This document shows positions 1-64,000 of a stretch of 64,000 bases of DNA, piece after piece. Each line of letters opens with the position of its first letter. Position 1 is the first letter of the stretch. Made by a program: the position numbers and the translations under genes. Origin of the DNA: Desmodesmus armatus (taxonomy: Eukaryota > Chlorophyta > Chlorophyceae > Sphaeropleales > Scenedesmaceae); contig VIIQ02000647.1 of NCBI GenBank assembly GCA_007449985.2, forward strand, positions 186,001 through 250,000, written 5' to 3'. Below the pieces are notes generated by a model. It saw only the letters and a program-made list of their open reading frames with translations. It ran no database searches and was not told where the DNA came from.

Positions 1-329
1 TGAACACACTTTGTTGCATTTCATTTTGCACTTCATGCTTCTGCAAGAGGATTGAAAACTCGGTACATGGTGTGTAGCGCTCAAGTTGCAGCTACTGCAC
101 GAGGGAAGCCTGGCAGCAATTGCAGAGGGACTAGCAGTACCAGCAACTGGTGGTAGCTAGTGCCTGCAGTAAGTCCAGTGTACAATTCAAGTAATCAAAT
201 GCAGGCTTGTGCTGTAAGATATCGGTGGCCAATGCCACCTGCTGTAAGTGCCCATTGCATTGGCAAGGGACGCTCTTACTGCATGGCTCAGCAGCAGAGC
301 AAGCAAGCTTGGTGTGCTGCTTGACTTAC

Positions 330-1432
330 TGCTGAACCTGCAGCACAGGCATAGTCAGGTCTGACTTTGTGTCAGCACCCACCTTGAACTCCTCTCCTGT
401 CTCTTCACTCTTCAGCGCTGTGTGCAGCTTCACACCAAACAGCTGGTCAACCATTGGCTGCCCCACCTCATCCTGTGGCCACCAGGAACGCAGCAACAGC
501 GACACGGCTAAGCAAACGGACGACCCCGTAGAATGCAGTGGGCACAGTCCACACCTGTACTAATCTGCTGCCGCCGCAAGTCTGGTGCTGCATTGCCAGG
601 TCACAACCAAGCTTAGCTGAACCCATAAGCGGCGCCCGTGCACTGCTAGCCCTGCGCAGTCAAGCAATGACTGAACGTGTGCATGTGCATACATGTGCAT
701 GGGCATGAGGTTTTGTGCCTACACCGGCGTTGATTGTGCATACTCGGCAGTTGATTGTGGTGCCGCAACTGACCTTGAGACCCTCCTTGAGTGTGTACAT
801 GATGTTGGTGAAGCACTCCTCCGCGTCCTGCTGCATGTAGAAGCCCTCGTTGGTCTGCTGCGCAAACTGAGGGAAGCGCTGCCGCAGCATCAGCAGGAAC
901 TTGAAGGGCGGGAAAGGCTCCCCGCCCTTCTTCAGGTCCTGGAACAGCTCCTGGTTGCTGCAAGCAGCTTCTTGCCTGTATCTGTGCTGAGGCTGGAGGC
1001 GGGAGCTGCTGCTGCTGCGGGGTTGAATCCCAACACTGCGTCACGCAAGCCCTGTATGCTGTACAGGCACTGCACGGTGCTGTTCATGTAGCAGGTGTTG
1101 CCTAGGTTCTTGAGGCCGGAGCCGTAGGCCTTGGTTGCCAGGGTGTTCTGCTCCTCTTCTGGAAGGTCCTCCACAAACTTGGGCATGTTGGCGGGAGCAT
1201 CGACCTTGACCTCGTCTGCTGAGCCCATCATCATGAGGGTCATACCCTCCTTGGGCTGCTGCTTGCCCCAGTCGTCGTCCTTCAGCTGCCCACCCTTGAT
1301 GAGAACCTTCTGACGGTCTGGGGGCACACCGCTGAGGGTGAACAGCTGGCTCTTGAAGACGAGAGGTGGCTGCGACAGGTCCACCTCGACATCCTTGTAC
1401 AGCTCCTTGCCCCACTTGACGTTGACCTTCAT
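330..1432 (-). CDS. UBP6: Ubiquitin carboxyl-terminal hydrolase UBP6/USP14 (5' part, runs off left edge)
   Basis: Proteasome-associated deubiquitinase that trims ubiquitin chains at the 26S proteasome. The first exon (1432 down to about 965) encodes an N-terminal ubiquitin-like domain (MKVNVKWGKE, then LKDDDWG and MTLMMMGSADE) followed by the USP Cys box GLKNLGNTCYMNSTVQCL, which carries the catalytic Cys. The next coding stretch, to a GTCAGT donor at 773, has QRFPQFAQQ and MQQDAEECF, typical of the family. A further exon (about 472-330, GTAAGT donor) reads DQLFGVKLHTALKSEETGEE. The His box should lie left of the window. The reading frame shifts by one base near 955-970, in the family stretch reading LLAAT/NQELFQDL; a tiny intron, an assembly error or a real mutation would all fit. 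The start ATG at 1432 matches the usual start of the ubiquitin-like domain. Divergent from the CCA-enzyme exons. Family assignment is firm; exon borders are approximate. Confidence 0.82.
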
Positions 1433-1967
1433 GCTGCAAACACCAGACAGTGCACACCACAGTGTTGAGACTGCTGTCCAAAGCTGGGTCTCTGGTTCCT
1501 TGGACTTTCACCCCTTGGTGTCCTTCCTTCCCGCTGCTTGACAGGGCTTGCTGCTAATATGTCACCCAGGCTAAAGTACAGCTGTTTGGGTTGGCTTGCA
1601 TACCCATGCAGCAGCCAAGTGCAGGAACTGCTTCTCGTCATTCAGATCACACCTGCTTTCGGCCCTCTTCGCTGTCCCGCTCCACACAAGTAGCTGAAGT
1701 GCTGTCGCAAACACGAAATCAACAATCCGGCTGAAACGTTGCGCTTGAGCTTGAGCTGGCACACACTTTGCTGATCAAGAAGGACGAACTGCCACAACTG
1801 CAGAACAAACAAAGGGCTGGCGCTGAACACACACTAAGTGGTGCATGGTCATCATGGATGCCTTGAAAGCTGGATCAGTCCAGCCCCATGACAGTTACAT
1901 GACTAAACGCTGACAGCTTACTGCCTCTTCATCTCCCTCCTCGACCTTGCTGCTGGTCTACCCGCAG
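1433..1967. other. Intergenic region upstream of UBP6 and the CCA-enzyme exons
   Basis: About 535 bases between the UBP6 start (minus) and the first recognisable exon of the CCA-adding enzyme (plus). It should hold the UBP6 promoter and 5' UTR. I see no exons for the nucleotidyltransferase head of the CCA enzyme here on the plus strand, nor any clear TATA box. Confidence 0.5.
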
Positions 1968-4778
1968 GTACGCAATGCTCTGGGCTCCAAGGTCAGCAAG
2001 GAGCGCATTGGGACTGAGCTGCAGGGCATGATTGATGGTGAGCACGTGCTGTGGCATGCTGAGAGGCGGGGAGGGCACTGTGCCGACAAGCATGAATACC
2101 AAGCAGAGGCTGCGGTGTAGGGCGGCTCTCAACTGTGGGGATTGTGCTGCTGGGGTTGATGCTTTAGGGTAGATTGCAGCAGGCTGCAGCAACACCCAGT
2201 CATTGGAACCGGCACGACCTCCACAAACACTTTCACCTGGTGCCACGTGCCGGTGTGTTGCAGGCGTTGCGCCGACTGCTGCCATGCGCCTCCTGCAGCA
2301 GCTGCAGCTCTTCCCAGTGGTGTTCTGCCCACCCCCCGAGCTGCAGCAGCTGCTGGGCACAGGCTATGGAGCACAGTGCGTTGAGGTTGTTGCAGCAGCA
2401 GAAAAGCTAGTGGGGGCACTGGAACTGCAGGTGAGGGGTCACAATCGTAACACTGACAGGTGGGGTGTTCTTGAGAGGTGCCGGCTGGGCTTGCCCCCTT
2501 CTACTGCAACCAACGACCCTGACCACTGAATACTGCGGTCAGCGGTTCGGTGCCTGGTGCACCCAAGTATTGAAGATGACAGGTGGCTGTGCTGCAGCCA
2601 CCCTGTGCAGCCCGACATCAGCATCCAGTCAGTTTGAGGAATCGCGTAAGATGTCAGTAGGAATTGTTGTCTCACTCTTTGTTGCTCAGCTGCTGGCTCA
2701 GCGGCTCAACATGCCCACTTGCGCCCCGTGTGGCGCGTCTGTTTGCACCGCAGCTGTCCGTTGAGGAGCGGCGGCTGCTGCTGCTGTCAGCGCTGCTGCT
2801 GCCCCTGCGCAAGCTGCAGTACAAGGTGAAGGCCAACAAGCAGGCCCCAGCCAGCGGGTTCATCATCAGGGAGTCGATCAAATGGAGGACGAAGGACGTC
2901 GATGGTGTTGCGCTGCTGCATGCTCAGGTTGTGGAGCTGGCAGCAGTGCACAGAGAGCTCGCAGGGACAGGTCAGTGAAGTTACTCACCCTGGATCTTGA
3001 AAAGTAACAAAAAAGTAACAACCAAATCACCAATGGATGGTGCCAGCCGGGAGCTTGTAGCAGCCGCTGCTGCTGTGCTGTGATTGGTGACAGGGCAGTG
3101 ATGCAAGAGCACTTGTGGGTGCCGCTTGCGTGCTCACGGGCATCTGAGTCCAGATGAGAGTGAAATTTATCCTTGTGAAGCACGTTTAGTCAGGGTACAG
3201 CTAGTCAACCTGTGAGTGTGGGCGCCGCAACCATGGACTGCTCAGTGCCACTGAGTGACATTTTGCCGCAGCAACAGAGTGGCACAGCGGTAGGGTGACC
3301 CTGGGTCATTTAATGCTGTGCTGCAATGTGCCACACGAGCCCTTCATGAACTGATCGGTGGCAGTGCCTGACAGCTGAACTGAGGGCGTTGGCGCACACA
3401 ATCACCCATGCACGCCATCACTACTCCTAGTAGAAATTGTTTATCACATCCAGCCGCGCCTGACGATCCTTCAGGGGCCAAACAAGGCTCTTGAAGCACC
3501 AGGGGCCCACAGAGCCCCTACGGCAACTGCATCTCGCTCACAGGGTAAACAGCCCCGCATCCACTAGCCCTGCAGCACGGCATTTACTGCAATATTACCC
3601 ACGCCTGGCTATCCTTTCAAGCATACAAAAATGCTTCTGGATCAATCACGCGCCCACTGCTCATCTTGCCCCACAGGTGCTTCACAGGGCGAGCAGCTCC
3701 GCATTCAGTTTGGCAGGGCAATCAGGCAGCTGAAGGCCAACTGGCGGCTAGCAGTGGTGCTGGTGCCCCTCCTGCAGCTGCCGGCAGCAGCACCACTGGG
3801 TGTTGAGCCAGGGGTTTCAGATGCAGCGGCCGACACTCCGGCGGGCTCCAGCGGCAGTGAGCAAGGGGCAGAGGGGTCCTCTAGTGAGGGTGTGCTGCAG
3901 CAGCAGGAGGCAGCAGTGCAGTTGCTGTTGTCAGCTGCGAAAGGGTTTGGGCTGGAGGATTGTTGGCAGTGGAAGTCACTGCTGGATGGGAAGCAGGTGA
4001 GGGTGGCCTTGCTAGATACTGTGTTGCCAACACAGTAAGATACAGTGTATCTTACGCTGTTGTAGGATGATGATATTTGATGCTATGTTTTTGATATGTT
4101 TCATGATAGGTTTTGCGCGGTTGCCTCGCACCGTACAGTATGCACCATCATGGTGCACCATGATGGTGCTTGCAACGGCAAGACAAGGAGTAGGGGTGGT
4201 TTGTGTCGTGGTGCGCCAGTGCCAGCAGCGGCTACAAGATCACCACGCCGGCATCATGTGTCTTTCTGGCCTGGCGTGCAATCGTGTTTCCTTTGGAGCT
4301 AAGGCTGTCTGCTGTGCCGTGCTTTGTGTTGGTGGCATGCGCACGTGATCTGGACATATCAGTAAAATATGCATGCCTGAACATATCAGTAAAAGATGCA
4401 TGCCTGGACATATCAGTAAATTATGCATGCCGTGGGGGGGTAACAAGTAAATGCGTCCACGGCAAAACGGTACTCTGAGCGCAGGGTTACCTGCATCTTC
4501 CTCAAGAACAGGTGCGGCCCCCACATCATGTGCCTGCACCCGTTCACCCACACGTTCACCCACTTACCCACCCACCCACCCACCCACTCACCCCCACCCC
4601 CCCATGTGTTTGTTTCCTTGCTCTCTTGCAGTTGACTCAGGACCTCAACGTGCCCAAGGGTCCACAACTGGGCAAGATGACAGCAGCAGTTATGGACTGG
4701 CAGATGGCACACCCACAGGGCAGCAAGGAGGAGTGCTTGGAGGCACTCAAGCAGCAGATGGCTCCGCAAGCGGAGTAA
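1968..4778 (+). CDS. tRNA nucleotidyltransferase (CCA-adding enzyme), C-terminal half only
   Basis: The family adds or repairs the 3' CCA of tRNAs. Five exons fit in phase: 1968-2037, 2264-2430, 2754-2970, 3677-3996 and 4632-4778, all with GT-AG borders. They read GSKVSKERIGTELQGMI, then MRLLQQLQLFPVVF (neck/body helices), LLPLRKLQYKVKANK and FIIRESIKWRTKD, then the tail with ANWRLAVVLVPLL and GLEDCWQWKSLLDGKQ, ending in MDWQMAHPQGSKEECLEAL and a TAA stop. This matches the C-terminal half of plant-type enzymes. The N-terminal catalytic head (GGxxR and DxD motifs) is not found: upstream lies the divergent UBP6 5' end. Either the head is far upstream beyond a rearrangement, or this is a truncated copy or a misassembly. 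The last tail exon is preceded by a CCCA-rich pyrimidine tract at 4555-4605. A TGTAA motif, the usual green-algal poly(A) signal, lies about 115 bases past the stop. Confidence 0.8.
4035..4055. repeat. Small perfect hairpin in CCA-enzyme intron
   Basis: GTAAGATAC (4035-4043) is followed by AGT and then its reverse complement GTATCTTAC. It lies just after the 3677-3996 exon. Both arms contain splice-donor-like or branch-like strings, but no role can be assigned. Confidence 0.5.
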
Positions 4779-6138
4779 CGAGATAACAGCGGGACACCGT
4801 ATGGGGGAGCAAATGGTGTTTGGGTTGTCTGCATGGGTGGTGTTGTCCTGCTAGGATGCAGTACCAGTACCGCTGGTTTACTGTATGTGTCAATTGTAAC
4901 GCTACATGAAATTGTGTGGACAGAGTTGCGCAGAAATTCAAGAAGCTGCGGTACACGTGACCAGGCAGACGGCACATATGCATGCTACTGCGTTGATCTC
5001 AAGGAGGAGTCAAGCCACCCTCAAAAACGCCTTTGCGCCCAGGGTTTGGTCAAGGGCAACTGTATTGAACACGCAAACTGGCAGCTGCTCTATATATACT
5101 GAGCACGCCATGTGGGATCACATCAGCAGTCTCTGCAAATGCTTTGCGCCAGTTGCGTGGGTTTTGCTTTATCCTTGTGACACAACACAACAAAGCTGTT
5201 GGCGCATGCAACTGAGCTGTAAACAAAACATGCATGTTGGATCTTGTGATAGACAGGTGCGGCCCAGAGCTCTGGTACTGCCGCAGTAGTGTTGCCCTTT
5301 TATGACGTGCAAGACATTTGAGTTGAGGGCCAGTGGAACCAAAGGGGCTTCGCCAAGGCCCACCACCATGTTGGTGGGTGGGGGGGGGGTCTACTCCACT
5401 CCACTCAGAGTGAAGCGACAGCAAGTTCTGGACCCCTTCGCGCATACTGGTCGATACCTGAATCAGTTGCGACGCAAAGCGCTCGCAACTCGTGGACCAA
5501 ACTTTTAAAAGTGCCAAATTCAATTTGGACAGCCCTTGAAAAAGACTTCATCCAGGTGTTTATTCATGGTGTTAATGCTTACAGTTACTGCTTTTTTGCA
5601 CGCTTCTTTATAATAATATATGACATCGCTGCCACCCCCTGCGGCCCGCGACTGTTACAAACGTCAGTTAGCTGGCATACCGAGCAGCTTTGCCTGTATA
5701 CACACCAGAATGGTTAGCGGAATGTTCTCCAACAGCTCAAAAGAGCCGAGCGCTGGTGCAAACGTGCTCAACCTGCATCCTGCAACCTGCAGAACTTGGA
5801 CGAGGCACCACAACCGTTGCTGCAGAGAGGGCGCGCTGGTGATACATCAAGCCTGCAGGTAAGCAGTAATAGCATTACTGTTGCACCGCAGCTGACCGCC
5901 TCGCAACAAGCTGTCAAGCTAGATTACTTCCTCTGTGTTGGGATCCGTGTGCTTTAGGGGCGCGACTGCATGGAAACAACATCAATCTGGACGGCACAAC
6001 TCAACCCTGCCTTGCCTCAAGGACTTATGGCCTGCACAGCCCAGCTGCTGCCAACCACCCTGGAGCTCCCCCAACTGCTGCTGGGCAATGTAGTACAATG
6101 GGAGCTGTTGGTCTGCAGCTGTGCGTGTTGCCCTACAG
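4779..6138. other. Intergenic region, possible upstream exon of the RRM gene
   Basis: About 1.4 kb with no firmly supported gene. A stretch ending at 5860 reads NLDEAPQPLLQRGRAGDTSS and stops in phase 0 at a GTAAGC donor, so it could be an exon of the downstream RRM gene. A G run sits near 5383. Otherwise nothing recognisable on either strand. Confidence 0.35.
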
Positions 6139-9100
6139 CAGCAAGCTGCCCCGTACCCGTCATTCCAGCAGCACTTGCCACCTGAGCAGCGCACAGTATT
6201 TTTTGCTGGTGAGCTCGCAGGGGTCTGTGGCATCCAGCTGGGTACTGTTGCACCAGGGGCCAACCGCCCGCACCCAGTCACTGAGTGACCTGTCAGTGTG
6301 GGTGCTGCCGCAGACGGTCAGCCCTGTGCATCTGATCTCAAAACGTTTGCTGGCAGATGTACTTTCGTCAGCAACATTATTTTCCGACAGCTGTCGCACA
6401 AGCATAACACAACATAACATAACATAACACCACTCGTACCATATGTTCCTGCAGGAGTGCCTCCCATGGCGACAGAGCCAGAGTTGCAAGCCCTGTACGG
6501 ATGTTTTGGCCAGGTGGTAGACTGTAGCCTGAAAGGGGGAATGCCGGTGTGGTCGGGTGCCTCTTGTGGCAGTACGGGGGGTCGAAGTCGGTGGTTGGGG
6601 TGGTGGTGGTGCACCGCGGGTGCCAGGGGTCGAAGGGGGTACCTGCGGTGGCAGAGGGGAAAAGGGGGCACACAGACCGTCCCAGTGCCGCCCTGGTGGC
6701 AGGCCGGGCCCCTCTCACTGAACCCTGCTGGCACCGGGGTTCACAACTGCCCCTCCCTCTCACACACACGGCCTGTTTCCCACGCCGTTACAGGGTAGCC
6801 GGAAGCGAGACGAAGGTGTATAGGTATCACTTTTAGTAAGGGCTGAGGGATGGCACCTCTCAGCTGATCAGACTGAAGGGTCGCAGGGACCTGGGGTAAC
6901 TGTATCTGTCGACAGGGAACTCGAGTGCTCTGGGCACTTCACCTAGCAGTAGAAGAAGCCTGAAGAAACCAATTGCTGCAGCTTTTAGCTGCTCAAGACA
7001 GGGAAGCCGAATCGGTGTCTGGAAAGTCACAGAAGGATTGCCAAAGAGCTTGTTACAACGCTTAGCAGGCGAGGGGCTGGTTCACGGCTGTGGGTGTAAC
7101 TCAACAATGTCACCCAGCGCACACTCGCTATTTATACCCCTGGCCGAGGTCACTCTTCTGTTACTTTGCTGCTAACTGTAGCAGCAACAACAGCGTACCT
7201 CAACCAGTGCAACATGCACTGCAAAACCAATCAAACCACACGATGTGGTGTGACTGGGCAAAGCTGTACAGGATGCATAGACACTTGCACACCCGAAGCT
7301 GCGATGCGCTGGCACGAAGATGCATACGCAAGTGACTGTGCCGATCAAACATCACAACATAACACAGGTACATACAGGCGTCAGGTCTGGGCCAGGTCCA
7401 GCCAGTACACGTACTGAGCAGTACGAGACCGGCTGCTGTCAGACATACACACACGATGCGTGGTTGCTGTCAGCTCCTGCAGGAAGCTATCCAACAAGAA
7501 GCTGACTTGCTACAACATGCAAATGGGTGGGAGTACCACCTGAGCTGCGCTGTACTGCAGCCCCACTACACAAGAAACAGCCTGTCAGTGTCCAGGCTGT
7601 AAGCCCAAAGCAAACGAAAAGCTGTCAGACCTGTGAGTAGCTCCGTCAGCTTCTGCAGGAAGTTATCCCACAGAAGCTAAGCTGACACAAAACACATGCT
7701 AGCACCGTCTGTGCTGGACGGTCTTGCAATTTCAAGACACATATGACACCTGCTCAGTGTCCAGGCCGTGAGCCTAAATCAAAGGAGAAGGCTGTCAGAC
7801 ACACCTCCCCAGTCAGGCGACTGCTCCAGAATCGCAGTCAGCCAAGGACCATTCGAACACTGCTCAAGGATAGGCAGCAAGTGTTGCAACTGCCATGCCC
7901 AACAACACACATAGTAGGTAGCAGCACATGTTGCAGCTGTACCCTAAACCCAACTTGTTCAAAACACTGCTCAGCATAATAAACAACAGGTCCCATTCTC
8001 CATAAGATACTCAGGACTCACCCTGTAGGTACTCACTCCTTATCCATCCACACACTCGCCTTCACGCAACAGCTGTGGCTGCTAACGCTTCAACGAGGCC
8101 TGCCCCCAGGCCATATGCCAAAAGGGAGGGCAGTCCAGCCCAAGCATAGGCCTGAACAAGGGAGACATGGTAGCACGTCTGCTGCCGTTCACTCCCTACA
8201 CACAGCTGCACTCGCCCTAAGGCAACAGCTGTGGCCGTCCCTGCTGTAAGGAGGCCCGACCCCGGGGCTATAAGTTCGTGCCCGCTGCAGCACACTGTTC
8301 AAGGCTGATCAAACTGATGCAACAGCGCAATATGCAAAAAAGGTGCGGACTATTCAACAACTCATCAGCAAAGGTGTGGCATCACTGCCCCTTCTCTTTT
8401 CAAGGGTGGCCAGTCCAGTATTTTTTTTTGTTGTTGTTGTTTGTACAAGGTTGACAAGGTAAAACCCTGCACCAACAAGCACACTGCCCGCTGTAACGCT
8501 GCTGCATATGATACAAGTCTGAAGCCAGTCGGGCAGGTGGCACACCACAATTTTCCCGCCAAAACCCAAGAGTAACCGTCAGTGTCAGTCTTCTGGCAAA
8601 CCCCACCAGTAGCCAACAGTGCCAACAGTGAGTGGTCAGTCCTGCTATTAAGACAAACAACACTGGAAGCCTTTACTTCCCCCTCTTTTTTTGTTTGTTT
8701 TTTGTAAGTTTGAAAACCAAAGGGGGAGAAACAAGGTCGCCCCCTAGCTGTACTGCATATTGCAGTCGACAGCTTCCACACCATGCCTGAACCTCTCACC
8801 CAATATTGTCACGCAGTCACAAGCTGCGAAGCAGCACTTGCTCCACACTATTGCAGCCACAAGTGCAGGTCAGAACTGCAGGACAATCACCTGGTTAGGC
8901 AACTGTCTAACCTAACAAATTCCTCAGTCCTGCACCAACATGCACCAATATGCGCACCACCCAACGCCGCTTCCTAGCTGTACTGCATGTTGCAGTCGAC
9001 AGCTTCCACACCATGCCTGGACCTCTGCCCTCTGACCTGGTACTGTCACCAGTGACACGCACCATCCAACCAAGAAAGCTGCCTCCTGGCAGCTACACCG

Positions 9101-12100
9101 GCCTAGGCGTGGCCGGGTCCCTGTGCAGCCTTCTGCTGCATGGTTGCCCACTCTGCCTGCCCATGCAGGAAGGCCATGTCGTGTGCGGAGGCGGAGTACG
9201 ACTGGCTGCACTGCGTTGCGGAGACTGGGGCGTTATGCAAACAACAGTCAACTGAAAGAAAACTTGTGCGGGAAAGAACACAGCGCAGTGCTGTGGCAAT
9301 GCGCAACACCTGCGAAATGTGCGCTACTTGTTATAACAGCGGGTCAATATCAGCAGGTCAATGGCCCACGATCGTCCACTTCAATGCTGGTGATATATCT
9401 CATATCTCCAAAACCCAAACTCTCAACATGCTTAGGCGCGTAGGGTTGTTTCTTCACATGTTGCTGCTGTAGTGGGACAGCAGTCTTTAGATCACATACC
9501 ACTAGGGTCCTCTGTGGGTACCAGTATACGCAAACAAGTTCCAGAACTCGTTATTTCCAAGATCAAGCCCTTTCCAGTCAGTCCGATGACCCAAAGGGTG
9601 CTAGCCTGTTGATTGCACAAGCCCACTGCTTGTGCTGGGCATCCTCAAGGAGTGCCCTGGAGTTGCTGAGATACTTCACCAGTAGGTAGGGTCCCTCGAT
9701 AGCATTGACCTTGGCCAGCTTGTTTTTGGGAGGGCAGAACATCAGCACCAGACTGCCAGGTGGCATAGCATCTTCTGGTGCAGGCACGTGCAGGTGGCGT
9801 GCCTTGAAGTCCCTCTTTTGTTTGGCTTGTGAACGTAGTATGTTGTTCTCCAGTGTTTGGTGCAGGTCAGTCTTGTGAGCGTTGCGTTGCTTGATAAGTC
9901 GCCTGGTGCCTTGGTCCAGCATTTGATCCAGCCCATCATCTTCCTCTTCCTCGTCTGTTGCTGCAGGTGGGGATTGTGCCGATGTCCCAGCCGCTGCTGT
10001 GGCTGCTGTTGCTGGGGTGGTGCGGCGAGTGCGTGGCCTACTGGAAGGCCCAGCTTGGTCAGTAGTTGGGGATTGTGCCGATGTCCCAGCCGCTGCTGTG
10101 GCTGCTGTTGCTGGGATGGTGCGGCGAGTGCGTGGCCTACTGGAAGGCCCAGCTTGGTCAGTAGTTGGGGCTGGAGGGCCGCGGCGTTGTGCAGGTAGGA
10201 TAGGATTCCTGCCAGTGTTGACGTAGAAGGGAGAGAACCCAGTAGTAGAATGCACCGCACTTCGAAGTCCTAGCAGTACCAAAGGTAGTTTTTCATCCCA
10301 AGCGTGGGGGTTGTCTCCCACTGTCTTCTGCAGGCCATGGAGAATGGTCTTGACTGCTGCTTCTGCTTGTCCATTGGACTGCGGATTGTAGGCGGCTGTT
10401 TGTAGGTGCTCTACGCCAAGTTCCTTCATGAGGGTCTTGAAACCAAATTGAAATTCTTTGCCTCCATCACTGATGATGGTTTTTGGTGTGCCGTGGTTGG
10501 CGATGATTTGGTTCATAACAAAGCGGCACATAGTATCGGCATCCAGCTTAGGGACTGCTTGCGCCTCCACATACTTGCTCATGCCATCGATGCCAACACA
10601 CAGGAATCGGCAGCCGTTGCGGGTGGGTGGGTAGGGGCCCATTGAATCAAGACTGACCCTTTCCCACAACTGGCTGGGGGGCAGAGGCTTGAGCTCTGGT
10701 TGGAACTTGAACAGGGTCTTGTGGCGGAGGCAGTCCACACAGTTGCGTAGGCGTTGCTTGACTTGATTGTAGATGCCACGCCAGTAGTAACGGGAAAGCA
10801 GGATGCTGCACAGTTTGGTGGTGCCGAGGTGTCCCAGGTCCAGATGCATTTGGTCGATCAGGGTCTCTCTTGCTGCAGGGGAGGGTACTTCTCGGTCGGT
10901 TGTGTACTTGCCCGAGGGGCGGAAGTACAGCTTGTGGTTGTCGTTGCACCAGCGGTAGTTGGCGGCTCTCTTGTCAATACGCTTCATTTCCCTGCTAAGT
11001 AATACATCGTCGTCTGGCAGAAGATCCACGTTGTACTGCTCTGTTTGCAGGTACTGCATCGTGGCTTGATCCTCCCATACCTCCAAGATGGCGCCTGTGA
11101 CAGAGGCTGCTTCGTCTTGGTCTGATTCAGTGTCGGCTTCTTCAGGTGGGTCGGGGGTGTTCTGGGTTAGGCTTGGGGAATCATGAAAGCGGCTTGGGGC
11201 CTTGCCCTGGGGCTGGCTGGCTGCTGGTGACTCCTGGTGTTTGTCAGTAGCGCTTGAGGGCTGCAGGTCTGACATGCCACTTCCAGTGGGTAGGGGCAGG
11301 GTATCAGGCGCTCCTTGTAACACACACTCATCGCAGTACCAATTGCCCGATGGTACTCCCACCAGGCCCACGCAGTAGGTGTGACACCCCTTATCACATC
11401 GGTGGCATAGTAGCAGGTTGACCCAGTCGTGGGGTGACCCACAGACGCTGCAGGGTAGGTCGGAGGGTATTTTTGTGTCGCTGGTAACTGCTTGGGCTTC
11501 TGTAGTTGCCCAGTTCTGCATGTTTTCCACTGCCAGCTTGGCCGTTCTTCGCGGGGGCCGGTCATACATATTCATCTGCTCTGGGGAATCCCTGGGGTGG
11601 GAGCTCTTCTCTTGGTGTGGTAGGCAGCTGGCCAGTCTGAGGCTGGCTCCGGTCGGGTGTTGTGTCAGGCCCCATTGGTAGGACTGAGCCATGCTCCAAA
11701 GTCATGGTGTTGGGGTTGTGCAGGCTGACGCCACAGGGTATGGTAGGGCGTAGTCTGACCAGTCTAATCCAGCTGTCCAACATGTAGGCCTCATTGGTGA
11801 AGGCTTGGGTCCAGGGAAAGGTAGTGTCGCTTTTTAGTAGGGTCTGGTTGAACCTGACCGGGTCCTGTGCTTCCATCTCTGCTGCCTTGAAGGTAGCATA
11901 CTGCTCTGTGTCCACATACACAACTTCGGTGCCGTCTGTGTTCACCTGCTGTACTTGCAGGGCTGGTAGGGCTTTCTTGGGCGCCACCGCCAGCAGAACG
12001 TTGGCACCGGGCGCGCTGGAGAGCCATGGCCCCAAGGCTGCATACAAGTCCAAGGCGTGAAGATTGTTGATGCGGTGACTGGTGCTCACTGGGGAGCCAA

Positions 12101-15100
12101 AGCGGTGCTCGTATTGTGCTTGGAACAGTGGTGAGTAGGCAAAGGTGCCCGGGCCTCCTTGGAAGAGTATGGGGACCTCGCTGTCCTGATGGAACAGCAG
12201 GTGTGAAGGTCCACTCAGGAAGTCCAATGGTGTCAGGTCCAGCGGGGACGGGGGTGAGGGCTCCCTGGGTTGGTATTCTTGGGGTGGGGCATTGTGTAGT
12301 AACAGGCGGTTGCCTGAGCTGCTTGCATGGCTTGGGGGCACTCCTTCTGTGCATACCAGTAGCTGATCGGGGCACAGTCGCAATAAGTAGGGGTCGCAAG
12401 TAGTAAGTAGCTTGTCAGGTCCAAGTAGTCGCGCCAGATTGGGAAACTCAGCAATAGTGTAGGGAGCCTTGGTAGTTGACCACAGGCTGTAGTAGTTGTT
12501 GTGGCTGTTGGGTAGTTCAAAGGCCTCATGTAGTAGTTCCACAGCACGTTTGACGGCTGCAAACACCGTGTCCTCGTCTTGGTTGGCGTTGATTGTTACT
12601 GTCACTCCAGGGAACCGGTGGACTGCTGTATCATACTGGCGGTGGAGCTTCTTCAAGTAGTCCAAGGTTAGGGCGGCTTCCTCCGGGCGCTGGCGAGCTT
12701 GGGCTCTGGTAAGACAGGTCTCTGGGTCGGTTTGTAGGTAGATAAGGGTTGTTGGCAGGGCGTTGTCCAGGACTGGGTGCATATGATGCGCAGTCTGTTG
12801 AACCACCCTTTCATAGCTAGCAGGGAGGCCTTGCACAGGCAGGAACACTGCCAAGCTGCTCCAGGGACTCCGTTCCATGATGATGTAGGGAGCCGCTATG
12901 GGGTGTGGAACACGTAGGGCATATGCATTGAGCACTGCCTGCTGCAATACTGCTGCATGGGCAGGGTCTGTATCGCCAGACGTGTAGTGCTGGTCCAGAA
13001 GGTGTTGCCAGTCGGCTACAGGCTCTGGTAGTATATGCCAGTTGCTCCACCAGGGTAGTGCTTGTATCTCCTGTAGTTTTCTGAGCACTGTGCTCTTGCC
13101 GCTGCCAATGTTGCCTTCAATGGCGATACGCGCAGGGCCAGGGAGGCCTGCCATTCTGCTGGGTGAATCAAGGCTCAGTGGGAGGGTGGAGTCGTGCTCC
13201 ACAGGAGGGGCTTCCTCGTGGTCAAGTGGCGGGGTCTCAGAATGCCCTTGCTCTGTGGAGTCCAATGGATTGGCGTGGTCGTTGTTGCCCGCAGGCGTGG
13301 CTGGGTAGGTGTCGGTCTTGTCTTCAGAGGTGAGAAACTGCTCCAGGTTGCGGTCGTGGGTGTCGGTCTTGAACTCAGGGGGTTCTGGGGGCAACCACTC
13401 ACCAAAGGAGGGGGTTGGGCTGTTGGCCGGGTCCTCAAAGGCAGCGGTTGCTGTGTCGGGGTGGCATGGGGTGCTGGTGGAGTCGAGGGTCAGCACCTCA
13501 TCGAAGTGGTTGTAGTCAGTAGGGTCAGAATCGGGACAGTCATCAAGGGCTGGGGCCTTGGTGGCGCTGGTAGGTGTCTCAGGGCTTTCGTCGCTGTCAT
13601 GTCGCGGGTCTCGGGAGAGGGCATCTGCAGCCAGGTGGTGGATACCCTTACGATACTGGATCGTAAAGGGCATAAACTCCTGTAGCCTCAGGCTCCACCT
13701 GGCTAACTTGCCTTGCAGGTTGGGTGATGTCAGCAGCCAACGGAGGGCGTGGTGGTCAACCACTACAGTGAAGGGGTGCTCAGCAGCCCACAGGAAGTCC
13801 CTCCACTGCTCTGTGACGGCGCTGACAACGGCATAACATTCCAGGTGGGTGATTGCCCAGTTGGCTTGTGTAGAAGTAAGCTTCTTGCTGTGGTAGGCGA
13901 CGGCGTAGTGCTTGCCGTCCTCGTCGCACTGGGTCAGCACAGCGCCCACTGCCTTCTGGGAGGCATCGGTGTGGACGTGAAACGGCTTGGTGAAGTCGGG
14001 ACGTCGTAGGATAGGATAGTCCATCAGCTTGCTCTTGAGGGTGTCGAAGGCATCCTGTTGCTCAGGACCCCACTCAAACTTCTTTGTTTTGCCCATGATA
14101 CGGGTGAGGGGCTCTGCAATTTCTGCAAAGCCTCTGATGAAACGCCTATAGAATGAACATAGGCCAACAAAGCTGGCTACTGCCTTTTTGGGGTTGCTTT
14201 TTGATTTGTAAGGCTCTTGGCGCAGTGCAACTGCTTCTATCAGCCGGGGGTCACAGCCTAGGCCCTTCTCTGAAATGCAGAAGCCTAAGAAGGTGCAGTG
14301 GCTGGTGGCAAAGCGGCACTTGGTGCTGGACAGCCGCAGGTTGGCAGCACGTAGCGACTTAAACACAGCAGTCAGGTGAGCAACATGCTCATCAAGAGTG
14401 CGGCTGTAGATCACCACATCATCTAGGTACACAAACGCATAGTTGCCGACATGCTCTTGTAACACCTGATTCATCAGGCGCATGAAGAAAGATGGGCAAC
14501 CTGTCAAGCCAAAGGGAGCCTTCAGGAACTGGTACAAGCGGTGCCCGAAGGGGCACGCAAACGCTGTCTTCTCAATGCTGTTGTGCGGATCCTTACCATC
14601 CTTGCCTGCCATGGGCACTTGCAGGTACCCCGAGTGTAAATCAATTACACTGAAATACCTGGCAGGCCCTATGTTGTACAAGATATCATTCATCAGAGGT
14701 AAGGGGTAGGCGTCCTTCTTGGTGACGCTGTTGAGCTTTCGATAATCCACCACTGCACGGGTGGCACCTCCCTTCTTGGGTACTAGGTGCAAGGGGGCTG
14801 ACCAAGGGGAGTTGCTGGGTTCTATGATGCCCAGTTCCAGCCATTGCTCTACATGCTTCTTCAGCTCTTCTTGTTTTTTATATGGCATCCTGTAGTAGTT
14901 TTGCTTTAGGGGTTTTGCATCTCCGGTGTCAATGGAGAGGCTCCCATAGTTGCAGGTGCCCAACTGAGTTGGGTGGAAGCAGAAAACGTCTGCATTCTGC
15001 TCCAACACACTCACGATCATGTCAAACTCTGCTGTGTCCAGGTTGGCGGCGTCTACCATACCAGACAGAGAGAGGTGCCTGTTGTCACTGAGGAGGTCAT

Positions 15101-18100
15101 CATCAGGAAATGGGCAGAGTTCGGCTTCTGGTGGGTTGTAGAGGGCTCTGGGGAGGGCGGCTGGCTCGGGGAATTCTGGGTGTTCCTGGGGTAGGGGCTC
15201 ATACATTCCCAGCCAATCTAGTGGGTGCAGGGTGTCGGGGTCTTGGTCTGGCTCGGATGTATCGCTGTCGGAGTCGCTTGCCAGGGAGGGCATGTCGCTG
15301 TCAGACAAGGGCTCTTCAAAGTAGCAGAAGGTGTCCACGGGGGAAGCTTCCATGTCGGTGGTCTCATACACAGCTGGGCTTGGAGCTGGAGTCGTAGGGG
15401 TTGTATTGGAGGAGGAGGCTGTGCTTTCAGCCCTCTTTTCTAGCGGGGTGAGGTCACTCGCTGCAATGGTCTCAGAGCAGAAGACCTCAGGTGCAGCGGG
15501 TGTTGCTTCAATCATGACGGTGTCTTCTGTGGGCTGGAGAAGGGTTGCCTGTTGGCGGCGGCGCACAGGGGGCCGCTGCGGGGGGTTGTTAATACGATGG
15601 CCGGAAGGGTTTGCTGGGTTGCGGGGCCTGGGGGGCCGGGGGTGCTGGTCTCCAGAAGTCACCACTGTGTAGCGGCCAGGGCGGCCAGAAGTGAAGACGT
15701 GTGTTACGCCTGAGTCGCTGCGTTGTAGAGCTCCTCTTGTAGGCAGCTGGCGCCGATTGGGGCCTGGATTGCTTTGGGATAGCTCTGCAGGGGCGCTGCT
15801 GCTGTTGGTCGGGTGTGTCGGGGGAGTTCCTTGTCGCTCTTCAAACACAAACATCTCTGATGGGTCTACTGTTGTTGCAGGTGCCGATGCTGGAGTGGCC
15901 AGTGGGGTGGTCAAATCTTTGGTTGGCGGCGGGGCCAAGAGTGAGGGCCACCCCTGAGGTACTGCACTCAGGTCCAAGCTGGCTATGCGTTCGGCCTCAT
16001 CACGGTCATAATGTGGGTAAGCACACTCAATCAGCCATGCCACGCGCTGAAGTAGCCTGTGGCGAGTGTTGGGCTGGTTTGGCTCGCTGATCTCATAGTG
16101 TTCAGGCTCAGCCAGCGCTCTGTCAAGGCTGAAAAGACTCTTGGCACTGGAAGGGACTGTAGCTCCCAAGGAGGCGGTGATCCAGGCATCAAGGGCGGAA
16201 GGCATACCACTAGGCAAAGCCACTAGGTCTGTGCTAGCCAGCTTCAGGGCTGTGACAGGCTCCATGTCATCCCCAAACGCTGCTAGCATCAGCCCGGCCA
16301 GGTAGCTGAGCATGCGGGGGTTATCAGTCAGCAGGCTGTGGGAATCAATGCTATCCCCTGCCTCTGGCTCGTCATACATGTAAATAAGCTCTGGTTCTGA
16401 CTCGCTGCTGTCTGTTGCTGTGTGGTTGTCATCCACCAGGAGTAGGGGAGCCCTAGACAAGCCCATCTCTTCCTCAGCCCAAGATCCCAGCGCTGAATCA
16501 TATCCCGCAGGTAAGTTGATAACATCAAGCTCTGCTAGGAACTGGGCTGTGTCACTCCTCAGGCCTGGAAAGGCTGAGGTGGAGAGAAGGGCCAGATGGC
16601 TGACTAGCTTTTTGTAACCCCACTCTGAGCTGTGAGGGGGTGTTTTGGGTGTAGTTGGTAGCTGCTGATCCAGGCACAGCATGCTGGCGGCTGTGGTGTC
16701 TGTTAAAGTTGTGTCCATCTCGTCAGAATCGGAGTACAGCCAGTCATTATGCAAAGCCTCAAACACAGAAGGGTAGCCTTGGGGCAGACCCGCTAAGTCT
16801 TTACCAGCTATTTCCATAGCTTTCTCAGGGGTGATTCCCATGTGGTTTGCTAGCATCAGGGAGGCAAATTGCTTTTGCAGGGCTAGGCATGAAGCCAGGC
16901 CCTCGGTGCTACTATTTTCATGGCCAGGAGCATTAGGGGGCAGCTGTAGGTTGGAGAACAATGAAGGCTCACCCCTCAGCTGTCCCTCCCTCAGGCGGCG
17001 CAGTTGGGTGGGTACCCATTCTTTTGGTGATTTTTGTGCCATATTGCAGATGGCTGGGTATATGGTGGTGCCTGAGTCGGTGTCGGCTGACCCTGAAATC
17101 TCCTCATGAGTAGCTCCCTCCCCATCACTGGCATTGTATCCCTCCCTCTCAATGTCAAACCCCAGGGAGTCAGGGAAGCCCCAAGCGGTTGCGTCAAGGG
17201 AGGCCAGCAGCTGTGCTGTGGGGCCATCGCAGTCGGGGTAAGCATCTTGCAGGACAGAAAGCACATACCTCAGGTTCTTGGGGTGAACCAGCTCGCTGTC
17301 TTCTGTTTCCATATCCTCATCGCTGAAATCATCACTGTCGCTGCTGAGCATGTAGCTGTCAAAATCACTGTTATAGCCGCCACCACTCTCGATAACCTCT
17401 CCTGCTGGTGTGGTGTTGTTGCTGTCTGCTGCTTGCCTGCTGCTGCCGTAGGTGGCTGCATTGCTAGCAGCTGTAAAGGAGCGCATACTATCATCGTACT
17501 CGGTTGCAATGGTTGGGTCAGCAGCTGTGGTGCTGGTGCCAGCCAATTCCAAGTAGAAGCTTTCAGTCACATACTCAGCTTCGTCTGTGGATGCAGTGTC
17601 GAAGCTGTGGTCCTCTGGCAGGTGAGGCTGGCTCTGGCAGTAGATACTGCCAGGCTCAGAGGGGTGGTTAGTGCTAATGGGTAGCTCTTGGCAGGTGGTG
17701 GGGTCTATGCGCAGGATCAAGCTACCCTTTCCATAGTCGATCACCGCGTGGGCACGGGTCAGCACATCGTTGCCGATCAAGAGGTCATAATTCAAGGCGG
17801 AGGTGACTGTGGGGTTGATAAGAGTCTCAAAGTCCCCCAAAGCCAGAGCTAGGTTGGGTACCTTGCCCTTTCCAGCAGTGATGCGGCCATCCGCATTCAG
17901 GTAGCTGGACTGAGCAGGCACTATCAGGCTGTCAAGCTCCAGACGTCGCAGGCAGTCAAGGGTCACAGCAGTGGTACTAGCCCCAGTGTCCACTACTCCT
18001 TCCAGAGGCCTACCATTCAATTCTGCTACTACTCTGCAGGTCGAGACACGAGGCGTGGCTATGGGGCGTGGGCGGCTGGCTTGAAGCAGGCTGCGGACCC

Positions 18101-21100
18101 TCTCAGAAGGTGGTGTTGTCAGGCCCCTGGTGGGCATGCTGGACATGTTCAGCACTGTATTGCGGCTGTTGCTGCCAAGCCGAAGACTGGGCTGATATTT
18201 GCGCTGGATGTCCTTCATAACCGACTCCACCTGGGTGGCCATTTCCTGGCCAAGGCTGACTAGGCTGGGTTGCCCAGCCAAGTGCCCTGCGAGGCAGGTA
18301 AGGACTGCTTGGGGAGGCACAGTGCCTTCTGTCTGCCCATCCATCTTAATGCTGCGACATATCTCTGATGCCATCTTTTTTGCTTTTTGGTTGGCCAGGT
18401 CAGCAGCTCCTTGTGACCTGTGGGTTGAATCAGTAGGAGCGGGGGGGCAGGAGGGGGCACAGGGCCACGAGGGCCGGGAACCGCAGGACCAGGTGCCCCA
18501 TAGGGCCTAGCCTGCAATGGCTGTCGCTGTCTTGGCATTCGGGGAAAAGCATCAGTGCCTGCTTCAGCAGCTGCCGCTGCTGCAGGCCTACTTGTCCCTG
18601 CTGGGCTGCTTGAGGCAGGCCGGGCTGCAGCATAAGTTGGCCGTGATGGCCCATGCATGTTGGGTGCCCGGGGATCAATGGCTGTACGTTTGGCTGGCAT
18701 GCGCTTCAGGGCTGGTGCATTGCTGTCGTCAGCAGAGCGCTTGACCATGAGTGCAGCCAACAACTCAGGATCAATGTCTAACTCATCCTCTGGCAGACTC
18801 TCGCTGCTCATGAAATTGATATGAGGTGTGTCCCTCTGAGGCTGCTTTTCTAAAGCATAACGCAGGGTCCTGATTTCCCTGTCTTTGTCCTTGTTCTGCT
18901 GCAGTTGCTGATGCATGTTCAGCTCCAACTGCTGCATACGCCTGGTCAGCTCGTCCACAGCAGCAGGTGAGGAAGGCACGGGAGCAGGCTTGGGGGGCAC
19001 AGGGAAATTGTTAGGGCGAGCATTGCGGTTGCTTACATCTCTGAAGGGGGGCCTGGAGGCTGGCCTGTAGTAAGGCCCTTGCTGAGGCCTCCTAGTATCA
19101 AACTCAGGGCGTCGGGGCAGTGGGTTACCAAAGGCTGGTGGTTTGCTTGCAGCTGCCATGCCGTCCATGTTACGGCCAAAGTTGCTGCTTGCAAAGCCAT
19201 CCTCCCTTCCCATGTCTGCTGCACCCAATGCCCCTAACAGGTAATTTGCGTATTCAACTACTGCGTCTATGCTGCGCAGTTGCTTCCTGACAACCTCAGT
19301 CCTGATGCTGGGCTGGAGACGCTGTATGAAGGTGTAAACAAGAGCAGCATCTTCTGTGCGACCAGAACGTTCTGCATCCAGTCGAAATCTGTCAGCGAAG
19401 GCCCTGGGGGCCTCTCTTGGACTCTGGTAGCAGCGTTCCAGTCGTGCTATGGCTGTCTCTTGTGTTTCACCGAAACGGTGAACTAGTAGCTGTTGAAATT
19501 CAGCCCAGCTGCAGAAGCTGCGGGACTGGCCCCAACGTTGTGCATCGCCTCTTAGCTTGAGCTTTGCTACACGCAAGCAGTGTATCTCAGCCCAATTGTA
19601 CAGGCCAGCTGTATCCTGAAGGTGATTGAGCCAGAGGTTGGGATCACCCTGCCCATCATAGGTGTCAATACTATTGAGGGCACCAGGTGAAGGCAGCATG
19701 GCCCCTGGGGGTGCGAACTGGAACTCCCCTTCTGTCTCAGACATGTGTATGTAATGTTTTTGGGCTGTGGGAACAGCTTTTGTATGGGGCTGGACACACT
19801 TTGGTGTGCAAGCTCTGGAAGCAGTAGAGGGCAGTAGTAAGCTGGACCGAAGTCAGCTTTTGAGCAGCAGGTGTTTCGAAACCCCCTTGCTATTCGTTTA
19901 CTTGTTGTTTGGAGTAGGTTACGCAGTACCAGAACTCTTGTTGAGAACGGTAGTGACGTAAACTTGCGCAGTGGAAGTCGTGATGGGCTCAGGTCACAGG
20001 TAGTCGATCCTCAACGTAGTCGTTGAAGAGAGTGTCTCAGCTGCCAAGTACGGGGGGTCGTAGTCGGTGGTTGGGGTGGTGGTAGTGCACCGCGGGTGCC
20101 AGGGGTCGAAGGGGGTACCTGCGGTGGCAGAGGGGAAAAGGGGGCACACAGACCGTCCCAGTGCCGCCCTGGTGGCAGGCCGGGCCCCTCTCACTGAACC
20201 CTGCTGGCACCGGGGTTCACAACTGCCCTCCCTCTCACACACACGGCCTGTTTCCCACGCCGTTACAGGGTAGCCGGAAGCGAGACGAGGGTGTATAGGT
20301 ATCACTTTTAGTAAGGGCTGAGGGATGGCACCTCTCAGCTGATCAGACTGAAGGGTCGCAGGGACCTGGGGTAACTGTATCTGTCGACAGGGAACTCGAG
20401 TGCTCTGGGCACTTCACCTAGCAGTAGAAGAAGCCTGAAGAAACCAATTGCTGCAGCTTTTAGCTGCTCAAGACAGGGAAGCCGAATCGGTGTCTGGAAA
20501 GTCACAGAAGGATTGCCAAAGAGCTTGTTACAACGCTTAGCAGGCGAGGGGCTGGTTCACGGCTGTGGGTGTAACTCAACAATGTCACCCAGCGCACACT
20601 CGCTATTTATATCCCTGGCCGAGGTCACTCTTCTGTTACTTTGCTGCTAACTGTAGCAGCAACAACAGCGTACCTCAACCAGTGCAACATGCACTGCAAA
20701 ACCAATCAAACCACACGATGTGGTGTGACTGGGCAAAGCTGTACAGGATGCATAGACACTTGCACACCCGAAGCTGCGATGCGCTGGCACGAAGATGCAT
20801 ACGCAAGTGACTGTGCCGATCAAACATCACAACATAACACAGGTACATACAGGCGTCAGGTCTGGGCCAGGTCCAGCCAGTACACGTACTGAGCAGTACG
20901 AGACCGGCTGCTGTCAGACATACACACACGATGCGTGGTTGCTGTCAGCTCCTGCAGGAAGCTATCCAACAAGAAGCTGACTTGCTACAACATGCAAATG
21001 GGTGGGAGTACCACCTGAGCTGCGCTGTACTGCAGCCCCACTACACAAGAAACAGCCTGTCAGTGTCCAGGCTGTAAGCCCAAAGCAAACGAAAAGCTGT

Positions 21101-24026
21101 CAGACCTGTGAGTAGCTCCGTCAGCTTCTGCAGGAAGTTATCCCACAGAAGCTAAGCTGACACAAAACACATGCTAGCACCGTCTGTGCTGGACGGTCTT
21201 GCAATTTCAAGACACATATGACACCTGCTCAGTGTCCAGGCCGTGAGCCTAAATCAAAGGAGAAGGCTGTCAGACACACCTCCCCAGTCAGGCGACTGCT
21301 CCAGAATCGCAGTCAGCCAAGGACCATTCGAACACTGCTCAAGGATAGGCAGCAAGTGTTGCAACTGCCATGCCCAACAACACACATAGTAGGTAGCAGC
21401 ACATGTTGCAGCTGTACCCTAAACCCAACTTGTTCAAAACACTGCTCAGCATAATAAACAACAGGTCCCATTCTCCATAAGATACTCAGGACTCACCCTG
21501 TAGGTACTCACTCCTTATCCATCCACACACTCGCCTTCACGCAACACTCTTTGCACAACAGGTGGCAGGGCAGCAGGCAGTGGCAGAGAGGGGAAGGGGT
21601 GTAGCTAGCTTCACTGCCTTAGGCTGTGTGCTGCGCTGGCCCTAAGGGTCTCACACCTGGCACTAACCCCTTTGCTGTTGGGTGTTGAGCTGTAGATGAG
21701 GTGTGTACAGCTGTGGGGAATTTGAATCGACAGAACTGTCGAGAGTTTGAACACTCTTTGACTCAGAGAAGCGGAGTCTCGACAGAACTCTCGAGAGAGG
21801 TGTTGATAGCTTGCTGCTCTGCTGTTTGCTCAGACAGGCAGGATAATAGCTGAAATGCAAGGCAGGAGGCTGGAAGCAGAAAAGCAAGCCTCAGTCAGGG
21901 CAGTAGCTCAAGTGGCCAGTTGGACTCAGAAACCGGGGACCGTTTGTTACACGGGGGAAAGCAGGCCTTGGCCTGTGAGGAGGACTTAGCCTCAAAACGA
22001 GTCACCCTTTCTGTAAAGGGGAAGAAGCTCTCTGGGCTGCTTTGGCCTGGCTGTCTTGAGAAAATGGCTGGGGATGCCCGCCTTATACAGTCCTGGCAGG
22101 GCTGAACCCCAGGTGCATAAACCACAAAGTAACAGCACTAGAGGCTTCCAAGCCTCCAATGCTAGAAGCTTCTGGGTGCCAGAAGCTTCCAAACCTCCAA
22201 TGCTGGAAGCTTCTGAGTGCCAGATGCTTCCAAACCTCTCATGCTGAAGCTTCTGCAGCTTCCATCCGTTCAATATGCATCAGAGGGGCAAACTGACCCC
22301 TACATGCTACAACTTGCTCAACAATCATCCTGCATCACCGCGCACATTGCCAAACTACGGCCCGTGCCAAAAGCTTCTCGATGCTGCTGACGCCTTGCGT
22401 ATGTCAGACATGCTGCGCTCCGCTTCTCGAAGGTCAGACATTGCGCAGGAGCTCACGAGGCTTTCTCGAGGCGATAGGTACAGCCGCACGTTGTTCCAAA
22501 CATCTTCAAAGCCAACCTGCACTTGCGTGAAGCCATCAGAGTGCAGACTGCCGTGCCAGGGTCAGTCAAGGTCAACGAACGGTCAAACATGCAGTAAATG
22601 CGCATTGACTGCACATACGCGGCTGGATTACTCGTTGTTTGCACGGTCACTACTTATCACCGGCGCCACTCGTTGTTGCGCGACAGACTTGAACCTCTTC
22701 AAGCCATTCAACAACAGCAGGAACAGCAAGGTACGTGAATGTTGGAGGCAGATCAGGTCCAGCGACCACCTGCTGGCCAGATAACACCAACTGCGCAGCT
22801 CGCACTCCCCGTCTTCTGCACTGCTGTTACCCCTTCCCTCGAACTCCTGCAGCAGCTTTGGGCCGGGACTATATCTCAGTAGTTTGGTTGACCGAAGTCA
22901 GGCAGGAAGAAGCAGTAGAGGTACCCCTACTGACAGCGTGATAGTAATGGCTTCCTCTTGAAATATCTTTGACGTGGGTGCCTCTACACCTTCCGACCCT
23001 GACTCATCGGCCGCCATGGGATGGACCATCCTTAATTTGTGTAGGGTTTGGGGTCGCTCCCACCTTGCTACCCTACAAGCACTCACCCACCTGCTGCCCA
23101 CCCCACCCACCACTGCCTGCAACCCAGGTTATGTGTTGCACGCTTTTGCCCTGCCACCCTACAAAGCACTCACCCACCCACTGCCTGAACCCCAAGTTTG
23201 TGCTGCAAGCCTTTGCCCTGCTACCCTACAAAGCACTCACCCACCCCCTGCTCACCCCACCCACCACTGCCTACAGGGCTGCGGCTTGGTCACATTCTCT
23301 ACTCGACTTGAAGTACTCACCCACCCACTGCCTGCAACCCACGTTTGTGTTGCAAGCTTTTGCCCTGCCACCCTGCAAAGCACTGACCCACTCACTGCTC
23401 ACCCCACCCACCACTGCCCACAGGGCTGCGGCTTGGTCACATTCTCTTCTCGACTTGAAGCACTCACCCACCCACTGCCTGCTACCCAAGTTTGTGTTGC
23501 AAGCTTTTGCCCTGCCACCCTACAAAGCACTCAACCACCCCCTGCTCACCCCACCCACCACTGCCCACAGGGCTGTGGCTTGGTCACATTCTCTACCTGA
23601 CTTGAAGCACTCACCCACCCACTGCCTGCACCCCAAGTTTGTGTTGCACGCTTTTGCCCTGCCACCCTACAAAGCACTCACCCACTCACTGCCCACCCCC
23701 ACCCACCACTGCCACAGGGCTGCGGCCTAGTCACATTCTCCACCCGACTTGAAGCAGCCAGCGCCATCTGCAGCCTACACGGTACCTTCAAGTTCCCAGG
23801 CGCCAGGACTGCGATGGTAGCAGAGTGGATGGACCCAACCAAGCAACACCGCAAAGCCCGCACACACCTGCTGATGGCGCTGCAGCCGGGGCAGCAGCTG
23901 CTGTATGGAGGCTTGCACAGCACACCCGTCATGCCTGCCGCTACCGCCCTACAGTCTGGGATGCTACTAGCAGAGTCGGCAGTACACCCACAGGTTTGGC
24001 CGCAGCTGCTGCAGCGCCTTGTTTGA
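6139..24026 (+). CDS. RNA-recognition-motif protein, gene interrupted in an intron by a 15-kb retrotransposon
   Basis: Four exons join in phase: 6139-6208, 6454-6523, 22687-22730 and 23718-24026, with canonical GT-AG borders. The joined product has an RRM: RNP2-like RTVFFAGV (spanning exons 1 and 2), then TEPELQALYGCFGQVVD, the loop LNLFKPFNNSRNSK, the RNP1-like GCGLVTFSTRLEAASAI and LHGTFKFPGAR, followed by MVAEWMDPTKQH, a motif I associate with green-algal RRM proteins. The tail is short, ending in a TGA at 24024-24026. Further upstream exons are likely. The third intron (6524-22686) contains the whole antisense Ty3/gypsy element, making it about 16 kb. The last intron holds three partial copies of the final exon's 5' end. 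Whether transcripts are spliced correctly across the element cannot be told from sequence. The protein presumably binds RNA; the target is unknown. Confidence 0.75.
6571..8071 (-). repeat. 3' LTR of the Ty3/gypsy element
   Basis: About 1,500 bases repeated at 20047-21546. Differences seen by eye are two substitutions near the left end (6585-6610), one C indel near 6751, A/G near 6811 and C/T at 7137. Outer end in element orientation reads CCCCCCGTACT and then host-like GCCACAAGAG; the expected TG...CA terminus is unclear at this end. Purine-rich priming tract next to position 8072 is not obvious. Confidence 0.92.
7129..7136 (-). promoter_or_regulatory. TATA box in 3' LTR
   Basis: On the minus strand the LTR reads GGGGTATAAATAGCG, a consensus TATA box in the element's sense direction. 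TGTAA, the green-algal poly(A) signal, occurs downstream on the same strand near 7050 and 6788. Confidence 0.55.
8072..9577 (-). other. 3' non-coding region of the Ty3/gypsy element
   Basis: About 1.5 kb between the integrase stop and the 3' LTR with no convincing frame; no envelope-like gene. It contains two degenerate direct repeats: CTAGCTGTACTGCAT... at about 8743-8797 and again at 8972-9026 (~228 bases apart), and CAACAGCTGTGGC at 8067-8079 and 8222-8234. The second pair overlaps the LTR edge. Confidence 0.6.
9578..11692 (-). CDS. Retrotransposon PHD finger-integrase protein
   Basis: A 704-residue frame that inserts the cDNA into the host genome. Residues 81-123 form a C4HC3 PHD finger: C81/C84, C96/C99, H104/C107, C120/C123, ending in GNWYCDEC. 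An HHCC zinc-binding domain follows (H283, H288, C318, C321), then the rve catalytic core with D349 (VSLDSMG), D409 (TIISDGG) and E444 (NGQAEAAV); all three acidic residues are present. After the core comes an exact-length 33-residue tandem duplication (about 510-575) rich in Pro, Thr and Arg, an acidic run EEEEDD, and a C-terminal domain with PGSLVLMFCPPKNKLAKV; no chromodomain is evident. The frame overlaps the end of the pol frame by 131 bases in a +1 relation, so it needs a frameshift, internal start (ATG at 11692) or is separated by an indel. The PHD finger may steer integration to particular histone H3 tail states, by analogy with chromodomains of chromoviruses. Confidence 0.9.
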   Translation of the reverse strand: MAQSYQWGLTQHPTGASLRLASCLPHQEKSSHPRDSPEQMNMYDRPPRRTAKLAVENMQNWATTEAQAVTSDTKIPSDLPCSVCGSPHDWVNLLLCHRCDKGCHTYCVGLVGVPSGNWYCDECVLQGAPDTLPLPTGSGMSDLQPSSATDKHQESPAASQPQGKAPSRFHDSPSLTQNTPDPPEEADTESDQDEAASVTGAILEVWEDQATMQYLQTEQYNVDLLPDDDVLLSREMKRIDKRAANYRWCNDNHKLYFRPSGKYTTDREVPSPAARETLIDQMHLDLGHLGTTKLCSILLSRYYWRGIYNQVKQRLRNCVDCLRHKTLFKFQPELKPLPPSQLWERVSLDSMGPYPPTRNGCRFLCVGIDGMSKYVEAQAVPKLDADTMCRFVMNQIIANHGTPKTIISDGGKEFQFGFKTLMKELGVEHLQTAAYNPQSNGQAEAAVKTILHGLQKTVGDNPHAWDEKLPLVLLGLRSAVHSTTGFSPFYVNTGRNPILPAQRRGPPAPTTDQAGPSSRPRTRRTIPATAATAAAGTSAQSPTTDQAGPSSRPRTRRTTPATAATAAAGTSAQSPPAATDEEEEDDGLDQMLDQGTRRLIKQRNAHKTDLHQTLENNILRSQAKQKRDFKARHLHVPAPEDAMPPGSLVLMFCPPKNKLAKVNAIEGPYLLVKYLSNSRALLEDAQHKQWACAINRLAPFGSSD
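9972..10171 (-). repeat. 99-bp tandem duplication in integrase
   Basis: Two nearly identical 99-base units (for example GATTGTGCCG at 9972 and 10071), each encoding 33 residues beginning TTDQAGPSSRPRTRRT. The duplication keeps frame. It lies between the catalytic core and the acidic C-terminal segment. Confidence 0.9.
11562..18374 (-). CDS. pol: Retrotransposon pol: protease, five-repeat region, RT, RNase H, deoxynucleoside kinase
   Basis: A single 2,270-residue frame. Aspartic protease at about 110-225 (VVDTGASTTAV, active D129; LLIGNDVL). Residues 240-1100 are acidic and low-complexity but contain five copies of a ~40-residue motif (372-404, 504-541, 594-632, 692-731, 778-813). Reverse transcriptase at about 1155-1400 (SPWSAPLHLVPKK, YLDD at 1316-1319). 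RNase H at about 1462-1590 (D1470, E1512, D1540, D1584). After a linker, 1743-1955 is a deoxyribonucleoside kinase: P-loop GNIGSGKS 1754-1761, EPVADW 1784-1789, ERS 1834-1836, IYLQTDPE and the lid ARQRPEEAALTLDYLKKLH. Residues 1960-2230 are unassigned. Gag overlaps this frame by 115 bases in a -1 relation. Domain content is clear; how the long polyprotein is cut is unknown. The family's usual pol is roughly half this length. Confidence 0.93.
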   Translation of the reverse strand: MASEICRSIKMDGQTEGTVPPQAVLTCLAGHLAGQPSLVSLGQEMATQVESVMKDIQRKYQPSLRLGSNSRNTVLNMSSMPTRGLTTPPSERVRSLLQASRPRPIATPRVSTCRVVAELNGRPLEGVVDTGASTTAVTLDCLRRLELDSLIVPAQSSYLNADGRITAGKGKVPNLALALGDFETLINPTVTSALNYDLLIGNDVLTRAHAVIDYGKGSLILRIDPTTCQELPISTNHPSEPGSIYCQSQPHLPEDHSFDTASTDEAEYVTESFYLELAGTSTTAADPTIATEYDDSMRSFTAASNAATYGSSRQAADSNNTTPAGEVIESGGGYNSDFDSYMLSSDSDDFSDEDMETEDSELVHPKNLRYVLSVLQDAYPDCDGPTAQLLASLDATAWGFPDSLGFDIEREGYNASDGEGATHEEISGSADTDSGTTIYPAICNMAQKSPKEWVPTQLRRLREGQLRGEPSLFSNLQLPPNAPGHENSSTEGLASCLALQKQFASLMLANHMGITPEKAMEIAGKDLAGLPQGYPSVFEALHNDWLYSDSDEMDTTLTDTTAASMLCLDQQLPTTPKTPPHSSEWGYKKLVSHLALLSTSAFPGLRSDTAQFLAELDVINLPAGYDSALGSWAEEEMGLSRAPLLLVDDNHTATDSSESEPELIYMYDEPEAGDSIDSHSLLTDNPRMLSYLAGLMLAAFGDDMEPVTALKLASTDLVALPSGMPSALDAWITASLGATVPSSAKSLFSLDRALAEPEHYEISEPNQPNTRHRLLQRVAWLIECAYPHYDRDEAERIASLDLSAVPQGWPSLLAPPPTKDLTTPLATPASAPATTVDPSEMFVFEERQGTPPTHPTNSSSAPAELSQSNPGPNRRQLPTRGALQRSDSGVTHVFTSGRPGRYTVVTSGDQHPRPPRPRNPANPSGHRINNPPQRPPVRRRQQATLLQPTEDTVMIEATPAAPEVFCSETIAASDLTPLEKRAESTASSSNTTPTTPAPSPAVYETTDMEASPVDTFCYFEEPLSDSDMPSLASDSDSDTSEPDQDPDTLHPLDWLGMYEPLPQEHPEFPEPAALPRALYNPPEAELCPFPDDDLLSDNRHLSLSGMVDAANLDTAEFDMIVSVLEQNADVFCFHPTQLGTCNYGSLSIDTGDAKPLKQNYYRMPYKKQEELKKHVEQWLELGIIEPSNSPWSAPLHLVPKKGGATRAVVDYRKLNSVTKKDAYPLPLMNDILYNIGPARYFSVIDLHSGYLQVPMAGKDGKDPHNSIEKTAFACPFGHRLYQFLKAPFGLTGCPSFFMRLMNQVLQEHVGNYAFVYLDDVVIYSRTLDEHVAHLTAVFKSLRAANLRLSSTKCRFATSHCTFLGFCISEKGLGCDPRLIEAVALRQEPYKSKSNPKKAVASFVGLCSFYRRFIRGFAEIAEPLTRIMGKTKKFEWGPEQQDAFDTLKSKLMDYPILRRPDFTKPFHVHTDASQKAVGAVLTQCDEDGKHYAVAYHSKKLTSTQANWAITHLECYAVVSAVTEQWRDFLWAAEHPFTVVVDHHALRWLLTSPNLQGKLARWSLRLQEFMPFTIQYRKGIHHLAADALSRDPRHDSDESPETPTSATKAPALDDCPDSDPTDYNHFDEVLTLDSTSTPCHPDTATAAFEDPANSPTPSFGEWLPPEPPEFKTDTHDRNLEQFLTSEDKTDTYPATPAGNNDHANPLDSTEQGHSETPPLDHEEAPPVEHDSTLPLSLDSPSRMAGLPGPARIAIEGNIGSGKSTVLRKLQEIQALPWWSNWHILPEPVADWQHLLDQHYTSGDTDPAHAAVLQQAVLNAYALRVPHPIAAPYIIMERSPWSSLAVFLPVQGLPASYERVVQQTAHHMHPVLDNALPTTLIYLQTDPETCLTRAQARQRPEEAALTLDYLKKLHRQYDTAVHRFPGVTVTINANQDEDTVFAAVKRAVELLHEAFELPNSHNNYYSLWSTTKAPYTIAEFPNLARLLGPDKLLTTCDPYLLRLCPDQLLVCTEGVPPSHASSSGNRLLLHNAPPQEYQPREPSPPSPLDLTPLDFLSGPSHLLFHQDSEVPILFQGGPGTFAYSPLFQAQYEHRFGSPVSTSHRINNLHALDLYAALGPWLSSAPGANVLLAVAPKKALPALQVQQVNTDGTEVVYVDTEQYATFKAAEMEAQDPVRFNQTLLKSDTTFPWTQAFTNEAYMLDSWIRLVRLRPTIPCGVSLHNPNTMTLEHGSVLPMGPDTTPDRSQPQTGQLPTTPREELPPQGFPRADEYV
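12510..13148 (-). other. Deoxyribonucleoside kinase domain inside pol
   Basis: Residues 1743-1955 of pol. Enzymes of this family transfer phosphate from ATP to deoxynucleosides, the first step of dNTP salvage. All hallmark motifs are present and in order: Walker A GNIGSGKS, EPVADW (substrate site, Glu base), MERSPWSS (the ERS motif), LIYLQTDPE and the Arg-rich lid QARQRPEEAAL followed by YLKKLHRQYD. This matches the dCK/dGK/Drosophila dNK type rather than tetrameric thymidine kinase. The reading frame runs from RNase H into the domain without a stop, so it is part of the element's polyprotein, not a nested host gene. Substrate choice cannot be read from sequence by eye. Confidence 0.92.
15936..17261 (-). 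other. Five degenerate ~40-residue repeats between protease and RT
   Basis: Each unit resembles LxxLxxxAxP, about 10 residues, AxxxAxxDLxxLPxGxPSxLxxW. Examples: LASLDATAWGFPDSL, IAGKDLAGLPQGYPSVFEAL, LAELDVINLPAGYDSALGSW, LASTDLVALPSGMPSALDAW, IASLDLSAVPQGWPSLL. Units are spaced 85-130 residues apart and separated by acidic Ser/Asp-rich linkers. I recognise no known family. Confidence 0.75.
18260..18382 (-). promoter_or_regulatory. gag-pol overlap with candidate -1 frameshift site
   Basis: The gag frame ends at 18260 while pol is open from at least 18374, in the -1 frame relative to gag. On the minus strand a CAAAAAAG run (18375-18382) lies exactly where a -1 slip would lead into AAG ATG GCA of pol. 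The heptamer phase is not the canonical X XXY YYZ. The ATG at 18374 has a good start context (AAGATGG), so internal initiation is an alternative. Confidence 0.5.
18260..19744 (-). CDS. gag: Retrotransposon Gag
   Basis: A 494-residue capsid precursor that packages the element RNA. Residues about 25-165 match the retrotransposon Gag fold (DPNLWLNHLQDTAGLYNWAE, LKLRGDAQRWGQ, FADRFRLDAERSGRTED). A predicted coiled coil lies at about 262-300 (VDELTRRMQQLELNMHQQLQ). The rest is Pro/Arg/Ala-rich. No CCHC zinc knuckle is present, so RNA binding probably depends on the Arg/Pro-rich tail. The ATG at 19744 lies about 300 bases after the primer binding site, a normal leader length. The frame ends inside the start of pol. 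Confidence 0.88.
   Translation of the reverse strand: MSETEGEFQFAPPGAMLPSPGALNSIDTYDGQGDPNLWLNHLQDTAGLYNWAEIHCLRVAKLKLRGDAQRWGQSRSFCSWAEFQQLLVHRFGETQETAIARLERCYQSPREAPRAFADRFRLDAERSGRTEDAALVYTFIQRLQPSIRTEVVRKQLRSIDAVVEYANYLLGALGAADMGREDGFASSNFGRNMDGMAAASKPPAFGNPLPRRPEFDTRRPQQGPYYRPASRPPFRDVSNRNARPNNFPVPPKPAPVPSSPAAVDELTRRMQQLELNMHQQLQQNKDKDREIRTLRYALEKQPQRDTPHINFMSSESLPEDELDIDPELLAALMVKRSADDSNAPALKRMPAKRTAIDPRAPNMHGPSRPTYAAARPASSSPAGTSRPAAAAAAEAGTDAFPRMPRQRQPLQARPYGAPGPAVPGPRGPVPPPAPPLLLIQPTGHKELLTWPTKKQKRWHQRYVAALRWMGRQKALCLPKQSLPASQGTWLGNPA
20032..20046 (-). promoter_or_regulatory. Primer binding site of the Ty3/gypsy element
   Basis: Directly inside the 5' LTR the minus strand reads TGGCAGCTGAGACAC. 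The leading TGG pairs with a tRNA CCA end, and the primer would be a tRNA ending CTCAGCTGCCA. I cannot name the tRNA from memory. Confidence 0.65.
20047..21546 (-). repeat. 5' LTR of the Ty3/gypsy element
   Basis: Direct repeat of 6571-8071 with about 99.7% identity. In element orientation it starts TGTTGCGTGAAGG and carries the TATA-like GATATAAATAGCG (20604-20611), presumably the promoter for genomic RNA. CTCTT follows it at 21547. Confidence 0.92.
21547..22686. other. Intron remainder of the RRM gene right of the element
   Basis: About 1.1 kb between the 5' LTR and the 44-base RRM exon. It includes repeated TCTCGACAGAACT / CGACAGAACTGTCGAGAG inverted strings near 21728-21795 and the 41-base tandem repeat at 22144. 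An open frame at 22275-22784 overlaps the real exon and is in the same frame as it, but has no recognisable domain before the exon. Confidence 0.5.
22144..22260. repeat. 41-bp tandem repeat, about three units
   Basis: Unit begins GCTTCCAA(A/G)CCTC and contains GAAGCTTC palindromes. Starts at 22144, 22185 and 22226; the last unit is degenerate. Confidence 0.85.
23277..23717 (+). repeat. 147-bp tandem repeat duplicating the 3' splice site and exon start of the RRM gene
   Basis: Three upstream copies start at 23277, 23424 and 23571; the genuine final exon starts at 23718, so spacing is exactly 147 bases. Each copy has a pyrimidine-rich CCCA tract, a CAG acceptor and about 37 bases encoding GCGLVTFSTRLE, then returns to intron sequence (CACTCACCC). 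Less complete copies extend upstream to about 23040. These are potential decoy acceptors. Confidence 0.85.
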
Positions 24027-25038
24027 GTGATGATTTTTCTGCTGTGAGGCGATACTGTTGTGGCGGCACCATGAACTCATGGATGCTGGGGGGGGGGCTT
24101 AAGGACCCAGCCGTGAAGATCAATCCAAAGAGAACTTACCACCGACTCGGTCGGACCAACAGGCAATAGACCGTGCTGAGTTCTGTGTGTGCTGCAGCAG
24201 GGGTCAAGCTGGCAGGAAACGATGCCGGTGTGTGGACACATGCCTTAGTCATCACTGTGATCTCAGCAGGACAGTCAAGGTTGTCTTGTGAGATGATGGG
24301 AGTTTGACAAACCTAGCACAGCGTGGCTGCAGGCAAAGGCCTTTTTGCAGCACAGCGGCTGCTGCTGTTTTACTGATTGTGGTCATCAGCGCAGTGATTG
24401 TTTCACAGCATAGTGTTTGCCCATACAGGGATTGTCGTACTGCTGCCAACACATGCAGCGTGTGCGTGCTAAGGGATGATTGGCCACTGCTGGGTTCAGC
24501 ATCGTGCCTTGTTCTTGCTTGGCATGTCATATGGCAAGTTGCAAGTGCTACTGGCTTGTGAGTTGTTGGTTGTGTGCCACAATGGCGCTGGACTGCAGCA
24601 GACCTTGGGAATGGTCCATACAGGTTACAGTGGTGAATGCGTTTTGCATCTTGTGTTCTGCACCCTTGCTCTGCACTCACTTGGAGTTACCCACTGCACA
24701 GTTGCCATGTGGGGGGGCAGTGTGTTGTGTTGTACAAGCTCGTCACTGAGTTTGTTGGCAGCAAGGTCTCCATGCAGCATAGAATACTTTGCAATGCCCC
24801 AGCATATGCCAGCATGGCAAAGCTGCCTCAGCTTTCCTGGCAGGAAATTCACCCATACTGTTTAGTGCCTGCCTGGGACCCCTTGCGGTGCCGGTTGCCC
24901 AGAGCAAGTTTGATATCTTGTGCTGGATCTGTTACTGTTGTGATCTGCATGGTTGAGTCGCTTGCTGGGGCTTTCAGCAGTTATCGTCTACAGGTGGCTG
25001 CAGCAGCAGTGCCCTGCCAGGGCCTGCCTGGCTGTGGT

Positions 25039-25060
25039 TGACTCATCAATTGATGAGTCA
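25039..25060. repeat. 22-bp perfect palindrome
   Basis: TGACTCATCA joined to ATTGATGAGTCA, self-complementary throughout. It contains TGACTCA on both strands, the AP-1/bZIP core, but there is no gene nearby to link it to. Confidence 0.6.
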
Positions 25061-25875
25061 TCCGTGCACATGAGACATCTGGCCTTTGACTTGTCATTTC
25101 AACACCAGGTGCGGCCAACATGGCATGCACAAGCTCCAAATCCAGTACTGGACAACTTTGGCGCGTTATGATCACATGCACCGCAGTAAGGCAGGACCGT
25201 ATGCTTTTGCAGTGGAGTTGGCTCAGCATGATATGCATTGTTGTGTCAGTTGTTGTAGCGCAAGGGGTGATTCTGTAGGGTGCGTGCTGTTCCGCTGGAC
25301 AGGCTGCTGCACCGTGTTTGTGTGTTTGTGTGCAAGGGGCCAGTAGTGCATGTACCGCACAGCGATGTGTGTATGATACAGCTGATAGCGTAGATGTGCA
25401 CGGTTAGTGCAGAGTTTGAGTTTGGGTTTGTTCAATAACGTCAGGGTTGGGGGACCGTCTGTCACAGTGTGTGGTGAGGCAGCGGTGGGTAGGCAGGGGT
25501 AGAAAGGGTGTTTTGGTGGGCTGCTGATTTGGAGGCGCTGCGCTATTGTTTCTGTGACTGTTCTGATGTGCCTGTGTGCTGTTGCGTCAATATACTAATG
25601 GAAAGCCAAGCCTTGCAGCAGAGCCTCTCAGATACCGGGTATGTCAGACTGTGTGCCATAAGTGTGACTGGCCCAGTCTAAGTTAGTCATGCAGAGGGCC
25701 CGCGAGGTCGTTTACAGGCATTTGCGGTGCTGTTGCAGGGGCCAGCCTGGCCTGAGTCATTCTTTTGCTTGTAAATGCCGGACGTTGACTGATGTTTGGG
25801 TTGTAGCCACGGTGGATTGGGTCGTGTGTTTGCCGTTGTTGGTGTATTTGGTGGGCCTGTGGTCTCTGTTGCAGG

Positions 25876-25968
25876 GGCCAGGCATTGTTTCGACAGTAGT
25901 TGGCAGGGCCAGGCATTGTTTCGACAGTAGTTGGCAGGGCCAGGCATTGTTTCGACAGTAGCTGGCTG
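25876..25968. repeat. 31-bp tandem repeat, three units
   Basis: GGCCAGGCATTGTTTCGACA begins at 25876, 25907 and 25938. Units are nearly identical; the third ends in AGCTGGC. Confidence 0.85.
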
Positions 25969-25971
25969 ATA

Positions 25972-25995
25972 AGTCACTCTTGAGCAAGAGTGACT
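25972..25995. repeat. Hairpin with 11-bp arms
   Basis: AGTCACTCTTG, AG, CAAGAGTGACT, directly after the 31-bp tandem repeat. Confidence 0.6.
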
Positions 25996-28671
25996 AATTG
26001 GCTGAGTCAGCTTGGCAGGGTGCACAGAGTCATCTCAATGCTGTCTTTGCAATTTTTTTGTGGTAAATCATCGTTGGCTGATTTGCAGCATGGCACTGGA
26101 AAGTGTCACAGTTGCCCAGCCTTTTGTGGGTGCGCACGATCAGCACCCACCAAAACTTGGGACATGGCAAGGCCTGCACCTGAGGATAAGGTGTAGCATC
26201 TTGCTGAATTGGCACAGACTCAGACTATGATAGTCTCACCGAGTCACACTGCAACTTGCAGTCACTCATATGGAATTTGTATGGTCTATCTTCTGTGATC
26301 ATGATCTGCTCTGATCAGAGCATGCAAATTTTCCACCTGGGGTTGTGCGATCCACAAGAGCAGGCTTGCGCGGCTGTGCCAAGGCATCCTTCAAAAGCAG
26401 GCAGAATCAGCACACCACTGTGCGCCTGAAATTGGAGTCAGGCGGCTTTGATCGCAGCAGAACCTGCTTGGAAAGCAGAGTCACCATAACACTCTGCATC
26501 CAACCTTGCAGTCATGATTTTTGGTTGCTTCAGCACCTACTGTGATTCATAATGATCCTTGACTCAAGGCTGAGCCAACCTGCCGGTGTACCCTCTGGTC
26601 TCTGATGGTGTCAGCTTGTCATGATCAGCTTGTCATGACTTGCAGTAGTTGATGGGTGTTGTCAGTTTTTTGTTGACCTCGTTGTGTGTTGCACAGATGG
26701 CAGGAGACCTGGAACTTCCTTGAAGTAGGGCTCTGCGGGTATAAGCTGCTGACGATTTTTGGCAATGCTTCAGCAGGAGCCTCTCACACTTAGTGTAGTT
26801 GGGGGTTCAAAACCCCGGATTCAGCCTGCGGCCAGTCGTGTGACACACGCAGGGCAGCACTCACTATGCTGCATGAGCCGCTGCATGCAGGGCAGTAGGA
26901 GCCCCTCACACTCGGGGTTTCAGTATGGGACTCAGCCTTCCACTCAGGGGTGTGGCGCGCAGAGCAGCACTTCCTATGCTGCACGAGCCCCTGCTCGCTT
27001 GTGCGTGGGTGGTGGGGGGGGGGGGGGAGAATTCACCCTGTGTTTCTGGTGTGTGCTGCGTGAAAGACATGCGAGGCAGGTGCTGCTTGATTTTGACCCA
27101 GCGCCGAGGCTGTGCAAGTGTGCACTGGATACCGCCTTACACAGCGAGGTTCTGCAGAGGCTACGCCTTGAAAGACAGCAATGCGTGACTGTGGTTTTTG
27201 CAAGTGCCACAGGGGAACGTTGCAGGGCTTGGGGTGGCACTTGTTGACTGGTGTGCATCATGGTGGACAGCCAACTGTATGAGTGCCGAACGCTCCCTGG
27301 AGCTCATGCACTGCACATGTAACGACTTTCGTTGTGTGCTTGGGTTCCCCACTGGGACTCATTGAAGGCATTGTACAGTGCAGAGCTTTTCCTTTTGGGT
27401 TTTACCAGGGGGGCGGACTCCCACCGGCTGGCCTCACACTGCCTTGTAACCTCTCCAAGTGTCTTACACAGCGCAATCAGGCCAACCCAACTGCCGGGGG
27501 GCCGAGGCAAAGCCTCACCAGTGAGATACGTCTGACACCCCTAACCCAGCAGAGCTTTCACAATGAAGAAGGCCAAGTTGGCGGCGGCGTGCCGTTTTTG
27601 AACTCGGCGGTGCTGGAACAGCCTTGACCATTGCAGTTTGGTGAGTACAGCGTGTTGTAACCTTGCCCCAAACAGTGGCCATTCCATAATTGAACCACTG
27701 GTTGTCTAGATTCCACTATCAAGAGCTGTTTCGGGTACAGCCCAATAGCAGGCAGCATACGTCTGCCACAGTGTAACACCATGATGGTCTTCACACATTA
27801 CAGAACATACCCCATACATCCATTCAAAATCCTCTCCACTAGCATCCAAAGCACCAGGCAGGCCGTTGCTGGTGCACCAGCTGTAGCACCTCAGAGCCAC
27901 ACAAGTCAATTGCAGTCAGCACCCAGCTCAGTCTCTCAGCAGAATCAGCTGCTGGAGCAGAACCCATCCTGCAAGCTGCACCCAGACCAAACAGCAGCGC
28001 CTGCAGCTGTGTAACTCACTAGGGGCACTGGCCCCTTGGGGGCATCCGGACAAGGCCACATTAGTCATCACTCGATACAAGGGAGACCCCCGTCAGCACT
28101 CACAAAGGCCCGTGATGTCTCTGCCTGAAAGGTGCAACCCCATCTGAGATTGCACACTGTGCCCTGGGCGGTTAGAGGTGGCTACCCCCTCTAAATGACC
28201 TACGCATACTTGCTGTCACCAATGATGTGTCCTGTGATGGTAGCAGCAGAAACAGGAGAAGCAGCAGAAACAGCAGTCAGCACAACTGGTGACCCACCTT
28301 GATGTGGCTGCGATTGATTGAGGAGTTTCAGAAGGGCAGCAGCGTACATCACTGGAAGCTTAGAAGCGAGCACTGCATCATCTCAGTTGATGCTGTCAAG
28401 TGACCGCTGCCATCACGGTGTGGACCATGCCAACACTCAGTGTCGCTGTTGTTGTCTTCACATGCAACAGCTGCTGCTCTGCATGATGCTTTGTGGCATA
28501 AGTCCCCCAGGGTGGCAGGGAGGGGCCTGCTGTCACTCAAGCCTGTCTTCGGCGTCACTTCCCCTTCAAAAAAAGCACTGATTGGCTGCCATCAGATCTC
28601 TTTGCTTCATAAGCACAAATGGAATAAGCACGTTAGTCATGTGTTTTGTATATCACTCCTATCACTCTTAG

Positions 28672-31021
28672 TCACTCACCGCCAAAGAATGGGCTGATCT
28701 CAACCACCACCTGCTTGTACTCAACAGCATCCCCATCCTCAGACTTGTATGCTGAGATCTCACCAGCCTGAGGGGCCTGCAGGAACCACAATACATACAT
28801 TACTTACATAAATTATCAGATAAAATCCAATAATAATCATTAATGAATACTACGCAAGACAGGAGCGGCAAAAACAGCACAGTATTTCTTGGATTCCGGC
28901 GGCAAGAACAGCACAGCAGCGGCAAGGACAGCACAGTGTGGAGAGCGAGCTGGGCTTCCACTGATTTGAATGCGCATGCTGCCTACACATGCAGTGGATG
29001 GAGCCACTCATCCACTCGGAGTGGATGAGTGGCTCCCACTGCAGGCGGCCTTGGTACACTGAGCCCTGACACTAGCTGCACTGCTTAGCTATCCATAACC
29101 ACTCCCGGTCAGCCCCTGTACCACTTGGGGACAAGCCATAGTACTCATCACACACCAACACACCACATGCATCCCCAAACCAAGTAAGTCACCCCCCCCC
29201 CCCCCCGCCCAGACATCTCACCCCTCACCCCTACAAAGACCATGACTTCGTGCAGAATTAAATCAAACCAAATCAAAGTTACACCTGTTGCTATCAAGCT
29301 CAAGAGCTCATGCCAGCCATTCACTGATATCACGGAGATGGCACAACAAACCAGAAGAAACAAAACACTGAGGATCAAGCCAGAGAGTTGCTGACGCTTC
29401 AAGAGGATTGAAACCAGCCCCAAGATCCTCACCTTGACATCAACAAAGGTCCCCAGCTGCTCCACGTAGCCCAGCGTCTGACCCTTCTTCACAGTGTCAC
29501 CTACATTGGCCACATTGCCCTTGCCAACCTTCTTCCCGGCTGCATACTTGCCGCGCCTGAACACTCCCACCTATAAATACACATACGTTTGCAGTGGGTG
29601 GGGGGCAGCTGAGTGGTGTTTGCTGCTGTACTGCAGGGCAAGCTGGTCCTTCCCAGCTGCATACTTGCCGCGCCTGAACACTCCCACCTGGCCAACACCA
29701 GCACAAACCAAAACACAGTTACATACATTTGCAGGGGGTGGGTCGGCAAGTGATGGGTGTTTGCTGCTGTACTTGCAGGGCAAGCCAGTATAAGCGGGTA
29801 GATGCTGTGGGACAAGCTAGCTGCCTTGGCTGGCCAGCGCGTGGCTGGGGACCCCTGAAACTTCAGCCCATGCTTCGATCCAAACAAACTGAGAAACTCT
29901 GTCAGGACCTTCGTAAGCCCTGTAGATGTCCTCCTGCAAGAGTGACAGGTACAGGACATAATGTGTGACTAAACTTACCTTGGGCACTGTCACATACACC
30001 TTCGCCTCATCGATGCTCTCGTTATACTGAGGCTCCTCCATACTGACATAGGGAGCAGCAGCGGCAGCAGGCATGGCTGCAGCAGCTGCTGCTGCCACAG
30101 CATGTACAGGCGCAGCTGCTTCTGGAGAGTCGATGTTGCGGCGGACCCGCAGCTTGAATGTGCCCATCTGCAAATGGGACAGGATCAGGTGCCAAAGAAG
30201 GGTAGGGGGGTTTATGGACAGGTTTGCAGACAAGAGCTGAAAGACTCCCCGGCACGAAGTTATGTTGAGGATCGATATGGCACATAGAGTGAGCTGGCAG
30301 GGGGTACAGGCAACAGCTGTCAGCGCTGGCTAGTGCTGGAGGTGTGTTTTTCAGTAGGGACTAGGATCATATACCAAAAAGGCGGCTGCAAAACTGCAGT
30401 GCGCTCTCCCCTCATACAGCTGCTGTGTTTGTTTGCCCAGTAACTCAGCAACAGTGCAAGAGCAGGGTAAGTGCATGTCAGTGGATGCTCTGCTGATGCT
30501 GCCAGCCTGTCTGCCCGGCAACTCTGCTGCCCAGTGTCAGTGCTGCATCTGCGGTGCTAGCAGCTGCTGCAAACGCCGTGAAAGGACCCGCAACCACGCA
30601 CCTGCAGCTCCATCTCTGCAATTTCTGTGTCTGTCACCAAGGTGTTCAGCAGCTGCTGCACCTGCAGTGAGTTTGCAGGTTGTTTGAGCGATGATGGCAC
30701 GAAGGTGAGCTGAACTGTATCCAAACGTGTAGAAAGGTTACCTGGTGTGTGGAAGGGGCCACATCGGGTCCATCAGTGAACTCTTCCTTGATTTCTGCAG
30801 CAGATGATCGCCGTTGCCAAGCTCTGTGAGCAGCAGGCAAAGCTGTGTCCTTGCAATTGCTGTCTGAAAGTGCTGCACACACCTTCCTTCTTTTTTGCTG
30901 ACTCTTTCTCCACCTTAACGGCCCTGACTGGGGGGCACCGTCTGGGAGCAGTGACGGGGCAGCAACGCCGGTGAGAGGATGCGGGAGCGCTGGCAACCCT
31001 GCCGCGAAGCATTGTGGACAT
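28672..31021 (-). CDS. BADC: Biotin attachment domain-containing protein (BADC), chloroplast
   Basis: BADC proteins resemble the biotin carboxyl carrier subunit of plastid acetyl-CoA carboxylase but are not biotinylated; in plants they take its place in the complex and lower activity. Six exons join in phase: 31021-30883, 30794-30742, 30661-30602, 30167-29979, 29570-29433 and 28776-28672 (TGA). Exon 1 (MSTMLRGRVASAPASSHRR) looks like a plastid transit peptide. Exon 3 reads LLNTLVTDTEIAEMELQ and exon 4 MGTFKLRVRRNID, as in BCCP/BADC N-terminal regions, followed by an Ala/Pro linker. The lipoyl-like domain ends with KKGQTLGYVEQLGTFVDV and AGEISAYKSEDGDAVEY. Where BCCP has the AMKM biotinyl lysine this protein has VEQLG, the BADC signature. 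Likely acts in the chloroplast stroma. GGTGAGTGA at the 3' end could be a donor instead of a stop, but the product ends where BADCs normally end. Confidence 0.85.
29001..29035. repeat. Perfect 17-bp hairpin in BADC intron 5
   Basis: GAGCCACTCATCCACTC (29001-29017), one G, then its exact complement (29019-29035); partly matched GCAGTG/CACTGC flanks extend the stem. In RNA this would be a strong hairpin. Confidence 0.75.
29257..29370 (+). repeat. Interspersed repeat, copy 1 (BADC intron)
   Basis: Contains AATCAAAGTTACACCTG, then AAGCTCAAGAGCTCATGCCA and CCATTCACTGATATCACGGA. Related copies lie at 52723-52850, 60911-61002 (inverted) and 61455-61530. This copy ends about 60 bases from the exon at 29433. 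Confidence 0.8.
29534..29688 (-). repeat. Duplicated 3' splice site and start of BADC exon 5
   Basis: About 40 bases encoding VGVFRRGKYAAG, with an AG acceptor, occur at 29531-29571 (used) and again, shifted 117 bases upstream in the gene, at 29650-29688. The intron part between them is also partly repeated (TTTGCAG, GTGTTTGCTGCTGTACT). Confidence 0.8.
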
Positions 31022-31587
31022 TGTGTCACGAAGAATTTACAGTATAGTGTTCACGTGAAAGCCAGCTGATTGTTCTTGCCAGTGCGCCTCTGGTCAACAT
31101 CAACGGTGAGGATATTTGCTGCTGCACAAGATGCCAGAGGATAGCGATCACAACAGGCATCGCTGGGCGGCGGTTCGACAAGGTCACACTGTTATGCTAA
31201 CGCCTGCAAAACCCTGAGTAAGTCCGATGCAAGAGGCAGGGGGTTTGGGTGCAATGATCTAGCTGGTTGTGATATGGGTTGCCATTTATCCAGCCTTGGT
31301 GCATGACCCCTCCCAGTTCAGACAGGCACCCCACTGTCTACATACACAGTGTGTGTACACATGCAATGGAGCGGCCCCAAAGTGGATTGCAAGCATACTT
31401 TGTAGCCGTGGGCAGTGCTGACGCAAAGCTAGTAAGTTGACAAGTCCTCACATGCCCTGCTTCATGCACCACAGCACCTGTCACAGCTCATGTACCCTCC
31501 CCCCCATCTCACCCCCGCTCACCCCCCCCCCCCTCACCTTTACACACGATGGGGTGTAATCACCTTTGGGTGTGTTCTGGCCTGCAG

Positions 31588-34500
31588 GAGACCCTGGTGG
31601 AGTTACTGGATGCTCTGAGGGACTCTTCTTCCAGGCTGGCAGTAGCAGTAGCATGCAGGTGGGTGTGTTGACTCATGCAGCTCCCAAGCAAGGCAGACAG
31701 AGTTATGTGTCACACACGCACAGTAGAGTGATGTGTGTCACAACAGAGAGGATGATTGGAAGGCATGCATGGCTATGACACATATGTTCGTGGTGCCCTC
31801 AGCCAAATTTGCAGCTGTGCCAAGTAACAGGCTGTGCATGTGAGCTGTTTCCATCCGCAACAAAGTGTGGCAGGACCCGTCCCATGCGTATACTTCCATG
31901 TCTCCATACCTGTGGCAGACGTCTAGTGCCATGTGGTGTCTGGTGCATGCCGTCGCACTAGTTGGGTCTATAGCTGCGGTGCATGCTGACACACTACATG
32001 GGTCTACAGCTGCTTGGGGTCAAGGTGCGTGTGTAGACACAGGGAGTGCATCCAGCCAATATGTGTGTGTGTGTTGGGGGGGGGGGGGTCCAACAAGTGG
32101 ATGCTTTCACTTTCAGGTGCATCTGTGAAATGTTTGTGGCACTGGCAACCAGTCTGAGAGCGACTCCTTACACCAGGCGGCGCCCCCTTGTACAAACAAA
32201 ATCCCACATGTTGCAAGTTCAAGTGTGTGTCTGCGCTTACTCCTTGATTCTCTGCACACGCAGTTCAAGAGACAGCTTGGACGCCGTCGCAGCAGCCTTG
32301 GCGCATGGCGGAGGCTTCAACATTGCTGTTTTGGTGAGCTCCCCTGAGAATCAGCAGCTCCACCAAAAAAAAGGAGCTGCAGGACCAGCTGCCGTGGCCA
32401 TTGCACTCACATGCAGCACCATCAATTGTGGTACCACCCTGCACTGTCGGTATTGTCTGGAAGTGCTTCCCAGCGTCAGTCATGTTGTCTTGTCCGAATG
32501 ATTTTGACATTACGATGAAACATGTGTCCACCTGTGGCATGCCCGTTTTTGTCTGGATGGAGTTGAATTGAGAAGAGTGCACAAGGTCAGCCAGTGCCGG
32601 CCCCAAGGGCTGCAGATTTTTGAGCTGAGACTCAAAGCACACCACATGCACCAGCTGTGTTTGGAGTCACAGGCACCTGTGCTGCACTGGGCACATATAC
32701 CTTGCAGGTCCTTTGTGCTGCTGCTACTAAATGTTTTTGTACTGAGCCAGAACCCTGCCTGATCCCCGTCTCAGGAGTATAATCAGGCGCATAGGGCGGT
32801 GCAGCAAAGGCTGCTGTGCACACTTTGTGTGTTCCGACGTTGTCTGTTTTGCTGCAGCATTCCGACATGGACCAGTATGACATGGAACAGCAGGTGATGC
32901 AGCTGAAGCGGGCACTGCCGCAGCCTGTTCAAAGTGCGCACAAGGGAGGAAGGGTGGGAGGGAGAGAGGGAGGAGAGGGGGGGGGGTGGAGGAAGGAGGA
33001 GGGGAGGTGGAGGAAGGTACCTTGCTTGGGCTGTGCTGGGGCTGTTCATGTTGCAGCGCGCCCGCCTGTTCAAGGTAAGCACAAGGGCGCCTGTTGCTTC
33101 AAGTCCCATGAAAAGGCCCATGAACAGCCCATGAGCAGCCCATGAGCAGCCCCAGCACAGCCCCAGCAACTTGCTTGGGGCAGGGATGGAGGCAGAGCAG
33201 GGATGGAGGCAGGGAGTGAGGGAGGCAGGACTGTCAGGCCAGGGAGGCAGGCAGCTGAGCAAGTTGCTGGGGCTGTGCTGGGGCCGTTCGTGTTGCAGCA
33301 CCTATCATGGTTGGACCCACTCAGCCACTGGGTGAAGCCTATTGCCCCTGCCAGTTGTATCTGGTTGGCCACAGCGAGATGTGGGTGACAGGAGGCTGCT
33401 GCAATCATCAGGATGCAGTGACGCACACTTTTCAGCTTTTGCAAGGAGGTATATCACCTGCCATGTCATATATCAAACATACACCACTAGCCAATTCCTT
33501 GTTGCTGGCATGTCTGGGTAGGGTAGGTTTCCCTCTCATGTGCTTGCCCTTACAAGGTGTGGTAGCCTACCGCACGTGGCACATTGCGCACCGTAAACGA
33601 CACATTATCTTTGTTGGAGCCTGCCGCAGCTGTCCCCCCACTTGCAAGCAGCAGCAGGCAGGCAGCCGTGCAAGTCCTGCTGCTGCAAGTATGCAAGCTG
33701 TCCCTCTTTCAAGCATCTGTCATCACAGCGTCAGGTACTGTGGCCCTGTTGCTGCATGTTGCTCAACTACCTGCAGGCGCACAACTGCAGCAGTCAGCAC
33801 AACCACAACTACAGCAGGCACTGGAGCCACAGCCAGCGGGGCCATCTCCGCAGCTACAGCAGCTTTCCGCCCCCGAAGAGCAGGACACTAGGTCAATAGC
33901 TCTTGTCAGCACTGATGTATGCCTCAAGGTGCTCCATAAGGACTTGCTACCGCTGGGGCCGTCACTATTGATACAGTATGACCTTCCTGCTACGAAGGTA
34001 AGCGTGCAAGATGGTTTCAGCAGAGCAGCAAGTAGGGCAGCTTGGCAGCCATGGCTCTCCGCATGCGTCCTATCGTGGTCCTGCTTCATCAGTGGCTTGG
34101 CCACTGGATGATCCATGGATCACCCTGGCTGATTCAAAGAATGGGCAAGGTGCACATGCAGATAAGGTGCACGGTACTTGGGAATGGGGGAATTGCCCCA
34201 GCAAGGGTACACGCATGTACCGTTACCTGACGAGATGGCATCGCAGGTTTGATGTTGCCACGTCGCTCACTGGACTCACGTGCACCCACAAAGCCTGTCT
34301 TTTGCAGAAGACTGCTGCCAATGCCACTACCCACCAGTGTCACATGGCCTTCTACTAATTGTGGCATCCTGCAGGGCATGAAAGGGCTGGAACATTGAGC
34401 TGACAGGCTTCTTCCGTGGCTTTCCACACCACCGCACCCACTTGCTCACAGCTTTCAAACCTTTAATGATGAGTCACTGATGACACACCACGCTGTCATA

Positions 34501-34695
34501 AATTTGCAGGAGGTGTTGCAGCGGCGGCTGGCGTGTGTGTTTGGCAGCAGCAAGGAGCGCAGCAGGAAGGGCAGCCGGCTGGTTGTCATAGACTTTCTGG
34601 TGGCGGGGCAGCTGGCAGCCTTCAGGACTAGGGAGCGCATGACCAGCTTGGCAGTGCAGGAGATGCCTGTACATGTGCCGGACGTGTTTGGGTGA
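31588..34695 (+). CDS. Degenerate eIF4A/DEAD-box C-terminal helicase domain protein
   Basis: Exons 31588-31658, 32264-32333, 32858-32933, about 33618-33997 and 34510-34695 join in phase. The product tracks the C-terminal RecA domain of eIF4A: ETLVELLDALRDSSSRLAVAV (motif IV region), SLDAVAAAL, HSDMDQYDMEQQ (for the MHGDMDQ stretch), then IALVSTDVCLKVLHKDLLP (for the LITTDLLARGID motif V), LLIQYDLPATKEEVLQRRL (for INYDLP and the motif VI region) and the C-terminus MTSLAVQEMPVHVPDVFG, close to the eIF4A ending. The motif VI arginines (HRIGRGGR) are lost, so ATP-driven unwinding is unlikely. An Ala/Gln/Ser insert sits at about 33735-33890. No N-terminal DEAD domain is visible between the BADC start and 31588. 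It could be a pseudo-helicase or a broken gene. Confidence 0.65.
33057..33074 (+). repeat. Possible 18-base microexon duplicated from the preceding exon end
   Basis: TTGCAG precedes CGCGCCCGCCTGTTCAAG, followed by GTAAGC. It resembles the end of the 32858-32933 exon (GCCTGTTCAA then GTGCGCACAAGGG). Being 18 bases, its inclusion would keep phase. Confidence 0.4.
33150..33283. repeat. 26-bp inverted repeat in eIF4A-like intron
   Basis: Arms 33150-33175 and 33258-33283 are exact reverse complements (CCCCAGCACAGCCCC... and its complement), separated by about 80 G-rich bases. Confidence 0.75.
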
Positions 34696-35724
34696 CAACC
34701 TGGGGCTGGCACCTGTGGGCTGTATCGCAAAACAAGTTAGGGTTTAAGGTTTAGCCCGGCCAAGTAGAAGTTGGTCTGCAGGGTAGCTGCACTGAGGGTT
34801 TTGTGACACGTGTCGGCAGGGTGGGTTGCGTTCTTGCTATCTGCAGTGGCTGTAGCAGCTCCCGTGCTTGAAGCCTTGCACTCAGCATTCTTTCAGAGTT
34901 TGGGAAATGCAGTTGGACGATGTTGCAGGCGTGATGGCGGAATGGAACCTGATCTGTCTGGTCTTGGCCAGTCTGCCCAGATACACCACTGTCGACATGT
35001 GGCTAAATTCACAATCACTGCGGGTGCTGGCTGAGGCTGTGTGCATTGTTGGCGTGTGGGTGGGAAACAGTGGCAGCATCACCTCACCAGCGCATTGTGC
35101 ACAAAGCCCGGGCAATCTGTCTTGAACTACAGATGCTCAGTAGTACATGCTTGTGTCTCGAGTTGCCTCTTGAGTATGAGTGTGGTGGTGGCCGTGAGCC
35201 CAGCATGACTTGTCGTGGCCTGCCAGAAGCGCCCTGCCAAGATATCACAGATATTGTTGGACTTGGCTGCTTGTAGTGGGTATGGGCCTGCTGACGGATT
35301 GTGTGGTCATGTACAGCAGTTGATATGGCACATGCAGCAGCAACATGCAGAGCAACATTAACAGCATTGCCGGCTGGTGGCCTTGATGACGCCTTGATGG
35401 GATGGCAGTGGTGGATGAGCTGGACAGTTGAGTCCCTGGTCTTGACCGTGACTGGTGGAAGTAGCAGACAGCGTGGTCTAAGAGGTCCCTTATCTTGACA
35501 AAGTGTGACCACCGAGACGCAATATCTTCCCTTAGTCATGGCGTTTTTGGGCAGAATAGTTTTATTGTTGCCCAATACTTGTACGGTGATGGCTTCACTT
35601 CAAGGACTGTGATACACATCAGAACAATCAAGCATCCGTCGCGAAAAACAAGCCAAACATCGCTGTCTGGTGTCTCTATAGGTGCGTTGATGACTGATCT
35701 GTAAGTCTGTAGGTCTTCTGGCTC
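34696..35724. other. Intergenic region upstream of the kinase gene
   Basis: About 1 kb between the eIF4A-like stop and the kinase ATG. Nothing recognisable is coded; it should hold the kinase promoter. An AGTTTTATTG stretch near 35558 is not convincing as a TATA box. Confidence 0.4.
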
Positions 35725-38700
35725 ATGGGAGCAGGTCAGAGTTCGCCAGCGCAAGTTCGATTCCATGGTGCTCGCGACCAAGGCAAGCAGCTGGACGAGA
35801 GGGCTGGGGCACACCTCAGGGCAAGGTGAGTATTCTTTTCTACATGTTGTAGTGTTGAGCCGTCCTGGCACCGTCGTGTTGAAAGCACGGTGGTTCTCCG
35901 TTCTGAGCTTTCCCAACACGGCCAGAGAGCCATCACGCGCGCCCTGGAAGCCTTGAACAAGACGTGCTGGCACCTTGGCTTGTGCTGCCATGCGGACGCA
36001 GGATACAATCGCTGGAGGAGCTGTGTGCCCATGTCGAGCCTGGCCGAAGGGCCCAGGTGCTGCAGCAGCTTGCGGGCGGGCAAACAGACCAGGAGACGTT
36101 GAGCGTTGCCAACGTGTCGTCGTCCAGGCCACCCGAGTTCCAGCCTGGTGAGGAAGGGTGCTGCTGCAGGGTGATCACAGCTGTTCCAAGGCCAGGTCTG
36201 CTGAGCTGGCCCTGCCTCTGTCCCGTTTCCTTTCCATGCAGGCCAATTGATTGCAGCAGGCAGCTATGGCAGAGTCTATGCTGGTGAGCGGGGAGGGTGT
36301 AGCCGCTCGGGGTTGGCTGGTTGGTTGTCGGCCACCATGTGGGCCCTGTGTGCTGATGGCACCCGTCTGTGGCTGGAAGTGCGCCGAAGATCAGCTCAAC
36401 AGCCAGCTGGTTTGTTCACATGACAGCAGCACCACTGACCTCAGCAGGAACAATGTGTAGAGTGTCCAGGAGGAGCAGGACCCAACCACTGCCCGCCCTT
36501 AATTCCTGCAGGCACCTATGCTGACCAGCCAGCAGCGCTCAAGTTGCTGCTGCTGGATGAGGAGACTGCGCATGCCATCCTCAACGAGGTCCGGTTGTGC
36601 CTCAAGCTCAACCACAAAAACCTGGTGCAGCTGCTGGACTGCGCTGTTGTAGCCACCAACAAGCAGGCTGTCGCAGCAGGTTTCCCGGTGGGTCTGCAGC
36701 TGTTCTGGATACCATTAGGCAATGCGTCAGACCTGCCTTGCATCCCTTACAAGTCCCTTATCGCAGCCTCCATGCCACCCGTCGGTGTTTGGGTCCTGCT
36801 CCCATGTCAACATTGTCAATTTGGGGTGTGTCTGTGCCGAACTGGCACGCGTGCTATTTAGGGAGGCTGGGCACTGGCGCATGCTGACGGGCTGGTGCGT
36901 CGCCCTCCCTATGCATTTTTGATGCAGGTACCTGCAACGCCAGGCGGGTCGTTTGCAGGTCAGCAACAGATTTTGCCAGTGTTTGGTGCAACCAGCAGCC
37001 CCGCTACCCCCTTGGCAGCCAACGCATTCAGCTACTTGCCAGTTGTGTCCAGCAGCAAGGTGCCCTTCAGCAGCTCCTCACAGGCAGGGGGCCATGCTGC
37101 CAGCAGCAGCAGCGACAGCGGCGAATGCGCGGAAGCAGCGCCCAGTGATGGAGTTACCCTATCAGCAGAGGCGCTACAACAGGACAGCAGCAGGCCTGTG
37201 CTGTCATCGTCCCTGGCACACGCCTGCTTTGAGGTGTGGATTGCTATGGAGCTGTGTGATGGGGGCACACTGGCAGAGCAGCTGCAGCGCGGCTTTCACT
37301 GCTTCCCAAACAGCAACATCGTCGACATGGTGAGTGATGGGGCGTGCGCAACATGGGTGGCTTGTTTGCAGGCTGGCTTTCCAGACTGTGTTGTGGCAGC
37401 TACACGGCGTTTGCAAGGCCATGGCGCACTTTATTTGTTGCAGCATGTTGTGGTGGCATGCTGTGCCACTAGAGGTGCCCCAAAGCCAGCTGTAACAAGT
37501 TGTGGCCGCTGATCCTCCTCCTGCTGCTGCTTTTGTGGAGCAGGAGCAGCTGCTGCAAGTGGGTCTCGACATGGGGCACGCGCTCACCTACATGCACCGC
37601 GAGAGCGTGTGCCATGGCGACCTCAAGACAGAGAACGTGCTTCTCAAGACACTGTCCCCCAGCTCAGTGGCAGACCTGCAGCGGTCCTGCTCTTCCTGTG
37701 GCAGCACCTGCTGCGCGGACGACTGCTGGCTGACATTCCTCTGCAACAGCAGCTCGGCTGGCACAAGCAGCGCCTGCCCCCGCTACTGCCGCAGCTGCAG
37801 CGGGGGTTCCTGCTGGTCCTGCTACAGCCGTGGCGTTGGCTGCGTGGAGGGCGGCAGCAGCAGCCCCGACACGAGCAGCTCCTGCAGCAGCAACACCAGC
37901 GGCCCAAATGCAGAACGGCGCAGCAAGCCTGGCTTCAAGACCAGTCACCTGCTTTCGGGGCTTTGCTGCCTGGCGTCCCCATCGTCCTGCGCCACGGAGG
38001 ACGATGTGTGGGAGGAGGAGGAGCGTGCGACGCTGTCTGGCTGCTTCGCCTGCGGCGGCTGTGGGGTCATGACCCTGGAGCCCAGCGCTCCCAGCAGGCA
38101 TGGTAGGGCGCGCAGTGTGCTCGCTGAGGCTCCGTTGCGGCAACAGCAGCAGCAACAGCTGGAGGGGCTGCTGGGTCAGCCTGCTGCTGCAGCCGCAGCA
38201 GCGGCGCCTGGCGTGTTTGATCCTCTCGGTCAGCTGCCGCCTCTCAGCAGCAGCCAACCACATGTGCTGGATCAACCACCCGTCAGCACAGCTGCAGGTG
38301 GCAGCTCCTGTGGGACAGATTATGCACTGCCGGCTGGCTACCACTCATTCAGGGAGAGCATGCCACCCTCCATCATGGAGGATTCTTTGCTGCAGCAGCT
38401 GCAGGAGCCGCTGCTGTCGCATGGCAGTTTGGCGGGCGCAGCGCAGCTGGTGCACAGTGGGATGGCTCTGGAGGATGTGCCAGAAGAGGAGCATGTTGCG
38501 CCTCTCAGCCTCTACACACAGGCCCGTCAGCGGCGCCGCAGCCGATGCCTGCCACATGGGGTGGTGCTGCCCGCGGCCCTCGCAGCTGCAGCAGCTGCTG
38601 CAGGTTTGGGCAATCCCAGCGACGTCGTGCATGGTTCATCAGCCACATCAAGCAACGGCAGCACCAGCAGCGGCAGCGATGACGAAGCAGGGGCATCTGG

Positions 38701-41700
38701 GTTGGTGCGCAAGGGCTCACATGGCCTCCCGCTTCTGCAGCAGGGCACTTTGCGGCGGCAGGCCAGTTTGGATGACAGCGTGCTGCAGGGCGCGCAGCTG
38801 GACGCTGCAGCCGCAGCTGGCTGCAGCGGCCGGCAGTACCTGTCGGATGCGTTCCCAGGGCGTCCCAGCTGGCAGGAGGGCCCTTCCCCTGCTGGCGCGG
38901 CGTTTGGCGCAGCTCCCGTGTGCCATGATGTGTACGCCCACAGCATGATGCGGCCGCCAGTGTCTCGCAGGGCACGCAGACACAGCTACTGCTACGGCAC
39001 CTCCTCCAGCTACCCTGCGCCTGCTGCTGACTCCAGCTTTAGCAGGCCAGGCCAGCCCGGTGTGTTGAGTGGCATCTCAGCAACAGCGGCGGCAGCTACC
39101 ATCGCCGCAGCTGCAGAGGCTGTGCGCCATGACGGCGTGCGAGGGCCAGCAGCCCCGAGCGGCGGTCGGCGCAACCGCCGCATGTCGTGGGACGATCGCA
39201 TGCTCCGCCAGCAGTCGCCAGGCTGCAGTGGTCTCAGCGCGCTGCTGGGGGCAGCACTGCCGGGGCTTCCCTGCCTCAGCACAGATGCTGCAGCAGCGCA
39301 GCCGGCGCCCAGCCATCCTCACGTGCCAGGCAGGCGCAACAGGCGTCACTCGTGGGCGGGATACCTGCAGCCGGACATGTCTGCGGCGGCTGGGGCCTTG
39401 GGCTGGGCCATGCACGCCTCGTCAGGCATGTCAGACAAGCAGCAGCAGCGGGAGCAGGCGCCTGTGCGGTCCTGCGCGCTGCCTCCCAGCAGCTTTGACA
39501 GCTGGTTTGGTGGTGCTGCTGGCACGTTGGCACCCATCCCACGCAGCAGCAGGGCTGGGCGCAAGGCACGGCGGCACTCCTGGGCAGGGTATGCAGGCTA
39601 CAGCGGCTATGGGCAGGAGGCCGTGCCTAGCAAGCTTTCGGGCTTGCGCGCTCTGTCCTCTTGCTTTGCCGCTGGTGATGACAGCAGCGATCCCATGCTG
39701 GGGCAGGAGTCCGTTCAGATCAGCCCCCCTAGGTCCCTGTTCAGCCTGCCTCAGTTTCCTGGGTGCCGTGGCGACAGCAGCTGCCTGCGCCCGCTGGATG
39801 ACACGGGCGATGCAGAGGACTGCTCTCGGCACGCGCTGTTGGACGGTGTGCCGTCCAGCACGGTGCTGCTGGACAAGGCGACGCCGGACAGCCTGCTGCT
39901 GTCTGATGCAGCGCAGGTGGGCTGCTTTGGCCGCTGGTGCTCCAGTGGAAGCAGCATTGCGAGCAGTGGTGGCAGCGCAGGGCAGCAGCTGCAGCGGGGG
40001 CGGCGGCAGCGCAGGTACAGCTGGTGCTGTGGAGCAGGGTCCGAGGCGGAGCTCTGGGCAGGCCTGAACAGGAACGAGAGCTACAGCCAGGTCGGGCTGC
40101 TGCCGCGCTCTGTGCCCCTCTCAGTGCCTGTGCAGCAGCAGCAGCCCCGCAAGCCGCGCCGTGACCGGCGCTTCTCGTGGGACGACTTCAGGTACCATGC
40201 CCAAGCCAGCGGCGGCTACCCCCGCAAAGCTGTCAGCTTGGATGTGCAGGTCAGCTCCCGCAGCAGCTGGGTCAGCCAGCCGCTGAGCCGCGATGACGAG
40301 TCAGACGGCCAGCGCAGCCTGTTCAGGAGCAACAGCGATGCTGCGGCCTCCATGGCCCTGCTGGGAGTGGACACGCAGTCCGAAGGCTTACCCCAGGTGG
40401 CGCAGCTGCACGAGCTGTCTGATGCCAGCTTCGTGTCCCCGACGCAGCGCGCAGCTAACAGCCCACAGCTGATGATGATGCTCGGCAGCAGCTGCAGCAC
40501 CACTCCTAGTGCAGACCGCACAGTGGGGTCCCCTGGCATGCAGCCACCCAGGACCAGCAGCCCTGCAGCAGCGCCAGCTGCCACCGGCGTGGTGACGGGT
40601 GCAGCCAGCAGCGCAGCTGCTGCAGGCTACAATACACCAGCCGCGCCAGTCCCGCCGGTTACTGGCGCTAAGCCTGGGTCGACATCTCTGCCTGCAGACA
40701 CCCGGCCAGACAGGCATGCAGACCAGAGCCTGTCAGGGCCCAACATCTGCCTTGGCCGCGCAGTGGCAGTCTCCAAGAACTCCCGGGTGCGTGTGTCGAT
40801 TGACCAGCCGCTGCCATCCTCACCGGACTTCAAGCAGCAGCACGGGCTCCCTGCCTTTGCTGCTGCTGCTGCATCAAGTGCGGCGCCAGTCGCTCCTGAC
40901 TGCGGCATTGCTGCTGGCAGCAGGGATGTGGTGGGCTCCACACCAGCCATGTGGCATGTGCCCATGTCAGCACAGCAGCCCATGGGCAGCAGCTGCAGTG
41001 GTGGTGCCGGTGTGGCACCCGCAGTACGCCAGGTCACTGTGCAGGATTTGCTGACCCTATGCCAGCAAACACACAGCGTGGCAGCCACAACGCCGGCAGC
41101 GGCTGCAGCGGCAGCACCTGCGGGAGCAGTGGTGGGTGCCGCTGCGGCTCCAGAGCCCGAGGCGTTCACCGGCACCTTCACCTTGCACCCTTCTGCCAGC
41201 CGCACCAGCATAGGAGGTGCAGAGGAGCAGTCAGCTGTTGGTGGCGGCAGCAAGCCCCCTGCCGGCCGTGGGCGTAGATGGAGCACCGGTGTTGCCGCCC
41301 ACCAGCTGCTGATTCGAAAGCAGCTGCTGGACGTGCATGGCAGTGATGTCCTGCAGGAGATGGGGATAGTTGCAGGGGAGCCCGCAGCATCCTGCAGCAG
41401 CGCAGCACCAGCAGCAGGCAGCACCGCTGGTGTGGCTGCGAGCGCGGCTGTGCAGGAGCAGCCTGAAGACGCAGCAGCGCCTGTGTGCGGCACCTGGTCC
41501 GTGCCGACATTGGGTGACGCAGACATGTTGGGCTGGACAGCTGCCACCGCACCAAGGGCTGGCAGCGGCGGCTGCAGCAGCACTGCAAGCAGGAGGGTTC
41601 CGCCTCCACCAACGTGTCTGCAGCCATCAATGTGTTGGGCATGCCCCGCCAGCGCCCTGCTGTTGTGTCGCAGCGCAGGATGAGCTACGACACAGCCTTG

Positions 41701-44023
41701 GGCGCGTACCAGGTGGTCGCTCAGCTGGACAGCATGGGGTTGGGCAGCCTCCTTGGCGCTGACCCTGGCACAGATGTGCAGCAGCAGGCACAGCAGCAGC
41801 AGCAGCAGCAGCCTGTGCGAAGGCTGCAGCGTCCAGCAGCGCTGCAGCTGCCTGGCGAGGTGCAGCCGGTGGAGGTGCTGGATCTGCTACCAGGCCCGCC
41901 AGCAGCCAGGCTTGCAGGTGGCTCGCAAGCCCAGCAGTCGGCTGACGGCAGCTGCAGCCAGCCTGTGAGCGTGGGCAGTCAGTTCTCACCGAATCAGGCT
42001 GACTTGCAGGAGCAGCAGCTGCAGCAGCACTGCCAGGCTCAGATGCAGCGGCTGCTAGAGGCGCTCGCAAAGAAGGGATATGGTGGGGTGGATGGCGCTG
42101 ACGCCGAGGGTGCTGCTGGCAGCAGCACGCAGGCTGCGCACGTTGGGGCTTCCGGCTCGTCAGGGCCAGTTGCTTCACTGCAGCATCAGCGGCAGGTGGA
42201 GCAGGACGTGATGCGAATCACGCAGCGCAGTTTCTGCGCAAAGGTCTGTGACTTTGGGTTCAGCAAGTGCCTGCGCGTGGGCCAGAGTCACTGCAGCACA
42301 GCAAGCGCCGGCACCATCACCCACCAAGCACCAGAGGTGCTGCGCAGTGGGCACCTGTCGCCTGCAGCGGACGTGTACGCTTTCGGAATCATAAGTAAGT
42401 GGCGGATGCCTCCTTGGCTCCTGGATCCTTTGCAGCGTTTTGTCAATGTTTTGTGCCCTAGTTGTGCAGGATAAATTTTCCCTTGGTTGTGAGGCACCAG
42501 CATCTCCTTGACTAATCCTCGCTGCTTGTGTGTATGGGCCACATCAAAGGGTGATGATGTCATTCCTGCTGTGTTTGAGGTATGCATGTGTTCTTTATAG
42601 GAGAACCCAGCATCCCATGGCGCTCAGTGCAAGTCCTCACTGCTGCTGCTTCTTTGTATGTTGTTGCATGCTTGTGGCTGCAGTGTGGGAGCTGCTGGTC
42701 CGCGACAGGCCCTTCAAGGGCCTCTTGGAAGGTGATCTGGTGGTGGGCGTGTGCGACAGGGGCCTGCGGCCCACCTTTCCGCCTGGCTGCCCAGCCTCGT
42801 ATGTTGCCCTGGCGCAGCAGTGCTGGGCGGATGACCCCTCCCAGCGCCCAACAGCACCACAGGTAAACCCTCAACCTAGGCTGCCCCATTGTCCTGATGT
42901 AGAGCTTGCACACTTTGCGTTCAGAAGGCACACCAGTTGTAGAAAAGAGAATTCGTGGGACGCCTGACTGCACACGAACGCCTGACTGCACACAGTAGAG
43001 AGCAGATTGTTTTGCAAAGAGTGTATGCATCTATGGGGCCGCCACCACATGCATGAAATACCTGGTGCTGGAAGCCTCGTAACCCTCGTGTATCACCTGC
43101 AACAGCGCAACCCACCTTAGTTGTGTTCTAAGCAGCAACAGGACAGCACCGTGCCACTGCGTGTCCAGAAACACATCTTGCCAGTGCAGCTTGGTAAGCC
43201 CTGCTTGTGCTGCTGGTCCTTTGTACAGTACACCCGTACAACATGCATCACAGGGTCCTTGAGTTAGCAATTGTACAGTACACCCGCACAACATGTATCA
43301 CAGGGTCCTGGAGTCAGCAACTATGTACTGACTGGATATTGGCTGTCTGCCTGCTGCGTCTGTGTATTGCAGTTGGTGCAGCGCCTGAATGAGCTGCTGT
43401 ATGAGGAGCGCCGCGCACGCCTGCGTGCGACTGTCGGCTCTGTGCCGCTGCAGCCGCAGCAGTGCAGGCGCCGCCGCCACTCCATGCCTGTCGCAGGCTA
43501 CGGCACTCGGCAGCGGCGCCGGTCACGGCGGATGTCGCTGTTCCTGCTGCCGTTTGCCCGCCAGCCAGTTGTGCCGGAGGATGCGCCGCTGGATCAGCAG
43601 CTGGACAGGTGGCCTCTGACAGGGGCGCATGCATCTGCACACCACAGCGCTGCCAACGCCGGTCACGGCTCGGCCCGCAGCTGTGCCCAGCAGCAGCAGC
43701 AGCATGTGGCTGCGTGCAGCCCAGCTCCCCGCGCGCGCCGCAGCAGCTTCGCCCTGTCCTGGGGCCCTAGCAGTGCGGCGGAGAGCGGTGAGGGCCACGC
43801 ATGCGGCTCTGGGGGTGGAAGCAGCAGTGGCAATGCGGTGGCATCTTCCGGGGGCCTGCTTGCTAGCACCGGTGGCGCTATGTCGCGGCTGAAAGGTATG
43901 GTCAGCAGTTCCGCTGCTGCTCCTGCTGGCAGCAATTCCACGTCCGGCGCGCATTCCGGGCCTGCAGCTGCAGCTGCAACCACTGCTGCGGGTGACGGCA
44001 CAGAGTGGTTTGATAGCCTTTGA
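35725..44023 (+). CDS. Protein kinase with giant insert in the catalytic domain
   Basis: Exons 35725-35825, 36002-36147, 36242-36283, 36512-36687, 36928-37329, 37544-42394, 42684-42862 and 43373-44023 give about 2,180 residues. MGAGQSS at the start is a possible myristoylation signal. Kinase motifs: Gly loop GQLIAAGSYGRVYAG, ALKLLLL (ATP lysine), NEVRLCLKLNH (helix C Glu), hinge VWIAMELCDGG, catalytic loop CHGDLKTENVLL (HGD, so non-RD), DFG in AKVCDFGFS at about 42250, APEVL, DVYAFGI and CWADDPSQRP. Between catalytic loop and DFG lie about 1,530 Ser/Ala/Gln-rich residues encoded by one 4.85-kb exon. That insert carries repeated R-R-x-R-R-x-S-W motifs, also found in the C-terminal tail. A one-base frame change is needed between about 41530 and 41620. 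Closest in style to TKL/MAPKKK-like kinases; substrate unknown. Confidence 0.85.
38966..40198 (+). other. Array of RRxRRxSW motifs in the kinase insert
   Basis: Six close copies: RRARRHSYCYG, RRNRRMSWDD, RRNRRHSWAGY, GRKARRHSWAGY, RRQRRYSWCCG and RRDRRFSWDDF, spaced 45-150 residues. Looser ones occur earlier (RQRRRSR), later (GRGRRWSTG, SQRRMSYDT) and in the last exon (RRRRHSMPVAGY, RRSRRMSLF, RARRSSFALSW). R-x-R-R-x-S fits basophilic kinase and 14-3-3 site rules. Confidence 0.8.
43221..43320. repeat. 50-bp tandem repeat, two units
   Basis: TTGTACAGTACACCCG(T/C)ACA begins at 43221 and 43271, in the last kinase intron, about 50 bases before the final exon. Confidence 0.85.
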
Positions 44024-47000
44024 AGGGAGTGAAGGTGGATGACTTGACAGCCAAGGTTGCCGGTTGCATGAGCTGCGGCTCCGTTGCTCACCGAGTGCTG
44101 TCATGCTCACCCGCTGTGGGTGACGGCGTAGTTATGGATCTGGTCAACCTGTTGTGTGTGTTAGACAAGGTTGGCCAAACACCACCAGCATTACTTCGTT
44201 TGTATAGTGTGCAGCTCTGTGACAGTATGGTGTACTTCAGCTGTTTGAGTGGGCGCGATGGGCTTTGTGCGCGGCAACTGCAAGGTGCGTGTGGGGGAGC
44301 GTGCTTTACGCTGGTGCGATGCCTTCACCATGCATCGTGCTGTACACCAGCCGTGCCTGCCGAGGTAATGTGTCAGGGGTTTCGTGTGTTTTGTGGCATG
44401 GTTCTGCGAGAGTGATGCATTGCCTGCGGCGCTGGCAGCAGCAAGGGGGGATGTTGCAGCGGGTGTGGCAGACTGTGGGGTTGGTTCTGGTCTTCAAGCA
44501 CAGCTGGTGTTTCCCTCCTATGGGGAGTCGCATTGCAGGTATGCTCCACCAGCTGCTGCTGAGCTGTAGACATGGGCGTGTGTTGCAGTTACGCTGATGT
44601 GCTGGTGTACTGACTGTGTTTGAACTGGCTGCTAAGTTTGGCTACTAAGATTGGTGTCACTGCAGACATATGTACTGCAGGGCATTGTGGGGGCACCCCT
44701 AGGCTCTCATGGTGGCTGCATGCCCCTTGTTTGGGCTTTAGCCGCTTTGGCGTGCCTCGAATGCTGTGATGGCAGGCGAATGCTGCGATCGCAGTGGTTG
44801 GTTCTGCTTTGTTTCGACTCTGTTTGCTGCGAGAGTGTGGAAGTGGTTGTGCTGAGCGCCTCTCTGCTGTCTGGTGGTCTGTCAAAGGCTGGCGACTCGC
44901 ACACGAAAGCTTGGCATGTTTGTCGGTAGCTGGATCAGCTGCCAGGGAAGTGTTGTGACATCGCTGTGTGTTGGGGACCACACCCCACAGCTGATCGGTG
45001 CAGCATGTGTGGTTGGCAGCATATTCGGCACATGTGGGACTCAGGCGTGTTGTAGAAGCTGACTCCTGCGTGCAGTGGTTGATGAATGCAGCGGCATAGA
45101 GAGTAGGTGACCCACCTTGGACTGATGCTGTGGTGACATGCTCGCATTTGCTTGCAGCATCATCCACAGTGGTGGTGTTGGGGGAGTGATGGTGAGGGCC
45201 TTGGGCAAGTAGGCATCCTACATCGGATGCAGGTTTGGGCACGTGGGGAAGGTTTGCTTGTTGGGCTTGTCTGCGGATGCCTGCGGAGGCAGGCGAGTGG
45301 TGCGTCGACAGGTGAGTGGTGCGTCGACCGATCTGTAAAGGATGCGTCGACCGATATGTGAAGGCGGCAGACTCCTTGCCGCCCTGTAGCGATTGCTGAT
45401 TTGCTGCTGACATACATCAATGGTCCTGCTGAAGTCCGCCCTTTGTTGTGCGGCAGCATCTCCTTGGCGCAATGGGTGGGCTGTTGTGGCTGCTGGTGCG
45501 GGCAGATCTGTTGTTGTCCCAAACATGCACATACAAGCTGTCATGGAGTGAGTGATATGCCCTTGTCTGAGCAACGGTTGGGCCCGCGTGCGTGTGCACA
45601 GCACAGCACAAGGCTGTGTATGTTGGCTTGCAGTTGGAGCTGACCCCCTTGTGTGTGCGGGTGCAGCAGCTTGAGAATGCTTCACCTGCCGAGTGTCAAA
45701 TGAGGCGCACACGCGTGTCTATGTACTGTTTTTGGTATCGCCAGCTCAAGCGTCCCCTGTTTGAATGGTCGCGCAAGCAACCCAGTGCGTGCGGTGGTTT
45801 AGGGTGTGGCGTGCGAAGTTCTATGGCGCTTCGTGAACAGAAGTGGCCGGAGGTGGTTGGTCGAACAAAAGCGCGATAGGCATGCCAGACGTGTTTTTTT
45901 GACTGTCGTGGTGCAATCGTGACTGGGTGCTTTCGGTCGACTGAGCAGGTTGTCCTGCAACGTGTCTGTGTTGGGTTTGCGCAGTTGTGTTTGCTCAGCA
46001 GGGCCTGTGGTTCTCATTGTTTGGTGTGTTTGCCGGCAGTCGCCATCGTGTGATCACAGGTTATCTCTGTGGGTGGGGTGGCGGCTGCTGTGTTGCTGTG
46101 GCAGCCTGCACTTGTTTGCAAATGTGTTAGTGTTTGGGTGCTTCGTTCTGTCGACGCAGATGGTATGTTGTGCAACTAGGCACAGCATCATGTGCCAATT
46201 CCGTAGTCTATGGTTTGTGCACCAACAGTACACTGTGGCATCGTGTTTTCCGATTTTGCTTGCTATGTCTGCTTGCGCAGCTTGCCGTTGTCGCAGGTAT
46301 GGTCCATGCATCATGCAGGGCGCTTGCTGTCCCCTCCATCCCGCCGAGCAGGTGCAGTCAAATGCGTCAGCATCTCCCCTCTACTACATATGCGATTGAT
46401 GCCGGGGACTTCTTTGCTGTTGTGCTGCCATCTCACAGCTGTTATGGCACTATCTCAGTTTGAAGTATATGGCTACTTCCCTCTTGGCACATAACAGCCC
46501 GGACGTATGTTACTTGTATTGGTGCTAGGGGAGCTGTTCCCAGTTCCTGTGCATGGGTTTGGGTTTGGTCTTGTTGATCAAGTATGCTTGCTGCAGCTTG
46601 ATCACTCAGGCCCCCGCAAGCAACATGCTTGGGTGGCAGTGTTTGAAGCCTTTGCGTACATCTTGTGCAAATGCTCTTTAGTTTTGTTGCTCCAGCAGCA
46701 AGTGCGTTTGCACGTTTGTATGTTGTGTTGCCGCGTTGGGCTGGTGTGGTGCGTTTGCGCTACCGCATATCCTGGATGACCTCTGGGTTTGCGCAGCCTG
46801 CGGCACTGGCAGCCACACTGACGGCGCATGCGTTACCCAAATTCAATGACTGCTTAGCTTGTGGCATTTTCCCTTACAATGAGGCTGGAGTGTACAATCC
46901 GTATAGACAATGCTGGCTGCTATGCTGGTGCGGTCAAAACGGTCGTGCAAACCTTTGTTGTTTGTTGTGCAGATGCTGCGTTGCATTGTTTTGCTGGCTT

Positions 47001-48458
47001 GTGAACCTCTGTGTGGTAGCTGGATTACCACAGCAAAAAAGGTTATGATCCCTTGGTCCGCTCATGTTGGTGGCATCGCTTGGACACAGGTTTGCATGTT
47101 TGTTGGAGCCATCACAACCACTTCTGCTCATCTTCTCCACCCTGTGGTTGGTCTCCGCAGTAAGCTGTGTGAGTTATGGGCATACATGGCATGCTTCCCC
47201 TTCAGGCTCCGATTAATCGTCATATGAGGTGACATTTTCGCGGGGGGTGCTGACGGTGTGACGATGGAGCGCAATTGCGGGGTTTTACAGTGAGTGTTCC
47301 ATGTGTATGTATGCATGCGGCATTTGCATAGATTGAGCCTCGTGTGCGGGAGGCATGCCGCACCTTGTTACCAGGCGTGGCTCTGCTGCAGGGGCATTCG
47401 TCTCATCGCGTCTTTGAGTTGCCATGTCTAGACGTCTTTGAGTTGGCATGTTTAGACATATCTCTTGCTGTGTTTGTGGCAAGCACAGCGAGAGGGAGGG
47501 AGGCAACCAGAATGGGAGGAGAGTCCTGCTGTGCGTCTCAGAGATGGAGGCGCAGGGGGCATTGGGCGCATGTCCCACCGCCTGTCAGCGCATGCTGCCT
47601 GCTCGGTGGGGGCTCGCGTCTGTATCCTGCTCTGAGCGCGATGCAGTGTGGTTTTTGATGCCTTTGATGTTGGTTGGGAGGTACCTGACAACTACCTGTA
47701 ACATCTGCATCATGGACTCTTGAAGAGCTTCACCAGGGGAACATGTACCACAGAATCCACACAGGTGATGGTTTGCATGATCAAACCTCGGCATGGTTGC
47801 GGCTGTCTTTCACAGTGCTCAAGAGAATGCCTCCTACTGCTCACATCAAGCTGCCACAGGTACAAGCTGCCTGCAGGGCCTGCACATGCCCTTTGTGCCC
47901 TGTCCCATGTGCGCAGGGAAGTGGCACACAATTCTTACCTTTTTCTTGCTTACCGCGATTAGGCTGCAGTGGTTATGTACAAGAAGCATCAAGAACACAC
48001 AACACAACAAATGAATGGGCCCCCCCCCATCCCACTCTGCTGGCTGTGCTACAACCCCCAAGGGGCCTTGTGACAGGCTTGGAATAATTATTACACAGAG
48101 TGAGCTCGTTTGGGTGCCTCTCGCGGTCGCTCGTCACTTCTGGAGGAAGAGAGGCCTTGAGTACATTGTAACACTATTTTAAAATTTTAGTAGTAGAGGA
48201 GAAGCTGCTCAGCAATGCTGAGAATTGCTGAGCATAGCTTGGCTAAGCTCGTCATAAGCAGCTTTGCAAAAGCCCCGTGGCACATCGACGACATCAGACG
48301 TCAATCCGCAAAGACAGCAAGATCAACGCTCAAGACCATGAAGCAGTGGCAGGAGCAACTCATGGGACCCAAAACACAGTAACGTCCCCATTGGCTAGAA
48401 TCTCAAGCGCAGATCTGCAGCATCAGCACTCTGATAGTGATTGCAAATGGTCCTGCAG
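44024..48458. other. Gene-poor region between kinase and AUG4-like gene
   Basis: About 4.4 kb. The left part should contain the kinase 3' UTR; the right part the promoter and first exon(s) of the AUG4-like gene (an ATG at 48277 opens the frame but is not supported by homology). A GTGCGTCGAC repeat occurs three times at 45300-45350. A long minus-strand open frame at 44589-45413 has no domain and is not called. Confidence 0.45.
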
Positions 48459-51400
48459 GTTTCTGGAGCAGCGGTGCTTGCTGTTGGAGCTGCGGGACAT
48501 GGTGGAATGCTTGCAAGCAGACAAGCAACAGAAGGACCAGTACAGCCAGTCGCAGCTGTCACACAATCAGCAGACGCCCCCTGCAGCCGTCCTGGAGTCG
48601 TTGTCCAAGCATCTGCAGGCAGCGCTGCTGGCACAGCATCTACAGCTCCCTGCTACCGACACGCAGCAGCCAAACCCCCTGAGCACAGTGCTTGGGCAGC
48701 TGCCAGACAGCAGTGCAGGTACACCAGGAGCCCAGGGGCTGCATGCTGCTGCTGTTGCTGCACGCTCACACACATGCGTTAGTCACCGACTGGTGCACTG
48801 CCGCCCAGGCATCCTGTTTGCCACCATGCAGCATGCAGCCAGGCAGTCAGTTTTGACGGGTCTGGATGCTGCAAACTTGCCTGTCCCTGCCCTATGCAGG
48901 CGATGCAGGCCAACGCACCGAGCTGCTGGGGACCACGCAGCAGCTGCTGGGTGTCACACCTCAGCAGCTGCGACAGGCCTTCATACCAAGCCGCAAAGCC
49001 GCCCAGGTGGGGCGGTATCTAAGGCACTGTGAAGCTGCAAACCTAATGTGTTGGCATTGTGTTGGCTGTCCACCACAAACCTCTGGCAGGGAAAAGGGCA
49101 CGCCAAGCCCAACTTTCAGGACGGCGTAGGGGGTTGATCTGAACAACAAAGCATGCCACATCGGGGGGTAAGTGGTTCTGCACTTCGTGCCTTGGGGGAG
49201 CAGCAGCACTTCACAGCAGCCTGGATTGACAGAAGGGAGTGGGATTTTGTGACCCAGGCAGCTTACAATGGACACAGAGGGAGGGGCAGAAGCCAACTAA
49301 AGGCCCTTGCTGTGAAACACCCGTGTAACGTCAGTGTCAAGTCATGTGCCAAAAGGTCAATCACAGACCCAAGAGGAGGGTGGGGGGACACAAGTTGTGT
49401 CCCCAAGTTGTGTCCCCAAAAACCCGTCACCTTGCCAGTGCCATGCCTTGCTGAAGCTGTGCTGGGGCCTGTCTTGAGGAGCTTGTACAGTGCATGTGCT
49501 TATGTGCCTGGCTGGAATAGGGATGTGAGGCTGTCACGGCAAGCCTTTCGGGACCTAGAGTGGTGGGCTAGCATCCCTGCCCGCCACTTGTCTTGCCTCA
49601 TAGCATCGTGCCCAGCCTCACATGGGGTTGGGGCACATAGAATACATGTGTAGCTAGCATACTATGTACATGCAAGTCACATATAAGCAAGGTATGAGGC
49701 ACACCAGCATAGTCCAACGAGGATGGCAAACCGGGTGTGTAGCAGCATGATCATTAGACCTTGTGTGCTTGCGCGTGTGTCGTTGCTGTGCAGAGGACCC
49801 ACACACCCGTGCTGGCCTTACTGGAGGAACGCATCAAGCAGCATGCACAGGCAGCCACTACAGCAATCATAGGCCTGCAACCAGGTGGGTGCGCCAGTCG
49901 ACCGGCCCCAAGTGTCCCTTCTTGGATGGGGGGCCTCGACCTCTTGTCATACACTCTTGCAAGACCCCCGTTTGCCACAGGTTGTTGAGTGAATACCAGT
50001 TTTGCAAAACGGCAAATGAGACAGGCGCCAGGCTGAACGCAGTGGCTTCCCAGGGGCACTAGCAAAGCTGGTCTCTTTGTTGTATGATGTGGCCTAAGCA
50101 GCTGACTCTCCTGATGAGGCTCCTGCAGAATAGGTAGGGAGGTGTGCCAGGCGTGTTCATCATGTGTTGGCACATGGCTCGCAAAGGATGTGTGTGTGAG
50201 AAAGACATGTGGAATGCATGGCAAAGATGTGCGTGTGTGGTTGCCGCATGGCCCGCAGACGAAGCAGCAACTGCCAGCCAAGCAGTGCAGAAGGTTTCAG
50301 ACACAGCGGCAGGAGTTGCACGGCGGGCTCAGGACAACATGCAGCAGCTGCAGCAGCTGCATGCAGATGCAGCAGCATATGTTGAGGAGCTTGACAACAT
50401 CCACACCGTGCTGCAGCAGTTGGTGGGCAACTGCATGCTGCACCAGCAACCAAAGATCGCGAAGGTGGGTTTCTTTCTAGGGGCCTGCTGTTGGTGCCAT
50501 GATCTGGGTTGCAGCAGAAGGCCATTCTGTAAGGCCAACGCTGATGCAGTCTCTCCACCAAGAACGTGCTCCTCATGGTCGAGTCAACGTCTTTACCCCT
50601 GGTAAACCCAAAAAAATGTCTTTCAATGACCACAGCCCCAGCACAGCTTCACGCAGCAGGCAAGGATGGCAGCTGGCGCCAGCGCATGCACCAGGGCAGC
50701 AAGGCGCTTCCATATGCAGCCAGGTCTAGAAGCACGGTATCATCATGAAACCTTGTTGGGTTAGGGAGCGCAGCAGTTGCTGGTAGGCAATATGCTGGTG
50801 GTGCTGGCTGCTGCTTTGGTGCGCCCCTCACCAAGCTCCATGCATGTGTCTGGCGAGAGGCAGCCTGTTGTGGGGTTGTGGCGACTGCAAGGCCGTGCCG
50901 CACGCCGCCCTCAATTTTACGGTGTCACATGCCAGCACCTCTTTGAAATTTCGCAAGCCCTTTGACAGCTCATGCATGTTCACACTAGGCACATGCTTCA
51001 ACACCCACAATGTGCATGGCACACGCACCATCCGCCAAACTCAGCCACACATAGTTCCTGCAGCTCACGACATGCATGGCCAGCACAACAGGAGAGCCCC
51101 TCCACCTGCTGCATGCTGCAGCCTACATTGCACCAACCAACTGCCAGCGTACACAGGAGGAGTGAGGGGATGACATAACATCAGCAGGCCCCTTGCGTCC
51201 TGGCCTGCGCACATAGTGCGGTGGCGCCACACAACAGCACATGAACCTGCAAGGGGGGCCAACTGCAAAGAGTCTGTCTGTCTGCATAAGAGGCTACCAC
51301 CGTCTGACGCTGACTGGTTATGCTGCTGCTGTGCAGGCCACCAGGGAGTACACAGCAGCCAGCTTGAGCAATTGCGCGAGGTACGGAATCAGTTACACTT

Positions 51401-53428
51401 ACAGTCATTAGCTCGGCTGAAAACCTGAGCAACCCACAAGGGAGCCAGAAGCTCGGACGAAACCAGGCACCTGCAAAGCAGCGTCATAGGCATCTATCAG
51501 CTCAAGGAGGGTCGGCGATGGACGGCTCGTACGCTGTTTGCCTGCATTCCATGCCCCCGACATGCACAACCTCAGCAGCTACACCACCCTGCACCCTCTG
51601 GAGAGAGTTGGTGGGCCAAAGCATCCGCTGCTTGCCACCCACCTTGGACAGTCAGCACAGTGCTGAGCCTGCATGCAGTTGGCCGTACTGCTGGTGTCTT
51701 AACACACTGTGTGACTTTTGTGAGTGACTGCATTGTGGATCCACATCAACAGAGCCACCGTACTCCCCGTGGTTGAAAAAAGGTGTGTGCCATATAAGCA
51801 GGCTCCTTTAAGAGTGGAGGATCATGAAAGGAGGACTCAATGCTACTGTGTGTGTGTGTTGTTGCTGCTGCAATGCAGCAAGCTGCACCTGATGCAGCAG
51901 CAGCTGTGGAGCGAGACCTATTCGGCTGACAACGTGCAGGCTCTTTCAGTCATCAGCCATGAGCTGCAGCAGGAGGAGCAGGAGCTGCGCCAGCACATTG
52001 AGCAGGTATGCTTGCAAAAATCGCGCTGCTACAAGTACAGTGTAGTACGCATGTTCCAGCTTTCAGCCCCTGCATGGCCTGCAGGACGAGCTCCGTGCCT
52101 TCTTAGCGGGGGCTTTCTTGCTTGCAGCAGCAGGCACGCAGGCAAGAGCACACAGCCCTTCTGGTGGCATTGCCATGTGCAGCGCAACAGTTGCAGTTAC
52201 TGATGGCAGAAGATGGGGTGAAAGTTGGGGTGTGAACAGAACCATATTTGGGATGCAACCAACAGCAAGGCAGTATGTTGTGCACCTCAAGCCCATCAAT
52301 GCAGCTGGCACTGGTGTTGTGTGGGGTGGCGTACTGTGGTATATGTCTGGGGGTCAATCTGTGTGCTTGGCACCACCTCAACTTGGCTGGCTCCTTGTGC
52401 AGGGTGCGAGCAGCCAACACAGCAGGCCCGTCGTGCAGACAGGGGGGGAAGGGGGGCGGGGGGAGGCGGCTAGCACGATGCATGGCAGGGCAGGTGTCCG
52501 CCTGCAATCCACTGTCAAGCTGGTACTAAGTGCAGGATAGCTGCGAGGGAGGGTCCGTTGGGTTTTGATGCAGTGTGGCAATGCTCAAGGTGCAGTCAGC
52601 CACCAACACAGCATGACAAACACTACTGACTGTCAATGCTGTTTGCCCTCAAACTCACAGGTGGCAAGCAGCCAACGCAGCATGACAAACACTATTGACT
52701 GTCCACGCTGTTTGCCCCTTGCACCAATCAAATCAATCAAAGTTACATCTGTAGCTTTAAAACTCAAGAGCTCATTCCAGCCATTCACTGATATCACGGA
52801 GATAGCAGAACAAACCAGAAGGAAGAAAACCAGGGGAAGGATCAAACCAGGGAGTCCTGTCGCTTTTTTTGCTCACCCTGCTGTCGCACCAGGCGGAGGC
52901 AGCATTGGCAGAGTATGCCCAGCTGGGGGAGGACTTTGAGGGGATGGTGCAGCAGTACGCAGTGGCCAAGGTGCGGAAGGGCTGCTGTTACAGTGCTGTT
53001 ACGTACATGTTACAGCTGTAGCTGTGGAGCTCATCAGAGAGCTTATGCCAGCAAACTGTTGACATGACTTTGCACTCGTCAGGCACATGGCCATGCTGTT
53101 AGCACTCAGGAGGTCCATGGTCAGTCATGATGTGTGCTGGTAAGGGGGGGGGGGTGCAGGGGAGGGACTGCACGGCAGACAGGCCCTGTTCTGCCTGCTT
53201 CTGCTGGCCGGATTGCCAGGACGGGGTGGGGCAGGGAAACAGCCAAGTGCATGCCATGTTTTGAAATGATGCAACTAAAAGCCCCCAACAGCCCTTTCAA
53301 TGTTTTGGGGATGTGCTGCTGCCTTGGTGGGCATAACATTGCTGCAGGGGGAGATGAAGAGGCTGGATGACCTGCTGCTCACTTTGGATGAGGTTGAGGA
53401 TCAAATGGGTCAGGCATCCAGGTATTGA
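48459..53428 (+). CDS. Augmin-like coiled-coil protein (AUG4/HAUS4-like)
   Basis: Augmin recruits gamma-tubulin to existing microtubules in the spindle. Exons 48459-48718, 48900-49006, 49794-49884, 50259-50464, 51337-51380, 51879-52005, 52893-52970 and 53348-53428 join in phase with GT-AG borders and end in TGA. The product is mostly helical with heptads: FLEQRCLLLELRDMVECLQ, VLALLEERIKQHAQAAT, LQQLHADAAAYVEELDNI. The C-terminal part, KLHLMQQQLWSETYSADNV, QALSVISHELQQEEQELRQ, AEYAQLGEDFEGMVQQYA and MKRLDDLLLTLDEVE, follows the pattern I recall for HAUS4/AUG4 (TYT-x-VxALxxI, then a G-x-x-F motif). The N-terminus is not resolved. Another coiled-coil family cannot be excluded. Confidence 0.62.
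52723..52850 (+). repeat. Interspersed repeat, copy 2 (AUG4-like intron)
   Basis: AATCAATCAAAGTTACATCTG, then ACTCAAGAGCTCATTCCAGC and ATTCACTGATATCACGGAGA. It ends about 40 bases before the splice acceptor of the exon at 52893. Confidence 0.8.
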
Positions 53429-54177
53429 GACAGCTGGATGTGCTCAACAGGCACGATCCGATGAGATCCACTGCTGCCACCATCACGCAGAGTCGGAGCT
53501 GCCCAGCCTGGCAGGCATTGGGCGGACTTGAGGGTGCGCAGCTTACAGTTTGGTTGCTGTGCGAACAGGTCTATGGCAGCAGAAGCGTTGTCACGGCTGG
53601 ATCATGGTGTTTGATCTAGCAGGTGACCGGCCGACAGCAGTGTCCACTGCAAGGAGACCTTGTGCTATACAGCCGAGTGGCAGTGGGTGACCCATAGAAT
53701 GCTGTCAGACAGATGAAGGTGCTTGTGTGGTGGCTGGAATGCAGTTGAATTTGGAGCGACCAGTTTGACTGCTGAGGGACAACTTCCACCTGGTTTCACC
53801 TAAGTTGACTAATCACTCATGACACCCTGCTTATGTCGCTGTCACCAACAGAGAAGTTTTCTGAGAGAACTGAAAGCCTAACCACATTACGGCAAACACC
53901 ACCGGCTCGACAACCCGTGGCAATTGGTCAATCACCAACGGTATCGATAATAGCCCCGGCGGTCCCATCTGCAGTCTCTTAAGGTCCCGGCTCTGACATC
54001 TACGCACAAAGAGACAGTCTCATTTGCTCGGCAATCTCGTACCCGGAACGCATAAGGGCCCGGCACCCGCCAAGCTTGAAAACCAACAGCAGTGACAGAA
54101 GACAGCCTGGATCGCAGTCTTCTTGCAGGCTGAAAAGACACGCCATCAACAGCGATCATTAAGGCGTACTAGTCACA
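53429..54177. other. Upstream region of the silk-like gene
   Basis: About 750 bases between the AUG4-like stop and the interrupted ATG at 54178. It should hold the silk-like gene's promoter. A minus-strand frame at 53932-54159 (75 residues) has no recognised domain. Confidence 0.4.
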
Positions 54178-57100
54178 ATGAGGCCCACCGTGGTTGGTGT
54201 TGGAATTGAGTATGCTCAGCCCACTATGCTGGACGAAGTTGCCCGCAGTTACCCGAAGTTAGGAAGTTATGCATGGCGACTGAAGTTATGCTATCCGCTC
54301 CTGCGGAGTATATGACCTCTGCATTGTCAGAGTGTATTTGGATGTTTACTCTCTCTCTAAGCCTGCATACGGTGCACCAGTGTAACAGGACTACTTTCCC
54401 ACCTTATAGCTGTCAAGGTTCCCTGAGCTTACAACTCCCAGCCACATCTATTCATATCAGGTTATGAGCCCTTCTTCACGCCTCAGCTAGACCTGCAGCT
54501 CGATACAACCTGTGCCCGGTACAAACGTAGGAAGACCTGCCTTTGCGCAGCTAGGCTAACGCCTTTGTCAATGTGCTTTAGTTGCACGGATTGATTTGCT
54601 CGATTTGCAGCAGCTTAGCGGCCTGATCATCCGCGTTTACAGCGTGCAGCAGCGACAGTTTTTCCTGCCGCAGCACTACATCTTCCCTACATGCAGCATT
54701 GCCCTACAGCAGCCTAATCCCACTGTCTGTTTGGCTTACAGCGACAGCAACCTCTTCTGTGTGAGCTACAGAACGTTCAACTACTCAGTGGCAGTGCCTG
54801 GTTATTGACACCCCTGCCGCCTGTCGTTTTCTGCCCTCGCTGCTGACTGCCCTGCTCTCCACCTCAGGAGTAGCTAGGGCACCAGCAGTGCAGCGGCCTC
54901 AGCTCCTGCACTTCCATTACAGTGTAGTCAGCTCATCTGGGCCCCAACAGCGCGGCCTTCAGTCAGCTAAGCAGCCACCTAGTCAGCTGCTACAAGCCTG
55001 CCAGCACTCAGTCTGTCAGCACCTGCACTTCCTTCTACAGTGCAGTTAGGCTCACTTGTAGACGTACATTCAGCCACGCAGCCAATTAGTCAGCTGCACC
55101 AAGCCTGTTAGCACCCCTAAGCCTAACAGCACACCAGCTTGCACCATGGCATCCAGCTCAAGCAGCGGTGCCCCCCGGCAGCTCATCTCCATCCCTATCG
55201 ACCTTGGAGAAGGCAAGAAGATTACCCTCCTCTTCACCGTCTTCATGAAGAGCCCAGAGGACTTCACACCATGGCAAGACGACTTCAAGGGCGCCCTGTC
55301 TACCGCCGGCAAGGACCTTGTCAAGGCCCTGTCGAAAGCCGACCACCCACAGTCAGCAGTTGTCCGCATGCTCATCAAGGCCACTGTCGACCGCACCCTC
55401 ATCGACAGCTTTGCCCCATCCTGCCCCTCAGCAGCTCAGTTGTACGAGCAGATGTCCGAACTGTGGAGCGTCGCAGCAGCAGGGTCAGCCGACCTGTACT
55501 TCACTGAGCTGTCCAACATCAAGATGCGCAAGGGCGAGGGCATGCTGGCACTCTACGGCCGCTTCAGGCACCTTGTGGCCCTCCTGGAGGCAGCCAAGCA
55601 GAAGCCTACAGACCAGCAGCTGCTCGCCTTCTTCTCGCAGGCCCTCCCAACAGCCTACGACACCATCCTCTTAGTCATCCGCATGACCGAACCAAAGAGC
55701 GTGGAAGACATCCTCACCCGCCTTGTCCAGCACGAGAAGCGCCACCTCACAGATGCCCAGGACAACTACGGCAAGGCCCTCTACACCGGTGAGAACAGCA
55801 ACAGCTTCGGCAGCTCCTACCGCTTCAACAAGCAGCCCTTCCGCGGCCAGCAGCAGTCCAACCGCTTCAACAGCAGGACTGTCCCCTCCTTCACCAAGTT
55901 CCAGGGCAACAACGGCTTCAACAAGGGCAAGGGTGACTACAACAACAAGAGCGGCTACAAGGGGAGCGACAACAACAACAACCCCAAGCACAAGCCGCAC
56001 CACACCTTCCCCGGCAACTGCCTCTTCTGCAAGAACTACGGCCACAACATCAATGAGTGCAAGAAGCTACAGGCCAAGGAGGCAGGTAGGGGCCGCTCAC
56101 ACGCCCTGCGTGAGGCACTCGACCCAGCTGTTTTTGAGCAGCTTATGCAGTGCCGCCAGCTGCTGGAGGAGGAGGACGACTACACCCAGCAGCAGCCTGA
56201 GGAGTACGACGACCCTGCCTTCTTCGGCCGTGCCTACATGCTCAAGGCACACGACAGCAGCAGTACCGGCCTCAACAGTGCCTACAGCACCCGGAGCAGC
56301 TCTGACCCCAGCCCCAGCTCCTACTTCAACCCTGTGCGCAAGCCTGACCCCGGCTACACCATCTACAGGAACAACAAGACCGGCAACTACGCCCTGGTCA
56401 CCCCCTCAAGTGAGTCAATGTTTAAGCCGCTCCCTGACCACCAGCTCTTCAGCCCTCTGCCCACCGGCAAGTTCGACGGCTGGCTTATGGACTCAGGAGC
56501 CTCAGACCCCACAACATCTGACCCCAGCATTCTGTTTGAGCCCGTCAAGTGTCACAAGCCCTTTGACACCAGCAACGGCCCAGCCCTGGCCTCACTCAAG
56601 GGCTCTGTGCGTCTGGCCTTCTTGGACGGCACTACTACCACCATTGAGGACGTCTACTACCTTCCCCAGTGCAAGGCCAACCTCCTGTCAGAGGCCAAGC
56701 TGACCAAGAAGCAAGACGACCCCTCCAAGCAGTTCAGCGTGTGGGTCTCAACGGCTCCCGCACACTGCTTTACGGCACGGACCAACGCGTCATCCAGACC
56801 GTGACCAACCCTGACGGCACCACTACCGTCCCAGCCTTCTGTGCCACCAACCCTGACTACCGCCCTGACTACGCTGACAAGGCCCACCACACGGCTACCA
56901 AGGAGACGGCGGAGTTGTGGCACTCCCGCCTAGGCCACCCCAGCTACAACAGCATGGCCACACTCCTCAAGCACAAGGCGGCTACCGGCATCAACATCAA
57001 GCCTGAGGACTGCACCAAGGCTGGCACCCACATCTGCTCTACATGTGCCCTCAGCAAGTCCACCAAGCAGCCATTCAAGCCGTCCCACAGTGAGTACACT

Positions 57101-60100
57101 GAGCCCCTACAGCTTGTGTCATCAGACGTGTGTGGCCCCATGCCTACAGCATCAGTTGGCGGCAGCAAGTACTTCCTCACAGTGATAGACCATGCAACAA
57201 ACTACAGCAAGGTGGTCCCTCTGAAGACCAAGGACCAAGCTCCCTCTGCTATCAAGCGCACAGTGGAGTGGCTGGAGACACAGACCAACCGCAAACTGAA
57301 GGCCCTACGCACCGACAACGGCACCGAGTACTTCAACAAGGACTTGGGCGACTACCTCGAGAGCAAGGGCATCGACCATGAAGGCACCATACCCTACAGC
57401 CCCCAGATGAACGGCAAGGCAGAGCGGCTTAATCGCACGCTCTTGGACAAGGCAAGGAGCATGCTACTTGAATCCTCCCTGCCCCCTTCCCTCTGGCTGG
57501 AAGCAGTGGTGACCGCCAACTACTTGCGCAACCGCACGCCGACAAGCTCAAGCAACAAGACCCCCTATGAGCTCATGTGGAACAAGACACCAGACCTGAA
57601 GCACTTGCGCACATTTGGAGCCACCGCCTACGCCCACATACCCAAGGAGAAGCGCACCTCCAAGTTTGCCCCACGAGCGCACAACGGCATCATGGTCGGC
57701 TACGCACTACAAAGCAAGGGCTGGCGCGTCTACCTTCCCGACCAGCGCTCCGTCATGGAGACAAGGGACTGCATCTTTGACGAGTCAACCATCGGCTACA
57801 AGACCAAGCTTACCCCTTCACAAGTGCAAGCACAAGAGCAAGACCTGTCACCCCCTTCCATCGATTACGTCAAGGAGCTTACACCCATTCAGCTCCCAAC
57901 ACCAAGCACAGGCAACCCCCGGCACCTGCCCTAGCGCCAGCACCGGCACCGGCCCCAACGCCACCACCGGCACCTACCCCAGCGCCACTACCGGCACCGG
58001 CCCCAGCGCCACCACCGGCACCGGCCCCTGTGCCGCCACCCCAGCCTGTCAACCCACAGACGACAGAGCCACCAGGTACAAGAACAAGCTCCCGCATCAG
58101 GAAACCCAGTGTTGTTACCTTCCGTGAAGACCATGTTCTACCCGACCGACTACGGGCTACCATCGCTGCATCTCAAGATCTCGTGGAGCCCAACACCTAC
58201 AAGGAAGCCACTACAAGCCCTCAAGCTGACCAGTGGCGCCAAGCAATGGATACAGAAATCTCTGAACTACTTGGCAACGACTCGTGGATCGCCCAAACAC
58301 CGCCTCCCGGCGTCAAGCCCATCCCAGGCAAGTGGGTCTACAAAGTGAAGTACGACGCCACCGGCAACATTGAGCGCTTCAAGGCCCGCTTCGTAGCAAA
58401 AGGTTTCAAGCAGGAGCACGGCATCGACTACGACGAAGTGTTCGCACCAGTCAGTAAGTTCACAACCCTGCGCCTGCTACTAGCTACTGTGGCAGCCCAG
58501 GACCTACACCTTCACCAGATGGATGTCAAGAACGCCTTCCTACAAGGAGACCTGTCAGAAGAAGTCTGGGTTCAACGCCCTGAAGGCTATGCAGATGTGT
58601 TAGGCCGTCCCGGCGAAGCCCTACTACTCAAGAAGGCACTCTACGGCCTGAAGCAAGCACCACGCGTGTGGCACCAGAAGCTACACAAGGAGCTTATCAA
58701 CCTAGGCTTCCAACAGTCCCTTGGCGACCCTTCCTTCTACGTCAAGAAAGACAACAACGGCAACATACTAGCCCTCATCTACGTGGAGACATCCTCGTCG
58801 CCGCCAAGAGCCTACCAGACCTACAAAGGATCAAGACCAAGTTGGCTACAATCTTCAAGGCAAGAGACCTCGGTGAGGCGACCTACTTCCTAGGTATGAG
58901 GATCACACGGCAGCGTTCTACACACACACTGAAGCTATGGCATGACAAGAAGACACAAGACCTTCTCTCAGACTACCGGATGACAGATGCTTACGCCCGT
59001 GCGGTTCCCATGGCGCCCTCGGCCAACCTGACCAAGACTGATGGCCAACCTCTCAAGCCTGAAGAGAAGCCCCAGTACAGCACACTCATTGGCAGTTTGC
59101 TTTACCTTTCAATTAGCACTAGACCTGACATTGCATATGCAGCTAGCAGCCTTGCACGCTATCTGGCTGCACCCACCAGTGAGCACATGCAGCAAGCTTT
59201 AGGTGTTCTGCGTTACCTTGCAGGCACACCCACAGTTGGCATTGTTTACAGCGGTACCAGTCTGTCCCTGACAGCATACTGTGACAGCAACTTTGCAACA
59301 TGTCGTGACACCCGCAGGTCTGTCACTGGTTATGCTTTCATGTTCAACAACGGCATTATCTCGTGGTCTAGTAGAATGCAGCGCACAGTTGCAGCCTCTA
59401 CCACTGAGGCTGAGTATATGGCAGCTTCTGAGGCTGTTAAGGAAGCTTTGTTCCTCAGGAAGCTCCTCCCCGTTATTGGCCTCAAGTCTCATACTGTCAA
59501 CATCTTTACTGACAGTCAAGGCTCCCTAGGCTGGATTAAGAACCCAGTCACAGCTGCACGATCCAAGCATGTTGATGTGATGCACCACATGGCACGTGAG
59601 CGTGTTGCACGCGGTGAAGTTCACTTTGCACACATCTCTACTCAGAAGATGCTTGCAGATACCTTTACTAAGCCACTTCCACCTGAGAAGTTTGTGCAGT
59701 GCCGCAAAGCACTTGGTATTCACTGAGCAGTCTTGCATAGTGTGCTGATCACGGCGGAGTGTTGGAATTGAGTATGCTCAGCCCACTATGCTGGACGAAG
59801 TTGCCCGCAGTTACCCGAAGTTAGGAAGTTATGCATGGCGACTGAAGTTATGCTATCCGCTCCTGCGGAGTATATGACCTCTGCATTGTCAGAGTGTATT
59901 TGGATGTTTACTCTCTCTCTAAGCCTGCATACGGTGCACCAGTGTAACAGGACTACTTTCCCACCTTATAGCTGTCAAGGTTCCCTGAGCTTACAACTCC
60001 CAGCCACATCTATTCATATCAGTTGGCCTTGCCTTGGCGGGTGAGCGATCAGGCTTCTTCAAGTTCTTCCATATGCAGCAACCAAGTGGGCGAACAGCTT

Positions 60101-61437
60101 GTCATGGTCTATGTTTCGAAACAATGACGTTGACACCTGCAATGACTGCCGCCTTGTGCCCCTGCTGCAGTCCTGGCAGTTGCAGCAACTTGCGCTGAAT
60201 CTGCAACTTCACCTCACCCAGGTTGGTGCTGTTGGGTGACTCCTAGTGTCAGCATCGACAAATAGCCAACCTGCACTGGATAGTGTTGTGGGTGTCGGCA
60301 GACAAGTCCTTGCAGTACCTGTACAGGCCATCAGAAGACTGAGCCGCAACCAACTGTGCCGTGCGCCTCTGGTCGTCAGCACCAGGCTTTGGGCATGTCG
60401 GTCACAAGTTTTATCATACGTCTTATTAAGATGTCTGTACAGCATTAAATATTGAGCACTCTTGTCCGTGTGCACACTTACTGCTGCCCCACAGCCACCC
60501 CATTGGGCAGGAAGATGCTGGGAGTGAATTGGTTGCAGCAGTTCATCCCCAACAATAGGGGGCCTGGACGGGGCGGTGAGTGAGCTTTGCGCACAGGCTT
60601 TGATGGAATATTGTCAGAACGGCTTTCCACATAACTGCCGCCCCTACCGTGGCAAACAACCTAGCAATGGCGCAGCAGAGTTGCTGCACCTGCCATTCAG
60701 TCATGGGCGCTGAGCGGAACCTGGCACACACACTTCATCAATGTGATAACTGACCCCACCACATCACTCGGCATTGACAGCACCATTGGCAGCGTTGACA
60801 GCACCTCGCGATGTTGCAACACCACCGCGCACTGTTTGTCCCCATGCAACACTGTTTGCCTCCATGTGTCAGCAACTCTCTGATTTGGTCGTCAGTGTTC
60901 CATCACTCCTAGTTTGTTCTGCTATCTCCGTGATATCAGTGAAGGCCTGGAATGAGCTGCTGAGCTTCATAGCTACAAGTGTGACTTGATTTGATTTGAT
61001 TTCGGTGCCGCACTGTTTGCCCCCATGCAGGACCAGGGGGCCCAGGCTTTGGACCCGGACCCAGGGGACCAGGAGGGCCAGGGTTTGGAGGAGGGCCAGG
61101 GTTTGGACCTGGAGGGCCAGGACCCTACGGTGGAGGGCCGGGGCCTTATGGTGGTGGGCCAGGTCCTTACGGGGGTGGGCCTGGACCCTATGGTGGTGGG
61201 CCCGGGCCCTATGGGGGTGGGCCTGGGCCTTATGGTGGTGGACCGGGGCCATATGGTGGTGGGCCCGGGCCCTTTGATGGTCCAGGTCCTTGTGACGGGC
61301 CATGCGGCGGTTTTGGAGGCCCGGGCCCTGCTTTCAGCAGCAGCACTGCGACGGCGACAGCACGGGCGTCATCTTTTGGTGGAGGCTCTGCCAATGCACA
61401 AGCGTCTGCTGTGGCCGTATCTGGCCGCAGGAAGTGA
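54178..61437 (+). CDS. Secreted silk-like GPGPYGG-repeat protein, exon 1 split by a copia element
   Basis: Exon 1 begins ATG AGG CCC ACC GTG GTT GG (54178-54197) and, leaving out the element and one target duplication, continues at 60027-60040 to a GTGAGC donor. Exons 2 (60171-60221), 3 (60495-60575) and 4 (61031-61437, TGA) follow in phase, for a predicted 190 residues. The start, MRPTVVGLALA then [12 protein letters not shown], is a typical signal peptide. Exon 3 reads [18 protein letters not shown]. Exon 4 is Gly/Pro-rich with about seven G-P-G-P-Y-G-G units, then [17 protein letters not shown] and a basic end GRRK. Expected to be secreted, perhaps a wall or matrix protein. The insertion places LTR sequence after codon 7, so this allele should not make the protein. 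I know no named family. Confidence 0.75.
54193..54197. repeat. Target-site duplication GTTGG, left copy
   Basis: GTTGG directly precedes the left LTR and recurs directly after the right LTR at 60022-60026. It derives from the GTT GG codons of the silk-like gene's signal peptide. Confidence 0.9.
54198..54459 (+). repeat. 5' LTR of the copia element
   Basis: 262 bases beginning TGTTGGAATTGAG and ending CATATCA; TG...CA termini. Matches 59760-60021 at every base I compared. Confidence 0.95.
54460..54474 (+). promoter_or_regulatory. Half-tRNA primer binding site
   Basis: GGTTATGAGCCCTTC directly follows the LTR. Its complement contains GGGCTCATAACC, the anticodon stem-loop of an initiator-type tRNA-Met (CAU anticodon), not a 3' CCA end. 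Drosophila copia and yeast Ty5 are primed this way by a cleaved tRNA-iMet. Confidence 0.75.
54475..55145 (+). other. Copia leader region
   Basis: About 670 untranslated bases between primer site and gag ATG, with several AGTCAGCTG/CAGC-rich partial repeats (54900-55130). Likely contains packaging signals. Confidence 0.4.
55146..56804 (+). CDS. gag: Copia Gag and protease
   Basis: 552 residues. The first ~220 match copia-type Gag ([43 protein letters not shown]). A CCHC zinc knuckle lies at C292-C295-H300-C305. The aspartic protease follows with WLMDSGAS at about 446-453 and [17 protein letters not shown]. The frame leaves the true reading frame near 56740, where the family continues as [11 protein letters not shown] one frame over; the last ~20 residues are therefore probably spurious. 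The start ATG has a good context (CACCATGGC). Confidence 0.9.
   Translation: MASSSSSGAPRQLISIPIDLGEGKKITLLFTVFMKSPEDFTPWQDDFKGALSTAGKDLVKALSKADHPQSAVVRMLIKATVDRTLIDSFAPSCPSAAQLYEQMSELWSVAAAGSADLYFTELSNIKMRKGEGMLALYGRFRHLVALLEAAKQKPTDQQLLAFFSQALPTAYDTILLVIRMTEPKSVEDILTRLVQHEKRHLTDAQDNYGKALYTGENSNSFGSSYRFNKQPFRGQQQSNRFNSRTVPSFTKFQGNNGFNKGKGDYNNKSGYKGSDNNNNPKHKPHHTFPGNCLFCKNYGHNINECKKLQAKEAGRGRSHALREALDPAVFEQLMQCRQLLEEEDDYTQQQPEEYDDPAFFGRAYMLKAHDSSSTGLNSAYSTRSSSDPSPSSYFNPVRKPDPGYTIYRNNKTGNYALVTPSSESMFKPLPDHQLFSPLPTGKFDGWLMDSGASDPTTSDPSILFEPVKCHKPFDTSNGPALASLKGSVRLAFLDGTTTTIEDVYYLPQCKANLLSEAKLTKKQDDPSKQFSVWVSTAPAHCFTARTNASSRP
56669..57934 (+). CDS. Copia integrase
   Basis: True coding starts at about 56745. 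GAG-pre-integrase zinc region [13 protein letters not shown] and CSTCALSK, then the core with D153 (SSDVCGPM), D216 ([10 protein letters not shown]) and E252 (NGKAERLNR), 35 residues between the last two. [17 protein letters not shown] stretch and the copia GKR-like region ([13 protein letters not shown]) follow. The frame ends in a Pro-rich linker near 57915, where a single-base shift separates it from RT. Confidence 0.9.
57916..58893 (+). CDS. Copia reverse transcriptase, N-terminal part
   Basis: After a Pro-Ala linker (57920-58050) the RT reads [70 protein letters not shown] and [16 protein letters not shown]. The frame breaks at the catalytic YVDD: bases TACGTGGAGACATCC lack one base needed for TAC GTG GAC GAC ATC. 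Residues after that in this frame are spurious. Confidence 0.9.
58668..59726 (+). CDS. Copia reverse transcriptase C-terminal part and RNase H
   Basis: True coding from about 58786: the second half of YVDD, then [28 protein letters not shown], and [20 protein letters not shown]. RNase H has [25 protein letters not shown] and the C-terminal [16 protein letters not shown], all usual for copia. Stop TGA at 59724-59726, about 30 bases before the purine tract. Confidence 0.9.
59752..59759 (+). promoter_or_regulatory. Polypurine tract of copia element
   Basis: CGGCGGAG directly before the right LTR (TGTTGG at 59760). Short and interrupted by C, but correctly placed. Confidence 0.55.
59760..60021 (+). 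repeat. 3' LTR of the copia element
   Basis: Same 262 bases as the 5' LTR, followed by GTTGG (60022-60026) and then the rest of the silk-like exon 1. Confidence 0.95.
60911..61002 (-). repeat. Interspersed repeat, copy 3 (silk-like gene intron 3)
   Basis: Inverted copy: AGTTTGTTCTGCTATCTCCG, TGATATCAGTGAAGGCCTGG, AATGAGCTGCTGAGCTTCAT. It ends about 28 bases before exon 4 of the silk-like gene. Confidence 0.8.
61110..61280 (+). repeat. Coding tandem repeat GPGPYGG
   Basis: About seven 21-base units, GGGCC(N)GG(N)CC(N)TA(T/C)GG(N)GG(N), with variation mostly at third codon positions, so the protein repeat is conserved while the DNA is not. Confidence 0.85.
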
Positions 61438-61454
61438 CCATCTTTGACAGTGTG

Positions 61455-61530
61455 ATATCACATCAAATCACACTTACACCTGTGGCTATGAAGCTCAAGA
61501 GCTCATGCCAGCCATTCACTGATGTCAAGG
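61455..61530 (+). repeat. Interspersed repeat, copy 4 (just after silk-like stop)
   Basis: CACATCAAATCACACTTACA, then ATGAAGCTCAAGAGCTCATG and CCAGCCATTCACTGATGTCA. It begins some 20 bases after the TGA at 61437. Confidence 0.75.
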
Positions 61531-63129
61531 GTGAGGGGTGTAGTGCTGCAGCGCTGTATGCTGCTGTATGGCGTATGGTGTCTGACTGTTGGAAGCTGCC
61601 TGCAAGCTGCAGGGACTCCTACCAACAGGATGTCGGCAGCTGGTGGCATATGTGTGATGTACTGCCAGCTCAGTGGGGTACATGTACAGGCTGTAGTGTG
61701 GTCATGTCGTGCTGCTGTTGTGTCTGCTAGCGCAGCTTGATGTTGTTGGTGTTGGTGGGGTCGTTTTGGTTTGCAGGGTGCAGGTGATGTGCGCTCTGTT
61801 CTGTGGGCTTTGCAAGAGTTGCAGCGTTGCTGTCGGCAGTTGCAGGGGTGCTCAGTGGGTGGTTGATTTGTTTGTAGGCTGTGGTTGCTGCGCTGATGGG
61901 GTTAGCGGTCGGCAACAGTCCCTAGCCTTTGAAGCACAGCGCGTGCAATGTGCACACATATGTCATTGCTATGGGATCTTCAACTTCCTGCAATGAATAC
62001 TGCGGTGTACTTGGTGCAGCAGTGTGTGGTGCTGCTGTGTGATGGAACACTACATGCAGCAGGAAGTCAATTTCAAGTTACAGGCGCCCGGCGGCCCCTA
62101 CTGTAGATGGGACCTGCATTGTCTGTGAGGTGTTTTGGTGACTGTCGCAATTGTGCAGCGAATTGACTTTGAAGAGTTCAGTCAAGTAGTTGATATCAGC
62201 ATGACTGTGCTGCCGCTTTCTCACGTTTTCTTTGCAAGCTGTTATTCGGGAGCGTGTGCAGCGTCGCAAGTGCTGTTGTGGTGTGTCGCACCATTGAGTG
62301 CCAGTAGTGAAGATTTGGGGTGCAGGGCTGGGCGCTGCTGCTGCCAGCTGGCCTGGCAAGTGCTGCAGTGTTTTGCTGTCTTTGCATTGGTAGGGCGTGT
62401 GCTGCTGGCCCTTTGGTCTGTTGGCTATTGAATGCTGTGTGAGGGTGAGATGTGAGTGCTTGGGTGTGCTGACTACCATAATGGCTGTGCATTGCCTGTA
62501 CAGCCTGGCTGTGCGAGTGGTGTGTCTGGCAGCCTGCACCAAGGCATGTTGAAACCGGTGTCACGTCAACATGCTGCAGTGAAAACTTCTGATAAGAGAC
62601 GAGTGGACACGGTGCGTAGTGTGCTGCAGGATCAGCTGGTGGAACATGTGGAGCCCAACTTGGCTGCCAAGGCTCACACATGGAGCAGAACGATTGCAAT
62701 GTTCTCGCAGCAGGATTAACTTCCCCAATGAAGTTCAATGGCATCACAACGTCGCACGTTGTATTGACTAGTCCTGTACAGTGACTCCACAGGGGACGAC
62801 AAAGGGAAGACTGCTCCTGTCCACCATTTAAATACACGCAACGTATGTGTAGAGGTCAGTGCTGTTCGAGTAAACGCTTACCTTATCGCGTGACGGGTCA
62901 GGTATCGCATGAAGCTGGTACATGCTATAATCCAGAACCCGACCTGCCTCTTAAGATGGAGGCGTACATGCTACAAATACTGCATCAGTGACTCCTCAAC
63001 ATCATCCAGCGTTGCAACTGTTTCTTTCCAGCACTACCCGGCAGTGAAAGCCGAGCGGAAACGGCCAGTCCGCTGTCAAGCCTCAAGTCACGACTGGGAA
63101 AGCAGTGTTATCTGTTCGACTTCTTCAGT
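61531..63129. other. Intergenic region between the two silk-like genes
   Basis: About 1.6 kb with no gene I can support. It holds the 3' UTR of the first silk-like gene and the promoter of the second. T/G-rich stretches dominate 61700-62450. Confidence 0.45.
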
Positions 63130-63779
63130 ATGTATATGATGAGGAGACCCGCTCTCCTAGCCTGGGCAGGTGAGTATTGATAGGAGGATTATTGATAATC
63201 GCGTCGTCCCGAAAAGGACGAAACGTCTGCATCAATTGCCGAAAACAATTTATAACAAGAATTCTGCACTGCTCATAGCACAAGCGCTGCCTGACCTGTC
63301 CTGTCCTGTGTCTTGCCTCTGTTGCACCTGCAGTTCTTGCCCTTGCTGTTTGTGCTGTTGCTGAGGATGCCGTGGCCGCCAGTGTCGCGCCCTCCAACCA
63401 ACGTGAACTCAAGCAGTTTGGGATGTCAGCATCTCAGGCTCAGGCCCAGGCCCAGGCACAATCTGGTGAGCAGTGATACACTACCGTATGCCCCAGTGAC
63501 ATCCCCACAATTGTGTGCATGCAGTATCCATGTGGGGTCAGGAGACACCAAGCCACGCCCACTGCCATCCTCACCTATCTGTCGGTTTTTCCAGGCCTGC
63601 AGAGACAGCAATATTGCCTGCCAGCTGCTGCAGCGCCATGGCCTGCTGCCAACGCTCCACCCTCACCCTTCTTTCTGCTACCTGCTCTGTTTGTCACCCC
63701 CCTGTGTTACCCCTTCCAGCAGGAGGAGGCTTCGGTGGTTCTGCATCCCAGGCACAAGCCCAAGCCCAGTCCCAGTCAA
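63130..63779 (+). CDS. Secreted Ala-Gln-repeat protein, 5' part (runs off right edge)
   Basis: Exons 63130-63169, 63334-63465 and 63720-63779 join in phase with GTGAGT, GTGAGC and GTAAGC donors. The start MYMMRRPALLAWA then VLALAVCAVAEDAVA is a strong signal peptide with probable cleavage near AVA. It continues VAPSNQRELKQFG, SASQAQAQAQAQSG, then AGGGFGGSASQAQAQAQSQS, so repeat units appear to be one per exon. The gene continues beyond 64000. Same exon layout (signal split by intron 1 after the same kind of Ala-Trp-Ala/Leu-Ala stretch, phase 1) and similar FGG-SA-AQA segments as the GPGPYGG gene upstream suggest a tandem gene family. Function unknown; probably wall or matrix. Confidence 0.72.
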
Positions 63780-64000
63780 GTAAGCACCAAACACACCCTC
63801 GTCGTATCCCAATCGGCCCCTCATCACCCAGTCTGTTGCAAGGCGCCCTCTCGTCTGTCCTTGATACCTCCATGGACAATGTAGACAACTGCCGGCATGA
63901 CACGGGCATATACCTCTATCATATAAGTCGCAACAGCGCAATACGCACTGACACATCCTTACCCTGCCGCTGCTGCTGCATTTGCCTCTGCCCTTTCTGC

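What the first reader, a model, noticed from the sequence alone, without database searches (positions are those of the whole stretch)
12510..13148. Deoxyribonucleoside kinase built into a Ty3/gypsy polyprotein
Seen: after RNase H the pol frame continues without a stop into a complete dNK domain (GNIGSGKS, EPVADW, ERS, lid ARQRPEEAAL, YLKKLH). Known: dNKs start dNTP salvage; lentiviruses such as FIV carry dUTPase between RNase H and integrase. Inference: the element brings its own nucleotide-salvage enzyme in the analogous slot to support reverse transcription in cells with low dNTPs. I know of no described LTR retrotransposon with a dNK.
Basis: partly seen in the sequence, partly recalled or inferred. 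Interest (0 to 1): 0.96.

Follow-up and report, generated by a model that had tools for sequence, protein, structure and literature searches.

The report
Retrotransposon clade carrying its own deoxynucleoside kinase
A family of jumping genes in what is likely a green alga, and in unnamed relatives found in sequence databases, carries a well-conserved domain of a nucleotide-salvage enzyme inside its replication polyprotein, where it is predicted to help supply the DNA building blocks the element needs to copy itself.

The parts
6561..6564 (.). target-site duplication, 3' side (AGAG)
   Evidence: same 4 bp at 21547-21550
6565..8071 (-). 3' LTR (TG...CA); 6571-8071 pairs with the 5' LTR at 99.67%; the last 6 nt GCCACA are not in the 5' LTR
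9578..11701 (-). frame 3 (707 aa): PHD finger, integrase H2C2 and rve, C-terminal module
11324..11452 (-). PHD finger PF00628 (1.5e-5)
10715..10879 (-). integrase H2C2 zinc-binding domain PF17921 (1.7e-13)
10382..10630 (-). integrase core PF00665 (7.3e-8)
11562..18506 (-). pol frame, 2314 aa: PR - RT - RNase H - dNK - X
11721..12227 (-). domain X, unnamed; found in all 16 relatives cut for it; confident model (pLDDT 90.4); no significant PDB, Pfam, NCBIfam or PHROG match found
12510..13148 (-). deoxynucleoside kinase domain (pol residues 1787-1999)
13092..13115 (-). dNK P-loop GNIGSGKS (residues 1798-1805)
12867..12875 (-). dNK ERS motif (1878-1880)
12678..12707 (-). dNK lid, R1934 to E1943
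13674..13997 (-). RNase H (PF17917, 3.4e-33)
14280..14783 (-). reverse transcriptase (PF00078, 2.6e-27)
17754..18026 (-). aspartic protease (PF13975, 1.2e-10)
18260..19852 (-). gag frame (Retrotrans_gag PF03732, 2.4e-4, 21.7 bits, just below the curated cut-off of 24.1)
20032..20046 (-). candidate primer-binding site TGGCAGCTGAGACAC directly after the 5' LTR (no tRNA was matched to it)
20047..21546 (-). 5' LTR
21547..21550 (.). target-site duplication, 5' side (AGAG)

Best explanation
A clade of Ty3/gypsy LTR retrotransposons carries a conserved deoxynucleoside-kinase domain between RNase H and integrase in its polyprotein, where it likely phosphorylates deoxynucleosides to raise the dNTP supply for reverse transcription. 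Shown: the domain, its slot, its catalytic residues, its fold by prediction, one origin with the RT lineage and purifying selection. Inferred: that the kinase is active; that the element's protease frees it or it acts fused to RT-RNase H, giving dNMPs that host kinases turn into dNTPs; and that this helps copy an unusually long (15 kb) RNA in the cytosol. By this reading it plays the part that accessory dUTPases are thought to play in retroviruses and other LTR elements, but by making precursors rather than by removing dUTP.
Against: No activity, expression or particle content was measured. The host genome already has an intron-bearing dNK gene and TK1-like exons, so salvage is not absent. Two copies (C100, C139) have a 4-residue in-frame deletion beside Q1855, so some spread copies may be less active. 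P0163, in the same RT clade, shows no dNK up to its end 148 aa after RNase H (its relative P0157 has the dNK only 214 aa after RNase H, so this is uninformative). The residue at the dCK D133 / Drosophila A110 position is Ser (numbering recalled), so substrate choice cannot be read off.
Confidence: 0.62

Rival explanations
1. The dNK is a catalytically idle domain kept for another job in the polyprotein, such as a spacer, dimeriser or nucleic-acid binder.
For: Some domesticated enzymes work without catalysis (general knowledge); a 4-residue deletion beside Q1855 is tolerated in two copies.
Against: P-loop, E1828, ERS and lid residues are kept in 23 or 24 of 24 sequences that go down to 37% pairwise identity (21 of them); a pure spacer would not need them.
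Confidence: 0.12
2. The active kinase mainly counters a host defence that drains dNTPs (a SAMHD1-like dNTPase or a nuclease) rather than compensating for low dNTPs as such.
For: Found in one RT clade only, as a lineage-specific counter-measure might be; dNTP depletion by SAMHD1 is a known block to retroviruses (PMC3549941, passage).
Against: No such host system was looked for here; the other Ty3 families scored in the same genome have no dNK match.
Confidence: 0.12
3. The domain phosphorylates nucleoside monophosphates (a thymidylate kinase) rather than nucleosides.
For: Automatic names of several relatives say thymidylate kinase; Pfam Thymidylate_kin 2.8e-9 and NCBIfam dTMP_kinase 2.3e-10 but at half its cut-off; PHROG 761, called thymidylate kinase, 9.2e-21.
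Against: Pfam dNK is 19 orders stronger; the 20 PDB sequences matched are named dCK, dGK or dNK and the listed best fold matches are dCK, dGK, dNK or dAK; it has the ERS and RxxxRxR lid of dNKs.
Confidence: 0.08
4. A one-off host-gene capture or assembly chimera.
For: Many copies lie near contig ends, where near-identical repeats break assemblies.
Against: Twelve contigs of the same family, three diverged own-genome copies and 19 database relatives share the slot; no close kinship to the host dNK gene in either tree.
Confidence: 0.01

Closest known systems
dUTPase-bearing LTR elements and retroviruses (bdelloid Juno, Vesta and TelKA; Postia PosPlaTy3; planarian Burro; retroviruses)
   Same: An accessory nucleotide-metabolism enzyme inside gag-pol of an LTR element, in positions that vary, including between RT and IN in retroviruses (passages of PMC5408684, PMC6431247, PMC2864245)
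   Different: dUTPase removes dUTP; here a dNK would make dNMPs. Unrelated fold (general knowledge). The dNK follows RNase H in every informative member examined
Cellular deoxynucleoside kinases (dCK, dGK, TK2, Drosophila dNK; PF01712)
   Same: Profile, fold, P-loop, ERS and lid
   Different: Embedded in a retrotransposon polyprotein; own clade on a long branch; Ser in ERSPWSS where dCK has D133 and Drosophila dNK A110 (recalled numbering)
Viral dNKs (nudivirus, pox-, irido- and giant-virus dNKs; chloroviruses and Yellowstone Lake algal viruses; Vibrio phage ICP3/VP4)
   Same: A virus carrying its own salvage kinase (algal viruses: PMC4602308, passages)
   Different: Genes of DNA viruses, not of an LTR element; 31-32% identical in the 20 phage records listed of 36 found
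Ty3/gypsy (Metaviridae) LTR retrotransposons
   Same: gag, PR-RT-RH-IN order, H2C2 integrase, LTRs
   Different: Extra dNK, domain X and PHD finger between RH and IN; a 924-aa PR-RT spacer without a Pfam match

Membership tests
Ty3/gypsy LTR retrotransposon | Paired LTRs with target-site duplication | tested here: met
   1.5 kb LTRs, 99.67% identical, 4-bp AGAG on both sides
Ty3/gypsy LTR retrotransposon | Domain order PR-RT-RH-IN (not IN-RT of Ty1/copia) | tested here: met
   same in the 13 relatives that reach the integrase core
Ty3/gypsy LTR retrotransposon | RT phylogeny inside Ty3/gypsy against a reference set of named LTR clades | not tested
   The RT tree holds the listed database hits and own-genome families, no curated reference set
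Deoxynucleoside kinase (PF01712) | Profile match above the curated cut-off | tested here: met
   93.7 and 99.9 bits against 27
Deoxynucleoside kinase (PF01712) | P-loop, catalytic Glu, (E/D)RS, Arg-rich lid | tested here: met
Deoxynucleoside kinase (PF01712) | dNK fold | tested here: met
Deoxynucleoside kinase (PF01712) | Phosphorylates deoxynucleosides | not testable with these tools
   needs an enzyme assay
Thymidylate kinase | Match above the curated dTMP_kinase equivalog cut-off | tested here: not met
   40.5 bits against 83.25
LTR element with accessory dUTPase | dUTPase domain present | tested here: not met
   no dUTPase hit in pol, gag or frame 3 at E 0.1 nor in the PR-RT spacer or the region after dNK at E 1; it works like one by inference only

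The most novel reading that the evidence does not exclude
A whole clade of LTR retrotransposons has made nucleotide salvage a built-in step of reverse transcription: its Pol polyprotein is a reverse transcriptase coupled to its own dNTP-precursor factory, vertically kept since the clade arose and lost only when derivatives become RT-less passengers.
Probability: 0.55. Interest if true: 0.92.

Novelty: new variant of a known kind. Interest (0 to 1): 0.86.

Why it matters
dNTP supply limits reverse transcription of retroviruses, and to my knowledge the enzymatic answer known inside gag-pol of LTR elements is dUTPase. A retroelement-encoded salvage kinase, kept by selection in a whole clade, would be a second one. 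It makes the idea that dNTP supply drives gene capture by LTR elements testable with a small, well-understood enzyme domain. The same polyprotein also holds an unnamed conserved domain (X) and a PHD finger, a possible chromatin-targeting module.

Tried and rejected
Host-gene capture: the host's own dNK gene (C561; three exons matched, four read by eye) shares 28% with the element dNK over one stretch of about 100 residues and groups elsewhere in both trees. Deep branches there are weak, so an ancient link is not excluded. Bacterial donor: the nearest named match (Candidatus Dependentiae, 35%) groups with other sequences (in which I used 17 of the 27 loci). Viral donor: IMG/VR scans with the dNK, P0024, P0021 and alignment A1 gave 0, 0, 1 and 3 loci; none groups with the elements. 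Algal-virus dNKs exist (PMC4602308, passages) but none was at hand by name for the tree. The rows nearest the element clade are unnamed database proteins with weak support, so the donor stays open.

Literature: ten library searches. Those pairing a retrotransposon term with a deoxynucleoside, nucleoside or thymidylate kinase term (14, 19, 36, 61) listed two papers in all; passages with the terms show neither describes an LTR element with a dNK. Passages of PMC7463494 (plant thymidine kinase) were seen and not used. Subscription papers and Repbase were not searchable.

Full report
What is there. The window lies in a 115.8-Mb, 831-contig genome. The host is likely a green alga: its RuBisCO large subunit matches best a group of solved chains that includes 1gk8 (that 1gk8 is Chlamydomonas is recalled). 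On the minus strand between 6561 and 21550 lies an LTR retrotransposon with both LTRs: 1.5 kb, 99.67% identical (4 mismatches, 1 gap), a 4-bp duplication AGAG on both sides, and a TGG primer site after the 5' LTR. Three frames follow: gag 18260-19852, pol 11562-18506, and a PHD-integrase frame 9578-11701.

Not a one-off. In this genome the dNK query gives 23 matches on 18 contigs: 12 contigs of the window's own family, three diverged copies (C403 56%, C548 55%, C141 54-62%), and three decayed ones (C85, C714, C715). A search with RT-RNase H gave 92 matches (91 of 203 candidates were scored, so a lower bound); all 15 loci at 49% identity or more carry the dNK, and the other Ty3 matches (43% or less) lie on loci without a match in the two genome-wide dNK searches. 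In 5.8 billion proteins, all 15 hits to the pol dNK region are RT-RNase H-dNK proteins; that search admits only long proteins, so stand-alone kinases could not appear. Of 120 listed RT relatives (of 1254 found), 19 carry PF01712, all at 46% RT identity or more; the only two others at that level, P0163 and P0173, stop before the dNK could be seen. Of 21 relatives examined, 19 have the dNK after RNase H; 15 of these reach the PHD finger and 13 the integrase core, always in the order RH-dNK-X-PHD-H2C2-rve. These database proteins carry no organism names.

One origin, kept by selection. In an RT/RNase H tree of 131 rows, the 22 dNK elements and the two truncated ones form one clade (SH-aLRT 100); the sister is P0178 without dNK; the eight other Ty3 sequences of this genome that I put in fall outside. 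RT and dNK identity matrices over 21 elements correlate at 0.878 (0 of 5000 permutations). The permutations ignore relatedness, so this shows co-inheritance, not interaction. Between own-genome families, synonymous sites of the dNK are saturated (pS 0.81-0.84), while non-synonymous differences are 0.29-0.37, close to RT+RH at 0.18-0.31. Three derivatives in which no RT or RNase H lies between protease and dNK have a decayed dNK without a P-loop, as expected if the kinase serves the element's own reverse transcription.

Origin of the domain. All element dNKs form one clade on a long branch (SH-aLRT 99 in both trees: 135 rows, with database rows limited to 180-300 aa, 81 rows, with 35 of those 110 database rows picked by me plus 17 bacterial and 4 IMG/VR rows). 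P0019, from an 881-bp contig, joins the clade in the first tree and was left out of the second. The host's own dNK gene, with introns, lies elsewhere, as do animal, Bacteroidota, Photobacterium and Dependentiae dNKs. The nearest rows are unnamed database proteins with weak support. The donor is unresolved; algal DNA viruses are known to carry dNKs (PMC4602308, passages) and were not in the trees by name.

Mechanism. Shown: a complete, conserved, selected dNK domain in Pol. Inferred: it is active and makes dNMPs near the reverse transcriptase. The 171-aa linker before it is rich in P, D, T and S, which suits either a flexible tether or protease release. A review passage says that salvage by deoxynucleoside kinases is one of two sources of dNTPs and that non-dividing cells are low in dNTPs (PMC3549941).

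Known relatives. Accessory dUTPases are known in bdelloid, fungal and planarian LTR elements and in retroviruses, in slots between PR and RT, RT and IN, or at the ends (passages read in PMC5408684, PMC6431247 and PMC2864245; 'kinase' occurs 0 times in each). Library searches for LTR or retrotransposon with deoxynucleoside kinase, nucleoside kinase or thymidylate kinase found no such element. The automatic name of one relative, 'thymidylate kinase/transposase InsO family protein', suggests that the fusion sits unnoticed in databases.

Limits. Copies differ in frame between gag and pol and between pol and integrase (open frames of 2314, 2760 and 2936 aa in C616, C72 and C100); whether these are real or sequencing errors is not settled. 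Copy number is a lower bound, because many copies lie at contig ends. Two copies have a 4-residue deletion in the dNK. No activity was measured.

Noticed in passing
window 11721-12227 (pol residues 2094-2262): Domain X between dNK and the PHD finger: found in all 16 relatives cut for it (31-55% identity), AlphaFold pLDDT 90.4, no significant match to any family or solved structure searched. It may be a new fold.
   Followed up: partly
window 6565-6570 and 20041-20046; other copies in L079-L090: All six 3' LTRs read end in ...CGTACTGCCACA, while all five 5' LTRs read end ...CGTACT directly followed by TGGCAGC; a solo-like LTR (C143) ends CGTACTAGCCACA. The last 6 bases of the 3' LTR are absent from the 5' LTR, which I could not explain simply.
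   Followed up: partly
L018 (C85), L097 (C714), L098 (C715): Derivatives with protease followed by a decayed dNK (P-loop lost in all three) and no RT/RNase H between; they share the same decay, so they probably spread as non-autonomous elements.
   Followed up: partly
L008 (C147) against window, from pol residue 1995: A copy that matches the window through most of the dNK, then differs (domain X 66%): it looks like a recombinant with its junction at the end of the dNK.
   Followed up: partly
window 14970-17741 (pol residues 256-1179): A 924-aa protease-RT spacer without any Pfam match; by eye it holds about five diverged copies of a roughly 50-aa repeat.
   Followed up: no
window 9965-10162: Tandem 99-bp duplication inside the integrase frame.
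   Followed up: no
window 55062-59726: A Ty1/copia element in overlapping plus-strand frames: copia-type gag and Pol_BBD by Pfam, RVT_2 just under its cut-off, integrase by eye.
   Followed up: partly
P0135: A 363-aa database protein named as dNK fused to RNase HI, with no RT domain listed.
   Followed up: no
own-genome contig C561:49781-50995: Host intron-bearing dNK gene; upstream coding sequence resembles an organelle-targeting peptide by eye.
   Followed up: partly
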